Part shown: positions 1-41,284 of the stretch, piece by piece
How positions within the stretch are numbered: position 1 is the stretch's first letter
How the letters are laid out: every line of letters begins with the position of its first letter
Source: Desulfuromonadaceae bacterium
GTDB taxonomy: Bacteria; Desulfobacterota; Desulfuromonadia; Geobacterales; Pseudopelobacteraceae
Length of the DNA: 41,284 nt
Direction of reading: 5' to 3'
Assembly (NCBI GenBank): GCA_028683435.1
Contig: JAQUIG010000023.1
Span: 1-41,284 of the forward strand
Notes under the pieces: generated by a model
Seen by the model: only the letters and a program-made list of their open reading frames with translations
What the model was told of the DNA's origin: nothing
Databases searched by the model: none
Program-made: the position numbers and the translations under genes

Positions 1-2
1 AT

Positions 3-140
3 ATGGTCATGAATGCCGCTCGCCTGGTCGGCCTGACGCTGCCGGCAGCTGAAGCTGCCAGTAAAGTTTATCAGGCGGGAGTTGATGCCGGCCTTGGCGA
101 AGAAGATGTCTCCGCAGTCATCAAAGTCCTGCGCAAATAA
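3..140 (+). CDS. C-terminal end of 3-hydroxyisobutyrate dehydrogenase-family oxidoreductase (partial)
   Basis: The window opens inside a plus-strand gene. The visible 45 residues, ending in VSAVIKVLRK, form an alanine-rich helical tail with the pattern LTLPAAEAASKVYQAGVDAG. This pattern is typical of the C-terminal helical domain of NAD(P)-dependent beta-hydroxyacid dehydrogenases (3-hydroxyisobutyrate, tartronate semialdehyde or glyoxylate/succinic semialdehyde reductases). The Rossmann domain and catalytic lysine lie outside the window, so the substrate cannot be named. An intrinsic terminator follows 29 bases later, so the gene probably ends its own transcript. In related genomes ruvC usually follows a yebC-type gene, so this neighbour is different. 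The family call rests on a short tail only. Confidence 0.6.
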   Translation: MVMNAARLVGLTLPAAEAASKVYQAGVDAGLGEEDVSAVIKVLRK

Positions 141-168
141 AAAACGGTACCGTAATCATTTCCGCATC

Positions 169-198
169 AGGCGTCCAAAACATTGGGCGCCTTTTTTT
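169..198 (+). terminator. Rho-independent terminator before ruvC
   Basis: An 8-bp stem (AGGCGTCC paired with GGGCGCCT, one G-T pair) with an 8-base loop is followed by seven T residues. It ends the upstream oxidoreductase transcript. It lies only 18 bases before the ruvC start, so ruvC either relies on readthrough or has a promoter that overlaps the hairpin. Confidence 0.8.
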
Positions 199-215
199 CG
201 CAAAAGGAACCGTAC

Positions 216-752
216 ATGATTGTCCTCGGCATAGATCCCGGCTCACGCATAACCGGTTACGGCATCGTGCAAAAGACGGGTAACCGCCTGATCCACATCG
301 ATAATGGCGCAATTTTCACCGATACAGCGGCTGATTTTCCCGGCAGGCTCAAAAAAATCTTTGATGGCCTCCTGGAGGTTATCGCTCAATATCGCCCCGA
401 TCAGGTAGCGATCGAAAACATTTTTTTTGCCACCAATCCCCAGAGCGCGCTCAAATTGGGGCAGGCACGAGGTGCCGCTATTGTTGCTGCGGTGCATTGC
501 GGTCTGCCGGTCGCCGAATATACAGCATTGCAGGTTAAGCAGGCTGTTGCCGGGCAGGGAAAAGCAGAAAAAGAGCAGGTGCAGAAAATGGTCAAAGCGC
601 TGCTCGGCTTACCGGAGATTGCCCAGGCTGATGCCTCTGACGCACTCGCTGTCGCTATCTGCCATATCAATTCATACAGTCTCAAGCAGATATCCGGCGC
701 CAGTATCACCACAAAGAAACAAAAAACATCCTGGAGGGATATGAAGCTATGA
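216..752 (+). CDS. ruvC: Crossover junction endodeoxyribonuclease RuvC
   Basis: RuvC resolves Holliday junctions by symmetric cleavage, working with the RuvAB branch-migration motor in recombinational repair. The 178-residue product matches the family length. It starts [16 protein letters not shown], which contains the first catalytic aspartate. A VAIENIFF segment supplies the catalytic glutamate, and [14 protein letters not shown] near the C-terminus carries the last acidic pair. The ATG at 216 is chosen over an in-frame codon at 183 because AAAGGAAC lies 6-13 bases upstream and the family begins at MIV. The stop overlaps the ruvA start in an ATGA, which implies translational coupling. Confidence 0.97.
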
Positions 753-1348
753 TTGCACTTCTGACTGGCCTGATCGCCTATAAATCGCCCGACCATATCG
801 TCCTCGACGTACAGGGGGTTGGCTACCGGGTACACATACCCTTTTCGACCTACTATGAGCTCCCTGAAGAAGGAGGCATAGCAGCGCTGCATATACACAC
901 CAGCGTCAGAGAGGATGCAATACTGCTCTACGGATTCCGCACCAGACTGGAAAAATCTTTCTTCCAGATGCTGATCGCCGTCGCCGGCGTCGGTCCCAAA
1001 CTGGCACGCGATATTCTCTCCAATATTCAGCCAGGGCCACTGGCTCAGGCATTGACGCAGAGCGACCTGAGTAAACTCGCAACCATTCCCGGCATCGGTA
1101 AAAAAACGGCTGAACGCCTGGTACTGGAGCTGAAAGACAAAGTGGGCAAGCTGGATTTATCTTCGCTTCCTGCTGCCGAAGTCAGGGTAATACCGGCTGA
1201 TGACGTTGCTGAGGATGTCATATCGGCACTGCTTAATCTTGGCTATAAGGAACCGCAGGTAAGAAAAGCGCTGGCGGGGCTGGACGCTGGCGGGGGAGTC
1301 TCGGTGGAAGGTCTGTTGAAGCAGGCTTTGAAGACTTTGATGAAGTAG
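749..1348 (+). CDS. ruvA: Holliday junction ATP-dependent DNA helicase subunit RuvA
   Basis: RuvA forms the tetrameric platform that binds Holliday junctions and loads the RuvB motor. The 199-residue protein has the expected three parts. An N-terminal OB-fold begins [20 protein letters not shown]. Two helix-hairpin-helix DNA-binding motifs follow at about residues 70-130 ([12 protein letters not shown] and [20 protein letters not shown]). A C-terminal RuvB-contacting domain occupies about residues 150-199 ([19 protein letters not shown]). It is coupled to ruvC by a 4-bp overlap. The usual next gene, ruvB, is absent: the gene is followed at once by a hairpin and a tRNA on the other strand, so ruvB must lie elsewhere. 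Confidence 0.97.
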
Positions 1349-1358
1349 TCAAAATAAA

Positions 1359-1388
1359 AGCGGCTTACGAATAAAATCGTAAGCCGCT
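1359..1388 (-). terminator. Terminator between convergent ruvA and tRNA-Pro
   Basis: A 12-bp perfect stem (AGCGGCTTACGA with its complement) surrounds a 6-base loop. Read on the minus strand the hairpin is followed by TTTATTTT, so it is a good intrinsic terminator for tRNA-Pro. On the plus strand there is no U-tract, so it would stop ruvA transcripts less well. Confidence 0.75.
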
Positions 1389-1396
1389 GAATTATC

Positions 1397-1473
1397 TGGT
1401 CGGTGAGACTGGAATCGAACCAGCGACCCCCTGCTCCCAAGGCAGGTGCGCTACCAGGCTGCGCTACTCACCG
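1397..1473 (-). tRNA. tRNA-Pro (anticodon TGG)
   Basis: Read on the minus strand this folds as a complete cloverleaf. The acceptor stem is CGGTGAG with CTCACCG, and the D-arm is closed by GCGC/GCGC. The anticodon stem CCTGC/GCAGG holds the loop CTTGGGA (anticodon TGG). The T-arm carries TTCGAAT, the discriminator base is A, and the CCA end is encoded. It reads UGG and so serves the proline CCN box. Confidence 0.95.
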
Positions 1474-1486
1474 ACGAAAGACGAAT

Positions 1487-1515
1487 TTTATAACATGGCT
1501 GTATTGGTTACGCAA
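1487..1515 (-). promoter_or_regulatory. Sigma-70-type promoter of tRNA-Pro
   Basis: On the minus strand TTGCGT (-35, plus-strand 1510-1515) is separated by 17 bases from TATAAA (-10, 1487-1492), about 14 bases before the mature tRNA 5' end. Spacing and location fit a housekeeping promoter. This is a pattern match only. Confidence 0.55.
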
Positions 1516-1585
1516 GACAATAATTACCTGTTCGTCATTTCTCGCCTCACCGAAGTTAGCCACCCATCAAGCTCGGCATCATCTG

Positions 1586-3475
1586 TCAAATTGAACTTAT
1601 TAAGTTCTGGGCGAGAAACGCCCGGATAGACGATGCCATACCGGTGCTGTCCAGCCCCAGCATGGCACGCAGTTCGTGCTGTTCCCCCTGGGGAATGTTG
1701 GAATCTGGATAGCCAAGGCGCAGCACATGTATCCCGTTCAGACAGCGCTGTTCAAGCAGTTCCAGAACCGCAGTGCCAAAACCGCCTTGCAGCGCATTTT
1801 CCTCAATGGTTATAAGGATTTTGCATTTCTCTGTCAACGCGATGATTAATGTTTCATCAAGCGGCTTGACAAAACGGGCGTTTACGACCGTCAGCTCAAT
1901 GCCTTCATCGGCTAGAGCGGCAGCAGCTTCCAAAGCCGGATACACCATTGTGCCGAGGGCGAGTACTGCGGCAACATCTCCTTCGCGCAGCAGTTCGGCA
2001 CCCCCTAGCGGAAGAATTTCAAACTTCTGATCCAGCGCCACTCCACAACCGTTCCCGCGAGGGTAGCGCAGAGCTGCCGGAGTACCAAGACTGATGGCGG
2101 TTGCCAGCATGTGCTGCAGTTCGTTTTCGTCCTTGGGGGCCATCAGAGTCAGATTGGGGAGGTGGCGCAGATAGGAGAGGTCAAAAGCTCCGTGATGGGT
2201 CGGGCCGTCATTGCCGACAACCCCGCCGCGATCGATGGCGAACGTGACCGGAAGGTTTTGGAGGCATACATCGTGGCACACCTGATCATAGGCGCGCTGC
2301 AGAAAACTGGAGTATACGGCAAAAACCGGGCGGTAACCGCCTGCGGCAAGACCGGCGGCAAAAGTAACGCCATGCTGTTCGGCGATTCCGACATCAAAAA
2401 AACGCTCCGGAAACTCTTTGGAGAATCCGACAAGCCCGGTTCCGTCAGGCATGGCTGCGGTGATGGCGGTAATACGGTCATCCTCGGCGGCCAACCTGCA
2501 GAGCGCAGCACCAAAAACCGCAGTATATGAGGCTGCCCCCCCCTTTCCCCTAAGCACCTTGCCGCTCTTTATCTCAAACGGCCCAACCCCATGAAACAGC
2601 TCCGGATTATTCTCGGCAGGTTTGTATCCCCTCCCTTTTTTCGTAAGGACGTGAACGAGAACCGCATTGTCAAATTTCTTTACATTTTCAAGTGTTTCAA
2701 GCAGTGCCGGCAAATCATGTCCATCTATCGGCCCGATGTACTCGAACCCGAACGCCTCGAAAAGCATGCCGGGTGTAAAAAGCCCTTTGAACGACTCCTC
2801 CATCTTGCGGGCGACATGGAGGACGCCTCTCCCCACTTCCAACCGTTTAAGAAAAGATTCGGTATTTTTTTTGAAGCGCTGGACAAATTCGCTTGATGCC
2901 GTGCGGATCAGGAAGTTGGACAGGGCACCGACATTTTCGGCGATAGACATCTCGTTATCGTTCAGGACGATGATCATGTCCTTGTTAAGTTGCCCGGCGT
3001 GATTGATCGCTTCATAGGCGATACCGCCGGTCATGGAGCCGTCACCGATGACCGCCAGCACCTTGTTTTTGCGCCCGTCCAGATCCCGGGCAGCAGCAAA
3101 GCCGGTCGCAGCAGATATCGAGGTGGAGGCATGTCCGACGCCAAATGCATCATGGCCTGATTCATGGCGTTTGGGAAAGCCGCTGATGCCGTTCAGAGTG
3201 CGTAACGTGCCGAAATTTTCACGGCGGCCGGTCAGCAGTTTGTGGGCATAGGCCTGATGCCCCACATCCCAGATGATCTTGTCCGATGGCGTGGTAAAAA
3301 CCCTGTGCAGGGCTATGGTCAGCTCTACAACCCCCAGAGACGGGGCCAGATGGCCTCCATTGACGGCACAGGTCTCAATGATGGCCCGCCGCAGATCAGC
3401 GGCAAGTTCAGGGAGTCGGGAAGCCGGAAGCCGTTTAAGATCTTCTGGTGAATTTAATGTTTCGAGAATCGACAT
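1586..3475 (-). CDS. dxs: 1-deoxy-D-xylulose-5-phosphate synthase
   Basis: Dxs condenses pyruvate and glyceraldehyde 3-phosphate with thiamine diphosphate, the first and usually rate-controlling step of the MEP isoprenoid pathway. The 629-residue product has the family's landmarks: [13 protein letters not shown] for thiamine diphosphate and metal binding near residue 145, [13 protein letters not shown] near residue 255, a transketolase-like pyrimidine domain with the catalytic glutamate in [17 protein letters not shown], and a C-terminal transketolase domain. The start [13 protein letters not shown] aligns best with the family; an in-frame ATG two codons upstream (3481) is also possible. It follows ispA on the same strand 84 bases later, so precursor supply and chain elongation are probably co-transcribed. 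Confidence 0.96.
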
Positions 3476-3559
3476 GGGCATGCCCGTCTATGCGTTAGAT
3501 TCCCCTCCTGGCAAAGGAGGACCCAAATACGGGCCTAAAGGGCTAGGAGTGGTAAGGTT

Positions 3560-4453
3560 TCAGTTTCTGCGCTGCACAATGTACCGTGCAATCTCCCTCA
3601 GCGGATCAGCCTCTGCACCAAAGGCGTCCAGAGCCGACAGCGCCTCATCCATCATCGACGCGGCCTCTTCCTTGGCAGCAGCCAGCCCCATCACAGCCGG
3701 ATAGGTCGCTTTGCCGCGTGCCTGGTCGCTGCCGGCATCCTTGCCGATTTCTTCGGTCGTACCCTCAATATCGAGAATATCATCGGCAATCTGGAAGGCC
3801 AGCCCAGCCGCTTCACCATAGCGGGTAACCGCCGCCAACTGTTCCCCGGAGGCACCTCCGAGGAGCGCTCCGGCCACGACCGACGCCTTGATCAGGGCAC
3901 CGGTTTTGTGGGTATGAATATACTGAACAGTCGCCAGATCAATATCCCGGCGACCTTCACTCTCCATGTCTATCACCTGGCCACCAACCATACCGTAGGA
4001 ACCGGCACAGGTCGCAATCTCCTGGATTACGGCCAGAAGAGCGGACGTGTCGCAGCCGGCGGCAAGATGAGAGTTGCTGGCCAGCCTGAAGGCCTCAGTC
4101 AGAAGTGCGTCGCCTGCCAGAATCGCGATCGCCTCCCCGTACACCTTGTGACAGGTCGGATTACCGCGCCTGAAATCATCGTCATCCATCGCCGGCAGGT
4201 CGTCATGAATCAGGGAATAGGTGTGAATCATCTCCATGGCACATGCTGCGGGAACAGCGCAGCCGATATCCCCGCCAACCGCCTGACAGGCCGCCAGGAG
4301 CAAAATCGGCCGCACCCGCTTGCCGCCGGCAAAGACAGAGTAGCGCATCGCCTTGTGAACACTGTGGGGCAACTCACTCTCTGCGGGGAGAAAACGGTCT
4401 AGTGCCGCATCTACAAGGGCACACCGTTCTTTCAAATATGCTTTCAGCTCCAT
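3560..4453 (-). CDS. ispA: Polyprenyl (farnesyl/geranyl) diphosphate synthase
   Basis: This short-chain trans-prenyltransferase joins isopentenyl diphosphate to allylic diphosphates to make farnesyl (possibly geranylgeranyl) diphosphate. The 297-residue protein contains the first aspartate-rich motif in HDDLPAMDDDDFRRG near residue 85 and the second in FQIADDILDIEG near residue 225. Also present are the GGKRVRPILLL substrate-binding segment and the KTGALI motif. The ATG at 4453 is preceded by GGGAG. It sits 17 bases after xseB and ahead of dxs, the order normal in Geobacter relatives. Chain length cannot be fixed from sequence by eye. Confidence 0.94.
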   Translation of the reverse strand: MELKAYLKERCALVDAALDRFLPAESELPHSVHKAMRYSVFAGGKRVRPILLLAACQAVGGDIGCAVPAACAMEMIHTYSLIHDDLPAMDDDDFRRGNPTCHKVYGEAIAILAGDALLTEAFRLASNSHLAAGCDTSALLAVIQEIATCAGSYGMVGGQVIDMESEGRRDIDLATVQYIHTHKTGALIKASVVAGALLGGASGEQLAAVTRYGEAAGLAFQIADDILDIEGTTEEIGKDAGSDQARGKATYPAVMGLAAAKEEAASMMDEALSALDAFGAEADPLREIARYIVQRRN

Positions 4454-4470
4454 CTCCAGCTCCCTCTCTG

Positions 4471-4701
4471 TTAATCTTCTCCTGATTCAAAGGGCTCCCG
4501 CTTCAGCGAACCATCTTTCTGCTTCAGCAGGATTTCGACCCGCCGCTCGGCATCGTCAAGTCGGCTGGAGCAGAAGGCCGCATGCTTTACCCCCTCTTCA
4601 AATGCTTTCAGGGAATCCTCCAGCGAAAGAGAACCGGTTTCCAGACGCTTTACAATCTCTTCCAGCTTCTTCAAGGATACTTCAAATTTATCAGCCGCCA
4701 T
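4471..4701 (-). CDS. xseB: Exodeoxyribonuclease VII small subunit
   Basis: XseB is the small helical subunit of exonuclease VII, several copies of which bind the XseA catalytic chain to degrade single-stranded DNA. The 76-residue product carries the family signature FEVSLKKLEEIVKRLETG, then SLEDSLKAFEEGVK and a C-terminal coiled helix. Length and position just downstream of xseA (57-base gap) both fit. A weak Shine-Dalgarno (GGGAC) precedes the ATG. Confidence 0.95.
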   Translation of the reverse strand: MAADKFEVSLKKLEEIVKRLETGSLSLEDSLKAFEEGVKHAAFCSSRLDDAERRVEILLKQKDGSLKREPFESGED

Positions 4702-4758
4702 AGTCTATGTCCCGTTACGTTTAATGGTGGTAATTGTATACAGGTATACCGGCAGGCG

Positions 4759-6108
4759 TCAAGCTTTGCCGGTTTCGATCGATTCGACCCGGCAGAGGGC
4801 CAGTCCGCGGTGGAGTCTCAGCAGCAACTGTTCACCGGTTGCCAACGAACCGGCATCGGCCACCACCCTTCCGTCGCTGCCACGCGTTGCAATCGCATAC
4901 CCACGGGCAAGGGTTTTGAGAGGTGACAGCACCTCCAGGCGCGCGGCATTGTCGCCGAATCCCTGCCGGAGGAGTTCCAGCCGTTGATTCAGCAGGCCTT
5001 CCGTCCGCAGTGACAGCAGCGAGATCCGTTGCCGCAGAGTAGCGATCTTCCCTTTCGGGTCGTTATACTGCAGAGCGTCCTGAAGGCGCTCAAAGCGGTC
5101 GCGGCGGCGGGAAACCTCCACGTTCAACCCGGTCTCCAACCTCCCGGTCAGATCATCCAGCCGCTGCGCCAGATGCCCCAACATCGTCCGCGGATCATGC
5201 AGCGACCTGCGCAGACCTTCGAGGCGGCCGTCATGAGCGGCCAGCAGATTCCCGACCGATCGTTGCAGGCGGCTTGACAGAGCATCAATCCGGCTGCGAA
5301 GCTCACCGGCACTTGCAATTACCAGCTCGGCAGCAGCCGACGGCGTCGGTGCACGCAGGTCAGCTGTAAAGTCGCAGATAGTCCAGTCAGTTTCGTGACC
5401 GACAGCCGAAATGATCGGAATCTTTGACCGATAAACAGCGCGGGCTACAACCTCTTCGTTAAAAGCCCACAGATCCTCCAGCGAACCGCCGCCGCGACCG
5501 ACAATAAGGATATCCACCTCGGCCAGGCTGTTCATCTCATCAATCGCCCGGGCAATCTCCAGTGCTGAACCTTCCCCCTGCACGCGTACCGGATACAGCA
5601 CCACCTCCAGCGAGGCGAAGCGGCGCTTCAACACATTAAGGATATCGTGGATGGCGGCGCCGGTGGGCGACGTGACCACACCGATTTTGCGGGGAAAGAG
5701 CGGCATCGGCGTCTTATGAGATTCCGCAAAAATCCCTTCGCCCGCCAGTTTTTCCTTTAATTGCACGAAGGCGGTCTGCAGGGCTCCGACTCCGGCAGGC
5801 TCCATGTATTCGCAGATCAGCTGATATTCACCCCGTTGGTCATACACCGAAATGCGGCCACGCACAATCAGCGCCATCCCGTCCGTCAGCCGGAATTTAA
5901 GATTTTTGACCGCGCTCTTGAACATCACGCAGCGCAATTGGGCACCGGCGTCCTTGAGGGTAAAATAGCAGTGGCCGGAAGAAGGGTAGGAAAGATTGGA
6001 TATCTCCCCCTCCACCCAGAGCTGTTCGAAGTTTTCCTCAAGCACCCCGCGGAGCAGGGCCGTCAGACGACTGACCGTGAGAATCGTTTTTTCAGAAAAG
6101 ATATCCAA
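4759..6108 (-). CDS. xseA: Exodeoxyribonuclease VII large subunit
   Basis: XseA is the catalytic chain of exonuclease VII, a bidirectional single-strand-specific nuclease used in mismatch repair and DNA-damage processing. The 449-residue protein has an N-terminal OB-fold (FEQLWVEGEISNLSYPSSGH). The catalytic core follows with PRKIGVVTSPTGAAIHDIL, ILIVGRGGGSLEDLWAFNEE and SAVGHETDWTICDFTADLRA. A long coiled-coil arm occupies about residues 270-400, then a short C-terminal domain. The start codon is TTG with only a poor ribosome-binding site, suggesting low expression; the MDIFSEKTILTVS start agrees with relatives. Confidence 0.96.
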   Translation of the reverse strand: MDIFSEKTILTVSRLTALLRGVLEENFEQLWVEGEISNLSYPSSGHCYFTLKDAGAQLRCVMFKSAVKNLKFRLTDGMALIVRGRISVYDQRGEYQLICEYMEPAGVGALQTAFVQLKEKLAGEGIFAESHKTPMPLFPRKIGVVTSPTGAAIHDILNVLKRRFASLEVVLYPVRVQGEGSALEIARAIDEMNSLAEVDILIVGRGGGSLEDLWAFNEEVVARAVYRSKIPIISAVGHETDWTICDFTADLRAPTPSAAAELVIASAGELRSRIDALSSRLQRSVGNLLAAHDGRLEGLRRSLHDPRTMLGHLAQRLDDLTGRLETGLNVEVSRRRDRFERLQDALQYNDPKGKIATLRQRISLLSLRTEGLLNQRLELLRQGFGDNAARLEVLSPLKTLARGYAIATRGSDGRVVADAGSLATGEQLLLRLHRGLALCRVESIETGKA

Positions 6109-6150
6109 ATTGTGCGCTCGCTTGGTACGCTTTAAAAGTGTGAAAGATTG

Positions 6151-6462
6151 TCAGCGGTTTTTTTCATGGTGTTTGTTCACTGAATCTGGTTGTCGGTTAT
6201 TTTGCTCATCCCTGCCATAGCATATTTTCATGCCGGTCAAGACGATATTACAGATCAGCGGCGTAATGTTGGCTAAAATCAGCGGTAGGTCGTTGATAAG
6301 AATACCGTAAACCATCCAAAGACCAACACCGAACGCCAAAAGGAGCGGCTGCCAGACGGAAATATCGCGAACATGGCGAGTTTTCAGCGTCTTGATCAGC
6401 TGCGGGATGGCGGCAACACTGGTAAGTGTGCCGGCCAGAAAACCGATTGTCGTCGGGGTCAC
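6151..6462 (-). CDS. SemiSWEET-type sugar transporter (MtN3/PQ-loop)
   Basis: A 103-residue protein with three predicted membrane helices and the PQ-loop in VAAIPQLIKTLKTRHV, followed by DISVWQPLLLAFGVGLWMVYG and a third helix around ANITPLICNIVLTGMKI. This is the bacterial SemiSWEET layout: a half-size transporter that dimerises to move sugars or small solutes across the inner membrane. The start is GTG in a GTGA overlap with the stop of the upstream methyltransferase gene, so the two are translationally coupled. A polar tail of about 20 residues ends the protein. The transported substrate cannot be inferred. Confidence 0.85.
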   Translation of the reverse strand: MTPTTIGFLAGTLTSVAAIPQLIKTLKTRHVRDISVWQPLLLAFGVGLWMVYGILINDLPLILANITPLICNIVLTGMKICYGRDEQNNRQPDSVNKHHEKNR

Positions 6463-7208
6463 GAACGCTTCCTCCCGTCAAACGCCGAACTTGCCCAATC
6501 AATCTGCGTCAGCATCCCGCGCAGCACGGTGACTTCACGGCTGTCAAGATTTGCCCGAAAGAAGATGCGCCGGAGCGAGCGCATCATATGCGCCGGATTC
6601 TGCTCATTCAGAAAACCGATCCTCTCCAGAGATGAATTAAAATGCGCAAAAAGCGCCTCCATCTCTGCAGATTTTGCGAGTTCCAACGGACGCCTTCCCC
6701 CCGCTGATTCCCCGGCTTTACCAAGTTCATAGCAAAAAATCAGCACGGACTGGGCCAGATTGAGCGAACCATACTCATTGGAGGAAGGAATAGTGGCATG
6801 CCAACGGCAGAGGGACAGCTCTTCGGTCGTCAGACCGCTGTCCTCACGCCCGAATACGATTGCAGCCCGGCACTCCGGAGTGACCTGTTCCCTGAGGTGA
6901 CCGGCTACCTCTACGGGAGAAAGGATTTCCTGGCGGTATTTGCCGTGACGCCTGGTAGTGCCGACCGTCAGGGTGCAGTCTGCCATGGCGGAAGCCAGAT
7001 CGGGGAATACCCGTGCCGATTCGAGCAGATCCCGGGCAGCAACTGCGAATTTAAGCGCTTCGGCGTCAAAACGATCGCACCCTTTTACGATCCTTAACTG
7101 AGTTAAGCCCATATTTTTCATCGCCCTGCAGGTCATGCCGATATTGCCGGGCGATTGAGGTTCAACCAGAATGATTATGATGTCATTGTTCAAGTTATTT
7201 TCCTTCAT
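6459..7208 (-). CDS. TrmH-family group 1 RNA methyltransferase (TrmJ-like)
   Basis: A SpoU/TrmH (SPOUT) enzyme that uses S-adenosylmethionine to 2'-O-methylate RNA; TrmJ proteins modify position 32 of tRNAs. The three SPOUT motifs are visible: NIGMTCRAMKNMGLTQL (motif 1), AAIVFGREDSGLTTEEL (motif 2) and the trefoil-knot motif IPSSNEYGSLNLAQSVLIF (motif 3). A C-terminal helical extension typical of TrmJ occupies about residues 165-249. The ATG at 7208 (MKENNLNNDIIIILVEPQ) is favoured over an in-frame start at 7280, because the family begins just before the I-I-L-V-E-P-Q strand. It overlaps the DedA gene end by 14 bases and the SemiSWEET start by 4. The exact RNA target is inferred. Confidence 0.88.
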   Translation of the reverse strand: MKENNLNNDIIIILVEPQSPGNIGMTCRAMKNMGLTQLRIVKGCDRFDAEALKFAVAARDLLESARVFPDLASAMADCTLTVGTTRRHGKYRQEILSPVEVAGHLREQVTPECRAAIVFGREDSGLTTEELSLCRWHATIPSSNEYGSLNLAQSVLIFCYELGKAGESAGGRRPLELAKSAEMEALFAHFNSSLERIGFLNEQNPAHMMRSLRRIFFRANLDSREVTVLRGMLTQIDWASSAFDGRKRS

Positions 7209-7824
7209 GAAGTTTGTGTGCCCGCATTCTTGCCAGTCGTTCTCTGGCAGGCTTCTTGAGCTTCCAGACGTGATAGGCATGAACGCACCACGCTATGCAG
7301 ATGAAACCAAGCAGGGCCAGAACGAGGTAATGTTCATAATTGCTGACGTTGTCTAATACGAGTGAAGCGCTTTTGCCGAACAGATATCCCAGCAGTGAAA
7401 AGAGAGCAGCCCAGGAGAGGGCGCTGGCCAGATTTATCCAGAGAAACGTGCGGGGAGCAAGATTGGTAATGCCGAGAATTATCGGCAGGACGATTCTGAA
7501 TCCATAGGTGAACCTCGAAATAAAGGCCACAAAATTCCCGTATTTTTCTATCAGTTTGAGAGCTTCACGGAACTTTTTGGCAATAGAGTGAAAACGCTTG
7601 AGCAGCACCCTCCCCTTAAAGCGTCCGAGGTAAAAAAAGGTCTGGTCTCCCAAAAAAGAGCCTGCCCAGGCGGTACATATGACGCCCACAATATCCAGAT
7701 ACCCCTGAAAGGCGAGAAAACCTGCCAGAAGCAGGACCGCTTCCCCTTCGAGAAAGGTGCCGACAAACAGCACCCAGTATCCATGGAGTTCCAGGTAATC
7801 TTTGAGGATTTGCTGAACGTGCAC
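7195..7824 (-). CDS. DedA-family membrane protein
   Basis: A 209-residue inner-membrane protein of the DedA (SNARE-associated/VTT) family, linked in other bacteria to phospholipid carrier flipping and envelope homeostasis. Seen are FVGTFLEGEAVLLLAGFLAFQG, the re-entrant segment AGSFLGDQTFFYLGRFKGR, and FISRFTYGFRIVLPIILG, which holds the conserved F-x-R-(F/Y)-x-P-x-x-R-like motif, here with an extra G-F-R arrangement. A C-terminal basic tail follows. Translation starts at GTG behind an AGAGG site. It is the first gene of a coupled minus-strand group with the methyltransferase and SemiSWEET genes. Confidence 0.88.
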   Translation of the reverse strand: MHVQQILKDYLELHGYWVLFVGTFLEGEAVLLLAGFLAFQGYLDIVGVICTAWAGSFLGDQTFFYLGRFKGRVLLKRFHSIAKKFREALKLIEKYGNFVAFISRFTYGFRIVLPIILGITNLAPRTFLWINLASALSWAALFSLLGYLFGKSASLVLDNVSNYEHYLVLALLGFICIAWCVHAYHVWKLKKPARERLARMRAHKLHEGK

Positions 7825-7845
7825 TATTAACCTCTGTTGGAAACA

Positions 7846-8802
7846 CTACACCGCAAGGCGGGCGGCAATTTCTGATTTCATCAGATCAATCATTTCGCCA
7901 AGGCGGGCTTGAGAGTCGCAAGCGGTAGCATCGGCTTCTACCCCGGCTATAAAGAGTGCTCGCTTCGCATCATCAAGCAACTGCGAGGGGCCGCCCCGCT
8001 CTGCGATTCTCTTCTCAATAATGGCGCGTCCCTCCCTGGACAGATATGCAGAAGCAATTTCAGAGAGGTCATCGACAATTTCAAGCAACTTCTGCTCACT
8101 TAGTGTCGGAGCGGAGAAATCAGCAACAGCAGCTTCTTTCTGGTTTGGCACCGTATTACGCGATCGGGCTGATTCCCACAATTTCGGCAGGTTGACAATT
8201 TGCAGCAGATCGTACTGCATCAGCTCATCGAGAGTTCTGGTTGAACGGATTTCGACACACGCACCGGGGAGAGCGGCAATTCTCCGTGATTCATCCGGTG
8301 ACGATTCAATCGAACCGGCGCCATCGTAATAAAAGCCGATCGTCAAACCATCTTTGTAAAAGATCATGGCAGAGCGTTCAGGTGTATAAAAGCGGACGAC
8401 CCCGTTTGCACCCTGCGCTTTCAAACGGCCCATGACACCCCTGATGTCCACCTGACGGACCTCTTCGCCATTAAAAAGACGGGTGCCGACGGCCAGAGCA
8501 TGGGCGCATACGGCAAGATCTGTCGTCATGCGGTACACATTTATTTCACCACCGACCGTGATGATCTTGTCAAACAGGAGCGAGATAGCTTCAAAACCGG
8601 TCTGGGAGCGTTCATCATCGCCGCTGACGGCACAAAGGAGCTTCCCTTTGGCAAAGATTCCAAAGAATTCGAATTCCGGGGCCGAATGTTGGATATAGCC
8701 GGTAAAACCGCCGTTGCCGAGCTTTTCAAGAACATCAGGGATAACAATTTTATTGGCTGATACTTTTTCGTACAGCGGATTTGCTTTCGGCAGGAAACGC
8801 AT
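7846..8802 (-). CDS. Uncharacterised 318-residue protein with C-terminal helical segment
   Basis: I do not recognise a precise family. The protein is soluble, with no signal peptide or membrane helix. The N-terminal half (residues about 1-200) is alpha/beta with repeated short strands, for example GGFTGYIQHSAPEFEFFGIFAKGKLLCAV and the similar later stretch GANGVVRFYTPERSAMIFYKDGLTIGFYYDG. These look like two copies of one fold, reminiscent of the PATAN/DUF4388 'effector' domains found in deltaproteobacterial signalling proteins. The C-terminal third is helical and acidic (LSEQKLLEIVDDLSEIASAYLSREG). It lies 22 bases upstream of the DedA gene and is divergently arranged from the TPR gene. The PATAN suggestion is tentative. 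Confidence 0.55.
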   Translation of the reverse strand: MRFLPKANPLYEKVSANKIVIPDVLEKLGNGGFTGYIQHSAPEFEFFGIFAKGKLLCAVSGDDERSQTGFEAISLLFDKIITVGGEINVYRMTTDLAVCAHALAVGTRLFNGEEVRQVDIRGVMGRLKAQGANGVVRFYTPERSAMIFYKDGLTIGFYYDGAGSIESSPDESRRIAALPGACVEIRSTRTLDELMQYDLLQIVNLPKLWESARSRNTVPNQKEAAVADFSAPTLSEQKLLEIVDDLSEIASAYLSREGRAIIEKRIAERGGPSQLLDDAKRALFIAGVEADATACDSQARLGEMIDLMKSEIAARLAV

Positions 8803-9103
8803 CTCACAGCCTCCGGATTATAAGTATGCCGACTAAATGCCTGAGCAACGTAAAGGATTTTAGGTGTCATGTCAAAGCAAAACAAAACCACTTAATATGC
8901 TGATTATCCTAATATAACCACAGATATTGATCTTGACAAACTACTGCTGTTACAGTAGCTTTTACTACTTACGGAGTCGTCAATGTCTGGCTGTTTCGGG
9001 TGAGTCAAAAACGTTTTTTTACATTTGAAGTTGAACAGATGATATTTCCCATACCACACGTTGCCCTGTTGTCAGTCAACGCTACTTGGGCTCGAGGGAA
9101 TTA
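8803..9103. promoter_or_regulatory. Divergent control region between the 318-residue gene and the TPR gene
   Basis: About 300 bases without a convincing gene. On the plus strand TTGACA at 8933-8938 is followed directly by a dyad (CTACTG, six bases, CAGTAG; 8941-8958) where a spacer would be, so a regulator could sit between the promoter elements. On the minus strand TTGACA at about 8869-8874 precedes the 7846-8802 gene. A seven-codon reading frame (MSGCFG, 8983-9003) behind ACGGAG lies in the TPR leader and could be a leader peptide or chance. GAGGGAA at 9094-9100 serves the TPR start. Confidence 0.4.
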
Positions 9104-10909
9104 ATGGCGGTCAGTTCAAAAAAAGATAAGCTGATCGAAGATGCTCAAAAGTTTGTGCTGCGCGGTCAGCTTGACAAAGCGGCCAAAGCCTACGAACAGA
9201 TTTTGGCTTTGGAACCTGCTGCTGTTAACTTGCGTCAGAAACTGGCCGAACTGTTAATTAAATGTGGGCGGAACGATGATGCCCGCAAAGAGCTTGAAAC
9301 TATCGGCAAGTATTTTTCACAGAATGGTTTTTATCTGAAAGCCATTGCCGTCTACAAACAGCTGCAAAAGCTTTTTCCTGCTGACATTTCACTCTCCCTG
9401 ATGCTTGCCAAGCTGAACGAAAAGCATGGCCTCGTTGCAAATGCCATTTCTGAATACAAATTTGTATATGAGTTCCACGAAAAAGCGGGCAACATTTCCG
9501 AAGCGCTCGGCATACTCGAAAGCATGCAAAATGTTGATCCGCAGAATATACCGATAAAGATCAAGCTGGCAGAAGCATATATTCTCTTGGGAAGAAATGA
9601 TGAATCATACGCTCTATTCACAAAAACGGCATTACTGCTTTTGGCACGGAGTGACAACGCTACGCTTTCCAAAGTTTGTGCTCGTATTCAGCAGCTTTTC
9701 AACGACAAACCGGACTTCATGCTTGAGGTCCTCAGCGAGCAGATTACTCAGGGCAATGCAGCAGACGCCATAGACGGCCTCCAGAGCCTTCTTCGCAGCA
9801 ACCCGAACAACAAGCGTACCTGGGACCTGATAGTACGTGCGTATCAATCTCTTGAACAGCCGCAGCGGGTCAAGATCGCCTATCAGCATTATCTGAAATT
9901 TTTCCCGACAGAACCTGTTGCAATACTCGGCCTCATCTCGTCTGTCACCACAGAACAAAACCTTAGAGAGGCACTTGAGCTGCTTGACCAATACGAGACA
10001 TCCCTTATTTCGGCCGGTTTTCTGCAACAACTGGAACAGGTCTATCACTCCCTTGACAAGATAGATCCGATCAACATCAGAGTTCTGGAAGGATTCATCA
10101 GAGTGGCAGATGCTGCCGGCAATGAGAGCGAATCACAGTCACTTACTTCAAAACTGCATTCATTGCGCTCTATCTCCGGACGGGTGCAAAAAGACGTACC
10201 TTTTCCCGGCAAAAACTATTCAGGCGAGGCACCGGTGCATGTTTTGCCACCATCAGAGGCAGAGTTCTCCACCCATATAGCATCAGAGGAAGCGCCTTCC
10301 GATGCAGATGCCGATACGCGCCAGCAGTCTGAAGAAGAGATTGAGATTGAGATCGATGTTGACTCCCCATTCGGTTCACTGGATCACGAAATTGGGGCTG
10401 CCCCGGCAGATGGCAACGGGCTTGACTCCGTCGGCGACTTGTTTGATTCCATCACTACCGCTCCGCGCGGGGTAAGATTCGGCAATGAAATGGAGATTGC
10501 TGACGCCCAGTCCCATTTTGATCTGGGTCAGGCATTCAAAGAGATGGGATTATACGATGAAGCCATTAACGAATTTCGTCAGGCTTCATTGGACTCATCA
10601 CGACGCGTGGAGTGCCTGATAATGCAGTGTGCATGTTTGAGAGAACGCGGCGAAGTGGAAAAAGCCATCACTATGCTACTGGCCCTGTTAAAACCGGGCT
10701 TAAGCGAAGTAGAAAACTGCGCCGTAAAATATGAGTTGGCAACAGCATACGATGCTGCAGGAAAAAAGGAAGGGGCAAACATGCTTCTGAACGAAATAAA
10801 TGCCGCTAATCCCGGTTTCAGAGATATCCGTTCACGCCTTAACGCGGCAAACCACTCGGACTCACTCGATTTTTCAGACGAGGATTTAAAGGAGTTCGGA
10901 CTTAAATAG
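9104..10909 (+). CDS. Tetratricopeptide-repeat protein
   Basis: A 601-residue soluble protein built from TPR helices. N-terminal repeats fall at about residues 10-230 (for example AQKFVLRGQLDKAAKAYEQIL, KLAELLIKCGRNDDARKELE, GFYLKAIAVYKQLQKLFP). More helical repeats extend to about 370. A long acidic linker at about 370-470 contains EEEIEIEIDVDSPFGSL. A C-terminal TPR block at about 480-590 includes SHFDLGQAFKEMGLYDEAINEFRQA. TPR proteins act as scaffolds; no enzymatic domain is present and the partner is unknown. The ATG at 9104 is chosen because GAGGGAA precedes it; an in-frame TTG at 9086 has no such site. It appears monocistronic, closed by a strong terminator. Confidence 0.88.
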   Translation: MAVSSKKDKLIEDAQKFVLRGQLDKAAKAYEQILALEPAAVNLRQKLAELLIKCGRNDDARKELETIGKYFSQNGFYLKAIAVYKQLQKLFPADISLSLMLAKLNEKHGLVANAISEYKFVYEFHEKAGNISEALGILESMQNVDPQNIPIKIKLAEAYILLGRNDESYALFTKTALLLLARSDNATLSKVCARIQQLFNDKPDFMLEVLSEQITQGNAADAIDGLQSLLRSNPNNKRTWDLIVRAYQSLEQPQRVKIAYQHYLKFFPTEPVAILGLISSVTTEQNLREALELLDQYETSLISAGFLQQLEQVYHSLDKIDPINIRVLEGFIRVADAAGNESESQSLTSKLHSLRSISGRVQKDVPFPGKNYSGEAPVHVLPPSEAEFSTHIASEEAPSDADADTRQQSEEEIEIEIDVDSPFGSLDHEIGAAPADGNGLDSVGDLFDSITTAPRGVRFGNEMEIADAQSHFDLGQAFKEMGLYDEAINEFRQASLDSSRRVECLIMQCACLRERGEVEKAITMLLALLKPGLSEVENCAVKYELATAYDAAGKKEGANMLLNEINAANPGFRDIRSRLNAANHSDSLDFSDEDLKEFGLK

Positions 10910-10970
10910 CGCGGGACGAGATTCACTATAGACATGATAAAATTAAACAGGTTACTTCCGCAGTATAAAA

Positions 10971-11020
10971 GCCGGCCGACCAGCTCAAATCAGAAATGAT
11001 GAGTGGTCGGCCGGTTTTGT
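10971..11020. terminator. Bidirectional terminator between TPR and ferritin-like genes
   Basis: A GC-rich stem (CCGGCCGACCA at 10972-10982 with TGGTCGGCCGG at 11004-11014, extended by CTC/GAG inside) is flanked by AAAA on the left and TTTTGTTT on the right. It can therefore stop transcription from both converging genes. Confidence 0.85.
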
Positions 11021-11053
11021 TTCTGACCAACAGGAATCTGCTTAAGCAGAAGA

Positions 11054-11527
11054 TCAGTTTTCGGTCATAAAATGCTTTTCATACAGATCTTCAAGGGCTT
11101 GAAGATGACAACTCTCTTCTTTAAGGAGCTGAGCGAACAGCTTGCCCATAGGTGCCCCGGCGCAACCGCTGGAAACTTTCCCATAAAAATCCACAGCCCC
11201 TTTTTCAAGATGTATGGCATGAATAAGCGCCTCGCGCACACCGGATTGCGGACCAAGTTCCTCTTTTTTAAAAATGTAATCAAGGTGCATGGTAGGAATA
11301 GGCTTGTCAAGGTCATCGCCCCCATCCATCCGACCTTCCAAAAGCGCCTTCTCCAACTGGTGCTTGTGGTTCAGTTCATCCAGCGCATTGTCGCGCATCA
11401 ATTCCTTGGCTCCCTTGTTAGTCAGTTGGCGGATAGCGGAGAGATAGTTACGGAACCCTTCCTCTTCCATCGTAATCGCCATTTCAAGCGCCGCGTCGAA
11501 TGTATAGCAGACCTGGTCGTTATTCAT
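11054..11527 (-). CDS. Ferritin-like / rubrerythrin-type diiron protein
   Basis: A 157-residue four-helix-bundle protein with two E...E-x-x-H type metal-binding half-sites: MAITMEEEGFRNYLSA with DNALDELNHKHQLEKALL, and AIHLEKGAVDFYGKV with LLKEESCHLQALEDLYE. This arrangement is that of rubrerythrin-like diiron domains, which reduce peroxide or sequester iron in anaerobes. The rubredoxin FeS4 domain of true rubrerythrin is absent, so the electron donor is unknown. It lies 2 bases after the cyclophilin gene, with AGGAGG before its ATG, so both are probably co-transcribed. Confidence 0.82.
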   Translation of the reverse strand: MNNDQVCYTFDAALEMAITMEEEGFRNYLSAIRQLTNKGAKELMRDNALDELNHKHQLEKALLEGRMDGGDDLDKPIPTMHLDYIFKKEELGPQSGVREALIHAIHLEKGAVDFYGKVSSGCAGAPMGKLFAQLLKEESCHLQALEDLYEKHFMTEN

Positions 11528-11529
11528 AC

Positions 11530-12051
11530 TTATGCCTCCTGTTCAATGAGCTTGGCTGAGATGATGAAAACCGGTTCCAACGGCACATCGGAATGCCCGT
11601 TCTTGTTGCCGGTTTTTACCGCCCTGATTTGGTCAACCACATCCATGCCTTCCAGGACCTGGCCGAATACGCAGTAGCCGAAATGGTCCTGATGCTTGCC
11701 GGTATGGTCCAGAAACGCATTATCAACCGTATTGATGAAAAACTGGCAGGTAGCCGAATCAACCACAGCAGTGCGGGCCATAGCCAGCGTACCGCGCTTG
11801 TTCAGCAGGCCATTGGTCGCCTCGTTTTTGATGGCAAACTTCGGTTTTTTAATCTCCATATTTTCATTCATGCCACCGCCCTGAACCATGAAATCCTTGA
11901 TAACACGGTGGAATATCAGCCCGTCATAATGCCCTTCCTTGACATAGGACAGAAAGTTTCTGACGGTGATTGGCGCTTTTTCTTTGAAAAGTTCGATTTT
12001 GATGGTGCCCATTGACGTTTCCAGCATAACCTGCGGGTTCTGATCTGACAT
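11530..12051 (-). CDS. Cyclophilin-type peptidyl-prolyl cis-trans isomerase
   Basis: A 173-residue cytosolic cyclophilin that speeds proline isomerisation during folding. The fold is recognisable from [25 protein letters not shown], the active-site strand [17 protein letters not shown] with the catalytic arginine and [20 protein letters not shown], and [17 protein letters not shown]. No signal peptide is present, so it resembles the cytoplasmic PpiB class. The start is preceded by GGAGGAG. It is the first gene of a two-gene unit with the ferritin-like protein. Confidence 0.95.
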
Positions 12052-12118
12052 CTGCTCCTCCGGTAAATTATTGAGTGTACTGTATAGAACTTACAAAATA
12101 CTTCGGTTTAGTGCAGGA

Positions 12119-13105
12119 TCACTGAATTCTCAACACAATTTTCCCGAAATGCTTATCCTCTTCCATCATGCGGTGCGCGTCAGCCACCTGATCAATGCTG
12201 AAGACTTTTTCGATGATCGGGACGATACTGCGATCGGCAAACTTCGGCAAGGCACGGCGGGCAAACTCTGCAACAATTTCCGCTTTTTCAGCTACCGGGC
12301 GCGAGCGGAGGACACTGCCGATGATCTGCTGACGCTTCACCATCATCAGGGCCAAATTAAGCTCGGCCTTGATGCCGCTGATAACACCGATGATAACCAG
12401 TCGCCCCTTATAGCCGAGCGAATTCATATTGGGAGCAAGATATTTGGCTCCAACATGGTCCAGGATCAGGTCAACCCCTTTTTTATTCGTATATTCCTTC
12501 ACTACCTCCGTAAAATCAGGAGTTTCATGGAAGTTGATCAGAAAATCGGCACCAATCTCCCTGACCCGCTCCATTTTAGCAGGAGAAGCGGTCACGATCA
12601 GTTTGCTGGACGGGGTCAGCGCCCGACAGAGTTGAATTGCAGCGGTATTAACCCCGCCGCCACCGCCATGCAGGATGGCCGTTTGGGAATCTTTAAATTC
12701 ACCGATCATGAAAACGTTCAGAAAAGCGGTAATATATGATTCGCAGACACACGCCGCTTCTTCGAAACTCATGCTTTCAGGTATGCGCATCAAATGACCG
12801 GCGTATGCCACGGCAAACTCGGCGTACCCGCCGCCGCCGACCAGAGTCATAACCCGCTCACCCACCTGCCAGCCGGTGACACCATCTCCCAGAGCCTCAA
12901 TAACCCCGGCAACTTCCAGACCAAGAATGACAGAATCTCCCGCCGGCGGCGGATACTTGCCTTCACGCTGCACCAGATCAGGACGATTGATCGATGTTGC
13001 AAAAACCTTTACGAGCACCTGCCCTTCGGCAGGATTCGGTTTTTCAGCCTCACCAACCCTGAGAACTTCCACGCCACCAAAAGCTTCCATTAAAACTGCC
13101 TTCAT
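12119..13105 (-). CDS. NADPH:quinone oxidoreductase-like MDR protein
   Basis: A 328-residue medium-chain dehydrogenase/reductase of the zeta-crystallin/PIG3 group, which transfers hydride from NADPH to quinones or enones. The N-terminal GroES-like domain includes MKAVLMEAFGGVEVLRVGE and NRPDLVQREGKYPPPAGDS. The nucleotide-binding domain has the glycine-rich ILHGGGGGVNTAAIQLCRA and LDHVGAKYLAPNMNSLGYKGRL. Zinc-binding cysteines of alcohol dehydrogenases are missing, which supports the zinc-free QOR type. AGGAGG precedes the ATG. It stands alone between the cyclophilin gene and divergent surE. Confidence 0.88.
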   Translation of the reverse strand: MKAVLMEAFGGVEVLRVGEAEKPNPAEGQVLVKVFATSINRPDLVQREGKYPPPAGDSVILGLEVAGVIEALGDGVTGWQVGERVMTLVGGGGYAEFAVAYAGHLMRIPESMSFEEAACVCESYITAFLNVFMIGEFKDSQTAILHGGGGGVNTAAIQLCRALTPSSKLIVTASPAKMERVREIGADFLINFHETPDFTEVVKEYTNKKGVDLILDHVGAKYLAPNMNSLGYKGRLVIIGVISGIKAELNLALMMVKRQQIIGSVLRSRPVAEKAEIVAEFARRALPKFADRSIVPIIEKVFSIDQVADAHRMMEEDKHFGKIVLRIQ

Positions 13106-13282
13106 ACCTGCACCTCCTGCTGGATTATATACCGGCTGTAAATACCTTTTTTTGAGTTTTTAAATGTAGCGGCTTACGACTGTTTTGTAAACACAAAATC
13201 AGAACGCGTGATCATCTTGATTTGCCGGGTTATTTCTGCGATAAAAGAATCCTTTTCATCCCACAATAAGAGGATCTATTCC

Positions 13283-14026
13283 ATGAATATCATGGTCACT
13301 AACGATGACGGCATCCACGCCGCCGGCATCCGCGCTCTGGCTGGGGCGATGACAGAGTTGGGCACGGTAATCGTTGTCGCCCCCGATCGAGAACGAAGTG
13401 CGGTCAGCCACTCTCTGACCCTGCACTCACCACTGCGTATTTTCGAGTTGCACAAGGGGTGGTATGCCGTGGATGGCACCCCGACTGATTGCGTCAATAT
13501 GGGCATTCACAATATGCTGCCGATTGTACCCGATCTCGTCGTCTCCGGGATCAACCATGGCGCCAACCTGGGCGATGACGTCACCTATTCCGGCACTGTC
13601 GCGGCGGCTATGGAAGCCAACCTGATGGGCATTCCGGCAATTGCCTTTTCACTCGCGACCTTCGAGCCAAGCGATAATTTTACCGATGCAGCAAAGATTG
13701 CCGTGCGGGTTGCTCGCCAGGTAATTGCCCACGGTCTCCCCTCTGACACCTTCCTTAATGTCAACATCCCCAACTGTCCTCTGGACAAAATACAACACCC
13801 TCTGGTAACCCGTCAGGGGAAGCGCTCCTTCGTCGGGAAAATTGTCGATAAAACCGATCCACGCGGACGGAAGTATTTCTGGGTCGGGAGTGAAGAGCCA
13901 CAACTCAACGATGAACCCGGCACAGACTTTCACGCCATCAACCGTCAGCACGTCTCCATCACCCCGCTTCATCTCGATCTGACGAATCATAAATCGCTGC
14001 CGATTCTGGCCGGATGGGAGTTTTGA
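13283..14026 (+). CDS. surE: 5'/3'-nucleotidase SurE
   Basis: SurE is a metal-dependent acid phosphatase acting on nucleoside monophosphates and is tied to stationary-phase survival. The 247-residue product begins MNIMVTNDDGIHAAGI with the metal-binding D-D pair. It has VVAPDRERSAVSHSLTLHSP and GTPTDCVNMGI, then the metal-site asparagine region VSGINHGANLGDDVTYSGTVAAAMEA. The ATG at 13283 is used because the family starts there and AAGAGGA lies upstream; an in-frame extension to 13208 is not supported. It heads the surE-pcm-rpoS group. Confidence 0.96.
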   Translation: MNIMVTNDDGIHAAGIRALAGAMTELGTVIVVAPDRERSAVSHSLTLHSPLRIFELHKGWYAVDGTPTDCVNMGIHNMLPIVPDLVVSGINHGANLGDDVTYSGTVAAAMEANLMGIPAIAFSLATFEPSDNFTDAAKIAVRVARQVIAHGLPSDTFLNVNIPNCPLDKIQHPLVTRQGKRSFVGKIVDKTDPRGRKYFWVGSEEPQLNDEPGTDFHAINRQHVSITPLHLDLTNHKSLPILAGWEF

Positions 14027-14120
14027 CACATATAGACAATCAGGCTATCTCCTGATATAGTTGCGCGCGTTTTGAACCGGTGAAAACCGTGTATTGAGTT
14101 GGTCAGGCAGGGAGACTTTC

Positions 14121-14774
14121 TTGAACTTTGAGATCATGAGAAAAAAAATGGTGCAGGATCAGATCATTGCCCGTGGCATCGGTGACCAGCGGGTCATTGA
14201 CGCAATGCTGAAGATTCCCCGCCATATTTTCGTTCAGGAAGCCTTTGCGGCTCAGGCCTACAGTGACAAAGCCCTTCCGATCGGTGAGAAGCAGACGATC
14301 TCGCAGCCATACATCGTCGCATTGATGACCGAAAAACTGGCGCTGCTCGGCACAGAAAGGGTACTGGAAATCGGCACCGGCTCCGGCTATCAAACAGCCA
14401 TTCTCGCCACGATGGCCGACAGAGTCTATTCGGCAGAACGCATTCGTCCTCTGGCCCTGCGTGCCCGGAGGTGCCTGGATTCTCTAAAGCTTTTCAATGT
14501 CCAGTTAAGGATTAATGACAGTGAAGGGAGCCCAATCGGATGGGAGGAAAAGGCTCCCTTCGATGCCATTATCGTTACCGCCGGAGCGCCTGAAGTCCCA
14601 GCGATCCTGACTGATCAACTTGCCCGAGGTGGTCGTCTGGTGATCCCTGTCGGCGCCGATACCAGTCAGCAGTTACTTACAATTGTCAAAAATGAAGACG
14701 GTGAGCTGCAGAGAGAACTATCGGTTCAGTGCCGTTTTGTGCCGCTGATCGGCAGACAGGGGTGGCAGGCATGA
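14121..14774 (+). CDS. pcm: Protein-L-isoaspartate O-methyltransferase
   Basis: Pcm uses S-adenosylmethionine to methylate isoaspartyl residues and so repairs aged proteins. The 217-residue protein has the family segments [36 protein letters not shown], the SAM-binding [18 protein letters not shown], and [15 protein letters not shown]. The start is probably TTG at 14121 ([15 protein letters not shown]), six bases after GGGAGA; ATG codons at 14136 and 14148 are alternatives. The stop overlaps the rpoS start (ATGA). Linkage with surE and rpoS is the standard stationary-phase cluster. Confidence 0.94.
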
Positions 14775-15778
14775 GAACAACGGAATGCGGAGAAAGTCTG
14801 CTGATGGACAAAGAGACTATGCCACAGCACGATTTTAAAGACGATTTCCACCTGATCGACATATCTGCATTGACGCTCAATGACATTGAAGAGCCGCTTA
14901 TTCTCCCTGATGATGAATGTGCCGATGATGAGAACGAAGATGAAATCCTGCCGGTTGAACTTGAGCGTTATGATGACGCCATCAAGATATATTTGCGTGA
15001 CATTCAGCGCACTCCGCTATTGAGTGCCGCCGCCGAGAAGGAACTAGCCCGAAAGATTGAAAAGGGGGACGGGGCGGCACGCAACAAGATGATAGAGTCA
15101 AATCTGCGTCTGGTAGTAAAAATCGCAAAGCGTTATATACACCGTGGCTTACCGTTTCTGGACCTCATTGAGGAGGGCAACCTGGGGTTGATAAAAGCTG
15201 TTGAGCGCTTCAATCTCGCTAAAGAATGCCGTTTTTCAACCTATGCGACCTGGTGGATCCGTCAAACTATTGAACGAGCGCTGATCAACCAGTCCCGTAC
15301 AATTCGCTTGCCGGTTCATATCTCTGACGACATCGGGCGCATGGTTCGAGCCACGCGCAAACTTTCCCAAGAACTGAACCGGGATCCGAGCATCCAGGAA
15401 ATAGCCGACGCAATGAAGGCAAAAATCCAACATATACGCCGGCTGATGATACTACTGCGCCACACCTATTCGATAGAGGCCCCGATCGGCGACGGCAACG
15501 ACTTTGCACTGATCGACACCATTGAAGACTGCTCCATGACTCCCCCAACAGATCTGCTTGAGAACATCAATATATTTGAGTTAATCTCCTGCCACTTCAA
15601 CAAACTAACTGAACACGAACAACAAATCCTGACACTCCGCTTCGGCCTTGACGACCATGAACCTCAAACTCTGGACAGCATCGGCCATCACTTCGGCGTC
15701 ACCCGTGAGCGCATCCGCCAGATCGAAGCAAAAAGCCTTGCAAAATTGAGAGCTTTTTATACGCAGAGCCAGATATAA
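14771..15778 (+). CDS. rpoS: RNA polymerase sigma factor RpoS
   Basis: A 335-residue group 2 sigma-70 factor that directs stationary-phase and general stress transcription. Region 1.2 is [20 protein letters not shown]. Region 2 includes [37 protein letters not shown] and [16 protein letters not shown]. Region 3 is [20 protein letters not shown], and region 4 ends with the helix-turn-helix [20 protein letters not shown]. The short acidic N-terminus lacks the large region 1.1 of RpoD. The ATG at 14771 overlaps the pcm stop; another ATG at 14804 behind GGAGAAAG is possible. Position after surE-pcm supports RpoS over RpoD/RpoH. Confidence 0.93.
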
Positions 15779-15805
15779 ATTAAAACAACGCAAGGAGAAT
15801 TGTTG

Positions 15806-16321
15806 ATGAATGACCTGAAAGACATCATCCGCGACGTCCCTGATTTTCCCAAAAAAGGGATCATTTTTAAAGACATCACCACGCTGCTGCAGGATGCTCA
15901 ATCATACCAGAAAATGATTGATCTTATTGCTCATCGCTATATAGGCAAACGGATTGATAAAGTTGTCGGAGTTGAAGCACGTGGTTTTATCATCGGTTCG
16001 GCACTTGCGTACAAATTGTGTGCAGGGGTCGTACTGGTTCGCAAACCGGGTAAACTCCCATCGGAAACCTTCAGCAAAACATACGATCTCGAATACGGCA
16101 CAGACACATTGGAAATCCATAAAGACGCAATCAAACCGGGTGAACGTATTCTGATAGCTGATGACCTGCTCGCCACAGGCGGCACCATGGCTGCAGTTGT
16201 TGATATGGTCCAGAGCATGGGTGGTGAAATCGTGGAGTGCTGCTTCATGGCGGAGCTGGATTTTCTTGGGGGGCGCAAGAGGTTACCGGAAGGAAAGGTC
16301 TTTTCACTTCTTAACTTTTAG
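15806..16321 (+). CDS. apt: Adenine phosphoribosyltransferase
   Basis: Apt salvages adenine by joining it to phosphoribosyl pyrophosphate to make AMP in the cytosol. The 171-residue protein matches family length. It has [39 protein letters not shown], and the PRPP-binding loop [21 protein letters not shown]. The ATG at 15806 follows AAGGAG by eight bases. It lies 27 bases after rpoS and may share its transcript. It is the last core gene before tRNA-Arg. Confidence 0.96.
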
Positions 16322-16333
16322 TTTTTAAAGAGG

Positions 16334-16362
16334 TTGAACCGAGTCAACTTCTCTGATATATC
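16334..16362 (+). promoter_or_regulatory. Promoter of tRNA-Arg
   Basis: TTGAAC (16334-16339) and TATATC (16357-16362) are separated by 17 bases and end 19 bases before the mature tRNA. Pattern and place fit a sigma-70 promoter. Confidence 0.5.
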
Positions 16363-16381
16363 TTATCAGCTTTCAACACAT

Positions 16382-16458
16382 GTCCCCGTAGCTCAGCTGG
16401 ATAGAGCACTTCCCTCCTAAGGAAGGGGCCGGTCGTTCGAATCGACTCGGGGACGCCA
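16382..16458 (+). tRNA. tRNA-Arg (anticodon CCT), integration target
   Basis: A complete cloverleaf: acceptor GTCCCCG/CGGGGAC, D-stem GCTC/GAGC, anticodon stem CTTCC/GGAAG around loop CTCCTAA (anticodon CCT), T-loop TTCGAAT, discriminator G and an encoded CCA. Its 3' half from the anticodon onward (16414-16459) is repeated exactly at 26951-26996, so this gene is the attachment site of the element that follows. The gene stays intact because the element brought a copy of the 3' half. Confidence 0.96.
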
Positions 16459-16459
16459 A
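16414..16459 (+). repeat. Attachment site attL (46-bp direct repeat)
   Basis: The 46 bases from the anticodon loop to one base past CCA are identical to 26951-26996. Such perfect repeats of a tRNA 3' end flanking an integrase gene are the normal mark of site-specific integration. This copy is part of the functional tRNA gene. Confidence 0.93.
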
Positions 16460-16467
16460 TAAAAACA

Positions 16468-16503
16468 GGCACTTGCAAGAATAATTTGCAGGTGCCTTTT
16501 CTT
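16468..16503 (+). terminator. Terminator supplied to tRNA-Arg by the element
   Basis: GGCACTTGCAA pairs with TTTGCAGGTGCC around a short A/T loop and is followed by TTTTCTT. It lies just past attL, so the element brings its own terminator and keeps tRNA-Arg a separate transcript. The native terminator now lies beyond attR at 27004-27043. Confidence 0.75.
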
Positions 16504-16515
16504 ATATTCAAATTC

Positions 16516-16536
16516 AGTGGTACTTTAGTGGTACTT
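16516..16536. repeat. Left arm-type integrase binding repeat (candidate)
   Basis: Two tandem copies of AGTGGTACTTT (the second one base short) occupy 16516-16536. The same 21 bases occur at 26786-26806 just upstream of the integrase start. Identical tandem repeats inside both ends are what arm-binding N-terminal domains of tyrosine integrases recognise; binding itself is inferred. Confidence 0.7.
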
Positions 16537-16793
16537 TTGTTTCTTGCTACCCTCAACAAACTATCTCTTCTCTCCCCAAACCATGCCGCCACAATCACAA
16601 CACTCATATCATGACGCACTGACAGCTTCCAGGAAGCCCGATTATCAACTTGGCCTTATCCATCTATGCTCTCGCAAAAGATTAGAACGCTTGCATTCAT
16701 GTTTGTTAGTGATATGGTGTCAACTGCTTTACAGGCCAACAATCAAAATAGGAGGATGGCCATCAATAACGAGTGACTGTAAAGGAGACAACC
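16537..16793. other. Left-end non-coding stretch of the element
   Basis: No convincing gene is visible in these 257 bases on either strand. The only reading frames lack a ribosome-binding site. AAAGGAG at 16781-16787 serves the EVE-domain gene that starts at 16794. Integrase arm or excision-factor sites may extend into this stretch. Confidence 0.4.
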
Positions 16794-17225
16794 ATGAACA
16801 ATTGGTTAAAGCTTATCGGCTCGTCCGATAAACCGATAACTGATCATCCATTCTACGGCAACTTCAATGCGGAGTACATTGGTTTTCGAAAGGCACGATT
16901 GCCCGGGATTCGAATGGGAGACCATTTATTTCTCTACGCACCAGGAGGAAGCAGGAGCATATTCGCCCTTGCAGAAGCCGCATCCGACCCAGAGAACGAC
17001 TGCGATTACAATCCTATGGAGATTGGAAGCTGTCGATGGAAACTGCGTGTTCAGTACCTAATAAACCTTTCTGTAGCTTCTGGCATTCCCATCGATGAGA
17101 TAAACTCTGGACAACGTAATCTCACACACTCGGTCCGTCAGCAATCCCATATCAAATTGACCCCTGAGGAATACAAGCAGGCATACAGCAAACTGCAAGA
17201 GAGGATGTCCGGATCTGATCAATAA
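16794..17225 (+). CDS. EVE-domain (PUA-like) protein
   Basis: A 143-residue protein made almost entirely of an EVE-like domain. It shows WLKLIGSSDKPITDHPFYGN, then RLPGIRMGDHLFLYAPGGSR, SIFALAEAASDPENDCDYNP, WKLRVQYLINLSVASGIPID and a C-terminal helix containing HIKLTPEEYKQAYSKLQ. EVE domains are beta-barrel readers that bind modified bases in DNA or RNA and are often carried by restriction-like defence systems. Here no nuclease is fused and none lies beside it. AAAGGAG precedes the ATG. It is the first cargo gene inside attL and is followed 18 bases later by a small exported-protein gene, so the two may be co-transcribed. Function in the element is unknown. Confidence 0.65.
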   Translation: MNNWLKLIGSSDKPITDHPFYGNFNAEYIGFRKARLPGIRMGDHLFLYAPGGSRSIFALAEAASDPENDCDYNPMEIGSCRWKLRVQYLINLSVASGIPIDEINSGQRNLTHSVRQQSHIKLTPEEYKQAYSKLQERMSGSDQ

Positions 17226-17243
17226 CGAGTTGTCAGGAGGAGT

Positions 17244-17519
17244 ATGAAAATGTCTAGCTTTAAAGCATTAGCAATTGGGGTTCTTTTCTTCAGCTTCTAC
17301 AGCTCAACAGCATCAGCTTGCGAGGACGGTCATTGGATTCAATCGGTATCTTCTGACGGTGCAATCATCAAATTGGAGGACGGCTCTATCTGGGAGGTTG
17401 ATTCAGGCGACGCAATAACATCGATGCTGTGGCTTCCAACCACTGGAATCGTTGCGTGTGATGACAAACTTATCAATACCGACGACGACGAGAAGGTAGA
17501 TGCTAATCGACTCAAATGA
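17244..17519 (+). CDS. Small exported protein with LEDGSIWEV motif
   Basis: A 91-residue protein with a clear Sec signal peptide (residues 1-25, cut after STASA; the mature protein starts with CEDGHW). The mature part is a short beta-rich domain: WIQSVSSDGAIIKLEDGSIW, then a pair of cysteines (residues 26 and about 74) and an acidic DDDEK stretch, ending NRLK. The L-x-x-G-x-I-W-E pattern and the RLK end recur in the last 70 residues of the PDZ protein at 19178-19984, so they probably share one fold. AGGAGG precedes the start. Likely periplasmic; function unknown. Confidence 0.7.
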   Translation: MKMSSFKALAIGVLFFSFYSSTASACEDGHWIQSVSSDGAIIKLEDGSIWEVDSGDAITSMLWLPTTGIVACDDKLINTDDDEKVDANRLK

Positions 17520-17656
17520 CGAGGCAGCTAACCCGGCGTCAACACTGAAGCTCCTACATCATACCGGTTATTTCTACGCCATACCAGACAGAAACAATCC
17601 GAAAAGACTGAAAACCTGAGCACCCTTGGGGGTGCTGGAGTAAGTTTCGATTTTAA

Positions 17657-17812
17657 AGATATTTATTGTTGTATAGGTCAAAGGGGGGAAATGATCACCC
17701 GCCGCCCTGCTGTCTCTATCCTGACCGTAATACAAGTCAATAGAATTACAGCAAATAAAGTTCTTAACACCCACCGGGCGTTGATTCATATCTGGTGAAA
17801 ATATATTGCGAT
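17657..17812. repeat. Diverged non-coding repeat, copy 1
   Basis: This stretch aligns over about 155 bases with 18932-19087. The start (ATATTTATT), the C/G-rich middle and the right part with CACCGGGC, TTG, ATATC and GTGAA blocks occur in the same order and spacing. It lies downstream of the small exported-protein gene, separated from it by a hairpin with stem AGCACCC (17619-17636). A minus-strand frame covers it but is not preserved in the second copy, so it is treated as non-coding. Confidence 0.5.
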
Positions 17813-17877
17813 AGTAAGTACTTGACAAGCATGAACGATTTATGAAACATCCCAGTTTCTCAATTCAATTGACACCT

Positions 17878-17893
17878 GGACGTCAATAAAAAC
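17878..17893. repeat. tRNA-end-like core, internal copy
   Basis: GGACGTCAATAAAAAC differs by one base from the attL junction sequence at 16451-16466 (tRNA 3' end plus the first bases of the element). A third, longer version lies at 37530-37545. It may be a relic attachment site from an earlier insertion, or chance. Confidence 0.35.
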
Positions 17894-17977
17894 GACAGTT
17901 ACGGTTTGTGCTGTGAGCCACTTATTGTTTGAGTGATCTTTTGTCCAAGGGGGCTCACTCGATATTCGATCCTTCGA

Positions 17978-18298
17978 TCACAGACGTACTGCTTTTATCA
18001 GCTTGAAAACCAGCCTCATTTCTTCATTACTTGCCCCCGCAAGTGCGATTTCAATACCTTTCAGACTTGTAGATTCATTGTTATGGTGTGCAAAATCAAA
18101 CAATTCTTTCATCTCTACCTGAAGGGAATCAGCAATACGCTCCAAAAGATCAAGTGAGGGTTGTCTTTTACCGACTTCAATCCGCGAAAGGTACTTTGAT
18201 TCAATCCCTACTTTCTCAGCAAGCAGATCTTGTGATAAACCGACTCGCTTCCGCAGTTCTTTGATTCTTGCCCCCAGAAGCATTTTTCTTGTGCTCAT
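17978..18298 (-). CDS. XRE-family transcriptional regulator
   Basis: A 106-residue DNA-binding protein. Residues 10-65 form a classic XRE helix-turn-helix: ARIKELRKRVGLSQDLLAEK, VGIESKYLSRIEVGKRQPSL, DLLERIADSLQVEMKELFDF. The C-terminal 40 residues (EIALAGASNEEMRLVFKLIKAV) form a helical segment probably used for dimer formation. GGGGGAT lies before the ATG. Its promoter region is shared with the divergent Lcl-domain gene, so it probably controls itself and that gene; this is inferred from arrangement only. Confidence 0.88.
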   Translation of the reverse strand: MSTRKMLLGARIKELRKRVGLSQDLLAEKVGIESKYLSRIEVGKRQPSLDLLERIADSLQVEMKELFDFAHHNNESTSLKGIEIALAGASNEEMRLVFKLIKAVRL

Positions 18299-18362
18299 AT
18301 TTGATCCCCCATGCTGCGAATCATGGCAGGTATGGCGGACTTATAAACTTACTGGCAGACCT

Positions 18363-18396
18363 ATTATATTGACAAAACCATACTAAATGTTAGATT
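18363..18396. promoter_or_regulatory. Abutting divergent promoter elements
   Basis: On the plus strand TTGACA (18369-18374), a 16-base spacer and TAGATT (18391-18396) point to the Lcl-domain gene. On the minus strand TATAAT (18363-18368) points to the XRE gene. The minus -10 touches the plus -35, so one polymerase would exclude the other and one operator could control both. Confidence 0.5.
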
Positions 18397-18504
18397 AGCC
18401 CAAACACATAGATAGTTTTTTAAGAAAATGTCGGCTTTTTGTTTCGAGGTGCCTCGTGGAACGACTATATTGAGATGCAGGAGTCTACAGAAGAAAGGTC
18501 GGAA

Positions 18505-18918
18505 ATGAACAATGATTCAACCTATGAATTCGTTTACACTGACCTGCAAACCTGCCTTATGTGGGCAAGTAACGGCAATATTATCGGCCAAGAGCTTGCA
18601 TGGGAAAGTGCCATGAACTGGGCAAAACATCTCAACTACGGCGGTCATGCCGACTGGCGTTTACCTACAAAAGAGGAACTTTGCGAATTTCGAGGGTGCG
18701 TGGTATGCCCGGATGATCAAGGCTGGATAAGCCCTTTCAAGTGGTTCAATGCCAATGGATTCAATAACGTTCAGCCTGGATTTTATTGGACTGGAACCGA
18801 GTGCGGTGATGACAGATATGCTTGGGGCGTGAGTGTTTTTGACTATGCCATGTATTCCAATGCTAAAGACGTTTATTACTATGTGTGGCCAGTTCGTGGG
18901 GTTGAAAATTTAGAGTAA
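18505..18918 (+). CDS. Lcl C-terminal (DUF1566) domain protein
   Basis: A 137-residue protein consisting of one Lcl/DUF1566 domain. It shows FVYTDLQTCLMWASNGNIIG, AMNWAKHLNYGGHADWRLPT with the diagnostic W-R-L-P-T-x-x-E-L, then FYWTGTECGDDRYAWGVSVF and YYYVWPVRG. Such domains usually sit on secreted surface adhesins, for example Lcl of Legionella. Here the chosen start has no signal peptide; in-frame starts at 18475 and 18439 also lack one. GGTCGG lies before 18505, a modest ribosome-binding site. Carried alone it may be an exchanged cargo module; its location in the cell is unclear. Confidence 0.75.
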   Translation: MNNDSTYEFVYTDLQTCLMWASNGNIIGQELAWESAMNWAKHLNYGGHADWRLPTKEELCEFRGCVVCPDDQGWISPFKWFNANGFNNVQPGFYWTGTECGDDRYAWGVSVFDYAMYSNAKDVYYYVWPVRGVENLE

Positions 18919-18931
18919 GGCTATCTTTCAT

Positions 18932-19087
18932 AATATTTATTATGACAGATGGCAAAGAGGTGAAAATGAAGCCCCCCGCCCCGTTTTCTATAGCCGTACG
19001 GCACACAAGTGCACTGAATATCCAAAATATAGAACTTTAAACGCACACCGGGCCTTGCTGTATATCCAGTGAAGATCTCTGGATATT
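18932..19087. repeat. Diverged non-coding repeat, copy 2
   Basis: Second copy of the repeat at 17657-17812. It starts about 13 bases after the stop of the Lcl-domain gene. It contains the perfect 10-base palindrome GCCGTACGGC and then the shared CACCGGGC-TTG-ATATC-GTGAA blocks. Both copies follow plus-strand cargo genes, which suggests a 3' untranslated element or a cassette boundary. Confidence 0.5.
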
Positions 19088-19177
19088 AAAATTGGAACTT
19101 GTAAAGAGTCTTTTACTTATTGAAGAACTTGACGAGGTCGTGAGGCATTAAATTCATCTACAAACTATATATTTCAG

Positions 19178-19984
19178 GTGCTTCCTTTGTTATTACGATT
19201 GATTATAGCATTTTTCATCATCAGCATTGCCAACCCAGTGCGTGCTCTCGATTTCTATGGGGCAAATATTGCTGATAGAGACGCCCCTTCCAGTTTCATG
19301 AAATATGGAATATATGGTTTCCGTGCAACTATAACCAGAGTATCTATTGATTCACCAGCGGATAGAGCTGGATTTAATCAAGGTGACATTATTCTTTCAA
19401 TTAATAAAAAGGATGTGAAAAGAACTTCCGAATTAAGCAGGTTCACTACAGACATGATAAAATTACATGTTTTCAGTGGTAGTGAACGTAAGACGTTAAC
19501 CATAAACAGGTTGGCTATTGAAACAGAAAAAGCTGCCAGAATTTCAGCTGAAAGAAAAGAGGCAACTGCCTCAAACACCGATAGTTACGTTGATGAACAG
19601 CCGAATAATTCACCTGCTTTGAAATTTAATGATGCCTATCTTGAAAAGAAGTTCGGTAAATCTACATATGTGCAGCCAAAAACAGAGAACTATAGGATAG
19701 TCAACCAACAACGAATTTACCAGGCACCTCAGACATCACATCCATCACCTGGATATGTAAGTTCAGGTGATGTGATTGAGAGTCGAATAGACGGAGCATT
19801 TGAAGGTTGGAGTGGCGAAACAATTTTCAAATTGGCCAATGGCCAAATATGGGAACAATCATCTTATGCATATACTTACCACTATGCTTATCGCCCCGAA
19901 GTTATTATCTACAGTTCCGGCGGCGGTTACAAGCTCAGGGTTGATGGCGTTGACAGCACAATCAATGTAATCCGGTTAAAGTAA
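19178..19984 (+). CDS. Exported PDZ-domain protein
   Basis: A 268-residue protein. Residues 1-24 are a signal peptide (RLIIAFFIISIANPVRALDF). Residues about 28-110 hold a PDZ domain: GFRATITRVSIDSPADRAGF, NQGDIILSINKKDVKR, with a degraded C-terminal strand. A hydrophilic linker, about 115-195, follows. The final 70 residues, after the segment with GETIFKLANGQIWEQSSYAY, form a beta domain ending INVIRLK. That domain resembles the small exported protein at 17244-17519. No protease domain is attached, so it may be a peptide-binding periplasmic adaptor. The GTG start has a poor ribosome-binding site; the exact start is uncertain. Confidence 0.7.
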   Translation: MLPLLLRLIIAFFIISIANPVRALDFYGANIADRDAPSSFMKYGIYGFRATITRVSIDSPADRAGFNQGDIILSINKKDVKRTSELSRFTTDMIKLHVFSGSERKTLTINRLAIETEKAARISAERKEATASNTDSYVDEQPNNSPALKFNDAYLEKKFGKSTYVQPKTENYRIVNQQRIYQAPQTSHPSPGYVSSGDVIESRIDGAFEGWSGETIFKLANGQIWEQSSYAYTYHYAYRPEVIIYSSGGGYKLRVDGVDSTINVIRLK

Positions 19985-20110
19985 TCTCGCGGGAAAACAT
20001 GAGTTTTGGGTGCTGTTATTGTCGGTTATGGACTCATCTTCGCTGTGAAGGATTGATGAAGTATAGAATCATATTTATTAGTAAAAACTTTACAAGCTGG
20101 AAGGATTCTC

Positions 20111-20590
20111 ATGAAAAAGATAACGTTCTTTGCATTATTTGTTGCTTTATTATTGGCCACAAGCAAACCAGAGGCGCTTGCCGCCGGGTACTGGATGGTT
20201 CAAGGTTCGACTGCGACGGAAACCCAAACCTTTCAAAATGGCAAGGGGCCAGTATCATTCGTCATAAGCTACAATAGAAACAATAGTTGCAGACCGGAAG
20301 TGTCGTTAATTATATGGTCTGACAATTCAAGGGTACTGGGAAATTTAATAAAGAGAAAAAGTACAAAAGACAATATGGTGATAACAATTGATGGAAAGAG
20401 CTTTTACAGCACTTTGACTGGTACTAAGTATTCAAACGCTTTAGATGTTGGATTCGTTATGAACGAGCAGAGTGTTGGACAATTTAAAAATGGTAAAAAT
20501 GCAGTAGTAAAAGCATATAGCTACCAGTTTGAGTTCCCGCTTGATGGTGCCAGATCGGCCATTGACGAGGCGCGTCGGAACTGCATGTGA
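20111..20590 (+). CDS. Small exported protein of unknown function
   Basis: A 159-residue protein with a Sec signal peptide (MKKITFFALFVALLLATSKP, probable cut after ALA, mature start AGYW). The mature part is beta-rich (GYWMVQGSTATETQTF, GPVSFVISYNRNNSCRPEVS, DALDVG-type strands) with two cysteines (NNSC and the penultimate residue) that could pair in the periplasm. I do not recognise the family. AAGGA precedes the ATG. It follows the PDZ gene on the same strand after 126 bases and precedes another unknown gene, so the three may form a cargo operon. Confidence 0.65.
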   Translation: MKKITFFALFVALLLATSKPEALAAGYWMVQGSTATETQTFQNGKGPVSFVISYNRNNSCRPEVSLIIWSDNSRVLGNLIKRKSTKDNMVITIDGKSFYSTLTGTKYSNALDVGFVMNEQSVGQFKNGKNAVVKAYSYQFEFPLDGARSAIDEARRNCM

Positions 20591-20632
20591 TTGTTGAGCA
20601 GTTTGAATACAATTCATTAACAGGAGAGTGTT

Positions 20633-21205
20633 ATGGGTATTTTCGGGAATTTATTTGGGAATAGCAACAATAATAGTCGTCCACCCAGTATGAAGGAAAA
20701 AATAAAACTAAGCATTGAAGAATTATTCGATTGTGCAAAAGCAGATAATGATAACTTAATTGCGTTAATTGAATCTGCTCACAATAGCAAAGCAACAGTT
20801 AGACAAAAAAGTGAGTCACTTTCAGAGTTTATAAGTTTACATATTGGCCATTTTTACATGTTTTTATTATCACCAAACAACAAAGATATTATTGGAACTC
20901 TGACTATAGATGAATTATACAACCGCTATACGCGAGAGTTACTTGATATAATTTACACAAATAAAGGGAATGCTATTGCAAAAGATAATATTGTTCATTA
21001 TGCAACAAATCATTACAAACATGAAAAGGTGACTATGTATTTAGGCTGTGGGGATTATTTTAAAGGCAGAATATACACAATATTCAATGTTGATAAAAAC
21101 GATTTCTTTCTCACTTCTGCCATACACCAAACAACCTACAACTCAATAACCTCTGCTCTAGCATATAATAAGATAATATTTGACACAAAAAATGCTCATA
21201 TATAA
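20633..21205 (+). CDS. Unrecognised AT-rich cargo protein
   Basis: A 190-residue soluble protein with no signal peptide. It begins MGIFGNLFGNSNNNSRPP, a glycine/asparagine-rich N-terminus like small proteins that start with a membrane- or partner-contacting helix, followed by mostly helical segments (IKLSIEELFDCAKADNDNLI, ELYNRYTRELLDIIYTNKGN). Codon use and base composition are much more AT-rich than the core genes, which fits recent transfer. GGAGAG precedes the ATG. I do not recognise the family. A strong hairpin closes the plus-strand cargo block just after it. Confidence 0.6.
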   Translation: MGIFGNLFGNSNNNSRPPSMKEKIKLSIEELFDCAKADNDNLIALIESAHNSKATVRQKSESLSEFISLHIGHFYMFLLSPNNKDIIGTLTIDELYNRYTRELLDIIYTNKGNAIAKDNIVHYATNHYKHEKVTMYLGCGDYFKGRIYTIFNVDKNDFFLTSAIHQTTYNSITSALAYNKIIFDTKNAHI

Positions 21206-21235
21206 CCACGTCACTTATCCCATATATCTTCTTTA

Positions 21236-21267
21236 AATGAGGCTACCCGGTTAAGGATAGCCTCATT
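21236..21267. terminator. Hairpin between cargo and replication modules
   Basis: AATGAGGCTA pairs perfectly with TAGCCTCATT around a 12-base loop. It lies between the converging plus-strand cargo block and the minus-strand replication block and could end both transcripts. The U-tract is weak on either side. Confidence 0.65.
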
Positions 21268-21272
21268 CAAAT

Positions 21273-21524
21273 TTAGCTCAACAAAAGCACCTCAATGTTT
21301 TCCCGGAACTTTGCATAGCTGCGAACGTGCACCCAGTACATCTCACCAAATAGACGAACTTTCTTGAATTTATATTGAGGCATGAGAATGTCTAAAACCT
21401 CAACGTCTGTATTTATGCTCTTAGCAATCAAATTTGCTGAGAGGCCTTTCAGCTGATCTTCTTCAGGAACACCAAGCCAGTACGCTAACAAATTGTTTCC
21501 AATCGTTTCCATATTTATCTTCAT
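21273..21524 (-). CDS. Small unknown protein of the replication module
   Basis: An 83-residue protein starting MKINMETIGNNLLAYWLGVP. The segment LSANLIAKSINTDVEVLDIL looks like a helix-turn-helix, and the second half is a basic beta-rich stretch (QYKFKKVRLFGEMYWVHVRS). I do not recognise the family. Its ATG overlaps the stop of the preceding gene (ATGA), so it is translated with it. AGAGGTGC lies upstream. It is the last gene of the minus-strand module. Confidence 0.6.
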   Translation of the reverse strand: MKINMETIGNNLLAYWLGVPEEDQLKGLSANLIAKSINTDVEVLDILMPQYKFKKVRLFGEMYWVHVRSYAKFRENIEVLLLS

Positions 21525-21826
21525 AAAGCACCTCTTGTTTCTTTATTCTGAGTGGGCGGCACCCAGGTTCTGCCAAAAGGGAAATTTTTTCGCCATGATC
21601 TTCCCCGCTTCCATTCAAGCTGGGCAAGTGCAACGCCGATGACGCTGGGGGCATATCCCAGAGTATCGACTAACCACCTCATGGTGTAGTACGGTTCACG
21701 TTGAACGTCTGGTAACTCATCCCACCATTTTTTTATATCTTCAGACGGAGTGAGTAGTGGTTTGTAGTTAGCTTTCATTATTTCCCGGTTCTTTCTGATC
21801 TGATCCATCGTTATTATCGTGTTCAT
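21521..21826 (-). CDS. Small unknown protein with HTH-like segment
   Basis: A 101-residue protein. The middle segment MRWLVDTLGYAPSVIGVALA followed by QLEWKRGRSWRKN resembles a recognition helix-turn-helix with a basic tail, so DNA binding is plausible. The start at 21826 is chosen because GGAGG stands upstream of it; a longer frame to 21874 has no such site. It lies between a long inverted repeat and the 83-residue gene it overlaps. The family is not recognised; a role in replication or copy control is inferred from position only. Confidence 0.55.
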   Translation of the reverse strand: MNTIITMDQIRKNREIMKANYKPLLTPSEDIKKWWDELPDVQREPYYTMRWLVDTLGYAPSVIGVALAQLEWKRGRSWRKNFPFGRTWVPPTQNKETRGAL

Positions 21827-21892
21827 TGTCCGTCCTCCGGGTTTGGTGGTGGTTTTCAAAAATGATACCTGCAATTAACTGAAGCACGGGTG

Positions 21893-22005
21893 GGTGGCGG
21901 GGGTGGCGGCGTTTCCTACTTTTTTCTATTATCTTCTTTGTTTGATCAATACAAACACAAGAGTAATAAGAAAAGAAAATAGAATTATGCGCCACCCCCG
22001 CCACC
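21893..22005. repeat. G-rich inverted repeat beside the primase gene (candidate origin)
   Basis: Two 16-bp perfect arms (21893-21908 and 21990-22005, GGTGGCGGGGGTGGCG and its complement) enclose 81 A/T-rich bases whose edges also pair partly (purine-rich against pyrimidine-rich runs). The left arm with flanking GGGTGGGTGG could form a G-quadruplex. It lies between the primase-helicase gene and the next small gene. It could be the element's origin of replication, a terminator or both. Confidence 0.5.
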
Positions 22006-22010
22006 TGTGG

Positions 22011-24152
22011 TTATTTCACCCTGTGTCTGATGCCGATAATCATACGAATACCTTTGGAGCCTTTTTTACGTTCAAATCCGAGACGTACCAGACGAGTTGT
22101 GAAGTTCTGAACATTGACTTTGCGGTTTATGCCGCACATAGATGTCCAGCACTGATATTTAATATACAGCTCACTAACAGTAGATTCAGCATCTGGGCTT
22201 GATTCACATTCATCATCAACAAACGAGGCGACCTGATCGACCTCCCGCTCCCATTCCTGCTTCGCATCTTCACTGCTCGGTAGTTTGGTAAAGTCGCCTG
22301 TGTCATAGAGCCGTTTAAGACCAGCAAGGGCGAAGTTAAGAATCCCCGGCAACTCTTTCAGAAGATCATCCTTTAGATGCACATCACGCTCGGCACCGTC
22401 GAACTTTCTGTTGAATGTGATTACTTCTGCCCGTCTGAAAAACGCTGACGAAAAGTCTTGTGTGTGTGGCATGTGATTAGTTGCAAAAAACATGGTGCAA
22501 AATGGCCGGAAGTCAAACGGTGGCCGATGTTTCTGTTCTGCTGTCATTAACTCACCTGATACAATCGCCTTCAGCTTGGCATCCGGGATAACTGCACCTT
22601 GCGGAATTTCAGTTATGATGTTTGCAAGCTTCCCTTGCAAATGGGCCAATTGGAAGCGGTTTTCAAATTGACTTGGCTGCACTCCGGCCACATTAAGCAG
22701 ACCTATAAGTGCTTCTATGGTTTTAAGGAGTACACTTTTCCCATTGGCCCCTTGCCCTATCAGTAGAAGAAAACGCTCGTACTCACAAGTCGTGCTCAAG
22801 GCATAACCCATGAACTCCTGCACAATCTGGATTTTCTGTAGCCAATCGGCGTCCCGTGCAAATATTTCTTTCAGGAATTTTAGAAAACGGGCTGGCTTTG
22901 CGGACTTGTCGTAAACAACTGGAATCTGCTGTGTAAAGTAACTGTTGCGGTCATGCTGTTTTAGAATCCATACGCTGCCCATATAATGGATCTCGCCATT
23001 CATACAGTTGATTGCCTTCTTGTTGATGTCAAAAAGGTGATCAGACGCATGTGCCTCAGTTTTTATTAGGTCAAGAACAGAATCAACATGTGATCGGCTG
23101 AGTTTACCTTGGTCGGCAATCTTGTGGATTATCTGTTTAAATTCTCTATCATCAACTTGACGCCAGACTCCCCTCTGTTCGTCCCATCGCCAAAACTGAT
23201 GAGTAAAAAGTATATTCTGTTGTCCAACTCGGCGAATGACAGCCAAAGCTATTGCATACTGTGACGTCCCTGGAGTATTTGCTTCAGAGGTGCCCTTGTT
23301 GTCTCCTTCAAAAGCCTTGGCAATAGTCATTTGACCGTAGGTATGCTCACCGCGATATTCATCCCATTTATCACGCATAAGCTTTGATTTCCGGAATATG
23401 CGGTCAATTGCTTCGGCTGAGACTGTAAACTTGGTCAGTAAAGAGCATAGCGCAAGGTCTGCTTCTGATTGGCTGGGATATGCAGAAAAGTCACCGGCCA
23501 TGAGTGCCTCAAAATTACATGTACCTGCTGCGAATGATACATTGATGAGAATTTCTTCGTCAGTCAGGTTGGCCGTCTGGGTGGGTTCATTTTGTTTGGG
23601 CTTGTCTTTCTTTTGCTCGGACAGGCTTGCGTACAGATTATCAATTTCAGCCGGCCGCATCTCAATAGTCACTGGAGTTCCGTCCAAATGATTTCCGGTA
23701 AAAGTGAAGTAACGTCCCTGATCATATATTTCAGTGTCGCCGACTTTTTTGCCTTTACCGGGTAGTTGGCCTTTTACAATAATATGAACACCTGTGCCTG
23801 ATGGGCTTAGTTCCGTATAACTCGCAAATCGGCTGATAATCCCCTGTGCCCAAGACTGAATCACTCCAGTTTCTTTGTTACGGCAGTTGTCCAGATCTAT
23901 CCCTACAAAGTTATCATTCTTTGAGAAGACGAAACCGATACCATCGAAACCACCCTGGTTGAGGCGGTTAATAGCTTGTTCGCATGTCCCCCAGGTTGCA
24001 GGATTGGATGCTGATGCACATTTACCTGTCTTGGGATTCATTGGAACTTTTTTGGGTTTTTGGGGGTCGCTAGAGTTCGGCATAAATTTCCAACATACCC
24101 AATTGGGGTGTGTCTTGAGTCTTTGCGGGATGTTGTTGAATGCGGTTGTCAT
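22011..24152 (-). CDS. D5/P4-type primase-helicase (replication protein)
   Basis: A 713-residue replication protein. The N-terminal 200 residues form a primase-polymerase-like domain as in NrS-1 phage polymerase: HPNWVCWKFMPNSSDPQKPK, GIGFVFSKNDNFVGIDLDNC with an acidic pair, ELSPSGTGVHIIVKGQLPG. The middle is a D5-N-type domain. Residues about 440-640 are a superfamily 3 helicase: FLLLIGQGANGKSVLLKTIE (Walker A), LANIITEIPQGAVIPDAKLK (Walker B region), MFFATNHMPHT (sensor) and FRRAEVITFNRKF. The C-terminus is a winged-helix-like origin-binding tail. It very probably starts replication of the excised element. It overlaps alpA by 4 bases (ATGA). Confidence 0.9.
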   Translation of the reverse strand: MTTAFNNIPQRLKTHPNWVCWKFMPNSSDPQKPKKVPMNPKTGKCASASNPATWGTCEQAINRLNQGGFDGIGFVFSKNDNFVGIDLDNCRNKETGVIQSWAQGIISRFASYTELSPSGTGVHIIVKGQLPGKGKKVGDTEIYDQGRYFTFTGNHLDGTPVTIEMRPAEIDNLYASLSEQKKDKPKQNEPTQTANLTDEEILINVSFAAGTCNFEALMAGDFSAYPSQSEADLALCSLLTKFTVSAEAIDRIFRKSKLMRDKWDEYRGEHTYGQMTIAKAFEGDNKGTSEANTPGTSQYAIALAVIRRVGQQNILFTHQFWRWDEQRGVWRQVDDREFKQIIHKIADQGKLSRSHVDSVLDLIKTEAHASDHLFDINKKAINCMNGEIHYMGSVWILKQHDRNSYFTQQIPVVYDKSAKPARFLKFLKEIFARDADWLQKIQIVQEFMGYALSTTCEYERFLLLIGQGANGKSVLLKTIEALIGLLNVAGVQPSQFENRFQLAHLQGKLANIITEIPQGAVIPDAKLKAIVSGELMTAEQKHRPPFDFRPFCTMFFATNHMPHTQDFSSAFFRRAEVITFNRKFDGAERDVHLKDDLLKELPGILNFALAGLKRLYDTGDFTKLPSSEDAKQEWEREVDQVASFVDDECESSPDAESTVSELYIKYQCWTSMCGINRKVNVQNFTTRLVRLGFERKKGSKGIRMIIGIRHRVK

Positions 24153-24454
24153 AGGTTCGCTCCCGTCGATGCGTTCTTTGGCTTACGTCCACGCTTAGAG
24201 CCTGGGGCAACGGGAATAACATTATCGGCGGTGATAGTTTCACGGGAGTCCATCCAGGCCATAAGTGAAGAGAGGCGTACTCCCACTGAATTTGCACCTA
24301 TTCGGATTTTGGGAGGGTATGTTCCGGCCTGCTGGTCACGCCAGATAGAAGCGAGCGAACGACCTGTAATGAGTACTTGTTCGGCTGGTCTTACGATGCG
24401 GTCTTGTCCAGCTGCGAGTGCTACTGCGTTCTTTTTGATTATTTCATTTGGCAT
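24149..24454 (-). CDS. AlpA-like regulator / excisionase
   Basis: A 101-residue protein with the AlpA-type MerR-like winged helix: QVLITGRSLASIWRDQQAGT, YPPKIRIGANSVGVRLSSLM, AWMDSRE. In P4-like elements AlpA activates the integrase or acts as excisionase, so this is the likely switch between the integrated and excised states. A basic tail (SKRGRKPKNAS) is added. The ATG follows GGAGG, and that site lies in one arm of an inverted repeat (24460-24522) that could hide it in the mRNA. It is coupled to the primase gene. Confidence 0.85.
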   Translation of the reverse strand: MPNEIIKKNAVALAAGQDRIVRPAEQVLITGRSLASIWRDQQAGTYPPKIRIGANSVGVRLSSLMAWMDSRETITADNVIPVAPGSKRGRKPKNASTGANL

Positions 24455-24459
24455 AAAAA

Positions 24460-24522
24460 AACCTCCATACTTTTAGTGAATCAGTGTGCGCACACCGTTT
24501 CATCTCTTTTCGCATGGAGGTT
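24460..24522 (-). promoter_or_regulatory. Nested palindromes in the alpA leader
   Basis: Outer arms AACCTCCAT (24460-24468) and ATGGAGGTT (24514-24522) enclose the perfect 12-bp palindrome GTGTGCGCACAC (24484-24495). On the minus-strand transcript the outer arm covers the GGAGG ribosome-binding site of alpA, so the hairpin could block translation. The inner palindrome is a good operator candidate. Confidence 0.5.
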
Positions 24523-24570
24523 CTTGCAACTTGGTAGAGTTGCATTGTAAGTTACCAGCAACTTACAAAA

Positions 24571-25311
24571 TTATTTTGTAGCGTTATGCGCTGCTTTTGC
24601 CTTGGCAAGCCTTTCCCCAATTTCTTTATCGGAATACCAGAAATCCAGCTTTGATAGACCTTCTTTGCCCTCTTTTGCATCGTACATAAACAAACCCTTT
24701 TCAACGCCAGTGCCAATTTTTTTAACCGAAAAGGAGAAATTACTTTCCTTTTTACCCGTCTCTTTTTTTGTAAGTTGCGTTTTTACATATTCATAAAAAC
24801 TTACCTTGCTGTGAGATGCGAATTGTGTATCAAGAAACTCCTTAATGACCTGTGTAATTGGTGCTGTGCCTTTTGCCACTCTGGGGGTAGACATGTCATC
24901 ACAATTACAGCGATTGCCTGCATCACTGAAATCGCAGTTTGGCAATGCTACACGCAAATCTGTTATCTCAACTCGGACCTGACGTGGCGGGACTGACCAT
25001 AACCACCCGTTCAAATCTATATCAAGGTCAATTAAATCCCCATTTTTATCAAGTATTCTTTCCAGCTGCATTTCAGTTATCCTAAATACAGGCTTCCTAA
25101 GATATTCCCTGCCATCCGGATATTTATCTGTATCAATCAAAATTGTTTGAGCAAACCTTTCAAAATCGCCATTCAAAATTTGCTCTTTAAGAACATCTAC
25201 AGTGCATTTCAGGCATTTAGCTGCCGAAGGTAAGGTATAAAAACTATGATCCTTTTTATAACAGTCAGGAAGCGAAGGCTTTAGAAGTTCATTAAGTGCG
25301 GAATTTTCCAT
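24571..25311 (-). CDS. Unknown protein between integrase and alpA
   Basis: A 246-residue soluble protein. The N-terminal part has an excisionase-like feel (FYTLPSAAKCLKCTVDVLKE, QILNGDFERFAQTILIDTDK: a helix-turn-helix followed by a strand). Several cysteines (CLKC near residue 35; NCDFSDAGNRCNC near residue 145) could bind a metal. The C-terminus is lysine-rich. I do not recognise the family. The ATG at 25311 is chosen because the longer frame to 25449 runs inside the integrase gene; AAAGG lies upstream. Two short hairpins (24528-24562) follow the stop. Confidence 0.55.
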   Translation of the reverse strand: MENSALNELLKPSLPDCYKKDHSFYTLPSAAKCLKCTVDVLKEQILNGDFERFAQTILIDTDKYPDGREYLRKPVFRITEMQLERILDKNGDLIDLDIDLNGWLWSVPPRQVRVEITDLRVALPNCDFSDAGNRCNCDDMSTPRVAKGTAPITQVIKEFLDTQFASHSKVSFYEYVKTQLTKKETGKKESNFSFSVKKIGTGVEKGLFMYDAKEGKEGLSKLDFWYSDKEIGERLAKAKAAHNATK

Positions 25312-25351
25312 TTTAGCGCCTTTCAGATTCGGATTTTGTATCACACGGACT

Positions 25352-26761
25352 TTATGCCGCCTTGCGCTTACCCTCGTTGATACTGGTAACATTATCCTTT
25401 TTTGTTTTCTCGGTGACAATGGACAAAAGCTTGCGCTCCCAGGATTCAAGAGCTTGCTGTTTCTCCTTGGCGTAATCGTGCCGGTTGTAGGTGCGAATTA
25501 TGCCTTGCTTGACATGGTTTAACACTGCGTCGATGATCTCGTCCATATAACCCATACTGGCCATAAAGGTTGCAGCCGTCCGGCGCAAGTCGTGCGGAGT
25601 GAACTGGTCAATCAACAGCCGGTTTTCTGTGGCCGGTTTGCCGTCCTTCTTATAAAGCGGTTTGCCTTTGGTGTCAGTCAGCGGCCACGCGAGGTTCCGT
25701 CGGACGGAAACAGGCAAAGCGTGTGAGTCAATGGCCTGTACCTTGTCCTTGTGAGGACAGGGGAAGATAAAGCCGCTGTATGGGTCAGTTATAGGGACTT
25801 CTGGTTTCTTCTCTTTCTTCATCCTCAGGTTGTGGTTTATAAGGCCCTTCTTATTATCCTCTATTGCTGCGTTAATGATCTCAATTGCCGTGTCGGTCAA
25901 ATATACTCGATGCTCTTTGCCGTTCTTTGATCTTTCAGCTGGTATAGTCCACCAATGGCCGTCAATCTCTTTGACATGCATCCCTGACACCTCCCCTGGT
26001 CTCTGTGCTGTCAAAAGCACCAGCTTAAGCGCTCGTTTGATCTCGTCGCTTATGGCTGCATTGTTCATGCTCCCCCATAAGGTTTTCATCTCGGTTTCAT
26101 TCAAGGTACGTTCCCGGCGTATGTTAGGCGAGAGAGCCTTTACGCCTGTGCAAGGCGTGTGCTGTAGGATGTCACGCTCAACGGCAAAGTTAAACATCTT
26201 GCGAACGACTTTCAAAACTTGGTTGCTCATGGCGGGGGTGCCGCGATCAACGATGCTTTCAAGTAACAGGGTCATATCCCGCTTGGTTATATCTGAGGCT
26301 TTGCGTTTACCCCATACAGATACAATTTCTTTATTCAAAAGCCGTTCATCTTCTTGCCATGATCTCTTGAACTTCATGGCGTGTCTCTCTACGTACTCCT
26401 TCACAAGACCCGCCACGGTAAGCGCCTGCGATTGCTCTGCGGCTTCTGCAATGCGTCTCTCTTGCTTTCGCTTTTTTTCAAGAACAGGATCGGAACCGTC
26501 GGCACTGCCACGCCGCAAGGCTTTAACCTTTATAGCTTCTGCCTGGTAAAGTTCCCGCGCCTTCTTTAATGTGGTAGTCGGATAAGTCCCCAAAGCCATA
26601 AACCGGCGTTGTCCATCTATCTTATACAAGTAGAAGAATGTCATGGTGCCGGAAGGATGGACACGGATACCAAAGCCGGGTTCTTTCTCTGCCATACAAT
26701 CAAAGGTTTTGGCTGCTGTCTGTAGATTCCTGATAGTTGGATCGTCAAACTTGGCTTTCAT
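25352..26761 (-). CDS. int: P4-type tyrosine integrase
   Basis: A 469-residue site-specific recombinase. Residues 1-90 are the DUF4102 arm-binding-type N-terminus (GFGIRVHPSGTMTFFYLYKI, DGQRRFMALGTYPTTTLKKA). The core-binding domain spans about 115-220. The catalytic domain has the first arginine in TAQRPGEVSGMHVKEI, HDLRRTAATFMASMG (H-x-x-R box), the later histidine in LNHVKQGIIRTYNRHDY, and the nucleophile tyrosine in the same segment. GGGGAGG precedes the ATG. It lies next to attR and reads inward, as usual. It should recombine the 46-bp att repeats in tRNA-Arg. Confidence 0.94.
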   Translation of the reverse strand: MKAKFDDPTIRNLQTAAKTFDCMAEKEPGFGIRVHPSGTMTFFYLYKIDGQRRFMALGTYPTTTLKKARELYQAEAIKVKALRRGSADGSDPVLEKKRKQERRIAEAAEQSQALTVAGLVKEYVERHAMKFKRSWQEDERLLNKEIVSVWGKRKASDITKRDMTLLLESIVDRGTPAMSNQVLKVVRKMFNFAVERDILQHTPCTGVKALSPNIRRERTLNETEMKTLWGSMNNAAISDEIKRALKLVLLTAQRPGEVSGMHVKEIDGHWWTIPAERSKNGKEHRVYLTDTAIEIINAAIEDNKKGLINHNLRMKKEKKPEVPITDPYSGFIFPCPHKDKVQAIDSHALPVSVRRNLAWPLTDTKGKPLYKKDGKPATENRLLIDQFTPHDLRRTAATFMASMGYMDEIIDAVLNHVKQGIIRTYNRHDYAKEKQQALESWERKLLSIVTEKTKKDNVTSINEGKRKAA

Positions 26762-26785
26762 GGTAATGTCCTCCCCTTGAATCAG

Positions 26786-26806
26786 AGTGGTACTTTAGTG
26801 GTACTT
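26786..26806. repeat. Right arm-type integrase binding repeat (candidate)
   Basis: The same 21 bases as at 16516-16536 (two tandem AGTGGTACTTT units), located 25 bases upstream of the integrase start codon. Integrase bound here could also repress its own gene. Confidence 0.7.
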
Positions 26807-26950
26807 ATTCAGTTGCCTTGTGGTGTAAAACAGTGAAATACTATGAGAGGATTATTACAGGTAATAACGTGATAAGTCAATGATAAATAGAAGGTATTTT
26901 ATATTTTATGAGGGATGGTAAAATGCTATGAAATGATTACATTCATTAAC

Positions 26951-26996
26951 TCCTAAGGAAGGGGCCGGTCGTTCGAATCGACTCGGGGACGCCAAA
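26951..26996 (+). repeat. Attachment site attR (46-bp direct repeat)
   Basis: Exact copy of tRNA-Arg bases from the anticodon loop through CCA plus one A. The 5' half of the tRNA is absent here, so this is the displaced original 3' end of the gene. Confidence 0.93.
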
Positions 26997-27003
26997 CACT
27001 ATT

Positions 27004-27043
27004 GGAATTGAGTACCTCACCTGGGGTACTCAATTCCTTTTTT
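27004..27043 (+). terminator. Displaced native tRNA-Arg terminator
   Basis: A 13-bp perfect stem (GGAATTGAGTACC with its complement at 27025-27037) is followed by TTTTTT. It lies just past attR, where the terminator of the uninterrupted tRNA-Arg gene would be. Confidence 0.85.
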
Positions 27044-27640
27044 GGGGCCGCAAATTTTATCGCACCCGCCAGAGATGCATACAGGCGGCTGACTTTTATG
27101 ATGCTGGATCAGGATATTGTTGCTGTCAGCCCGTCGAGCACGTGGCGCGTTCTTTCAAAAGCTGGAATGCTGCAGAAGTGGAATCAGAAACCGTCTTTAA
27201 AAGGAACTGGATTCGTTCAGCCACTATTGCCTCACGAACACTGGCATGTGGATGTTTCTTACCTCAACATCCGTGGCACCTTCTACTACCTGTGCAGCTT
27301 CCTTGATGGATGCAGCCGCTCCATCATCCATTGGGAGATCAGAGAGCAGATGACCGAACGAGACATAGAAATCATTCTTGAACGATCCAAGAAAAAGTAC
27401 CCTGCTGCGCGCCCACGTATCATTTCCGACAACGGCCCGCAGTTCATTGCCAAAGATTTCAAGGAATTCATCCGAATCTCCGGCATGACCCATGTACGAA
27501 CATCGCCCTTCTATCCGCAGTCAAACGGCAAGCTGGAGCGATTCCACAAAACCATCAAGACTGAATGCATACGTCCCGGAACCCCGCTTTCACTTGACGA
27601 TGCTCGCCGGATAGTAGAAAAGTACAGCATCCGGACGTAG
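27044..27640 (+). pseudogene. IS3-type transposase fragment (both ends missing)
   Basis: The frame encodes an rve-type integrase core: YRRLTFMMLDQDIVAVSPSS, then HWHVDVSYLN (first D), PRIISDNGPQFIAKDFKEF (second D) and SPFYPQSNGKLERFHKTIKT (catalytic E). The N-terminal orfA part is missing: the sequence begins in mid-protein right after the tRNA terminator. The C-terminus ends abruptly as VEKYSIRT, where relatives continue with a further ~50 residues. No terminal inverted repeats are seen. It cannot encode an active transposase. Its left edge lies within a few bases of the displaced terminator. Confidence 0.85.
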
Positions 27641-27715
27641 GGCGTGGGTTTCTACTTCACACTAAAGCATATTTCTCGTAACCTTCTAACAGTATGAAAA
27701 TTACTGTATTGGGGA

Positions 27716-30427
27716 TTATGCGTGAATCCCATTGTCCACCTCTACCCTGAATTCAGCGCCATCGGCACAGTTGCGAACAGTGAGCCGCCCACCCATATTC
27801 TTCTCTACGATGGATTTTGACATGAACAGACCGATTCCCGTACCAGCTTGCGGGCCCTTGGTTGTAAAGTAGGGGTCAAATATCTTGGTCATGATCTCTT
27901 CAGGGATGCCTCCGGCGTTATCGGCAATTGTTACGACAGCGCTGCCGTTTTCATTTGATAGTGTAATTGTCACTCTTGGATCGGCGATTTCACCATCAAT
28001 TAAGGCGTCCCTGGCATTGTTCAGGATGTTTATGAGAACCTGTGCAAATTCATTCTGATATCCATTGATAACAGGTTTGTCATTCGCGACGATTTCAATA
28101 CGAATCTTTGAGTTTTGTAGACTTCCATCAAGAAGCGACAAAGTGTTTGCAACAGCCTCACACACACTGAAATTTGTCTTTTCCTTATCAGGTTTAAAGT
28201 AATCCCTGAAATCATTAATAGTTTTGGACATGTGTTGGATAAGCTCCATCGAGCTGTTGACACAATCGCCCAGAAACTCCATGGTTATTTCTTCGGGATC
28301 ATTAATCAGTAACAATTGCTGAACTGTAAGCCCCAGAGAATTTAAAGGCTGTCGCCACTGGTGGGCAATGTTGTTGATCATTTCTCCCATGGCTGCTTGA
28401 CGGCTCTGCTGAAGGAGCATTTGTTCTTTCTCGCGAAGAACTTCTGCGGTCCTAAGACGCTCGGCCGTCTCCTCCAGCAAGGCACGTTCAGCTTCCTTTC
28501 TGCGAGACTCCCGGACGATGTTGTCAAGGGCGAAAGAGATGTCCGCTCCCATTTGCTTGAGCAGTTCGACCTGCTGTTGGTCAAAGAAGTCCTTTTTGGC
28601 CGCATAAAGGGTCAAGGCTCCGATCACACTCCCCTCCTGTTTCAAGGCAATACTCGCCGAGGCGTGAATGCCGTGTACTCGGCCTCTTTCATGCCAGGGA
28701 CGGGTGATCGGGGAACCCAGAAAGTCATTGCAGATGTAATAGGTACCTTCGCGAATCGACATGCCGGTCGGACCGATGCCTTCCGCCTCTTTGTTGACAG
28801 AAATCTTGATGTCGTCCAAATAGCCGATTGCACCTTGGGCTGCAGCTATGTTCAAGTTACAGCTCTCTGGGTCCACCAGGCCGACCCAGGCGAGTCTGAA
28901 GCCTCCGCTTTCCGTAGCTATCCGGCAAAAATCTATAAATAGATTTTCCCTGTCCATGGTGCGGACAATGGCCTGGTTGGTTTTGGACAGCACCGCATAA
29001 AGCCGATTCAGGCGCAAGAGGCTATTTTCTGCCTTTTCCCGTTCGATAATCTCACTCTGCAGATTCAGAACTGTAGCTGACAGTTCCCCGGTTCGCTCGG
29101 CTACACGCTGCTCTAATTCGTCGTGAGCCTTTTTAAGTTTTCCCTCGGCACGTTTAATCTCACTAATATCGTTGAAAAGGATAGCAACTTTTCGACTTTC
29201 CGTCCCGCCGAGTCTGTAGGCGCTCACTTCGTACCAACGCCCCAGCGCTTTCGCTTCATGTACAAAATGTGATGATTCGCCCGACAAGGCGACTTTTCCG
29301 TAAACGTCATACCAATAGTTCTCATTCTCTGGTGCAAGCTCACGCATCAGCTTCCCTTGAACATTGAGCAAACCGGTTTGCTCCTCAAAAGCATGATTGA
29401 TCTCAAGGAAGCAATAATCGAGGGGGCTATTGTACGCGTCAAACAACACTTCAATGATGCAAAACCCCTCAATAAGCGAATTGAACAGCGTGCGATATCG
29501 CTCCTCCGACTGGCGCAACGCCTCCCCAACCTGTTTGCGTTCGGTGATGTCGCGGATAATACTGATCAAGGTGCGCGTGCCGTTTATGGTCGTTCCCTGG
29601 GAACTTACTTCCACCGGGAAGGTGCTCTTATCCTTGCGACAATGGATTGTCTCGAAGAGAATGCCGTTAGTGTCTGCTTCGCTGATTTGAGCAGCGACAA
29701 TATGCGCTGATTCAGCTATACGTAGGTCGTCGATGGTGAACCTCAACAACTCATCATATTCATAGCCATAAGTCTTTATCGCGGCAGTGTTCGCTTCCAG
29801 AATGCGCCCATCTTCTCGGTTGAGAAATAGCACGATATCACGGCTGTGATTTGCAAGTAATTCGTAACAATGCAGCTTCTTCTGTACCTGTTTGCGCTCG
29901 GTGATGTCGGTTAAAGTAATCCAGAACTCTCCGTTATGTGCCGGGGTCGCCTGAATATACGCCCATAAGGGGGAACCGTCGTCCCTCACCATGCGCATTT
30001 CCCAATTCTGCACTACTTTCGCCTCAAGTAGCTTTTTGCGCTGCAGAAAATAGACGTCCTGATCTTCGCTGAAGATGAATTGCGTTATCGGCTTGTTAAG
30101 TAGGTGTAATTTTATCAGGCCAAGCATTGCAGATGCTGTGAGGTTGGCTTCTTGGATCAGCCCCTGCTTGCTAAGGGTCAGGTAACCAACCGGCGCAAGC
30201 TCATACAGATCGAAGTAGAGGGCCCGCGAAGCCACCAGTTCCTGCTGAGTGCGGCGCAACTCGTCGTTTTGCCTCTCCAGCTCGATCTGGTGCAATTGCA
30301 GTTCGTGGAAGAGTTGTTTTATTTGCGGAGGTGAAAGTGTTTCCGGGTTTGCGGGGCGGCCATCTTTGAATTTTTCTTCTGCGAGTTGCTGGAGTGTCTG
30401 GCCTGATTCGGTTGGAGTGTTCGCCAT
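27716..30427 (-). CDS. Multi-PAS/GAF sensor histidine kinase
   Basis: A 903-residue kinase without membrane helices, so a cytosolic sensor. After an N-terminal helical segment (QIKQLFHELQLHQIELERQN) come three PAS domains (about residues 70-175, 180-300, 315-430, each ending with a PAC-like ITLTDITERKQ, ISIIRDITERKQ or FNDISEIKRAE motif). A coiled coil (about 430-490), a GAF domain (about 500-650) and a kinase core follow. The core has phosphoacceptor IAHQWRQPLNSLGLTVQQL, N-box FAQVLINILNNARDAL, G1/F box ADNAGGIPEEIMTKIFDPYF and G2 TGIGLFMSKSIVEKN. It has no receiver domain or neighbouring regulator, so the partner is unknown. GGGGG lies before the ATG. Geobacter relatives carry many such proteins. 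Confidence 0.93.
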   Translation of the reverse strand: MANTPTESGQTLQQLAEEKFKDGRPANPETLSPPQIKQLFHELQLHQIELERQNDELRRTQQELVASRALYFDLYELAPVGYLTLSKQGLIQEANLTASAMLGLIKLHLLNKPITQFIFSEDQDVYFLQRKKLLEAKVVQNWEMRMVRDDGSPLWAYIQATPAHNGEFWITLTDITERKQVQKKLHCYELLANHSRDIVLFLNREDGRILEANTAAIKTYGYEYDELLRFTIDDLRIAESAHIVAAQISEADTNGILFETIHCRKDKSTFPVEVSSQGTTINGTRTLISIIRDITERKQVGEALRQSEERYRTLFNSLIEGFCIIEVLFDAYNSPLDYCFLEINHAFEEQTGLLNVQGKLMRELAPENENYWYDVYGKVALSGESSHFVHEAKALGRWYEVSAYRLGGTESRKVAILFNDISEIKRAEGKLKKAHDELEQRVAERTGELSATVLNLQSEIIEREKAENSLLRLNRLYAVLSKTNQAIVRTMDRENLFIDFCRIATESGGFRLAWVGLVDPESCNLNIAAAQGAIGYLDDIKISVNKEAEGIGPTGMSIREGTYYICNDFLGSPITRPWHERGRVHGIHASASIALKQEGSVIGALTLYAAKKDFFDQQQVELLKQMGADISFALDNIVRESRRKEAERALLEETAERLRTAEVLREKEQMLLQQSRQAAMGEMINNIAHQWRQPLNSLGLTVQQLLLINDPEEITMEFLGDCVNSSMELIQHMSKTINDFRDYFKPDKEKTNFSVCEAVANTLSLLDGSLQNSKIRIEIVANDKPVINGYQNEFAQVLINILNNARDALIDGEIADPRVTITLSNENGSAVVTIADNAGGIPEEIMTKIFDPYFTTKGPQAGTGIGLFMSKSIVEKNMGGRLTVRNCADGAEFRVEVDNGIHA

Positions 30428-30817
30428 AAACGCTTTCCCCCTGACTTTTTCATATCTCAGTTAGATGCGACCCTTCCTTGACGCCATTAAAAAGCTATTC
30501 ACCACCTTATAGACTTGTGCCGTTGAATGAATACACCAACATAAAACCATAGCGTGCGTATAAATCCCATTGGTGCGGTCACCCTATTTACGGGTAACCA
30601 TTAACGCGTTTTATTAACATATGTTTTATGATATCTATTTAGTATGTACTTTTATTAGATTTTAACAAGCGAAATATAAAATTATTGAGGATCTTCCCAT
30701 TCAGATCCACTCCCTGAGGGATGTGCTTGAAAAAAAGGACATCAAACTCTGAACGGGCCGCCATCCAAATGCAAGTCCTTGACCGATTGATGGAGGCCAT
30801 CGGAACCTGAGGTATCC
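30428..30817. other. Non-coding stretch upstream of the histidine kinase
   Basis: No supported gene. It holds the kinase leader, a small hairpin (GGTCACCC with GGGTAACC, 30577-30599, one mismatch) and an A/T-rich run. Near 30700-30790 the plus strand shows short broken frames that look like decayed coding sequence, which I cannot assign. Confidence 0.35.
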
Positions 30818-31592
30818 TGTCAATAGTGGACACTCACGTCTTACACAGCCGCCGCCCGGATATTGAAATTTTGTTCAAATACGGCTAGCGATAAATAGCC
30901 AAGACGCGAATGGCGCCGTTGACGGTTGTAGAATATCTCGATGTACTCGCGAATGGAGGCCTCAGCCTCAGCCCGGGTCACATAGCGGCAGTGATGTACC
31001 AGTTCATTTTTGAGGCTTCCCCAGAAGCTCTCCATCGGCGCGTTATCATAGCAGTTTCCCCTGCGCGACATCGAGGCCCTCATTCCAAACTGTTCAATAA
31101 GCTTACGGTAGCCGTGAGCACAGTACTGGCTGCCTCGATCCGAGTGATGAATCAACCCGACCGCCGGTCGTTTCTGTTGTACCGCCCGAAATAAAGCCCG
31201 GCCAGTCAGCTCCTGTGTCATGCACTCGGCCATTGCGTATCCAACAATTTTACAGGTAAACACGCCTTTAACCCCGGCAAGGTACAGCCAACCCTCCCCG
31301 GTAGGGATATAGGAATATCAGTGACCCAGACCTGGTTAGGTGCGTTGGGCGTAAAGGTTTGGTTCAACAAGTTTTCAGCCACTGGCAAGTTGTGGTTTGA
31401 ATTCGTTGTTGCCTTGAACTTGCGCTTCTGCCGACAACGCAGCCCCAGTTCCCGGCGTAAGCGGACAATGCGGTCGCGCCCGGCGATAAAACCATCATTA
31501 GTCAGCTCTGGTTGCAACCGCCGAGCACCGTAGGCGTTTAGTGGTTGGCCTTCAGCACGCATAATTTCTAAAACCTTTTCTGCTATATCCAT
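30818..31592 (-). pseudogene. IS3-family orfB relic: frameshifted, N-terminus replaced
   Basis: The minus strand encodes an IS3-type transposase in two frames: first YGARRLQPELTNDGFIAGRD up to NQVWVTDI, then from about 31312-31316, after an apparent one-base loss, YIPTGEGWLYLAGVKGVFT and HHSDRGSQYCAHGYRKLIEQ, with NAPMESFWGSLKNE carrying the catalytic glutamate. The expected N-terminus is missing. Instead the frame starts at 31592 with MDIAEKVLEIMRAEGQPLNA, which is not transposase-like. Beyond the stop lies TGTCAATAGTGGACAC (30818-30833), a plausible terminal repeat. The element is dead. Confidence 0.85.
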
Positions 31593-31654
31593 TGCAATAC
31601 CCCTTATTATTTTTAGCGACAGCATAAATTTGTTTTTTCGTTGTAGTCCACGAG

Positions 31655-32026
31655 CTACCAAGTCTGAGTGGCAGAGTCGATAGTAACGGCCATTGTAGCA
31701 CGTAGCCATGCAAATTTTGCCTTGAGAACATCAAAGTCCGGACCAGAGGTTACAAATTGTGCCTTCCCCTTGACCAGAAAACCTGCACCAGGTCCATTTA
31801 GACCTTTGACCTTGCTGCTCCCCAAGGTTATTAATACTTCCGGGTTGAAAGCAATGTTCGCCTCCGTACGATGCATGTAACCGGCAGGGATCAAAAGACG
31901 ACCATCTTCGGTGGTTCTCAGATAACTGTTCCAGGTATTGACCATATGCGGCCCATCCTCCCCCAAGGTCGCAATTGCAACCACTCCATCCTCTTTCATA
32001 ATTTCCAGCAATTTTTCCGAAATCAT
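31655..32026 (-). CDS. Pyridoxamine 5'-phosphate oxidase-like FMN-binding protein
   Basis: A 123-residue split-barrel flavoprotein. It shows SEKLLEIMKEDGVVAIATLG, then GPHMVNTWNSYLRTTEDGRL, LIPAGYMHRTEANIAFNPEV, KGAGFLVKG-type strands (GPGAGFLVKGKAQFVTSGPD) and the final VTIDSATQTW. The length is normal for the small FMN-binding pyridoxamine-oxidase-like family of anaerobes; substrates are mostly unknown. AGGAGG precedes the ATG at 32026. A broken frame upstream (to 32276) runs into this gene in another phase and is probably a decayed neighbour. Confidence 0.85.
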   Translation of the reverse strand: MISEKLLEIMKEDGVVAIATLGEDGPHMVNTWNSYLRTTEDGRLLIPAGYMHRTEANIAFNPEVLITLGSSKVKGLNGPGAGFLVKGKAQFVTSGPDFDVLKAKFAWLRATMAVTIDSATQTW

Positions 32027-32407
32027 TGTGATTACCTCCTGTTGTTTGTGCTGTAATGCAGCTTTGGTTCGCGTCATTGTCACCGTTGTTAATGGCTGTT
32101 TCTTTAATATACAATGGGGCCAGTTTTGCTTTGACATCAGTTACAACCGTTAGCCTCTGAGTCTCTTCATTGGTCCGGGGTAAAGGCAGTTTTGCCGTTT
32201 TCACCTGCACCAGCTCTTCCGCATTGCGGCGTATTTCTGCTGTTGTCAACAAGTTCCTGGCTTTGTTGGCCCGCATTAAAACTCCCACTTGCTACGGATT
32301 TGATAAAAACTAATATCGGTGTTAATTGACCTGATTTATAATCCTTTTAATGTGACAAAGCATATCAAAAATTTTATGAACCACCACTAAACAGACAACC
32401 CCGGTTT

Positions 32408-32540
32408 TTAGAAGGTTGGCATTCTGTCTTCAAAAATTATGCTGAATTGATTCAGTGCTGACTTCCAGTCTCTGATCGATATTGTCCACTTTTTCGCAAT
32501 ATTTTTCAGTGCGAGGTAGAGTATGCCGGCGTATTGATCG
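32408..32540 (-). pseudogene. C-terminal relic of an IS256-family transposase
   Basis: The minus strand encodes QYAGILYLALKNIAKKWTIS followed by IRDWKSALNQFSIIFEDRMP and a stop. This is the characteristic C-terminus of IS256/mutator transposases (N-I-x-K-K-W-x-x-x-I-x-x-W). The rest of the transposase is absent: the sequence joins directly the 3' end of the Old Yellow Enzyme gene. Confidence 0.75.
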
Positions 32541-33603
32541 GTGCAGCACGAACGTATTGAGCAGGCCATGGTACCAGATGTCCAAGCTCCTTGGCAGCAT
32601 GGAGCGGCCAATAGGGATCTCTGAGCAATTCTCTGGCAAGCAGCACTAGATCAGCTTGACCTGAACGAATGATGTGATCTGCCTGTGCTGGAGCTGTAAT
32701 CATACCAACTGCGCCGATTTTACCGCCTGTATTACGTCGGATTCGCTCTGCAAACTGGGTCTGATAGCCTGCTCCGAGTGGTATTCTGGCACGCGAGGCT
32801 GTGCCGCCCGAAGAGCAGTCAACAAGATCAACTCCTAATGGAATGAGTTGTCGTACCAATTCAATGGACTGCTCAATATCCCAGCCTCCTTCAACCCAGT
32901 CTGTAGCTGAGATTCTTACCAGAAGCGGTAGATTGTCCGGCCATATTTTACGGACAGCGGTCACTGTATCTTTCAAGAAACGCGTACGGTTCTCAAAACT
33001 ACCACCATAGTGATCAGTCCGCTGGTTACTGAGTGGTGAGAGGAACTGGTGCAGCAAGTAACCATGAGCCGCGTGGATTTCGGCGACCTTGAACCCTGCC
33101 AGTAGCGAACGGCGGGCAGCATCAACAAAAGCTACCGTAATCTCCTTTATTGCTTCTTCAGTCAACACTGTCGGCACTAAACATCCGTCATCAAATGGAA
33201 TAGCACTAGGTCCTACAATCGGCCAGCCACCCTCTGTTTCGGACAAAGTCTCTGAACGGCTCTCCCAGGGCGGTGGTACGCTGGCTTTACGGCCGGCATG
33301 GGCCAACTGGATTCCGGCAACGCTTCCGCGTTGTGATATGAAGTTAGTGATACGCGTCAGAAATTCTATGTGATCATCGTGCCATATGCCAAGATCCTGC
33401 GGACTTATACGTCCCTCATGAGTTACCGCTGCAGCCTCGGTCAACACGAGCCCCGCACCGCCGGCAGCGCGGCTGCCATAATGGACAAGGTGCCAGTCAT
33501 TGGCGACGCCATCCACACATGAGTACTGACACATAGGCGACACCGCAATACGGTTCGGAAGTTTTATGCTGCGTAGTTCAAGTGGTTCAAATAAATGAGA
33601 CAT
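32506..33603 (-). CDS. NADH:flavin oxidoreductase / Old Yellow Enzyme (YqjM type)
   Basis: A 365-residue FMN enzyme that reduces activated alkenes or similar electrophiles with NAD(P)H. It shows MSHLFEPLELRSIKLPNRIA, VSPMCQYSCVDGVANDWHLV (flavin-binding cysteine typical of YqjM-type enzymes), GIQLAHAGRKAS with the catalytic H-A-G-R-K, AEIHAAHGYLLHQFLSPLSN, DHYGGSFENRTRF, and LLARELLRDPYWPLHAAKEL. The last ~10 codons (after YVRAAP) are read from an IS256 relic in another frame, so the original C-terminus is replaced; most of the barrel is intact and activity is plausible. It stands alone. Confidence 0.9.
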   Translation of the reverse strand: MSHLFEPLELRSIKLPNRIAVSPMCQYSCVDGVANDWHLVHYGSRAAGGAGLVLTEAAAVTHEGRISPQDLGIWHDDHIEFLTRITNFISQRGSVAGIQLAHAGRKASVPPPWESRSETLSETEGGWPIVGPSAIPFDDGCLVPTVLTEEAIKEITVAFVDAARRSLLAGFKVAEIHAAHGYLLHQFLSPLSNQRTDHYGGSFENRTRFLKDTVTAVRKIWPDNLPLLVRISATDWVEGGWDIEQSIELVRQLIPLGVDLVDCSSGGTASRARIPLGAGYQTQFAERIRRNTGGKIGAVGMITAPAQADHIIRSGQADLVLLARELLRDPYWPLHAAKELGHLVPWPAQYVRAAPINTPAYSTSH

Positions 33604-33707
33604 GACGGATTCTCCTTGAGTGCGATTTCATATGTTCAAAAGTATATTTCAAATGTACCCTAAGTACCACTATCCAGAATGTAACCGAGAGATACGGGAA
33701 CTTTCTA

Positions 33708-34007
33708 TCATATCACCATAGCCGCACAGGGCGCATAACATCGGTCCCAGTATGCCTTCCTTTGCTTCAACCATACGTCCGGAAGTTCTTTCTTAACCGT
33801 TTCAGTAATGCGCCACCCTTGGGAGTAGGCGGATCGGGTCAAGAGCTTGCTGACCATCTCCTGGCCGAGAGTTTCGATCATCTCCTTGCGCAGCAGAGAT
33901 TGAACGGCGGCATCCATTAAGTAGACCCTCTGTCCGAGGAATAGGATCACCCCTCCCAGCGGGTTGAATGAGAGCAGTTCCCGAAAATCAAGTTGCGTGG
34001 TCTTCAT
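33708..34007 (-). CDS. Orphan XylR N-terminal (V4R-type) domain protein
   Basis: A 99-residue protein that corresponds to the first part of the XylR_N effector domain of sigma-54-dependent activators: LDFRELLSFNPLGGVILFLG, QRVYLMDAAVQSLLRKEMIE, TLGQEMVSKLLTRSAYSQGW. The V4R portion, AAA+ domain and DNA-binding domain are all missing. It ends after YWDRCYAPCAAMVI. It is either a truncated regulator or a free-standing fragment; in view of the IS debris around it, truncation is more likely. Confidence 0.7.
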   Translation of the reverse strand: MKTTQLDFRELLSFNPLGGVILFLGQRVYLMDAAVQSLLRKEMIETLGQEMVSKLLTRSAYSQGWRITETVKKELPDVWLKQRKAYWDRCYAPCAAMVI

Positions 34008-34169
34008 GACGTATCCTTTTTAAAAATAAGATTCTCAAAATCATAGGGCCTTGTCAATGTCATGAAGTGAGGTAGCTGAGCAGTGCAACCGCTGTAGAGT
34101 GCAATGGAAATGAGGTTTAACAAAACTTCATCATCTGCTTAAAAATATTGTTCAGCTCGAAAATATAAT

Positions 34170-34209
34170 TTGACAAAACATTTTATATGTGAAAAATTCA
34201 CATATAAAA
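34170..34209. promoter_or_regulatory. Promoter with 13-bp inverted repeat before the DUF6502 gene
   Basis: TTGACA (34170-34175) is followed by TTTTATATGTGAA (34181-34193), three A's and its exact complement (34197-34209). The palindrome covers the -10 and start region of the presumed promoter, a typical operator position. The downstream regulator is the obvious candidate to bind it. Confidence 0.6.
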
Positions 34210-34237
34210 CAAATTTGATTTTCAAGGTTTGTCAAAT

Positions 34238-35143
34238 ATGCCCGACAATATAAATCCAACGCCAGACGAAACTGTCTGTGGCAGTAATGGGGTAGATTCC
34301 ACATTATTCAGAACACTGAGCCGCCTGATACGCCCGATTGTCCGGCTTTGCCTTGCCAATGGCATTACGTTTGCGACTGCTGAAGAGTTCCTGAAACGGG
34401 CTTTTGTACACGAAGCTAAAGCAATACAGCCTGAAGCACCTGAGCATGGTATGGTAAGTCGCATAAGCACAGTTTCAGGTCTTAACCGACGTGAGGTAAC
34501 ACGTTTAACCAAATTGGCAACTTCAGAACGTATTACGAAACAGCCGCTTGCCTCCGAGATACTTGCACGTTGGACAACAGACCCGGCATGGCGAGACCAA
34601 GAAGGTAATCCCTTGGTAATTACGCGATTGGGAACAGCGCCAAGCTTTGAGGCCCTTGCCCATTCTATCACTCGTGATGTTCACCCCCGCAGCCTCCTTG
34701 ATGAACTAATTCGTTTAGACCTTGTTAGCCATGATAACAACCTCGACTTGATTACCGTTACCCGTAAAGACTTTGTTCCCCAAAACGATTCCCTTCAGAT
34801 GCTTGACTTCCTGGGTGACAACGTTGGAGACCACCTCAATGCGGCTATCGCCAATGTTTTACATGATGGCAAGAGCCACCTTGAACAGGCTGTTTTTGCC
34901 GATGAATTATCCGCAGAGTCTCTTGAAACATTACGACCGCTTGTCATGGCACAATGGAAAGAACTTCATGACAAGATGATAGCAACTCTAACGTCACTTA
35001 TTGAAGATGATAAACGTGCTGGTCGCGTGCAGAATCAGCGTATTCGCATCGGGCTTTACACCTTTACCGATTTTACCTATTCTCAATTACCGCAGAAATG
35101 TCAACTAGCCCGACGTTTCCGTAAAACAGTTCAAAGGAAATAA
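34238..35143 (+). CDS. DUF6502-type transcriptional regulator (putative)
   Basis: A 301-residue soluble protein. The N-terminal third is a helix-turn-helix-like region with LIRPIVRLCLANGITFATAE, VSRISTVSGLNRREVTRLTK, where the second segment resembles a recognition helix, followed by EILARWTTDPAWRDQEGNPL. The rest is helical, with an IRIGLYTFTDFTY segment near the C-terminus. This arrangement is what I know as the DUF6502 family. ATG at 34238 and TTG at 34229 are both possible starts. The stop is 4 bases before the first lipoprotein gene, so it is in one operon with them. Confidence 0.7.
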   Translation: MPDNINPTPDETVCGSNGVDSTLFRTLSRLIRPIVRLCLANGITFATAEEFLKRAFVHEAKAIQPEAPEHGMVSRISTVSGLNRREVTRLTKLATSERITKQPLASEILARWTTDPAWRDQEGNPLVITRLGTAPSFEALAHSITRDVHPRSLLDELIRLDLVSHDNNLDLITVTRKDFVPQNDSLQMLDFLGDNVGDHLNAAIANVLHDGKSHLEQAVFADELSAESLETLRPLVMAQWKELHDKMIATLTSLIEDDKRAGRVQNQRIRIGLYTFTDFTYSQLPQKCQLARRFRKTVQRK

Positions 35144-35147
35144 CACA

Positions 35148-36044
35148 ATGAAAGATCTCAATTTATCCAGCTTCAAACAGTCATGGCGACTCATCTTCGT
35201 ATGTCTTCTCAGTGCTTATATCCTCACAGGATGCGGCTCAAGCGGAACTGATACAACCGCAGGAGTTGGCTCTGGAGGCACAGGAGTTCTGGCGAAAGCA
35301 GTAACCGGCACAGTTGCTGATGGTTATCTTGTTAATGCGACGGTGTTCCTCGACAAGAACGGCAATTACCAATTAGATGTAGGCGAACCATCCACAACCA
35401 CTGATTCAAATGGGACATATGCGCTGAATATTGACCCGGCGGATGTCGGCAAATATCCAATAGTTGTGCTGGCAATCAAAGGAATTACTCTCGATAAAGA
35501 CACTAACCAAACCATAGCCAACAGCTATGTTCTCAGTTTATCGAGAGACAGTGTTACCGGCACGGTCAGCAATTTCATCAGCCCAATGTCATCACAAATT
35601 CGGGAATTGATGGAAACGGGGGCATATGCTTCCTTGCAACAGGCTTCGGACGCCTTGAGCAGCCAATTAGAGTTGCCAATTGGTACGGACATGAGGGGGG
35701 ATTACCTTCAATCCAACAACACCTCTATTCACACCGCAGCACAGAATATGTCGACCCTCATGGGAAATCAGATGGAGCAGGTTATGGGTGTGAACGGTTC
35801 GACCATAACGGTTGATGTCAACCGTTATAGAGGCATGATGGGTTTAATGTTCAACAACATGTCGTCAAGTTGGTGCCAGTCTTCACAATCCAGCATGGGG
35901 ACTTTTAGTAGCACCATGACAACTATGTTAGCCAACACGCCAACCACACCTGTCGGGCAGCCCTACTGGGATATGTCAACAGCCTATTCAAATATGATGG
36001 GGGGAATGAGCACAAGTAATAGCTCAATGATGGGCACATATTAA
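35148..36044 (+). CDS. Lipoprotein, paralogue A of a tandem pair
   Basis: A 298-residue exported lipoprotein. The signal peptide ends in the lipobox AYILTGCGSSG (cysteine near residue 29). Residues about 50-130 form a beta-sandwich like carboxypeptidase-regulatory or SdrD B-like repeats (VTGTVADGYLVNATVFLDKN, TTTDSNGTYALNIDPADVGK). The C-terminal half is helical and very rich in Met, Ser and Asn (RYRGMMGLMFNNMSSS, and a tail of repeated M-M-G motifs). AAAGGA lies before the ATG. It shares its layout and many blocks with the next gene, a clear tandem duplication. Likely on the outer membrane or facing the periplasm; role unknown. Confidence 0.82.
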   Translation: MKDLNLSSFKQSWRLIFVCLLSAYILTGCGSSGTDTTAGVGSGGTGVLAKAVTGTVADGYLVNATVFLDKNGNYQLDVGEPSTTTDSNGTYALNIDPADVGKYPIVVLAIKGITLDKDTNQTIANSYVLSLSRDSVTGTVSNFISPMSSQIRELMETGAYASLQQASDALSSQLELPIGTDMRGDYLQSNNTSIHTAAQNMSTLMGNQMEQVMGVNGSTITVDVNRYRGMMGLMFNNMSSSWCQSSQSSMGTFSSTMTTMLANTPTTPVGQPYWDMSTAYSNMMGGMSTSNSSMMGTY

Positions 36045-36094
36045 CACAGGAAGCATGTCACAACACAACCACTCGAAACAAAAGGAGAAAAATC

Positions 36095-36979
36095 ATGAAA
36101 AAGCGAGCATTAGCGGTATTATGTATTATTTATTCCGGGATTATAGCTGGTTGCGGTAGCAGTGGCAGCAGTACAAATCCAGCCGCAACAACGTCAGTCT
36201 CCGGCAAGGTTGCTGATGGCTACCTGGTCAATACCACAGTATTCCTCGACAAGAATTTCAACTACCGATTGGACGCAGAGGAACCCTCTGCTGTTACGGA
36301 CTCAAACGGAGCTTATTCGCTCACTATTGACCCTACCGATGTAGGCAAATACCCGATTGTGGCAATTGCAACTAAAGGTGTGACTATCGATAAGGATACC
36401 AATTTACCAGTCACCAATACGTATGTTCTCAGTATGCATGCAGTTGCCGTCACTCCGACGACGGGTGGCGTTTCCGGCACGGCCAGCAACTTCATCAGCC
36501 CGATGTCATCGCAAATTCGTGAAATGATGGAAACCGGTAAATACGCCACAATGCAGGATGCGATGAACGAATTAAGAAGTAAACTTGGCTTACCTACAGG
36601 AATAAGCATGATGGGAGACTATATAGCTGCAAACAACACAGCTATGCATACTGCTGCCCAGAACATGGCTACCCTGATGGGAAGCCAAATGAATCAGGTA
36701 TTTCGTTCCTACAGTTCCACTACGGGTGTTGATGTAAATCGTTACCGTGGCATGATGGGTACGATATTCAACAATATTTCCTCCGTCAGAGGGACAGGAA
36801 CCAATTCCCAGACTGCAATGACAAACTTGACGGGCACGATGATGACAAACCTTTCTACTATTACATCGGGCCAGCCATACCGTAACATGTCGTCTGCCTT
36901 CCGTGGCGGCACGGTGGGATGGACTGGAAGTGGAACAACAGGTTTGACCGGTGGAACAGGTAGTGGAATGATGAGGTAA
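36095..36979 (+). CDS. Lipoprotein, paralogue B of a tandem pair
   Basis: A 294-residue lipoprotein with lipobox GIIAGCGSSG (cysteine near residue 20). It repeats the layout of its neighbour: VSGKVADGYLVNTTVFLDKN, VTDSNGAYSLTIDPTDVGKY, NFISPMSSQIREMMETGKYA, AQNMATLMGSQMNQVF, VDVNRYRGMMGTIFNN. It differs by an insert (AVAVTPTTGG) and by a Gly/Thr-rich tail ending GSGMMR. AAAGGAGA precedes the ATG. The two copies have diverged a great deal in the tails, so the duplication is not recent. Methionine-rich tails suggest metal binding as one idea only. Confidence 0.82.
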   Translation: MKKRALAVLCIIYSGIIAGCGSSGSSTNPAATTSVSGKVADGYLVNTTVFLDKNFNYRLDAEEPSAVTDSNGAYSLTIDPTDVGKYPIVAIATKGVTIDKDTNLPVTNTYVLSMHAVAVTPTTGGVSGTASNFISPMSSQIREMMETGKYATMQDAMNELRSKLGLPTGISMMGDYIAANNTAMHTAAQNMATLMGSQMNQVFRSYSSTTGVDVNRYRGMMGTIFNNISSVRGTGTNSQTAMTNLTGTMMTNLSTITSGQPYRNMSSAFRGGTVGWTGSGTTGLTGGTGSGMMR

Positions 36980-37124
36980 ACACGGCGTCGAAGATTGCCC
37001 CACCTGAATCTTCAACACATCGATATTCCAAGAATGTTCAAGCTGTAGTGGGTCAAGTTGGGCGCCGATGCCGGGTCAGAATATGATACCGGTTCACAAG
37101 CATCTCTTGCAAAGCGTTACACCG

Positions 37125-37152
37125 TTGACTTTCGTTTACACTCAGGTATACT
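37125..37152 (+). promoter_or_regulatory. Promoter of the GEMM riboswitch
   Basis: TTGACT (37125-37130), a 16-base spacer and TATACT (37147-37152) form a good sigma-70 promoter, with the start expected near 37159, just before the aptamer. Confidence 0.7.
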
Positions 37153-37166
37153 TTTCTAAAATGGTT

Positions 37167-37249
37167 GGTACACGATAATACTAAACCACCCGCGAGGATG
37201 GGGCGGAAAGCCCATAGGGTCTCACAGAGACAGCCGGGTTGCCGAAATA
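37167..37249 (+). ncRNA. GEMM-I (probably GEMM-Ib, cGAMP-type) riboswitch aptamer
   Basis: The sequence follows the GEMM fold. The 5' strand is CACGATAATACTAAACC, then a P2 hairpin closed by CCGCGAGG with a GCGA tetraloop, and the tetraloop-receptor strand GGGGCGGAAAGCCCATAGGG. A P3 arm (GTCTCACAGAGAC) follows, and then the closing strand AGCCGGGTTGCCG. Aligned on CACG and AAACC, the position equal to G20 of c-di-GMP aptamers is A, the change known to favour 3',3'-cGAMP in Geobacter switches; this alignment is by eye. The closing strand overlaps a terminator, so ligand binding should turn expression on. Confidence 0.85.
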
Positions 37250-37279
37250 TCACTATATTTCGGCAACCCGGCTTTTTTT
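37232..37279 (+). terminator. Switching terminator of the GEMM riboswitch
   Basis: A 19-bp perfect stem (37232-37250 with 37255-37273, loop CACT) is followed by seven T's. Its 5' strand contains the aptamer's closing sequence AGCCGGGTTGCCG, so aptamer and terminator exclude each other. This gives an ON switch with ligand. Confidence 0.9.
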
Positions 37280-37307
37280 ATAAAAATTCCCGGGAAAAGG
37301 AGGCACC

Positions 37308-37453
37308 ATGTTTTCGAAGACACTAACACAGCGATCTCGTACAAGACATTTATATCTACGAACGGATTCCGTCTCTACTCGTCTTCATCGGTAAGTGTGG
37401 AACAAGGGAAGACAACAGACCTCGGAACTATCCCACTGGTAAAAACCCCCTGA
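37308..37453 (+). pseudogene. Remnant of the riboswitch-controlled exported-protein gene
   Basis: GGAGG and ATG (37308) follow the switch at the right distance, but that frame stops after 28 codons. In another frame 37310-37453 encodes FEDTNTAISYKTFISTNGFR then LYSSSSVSVEQGKTTDLGTI and PLVKTP. This matches the C-terminal end of carboxypeptidase-regulatory-like or cytochrome-type secreted proteins (a beta strand then V-x-V-x-x-G-x-T-T-x-L-G-T-I-x-L). So the ribosome-binding region is joined out of frame to the last ~47 codons, and most of the gene is deleted. Confidence 0.7.
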
Positions 37454-37459
37454 TATGGT

Positions 37460-37499
37460 CTTTCCCACCTGAAACTGGATCCAGTTTCAGGTGGGAAAG
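37460..37499. repeat. 40-bp perfect palindrome
   Basis: Bases 37460-37479 are exactly the complement of 37480-37499 with no spacer, centred on GGATCC. It lies 6 bases after the pseudogene stop. No T-run follows, so it is not a normal terminator, although the RNA would form a very strong hairpin. Confidence 0.9.
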
Positions 37500-37528
37500 T
37501 TCACGAAAGACCCGGCGTGATCCACCAT

Positions 37529-37590
37529 GGGACGCAAATAAAAACAGGCACATGCAACGATAAATTGCAGGTGCTTTTTCTTTTTTATGA
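37529..37590. repeat. Copy of the tRNA-Arg end/terminator sequence
   Basis: GGACGCAAATAAAAAC (37530-37545) and the following hairpin (AGGCACATGCAA ... TTGCAGGTGC, then TTTTTCTTTTTT) closely match 16449-16505, the tRNA-Arg 3' end plus element terminator. The tRNA body is absent. It acts at least as an intrinsic terminator and may be a relic att site. Confidence 0.6.
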
Positions 37591-37713
37591 TGACAGGGCC
37601 AAATATAGAGTCATTCGTAAAGGAAATGCTACTTAACTAACAGCACAGCAAATCGTTGCTTACTCAATACTCAACGAGTTAAGGGACGAGTGTATCCGCA
37701 AAGACTGTCATTA

Positions 37714-39039
37714 TCACTTTAGGTTATCCGGTAACATTGGTTGCTCTGCAGCTGTTTCCATTCCTTCAGCAACTTCCTTGATAATACCCATTTTAACGTA
37801 AATTGGTCGAACTACTTCTCTGATTTTAGGGAGCTGACGTGCAAACAATAATGTAGAGCCAAGACAACAGACCGCACCAAGCAATAGAGTCTCGCGGGGG
37901 CCGATAATACCTGCCATTGCTCCAGCTCCAAAACTGCCAAAAGGGGCCATTCCAAGAAATGCAACGGCGAAGAAGCTCATGACTCTGCCCCGCATATGCT
38001 CATCAAGGATTGTTTGAAGAATCGTGTTGCTGGAGGCAATCATTGTAATCGCACCAAACCCCGCAACAACGAGAGATGCAAACGAGACATTGATGTTGGT
38101 TGAAATAGCAAAAGAAGCAACTCCGATAGCAACCAAGAGTCCTGCCAGAACAATGAGCTTGCCAAGGCCGAGAACGCTTTTACGTGAGGCGAGATAGATG
38201 GTAGAGACTAATGCGCCGCATCCGCCAGCTGTCATAAGAAAACCGAAGGTGTGGGCACCACCGTGCAGAATTTCCTTCGCAAAAACCGGAATGAGAACTG
38301 AGTAAGGTATCCCCATCAGACTTACCAGGGCAACTAACAATAAAATACTCCGGATTGGCCCAAATCCAAAAGCGTAGCTGAAACCTTCACGCAGTTCATG
38401 CAGGACGTTCCGGCGTGGCTTATCACAATGGGGGCTAGGGCCAAGTTTCATAGCAACAAGTGCCAGCAATACTGCCAAGTAACTGACACTGTTCAGGACG
38501 AAGCAAACCCCCTCTCCAACCGAAGCAACGAGAAGACCCGCGATTGCAGGGCCTATGAGACGGGCGGCTTGTACAATTGATGAGTTCAACGCGATTGCAT
38601 TACTTAGGTCTTCTCGTTCTGAAACCATTTCAATGACAAATGACTGCCGTATCGGAATATCGAACGCATTGACAATACCGAGTAACAAGCTTAGCACTAT
38701 GATATGCCAGACTTGGATAACACCAGTCAGGACTGCTGCAGCCAGTACCGCTGCCTGCAGCATGGCAAGCGCCTGTGTTGCAATTAAGAGACGCTTACGA
38801 TTCCATCTGTCTGCCAACACTCCAGCTACAGGAGACAGAAGAAACGTTGGAATCTGGCTCGTGAACCCCACAACACCGAGCAGAAAGGCTGAACCGGTTA
38901 AGCGGTAGACCAGCCAACTCATGGCAACCGATTGCATCCAGGTTCCAACAAGAGAAACACTCTGACCAGCCACGAAAAGCCGGAAGTTCCGAGAACGCAA
39001 TGCCCGAAGCAGGGTTTTAATTCCAGATATATGTGGCAT
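37714..39039 (-). CDS. MFS transporter (DHA3/EntS-like)
   Basis: A 441-residue inner-membrane protein with about twelve helices. It starts MPHISGIKTLLRALRSRNFR and shows LVGTWMQSVAMSWLVYRLTG, the motif A loop GVLADRWNRKRLLIATQAL, and a second-half segment FGAITMIASSNTILQTILDE followed by HMRGRVMSFFAVAFLGMAPF. This is the DHA3 group with EntS-like exporters of siderophores and macrolides; substrate unknown. Start codons at 39051 and 39075 are also in frame; none has a clear ribosome-binding site. A TATAAT lies just upstream, so the leader may be very short. Confidence 0.88.
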   Translation of the reverse strand: MPHISGIKTLLRALRSRNFRLFVAGQSVSLVGTWMQSVAMSWLVYRLTGSAFLLGVVGFTSQIPTFLLSPVAGVLADRWNRKRLLIATQALAMLQAAVLAAAVLTGVIQVWHIIVLSLLLGIVNAFDIPIRQSFVIEMVSEREDLSNAIALNSSIVQAARLIGPAIAGLLVASVGEGVCFVLNSVSYLAVLLALVAMKLGPSPHCDKPRRNVLHELREGFSYAFGFGPIRSILLLVALVSLMGIPYSVLIPVFAKEILHGGAHTFGFLMTAGGCGALVSTIYLASRKSVLGLGKLIVLAGLLVAIGVASFAISTNINVSFASLVVAGFGAITMIASSNTILQTILDEHMRGRVMSFFAVAFLGMAPFGSFGAGAMAGIIGPRETLLLGAVCCLGSTLLFARQLPKIREVVRPIYVKMGIIKEVAEGMETAAEQPMLPDNLK

Positions 39040-39086
39040 AGGCGCATTATACATAAAAAGACCCATGATAACCACAACAGCAGCCT

Positions 39087-39122
39087 CAGAGGAAATCCCA
39101 CGTCACTGCGTGATTTCCTCTG
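39087..39122. promoter_or_regulatory. Hairpin upstream of the MFS gene
   Basis: CAGAGGAAATC pairs exactly with GATTTCCTCTG around 14 bases that can pair further (ACG/CGT). It lies 48 bases upstream of the chosen start of the MFS gene. It could be an operator or an mRNA leader structure; no T-run follows it. Confidence 0.4.
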
Positions 39123-39317
39123 TACAATAGCCACTGTTCCGTGACGTTCGATAATAGTTAGAGCCAATAAAATTCTTGCAATTAAGGGGATTTTGAACTA
39201 CTTACGACTATTTATCACTTCTCAATATTAGCTTGCAAGTCAAAGCACATGCCGATTAACGTTCCAAACATCCTTGCTGGCTAAGAGTTCTCCAGAGATT
39301 TAATAAGAGTCCATTAT

Positions 39318-40022
39318 ATGATTGAATTGAAAAACGTTACCAAAAGATACGATTCCCTTACGGCTGTTGACGACGTCTCCTTCTCTGTCAAGTCAGGAGA
39401 GTATTTTGCTCTGCTTGGACCCAATGGTGCAGGGAAGACGACAATAGTTAAGATGCTGCTCGACTTTACGCGACCGACATCGGGGAGCTTATCGTTAAGC
39501 GGCATCCCAAGTACCTTGGCAGAATGCCGACAATCAATCGGTTATCTTGCCGAAAACCACCATATTCCACCATCTCTTTCAGGGTGGCAATACCTCCTTC
39601 GTTGTGCTGAATTATTGGATATAGGCCGGCCAGAGGCTACAGATCAATGCAGACACATTGTCGAGCTGATCGGAATGCAAGGCAGGGAAGATGCAAAGGC
39701 TGGTACATATTCCAAGGGTATGATTCAACGGCTTGGAATAGGCGCTGCACTCATGGGAGCCCCAAAACTGTTGATTTTAGACGAGCCCACCTCTGGCTTG
39801 GACCCCATCGGCATCAGGGAAATACGCCAGCTCTTAGAGTCGCTTAAAGGCCACGGCATGACTATCTTTTTGAATTCACACCTACTGTCGGAAGTTGAAA
39901 AGATATGCGATACCGCAGCTATAATTAACCGTGGCAAGCTTTTGGTAAAAGACGCAATTTCCGCCATTGTCAAAGACGGTGAGACGCTTGAAGATATGTT
40001 CGTAAGACTCGTGAAAGGTTGA
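39318..40022 (+). CDS. ABC transporter ATP-binding protein
   Basis: A 234-residue ABC ATPase of the ABC-2 (CcmA/NatA/DRA) exporter type. Walker A is LLGPNGAGKTTIVKML, the Q-loop region is IGYLAENHHIPPSL, the signature is TYSKGMIQRLGIGAALMGAP, Walker B is LLILDEPTSGLDPIG, and the H-loop is NSHLLSEVEKIC. It is followed after one base by the permease gene, and the pair should form a complete exporter of two ATPases and two permeases. Substrate unknown; no substrate-binding protein is present, which fits export. Confidence 0.93.
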   Translation: MIELKNVTKRYDSLTAVDDVSFSVKSGEYFALLGPNGAGKTTIVKMLLDFTRPTSGSLSLSGIPSTLAECRQSIGYLAENHHIPPSLSGWQYLLRCAELLDIGRPEATDQCRHIVELIGMQGREDAKAGTYSKGMIQRLGIGAALMGAPKLLILDEPTSGLDPIGIREIRQLLESLKGHGMTIFLNSHLLSEVEKICDTAAIINRGKLLVKDAISAIVKDGETLEDMFVRLVKG

Positions 40023-40023
40023 C

Positions 40024-40872
40024 ATGAAAACGTCGAAAGCACTTTCCCCTATTGCAAGGATTACTAAATATACGCTTATTGATGAAGTGCGGCAGAGAAG
40101 TTTCGTCATCATGTTCGTTATCTGCGCACTCTGCATATTTCTTATCCGTGGTTGTTATCAAGGCAATTATATGGTGAACGGACACTCTCTTGATGCCGGA
40201 ACCGTAGTCAGAACCGTATCGAAGGTGACCTTCCACATCATTGGTGCTGGCGTGATGGTCATAACGGCTCTGCTTTCGATGCGAATATTCAGGCGCGACC
40301 GGAACGAGGGAATGCAATCCTGTATTTTGTCCAAACCGATAGCCCGGTGGCAGTATGTTATGGGAAAGACCATTGGGTTATGGGTCTTATCGGTCCTATT
40401 CATGTTCATCTTGCATAGCATCGTGTTCTTGATCACATCCATAGATTTAAAAATTTTCATGCCGGAATACCTTGTTGCCTCACTGCTCTGTTCTATCAAC
40501 CTGCTCTTTGTGATCATTGCCATGCTTCTTTTGTCGCTCCTGATGCCCGACATTGTCGCTTTTATGTGTGTTCTGGGCGTCGGTGTCGTTGGCTTTGTGG
40601 CAGATGGCATTGCTGCTGCCAGCCAGAGTCAGATAGCGCAGGCGATAGTCCAGCAATCGGGCGGGCATCCACAGTCCGACTTGGCGTGGTGGAAAATTGT
40701 TTATTTTTTATGGCCAAAGCTCTTAGGCGTTCAACAGGTTGCATCTTCGTTGATTGAGAGCGAATCAAGCCATGGATTCGGTCCTGCATATCCACTTGTA
40801 AATGTCCTTCTTTACTGCCTTATTCTTGGCGTATTGCTTTTCAAGCGATTTAGGAATGAAGATATTGTCTAG
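40024..40872 (+). CDS. ABC-2 type transporter permease
   Basis: A 282-residue inner-membrane protein with about six helices (SFVIMFVICALCIFLIRGCY, HIIGAGVMVITALLSMRIF, LWVLSVLFMFILHSIVFLIT, LLCSINLLFVIIAMLLLSLL and two more near the C-terminus). The segment RIFRRDRNEGMQSCILSKPI, ARWQYVMGKTIGLWVL is the usual ABC-2 feature (export machinery of the NatB/NosY class). It follows the ATPase gene after one base and must be its partner. Confidence 0.9.
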   Translation: MKTSKALSPIARITKYTLIDEVRQRSFVIMFVICALCIFLIRGCYQGNYMVNGHSLDAGTVVRTVSKVTFHIIGAGVMVITALLSMRIFRRDRNEGMQSCILSKPIARWQYVMGKTIGLWVLSVLFMFILHSIVFLITSIDLKIFMPEYLVASLLCSINLLFVIIAMLLLSLLMPDIVAFMCVLGVGVVGFVADGIAAASQSQIAQAIVQQSGGHPQSDLAWWKIVYFLWPKLLGVQQVASSLIESESSHGFGPAYPLVNVLLYCLILGVLLFKRFRNEDIV

Positions 40873-40985
40873 ATTATTGGGATGATTGATCGATACACAA
40901 ACTGGGCGATGGCTATCGGTAACGAACTTACCATTTGCCACATATATTTTCCATAGTAGAGCATCTGCTGGGAGAACACCAATAA

Positions 40986-41284
40986 ATGGATTCACACGAC
41001 AACCATGTAATTCGCCAACTGTTTGACGACTACCTGCGAATGTATGCAAACCGCGATGATCGTCTCACTGAACATTTCAGCGAGGACTTTTCCGGTTTTA
41101 CCGGTGGTGGTGATTTTCTAGTCAAAAACCGCGAGGAATGGGTTGCTATTACCCGCAAAGACTTTGCACAGGTCAAAGAGCCACTCCGTATTGAGCTCAA
41201 AGAGTTGGCCATCCAGTCACTAGCTGACACTATCGCCGTAACGACCGGTTTTTTCACCATTCACCTGCCAATTGAAGACCACAT
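40986..41284 (+). CDS. N-terminus of an NTF2-like (SnoaL-type) domain protein (partial)
   Basis: The first 99 codons of a gene cut by the window end. The sequence (RQLFDDYLRMYANRDDRLTE, HFSEDFSGFTGGGDFLVKNR, EEWVAITRKDFAQVKEPLRI) is a SnoaL/DUF4440-like NTF2 fold. In Geobacter-type bacteria this fold often heads PAS/GGDEF or histidine-kinase sensors, so a larger signalling protein is expected past the window. GGGAG lies upstream. It is not coupled to the ABC genes (113-base gap). Confidence 0.75.
   Translation, partial: MDSHDNHVIRQLFDDYLRMYANRDDRLTEHFSEDFSGFTGGGDFLVKNREEWVAITRKDFAQVKEPLRIELKELAIQSLADTIAVTTGFFTIHLPIEDH

Follow-up and report, generated by a model that had tools for sequence, protein, structure and literature searches.

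A cGAMP-type GEMM-I riboswitch that appears to have recently lost its DUF4382 lipoprotein gene

The switch and the unit behind it

The window is a stretch of 41,284 nucleotides from a Desulfuromonadaceae bacterium and represents an entire contig (C29) of a draft assembly with 97 contigs that is 99.9% complete. It was compared with a set of 39 genomes from the genus, its own included. A short regulated unit is found on the forward strand between positions 37125 and 37586. It begins with a sigma-70-like promoter (37125-37152), which is followed by a GEMM-I aptamer (37170-37246) and an intrinsic terminator (37232-37279) which shares the 3′ strand of the aptamer. Next come the Shine-Dalgarno-like AGGAGG and the ATG of a former gene (37298-37310) and, across a deletion junction (37324-37334), the remnant of that gene (37334-37453). 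A hairpin from a perfect 40-base palindrome (37460-37499) is located 3′ of the former stop codon and the unit is closed by a terminator (37529-37586).

As had been expected of the GEMM model, the aptamer scores 42.6 bits with the covariance model RF01051, above the gathering score of 35 (E 3.6e-5 over the window). The assembly contains 11 matches to this model, this one included. It also matches the GGC variant model RF03167 (c-di-GMP-I-GGC) with 44.1 bits, but this is under the cut-off of 59 and thus the aptamer is not a member of that family. We aligned 18 switches with an A at the ligand-discriminating position, namely that of the window, ten from DUF4382 loci and seven others from the assembly. 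Across these, 97.2% of the pair cells of the aptamer are kept. In helix 2, five pairs are changed on both sides, and none in helices 1 and 3. When pairing was compared with 500 shuffles, five measures were reached by 0, 3, 0, 34 and 0 of them. Folding of the bare 88-nt aptamer stretch is hardly distinctive (z -1.3; 20 of 200 shuffles fold as well) and in the 5′ half its minimum-energy fold is not that of the consensus aptamer.

The terminator consists of 19 pairs (37232-37273) followed by six T's, and the region 37230-37280 folds with -34.3 kcal/mol (z -11.3). Its conservation is looser than that of the aptamer, with 83.5% of pair cells kept over the 18 switches, and its covariation is weak, as 82 of 500 shuffles reach its number of pairs changed on both sides. 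Because the 5′ arm of the hairpin holds the bases that close the last helix of the aptamer, the two folds are mutually exclusive.

The promoter was assigned solely by its match to the consensus (TTGACT, 16 nt, TATACT; 10 of 12 bases), and a second site overlaps it. A scan of both strands gave three sites and shuffled sequence gave a mean of 1.4 (sd 1.3), so that the promoter is plausible but not proven. At the aligned place, the related genome G016 has TTGACA-16-TATAAT, with the consensus base at both positions where the window deviates. The original prediction had described promoter, aptamer and mutually exclusive terminator as intact; this was borne out for aptamer and terminator, while the promoter is plausible only. 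On paper, the regulatory anatomy of the switch appears intact.

The palindromic hairpin (-33.4 kcal/mol) and the terminator at the unit end are also intact. A matching hairpin with compensating changes is present behind six of the 17 gene ends examined in relatives. The palindrome was considered as a repeat element, which was rejected because it occurs at only one place in the assembly. A match of region 37462-37586 to the Rfam 'trpB' motif (31 bits against a cut-off of 59, E 0.028) was taken as chance.

A net deletion of 790 bp

The ATG at 37308 opens a frame of only 28 codons (37308-37394), whereas the old 3′ end of the gene shares its frame with 37310 and reaches its stop, TGA, at 37451-37453. 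The remnant is therefore out of frame with the start, as had been predicted. The nature of the former gene became evident from G016. Region 11058-16477 of the window is collinear with 50460-55976 of its contig C17. Judged by eye from their translations, the genes along this stretch are a quinone oxidoreductase gene, surE, pcm, rpoS and apt, and a tRNA-Arg gene (CCT; 16382-16458, forward strand, in the window) comes after them. In G016, a GEMM switch and an intact DUF4382 gene come directly after this tRNA. Because the intact pair sits beside the same apt and tRNA-Arg genes, the switch in the window is the ortholog of that in G016 and the deletion is clear.

The two genomes align over the leader, the start and the first codons and once more over the last 39 codons; in between, the window lacks 790 bp. 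The distance from start to stop is 936 bp in G016 and 146 bp in the window, and about five sixths of the gene length have been lost. About 18 nt of the gene start and the last 39 codons with their stop (37334-37453) have been kept. The junction is single and clean with matching flanks, and on either side the identity to one relative is 91%. An initial estimate of the last 47 or so codons needs correction: only the 3′ end remains, as was claimed, but the homologous part is restricted to 39 codons and the stop, while the other eight codons are junction sequence.

The full-length protein of G016 has 311 residues, is termed a lipoprotein from its N-terminus as read by eye, and contains a DUF4382 domain (PF14321, 107.6 bits) at residues 38-196. 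This domain lies wholly inside the deletion and is thus missing from the window's gene, and the 47-residue frame ending at 37453 matched no Pfam family. PF14321 has no match anywhere in the assembly, and no other copy of the gene was found in it. A search by sequence at E≤0.01 detected no solved structure for a DUF4382 protein.

Switch-gene pairs in related genomes

The 47-residue frame matches longer genes in 23 of the 39 genomes at E≤1 (its own included), the weakest rows being probably due to chance. With the G016 protein as query, there are 19 rows in 16 of the 39 genomes at E≤1e-5. Ten of these are complete genes belonging to the close group; they come from nine genomes (G016, G020, G040, two in G044, G017, G006, G001, G015 and G047). 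All ten have a GEMM switch directly upstream of the gene, which codes for a DUF4382 lipoprotein of about 310 residues. The search for a full-length gene behind the same switch was thus successful, and the proposal that the gene has been deleted is supported by the orthologous G016 locus together with nine other intact pairs in eight other relatives. These pairs share with the window a related switch, leader, start and 3′ end, but their gene is intact and that of the window is not.

Among the other nine rows, the fetched stretches around the DUF4382 genes of G012 (56% identical) and G052 (31%) contain no switch, and a gene on contig C336 of G040 (47%) has a partial switch match. Contig ends truncate the rows from G018 and G041. 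Besides the window, rows without the 5′ part come from G003, G040 and G045. In G003:C42 and G040:C145 only a C-terminal piece of the gene is left, and the copy in G045:C276 is shortened at the N-terminus. These three resemble the window in that the 3′ end of the same gene survived loss of the 5′ part, but they differ from it in that no switch was found in the 5-9 kb fetched around each. Copies restricted to the 3′ part, none with a switch detected nearby, are located at 4075-4185 of stretch L092, 2975-3061 of L158 and 1112-1732 of L093, and in two of these cases a small Gly/Arg-rich lipoprotein-like frame (identified by eye) precedes the copy. In several loci (L082, L085, L087 and L088, and for database protein P0002) no stop codon interrupts the frame that runs from the aptamer into the DUF4382 gene, and because of this mechanical gene calls, including P0002, start inside the riboswitch.

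Among 5.8 billion proteins searched, 554 are relatives at E≤1e-20. None of the 120 listed among them is an intact copy with the C-terminus of the window, and the nearest C-terminus to the remnant among these is that of G016 itself (35 of 39 residues). Named relatives were found in 12 cases, all of them metagenome bins. No published case of DUF4382 combined with a riboswitch was found in the literature outside most subscription papers. Within the same coverage, the titles and abstract starts of the matches listed contained no precedent for an orphan riboswitch or for one with a pseudogene or truncated gene.

Ligand and mode of action

At the discriminating position of the alignment, eight of the 11 switches in the assembly (that of the window included) have an A and three (on C60, C19 and C31) have a G. 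In the window this is A37180, which by the alignment is taken as the equivalent of pocket nucleotide 20 of Vc2. An A in place of G at this position, as seen in the alignment, is the hallmark of GEMM-Ib, and thus the aptamer is predicted to be of this cGAMP-selective type.

A study on Geobacter reports that a GEMM-Ib switch no longer prefers cGAMP but c-di-GMP once its A20 is replaced by G, and that expression of the genes downstream of such switches drops when GacA, the cGAMP enzyme, is deleted (PMC6456294). An affinity of about 16 nM is given for Gm0970 in PMC8835794. With the Geobacter switches of pgcA, pilM and Gmet_0970, that of the window shares the aptamer family, the A aligned to position 20, the mutually exclusive terminator and an exported protein as target, but it differs in that only a start and a 39-codon tail are left of the controlled gene.

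A source of cGAMP in this bacterium is likely, judging from its GGDEF proteins. There are 28 GGDEF matches in the assembly, 24 of which were aligned. A receiver-GGDEF protein on C34 is a candidate Hypr GGDEF enzyme, with Ser at the signature position and the motif GGDEY, which is that given for Ser/Thr enzymes in PMC6456294. Two more proteins have a Ser (on C47 and C45) and are without the GGDEF motif. With seven other A-type switches and a Hypr-like GGDEF protein in the assembly, the signal may therefore still be made.

The pilM cGAMP switch is described in PMC9262584 as an ON switch in which aptamer and terminator exclude each other, and the window agrees with it in building the terminator from the 3′ strand of the aptamer. 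By analogy to such studied relatives, the strand from 37232 onwards would pair downstream as terminator when ligand is absent, this being the predicted OFF form, and transcription would stop near 37279. With cGAMP bound, this strand would be held in the aptamer and the polymerase would continue to the terminator of the unit near 37586. Read-through would yield an RNA of about 425 nt (assuming a start near 37160), which would carry the 28-codon frame and code for no working protein.

Mobile DNA at the tRNA-Arg gene

While switch and tRNA-Arg are adjacent in G016, they are separated by 20.6 kb in the window. This stretch is made up of an integrated island of 10.5 kb (16460-26995) and another 10 kb. 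The island is bounded on both sides by exact 46-bp repeats of the 3′ end of the tRNA (16414-16459 and 26950-26995). It codes for a tyrosine integrase with arm-binding domain (25352-26761, reverse strand) and an NrS-1/D5-type primase (22011-24152, reverse strand). The 10 kb between island and switch carry transposase pieces, a sensor kinase and paired lipoproteins. Three short frames in this region (27002-27640, 31218-31709 and 33708-34007), with transposase-type domains and a XylR_N domain, are probably gene pieces. The lipoprotein-like genes (35148-36044 and 36095-36979) are neighbouring paralogs with 71% identity over 239 nt; they lack a Pfam domain above the cut-off and have matches in 19 of the 39 genomes (own included).

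The end of the unit also resembles the tRNA locus. Positions 37529-37582 are identical in 48 of 54 positions to 16450-16503, which span the end of the tRNA and its downstream terminator (score 78; the best of 500 shuffles reached 29). When compared in this way, G016 (score 17, with shuffles reaching 27) and G017 (score 15) do not exceed chance level. From the island with its tRNA-end repeats and from the likeness of the unit end to the tRNA end, we conclude that tRNA-Arg is an integration site. The deletion is found near this mobile traffic, and a causal link between the two is a possibility only.

In 21 of the 27 loci having the tRNA (own included), a terminator and a short doubled repeat follow tRNA-Arg, as judged by eye (L264-L293). 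The repeat varies between genomes and in the window reads AGTGGTACTTTAGTGGTACTT. Such doubled repeats suggest that the integration site is widely used. We also considered that the DUF4382 unit is a general tRNA-borne mobile cassette in the relatives, but this is not supported. Only in G016 is a tRNA gene found within 200 nt of the switch among the stretches scanned; in G040, a tRNA-Glu gene is about 2 kb away. A 12-letter motif from the tRNA end occurs behind the gene with up to two mismatches in five of 19 tails (window, G040, G044b, G045 and G041), and it is also readable as a small hairpin. In G017, the contig that carries the DUF4382 unit also carries tRNA-Arg, 11.3 kb away, and no integrase related to that of the window is found between them.

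Age of the loss and frequency of orphan switches

Changes were polarized by comparison with the sister G016 and with five to seven outgroups. In the 115 columns of the aptamer-terminator block, no change is window-derived, one is G016-derived and one is ambiguous. The 120 columns of the remnant show three window-derived (two of them silent, one changing an amino acid), three G016-derived and two ambiguous changes. For the promoter stretch (37103-37165, 62 columns) the counts are two, one and ten, and for the leader (27 columns) one, zero and one. Among the window-derived changes is the G-to-A exchange that creates the AGGAGG. As the 39 codons of the remnant contain no stop and no unambiguous window-derived change affects the aptamer-terminator block, the loss looks recent, which agrees with the suggestion that the switch is freshly orphaned. 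The observed changes fit a young loss, and equally a switch with or without selection acting on it.

Ten of the 11 switches in the assembly have a frame behind them. Among relatives, we inspected the 60 top-ranked rows left after removing the window's own rows, the ten DUF4382 switches and the remnant-only rows. In 58 of these, a frame of at least 60 codons starts within 450 nt, according to a mechanical test in which several rows are tandem switches of one unit. Of the two exceptions, L223 is caused by a contig end, and the overlapping stretch L235 shows the gene start. The other, L257 (G052:C6:21918-22039), has a GEMM switch and terminator with no gene in the approximately 400 nt to the contig end, and may represent a second orphan switch.

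An orphan switch or another explanation

We consider it very probable that the window contains a GEMM-I ON switch of the cGAMP type that has recently lost its DUF4382 lipoprotein target by a net 790-bp deletion, which left the start and the final 39 codons in different frames. The point most in doubt is whether the deletion has become fixed in this species or stems from the draft assembly. A wrong join could have occurred in an assembly of 97 contigs, the named relatives are themselves metagenome bins, and most cells of the species might keep the gene, the deletion being an artefact or a minority variant. We regard this as unlikely, given the single clean junction with matching flanks and equal identity to one relative on both sides, the lack of any further DUF4382 domain or gene copy in a nearly complete assembly, and the failure to find the C-terminus of the window in any intact protein among the relatives listed. 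That a complete protein is still made by programmed frameshift from 37308, a case raised by the original prediction, would account for the different frames of start and 3′ part. Its likelihood is practically nil, as 790 bp of coding sequence including the whole domain are gone, as is evident from the relatives, and a frameshift product could reach only some 45-50 residues.

A further explanation is that the switch has been retained for a useful product, either a cGAMP-induced small RNA or a peptide of 28 residues. The orphan switch would then be the promoter-proximal half of the RNA of about 425 nt, kept by selection despite the gene loss, and this RNA would have a strong 3′ hairpin, a terminator of its own and an improved ribosome site with a 28-codon frame. 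The unchanged aptamer-terminator block, the window-derived exchange that generates AGGAGG, and the intact hairpin and end terminator would fit. However, G016 has kept its gene and shows just one assigned change in the same columns, and therefore the comparison of zero with one change is uninformative on selection. With just three window-derived changes in the remnant, the loss may also be too young to judge. We consider retention for such a product highly improbable and selection on the RNA no less so; a new RNA product or function is possible but unsupported.

In summary, the loss of the target gene behind the predicted cGAMP switch is apparently a recent and ordinary gene loss at a place where mobile DNA lands. 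The riboswitch class itself is already known, and the window adds a freshly orphaned case. It is a clean natural example of a riboswitch that has outlived its gene, and an intact orthologous locus is there for comparison. From such a pair one can gauge the time for which an aptamer persists when its target is gone. The position of a cGAMP-type switch beside a tRNA-Arg integration site may help to explain the turnover of targets between close species.
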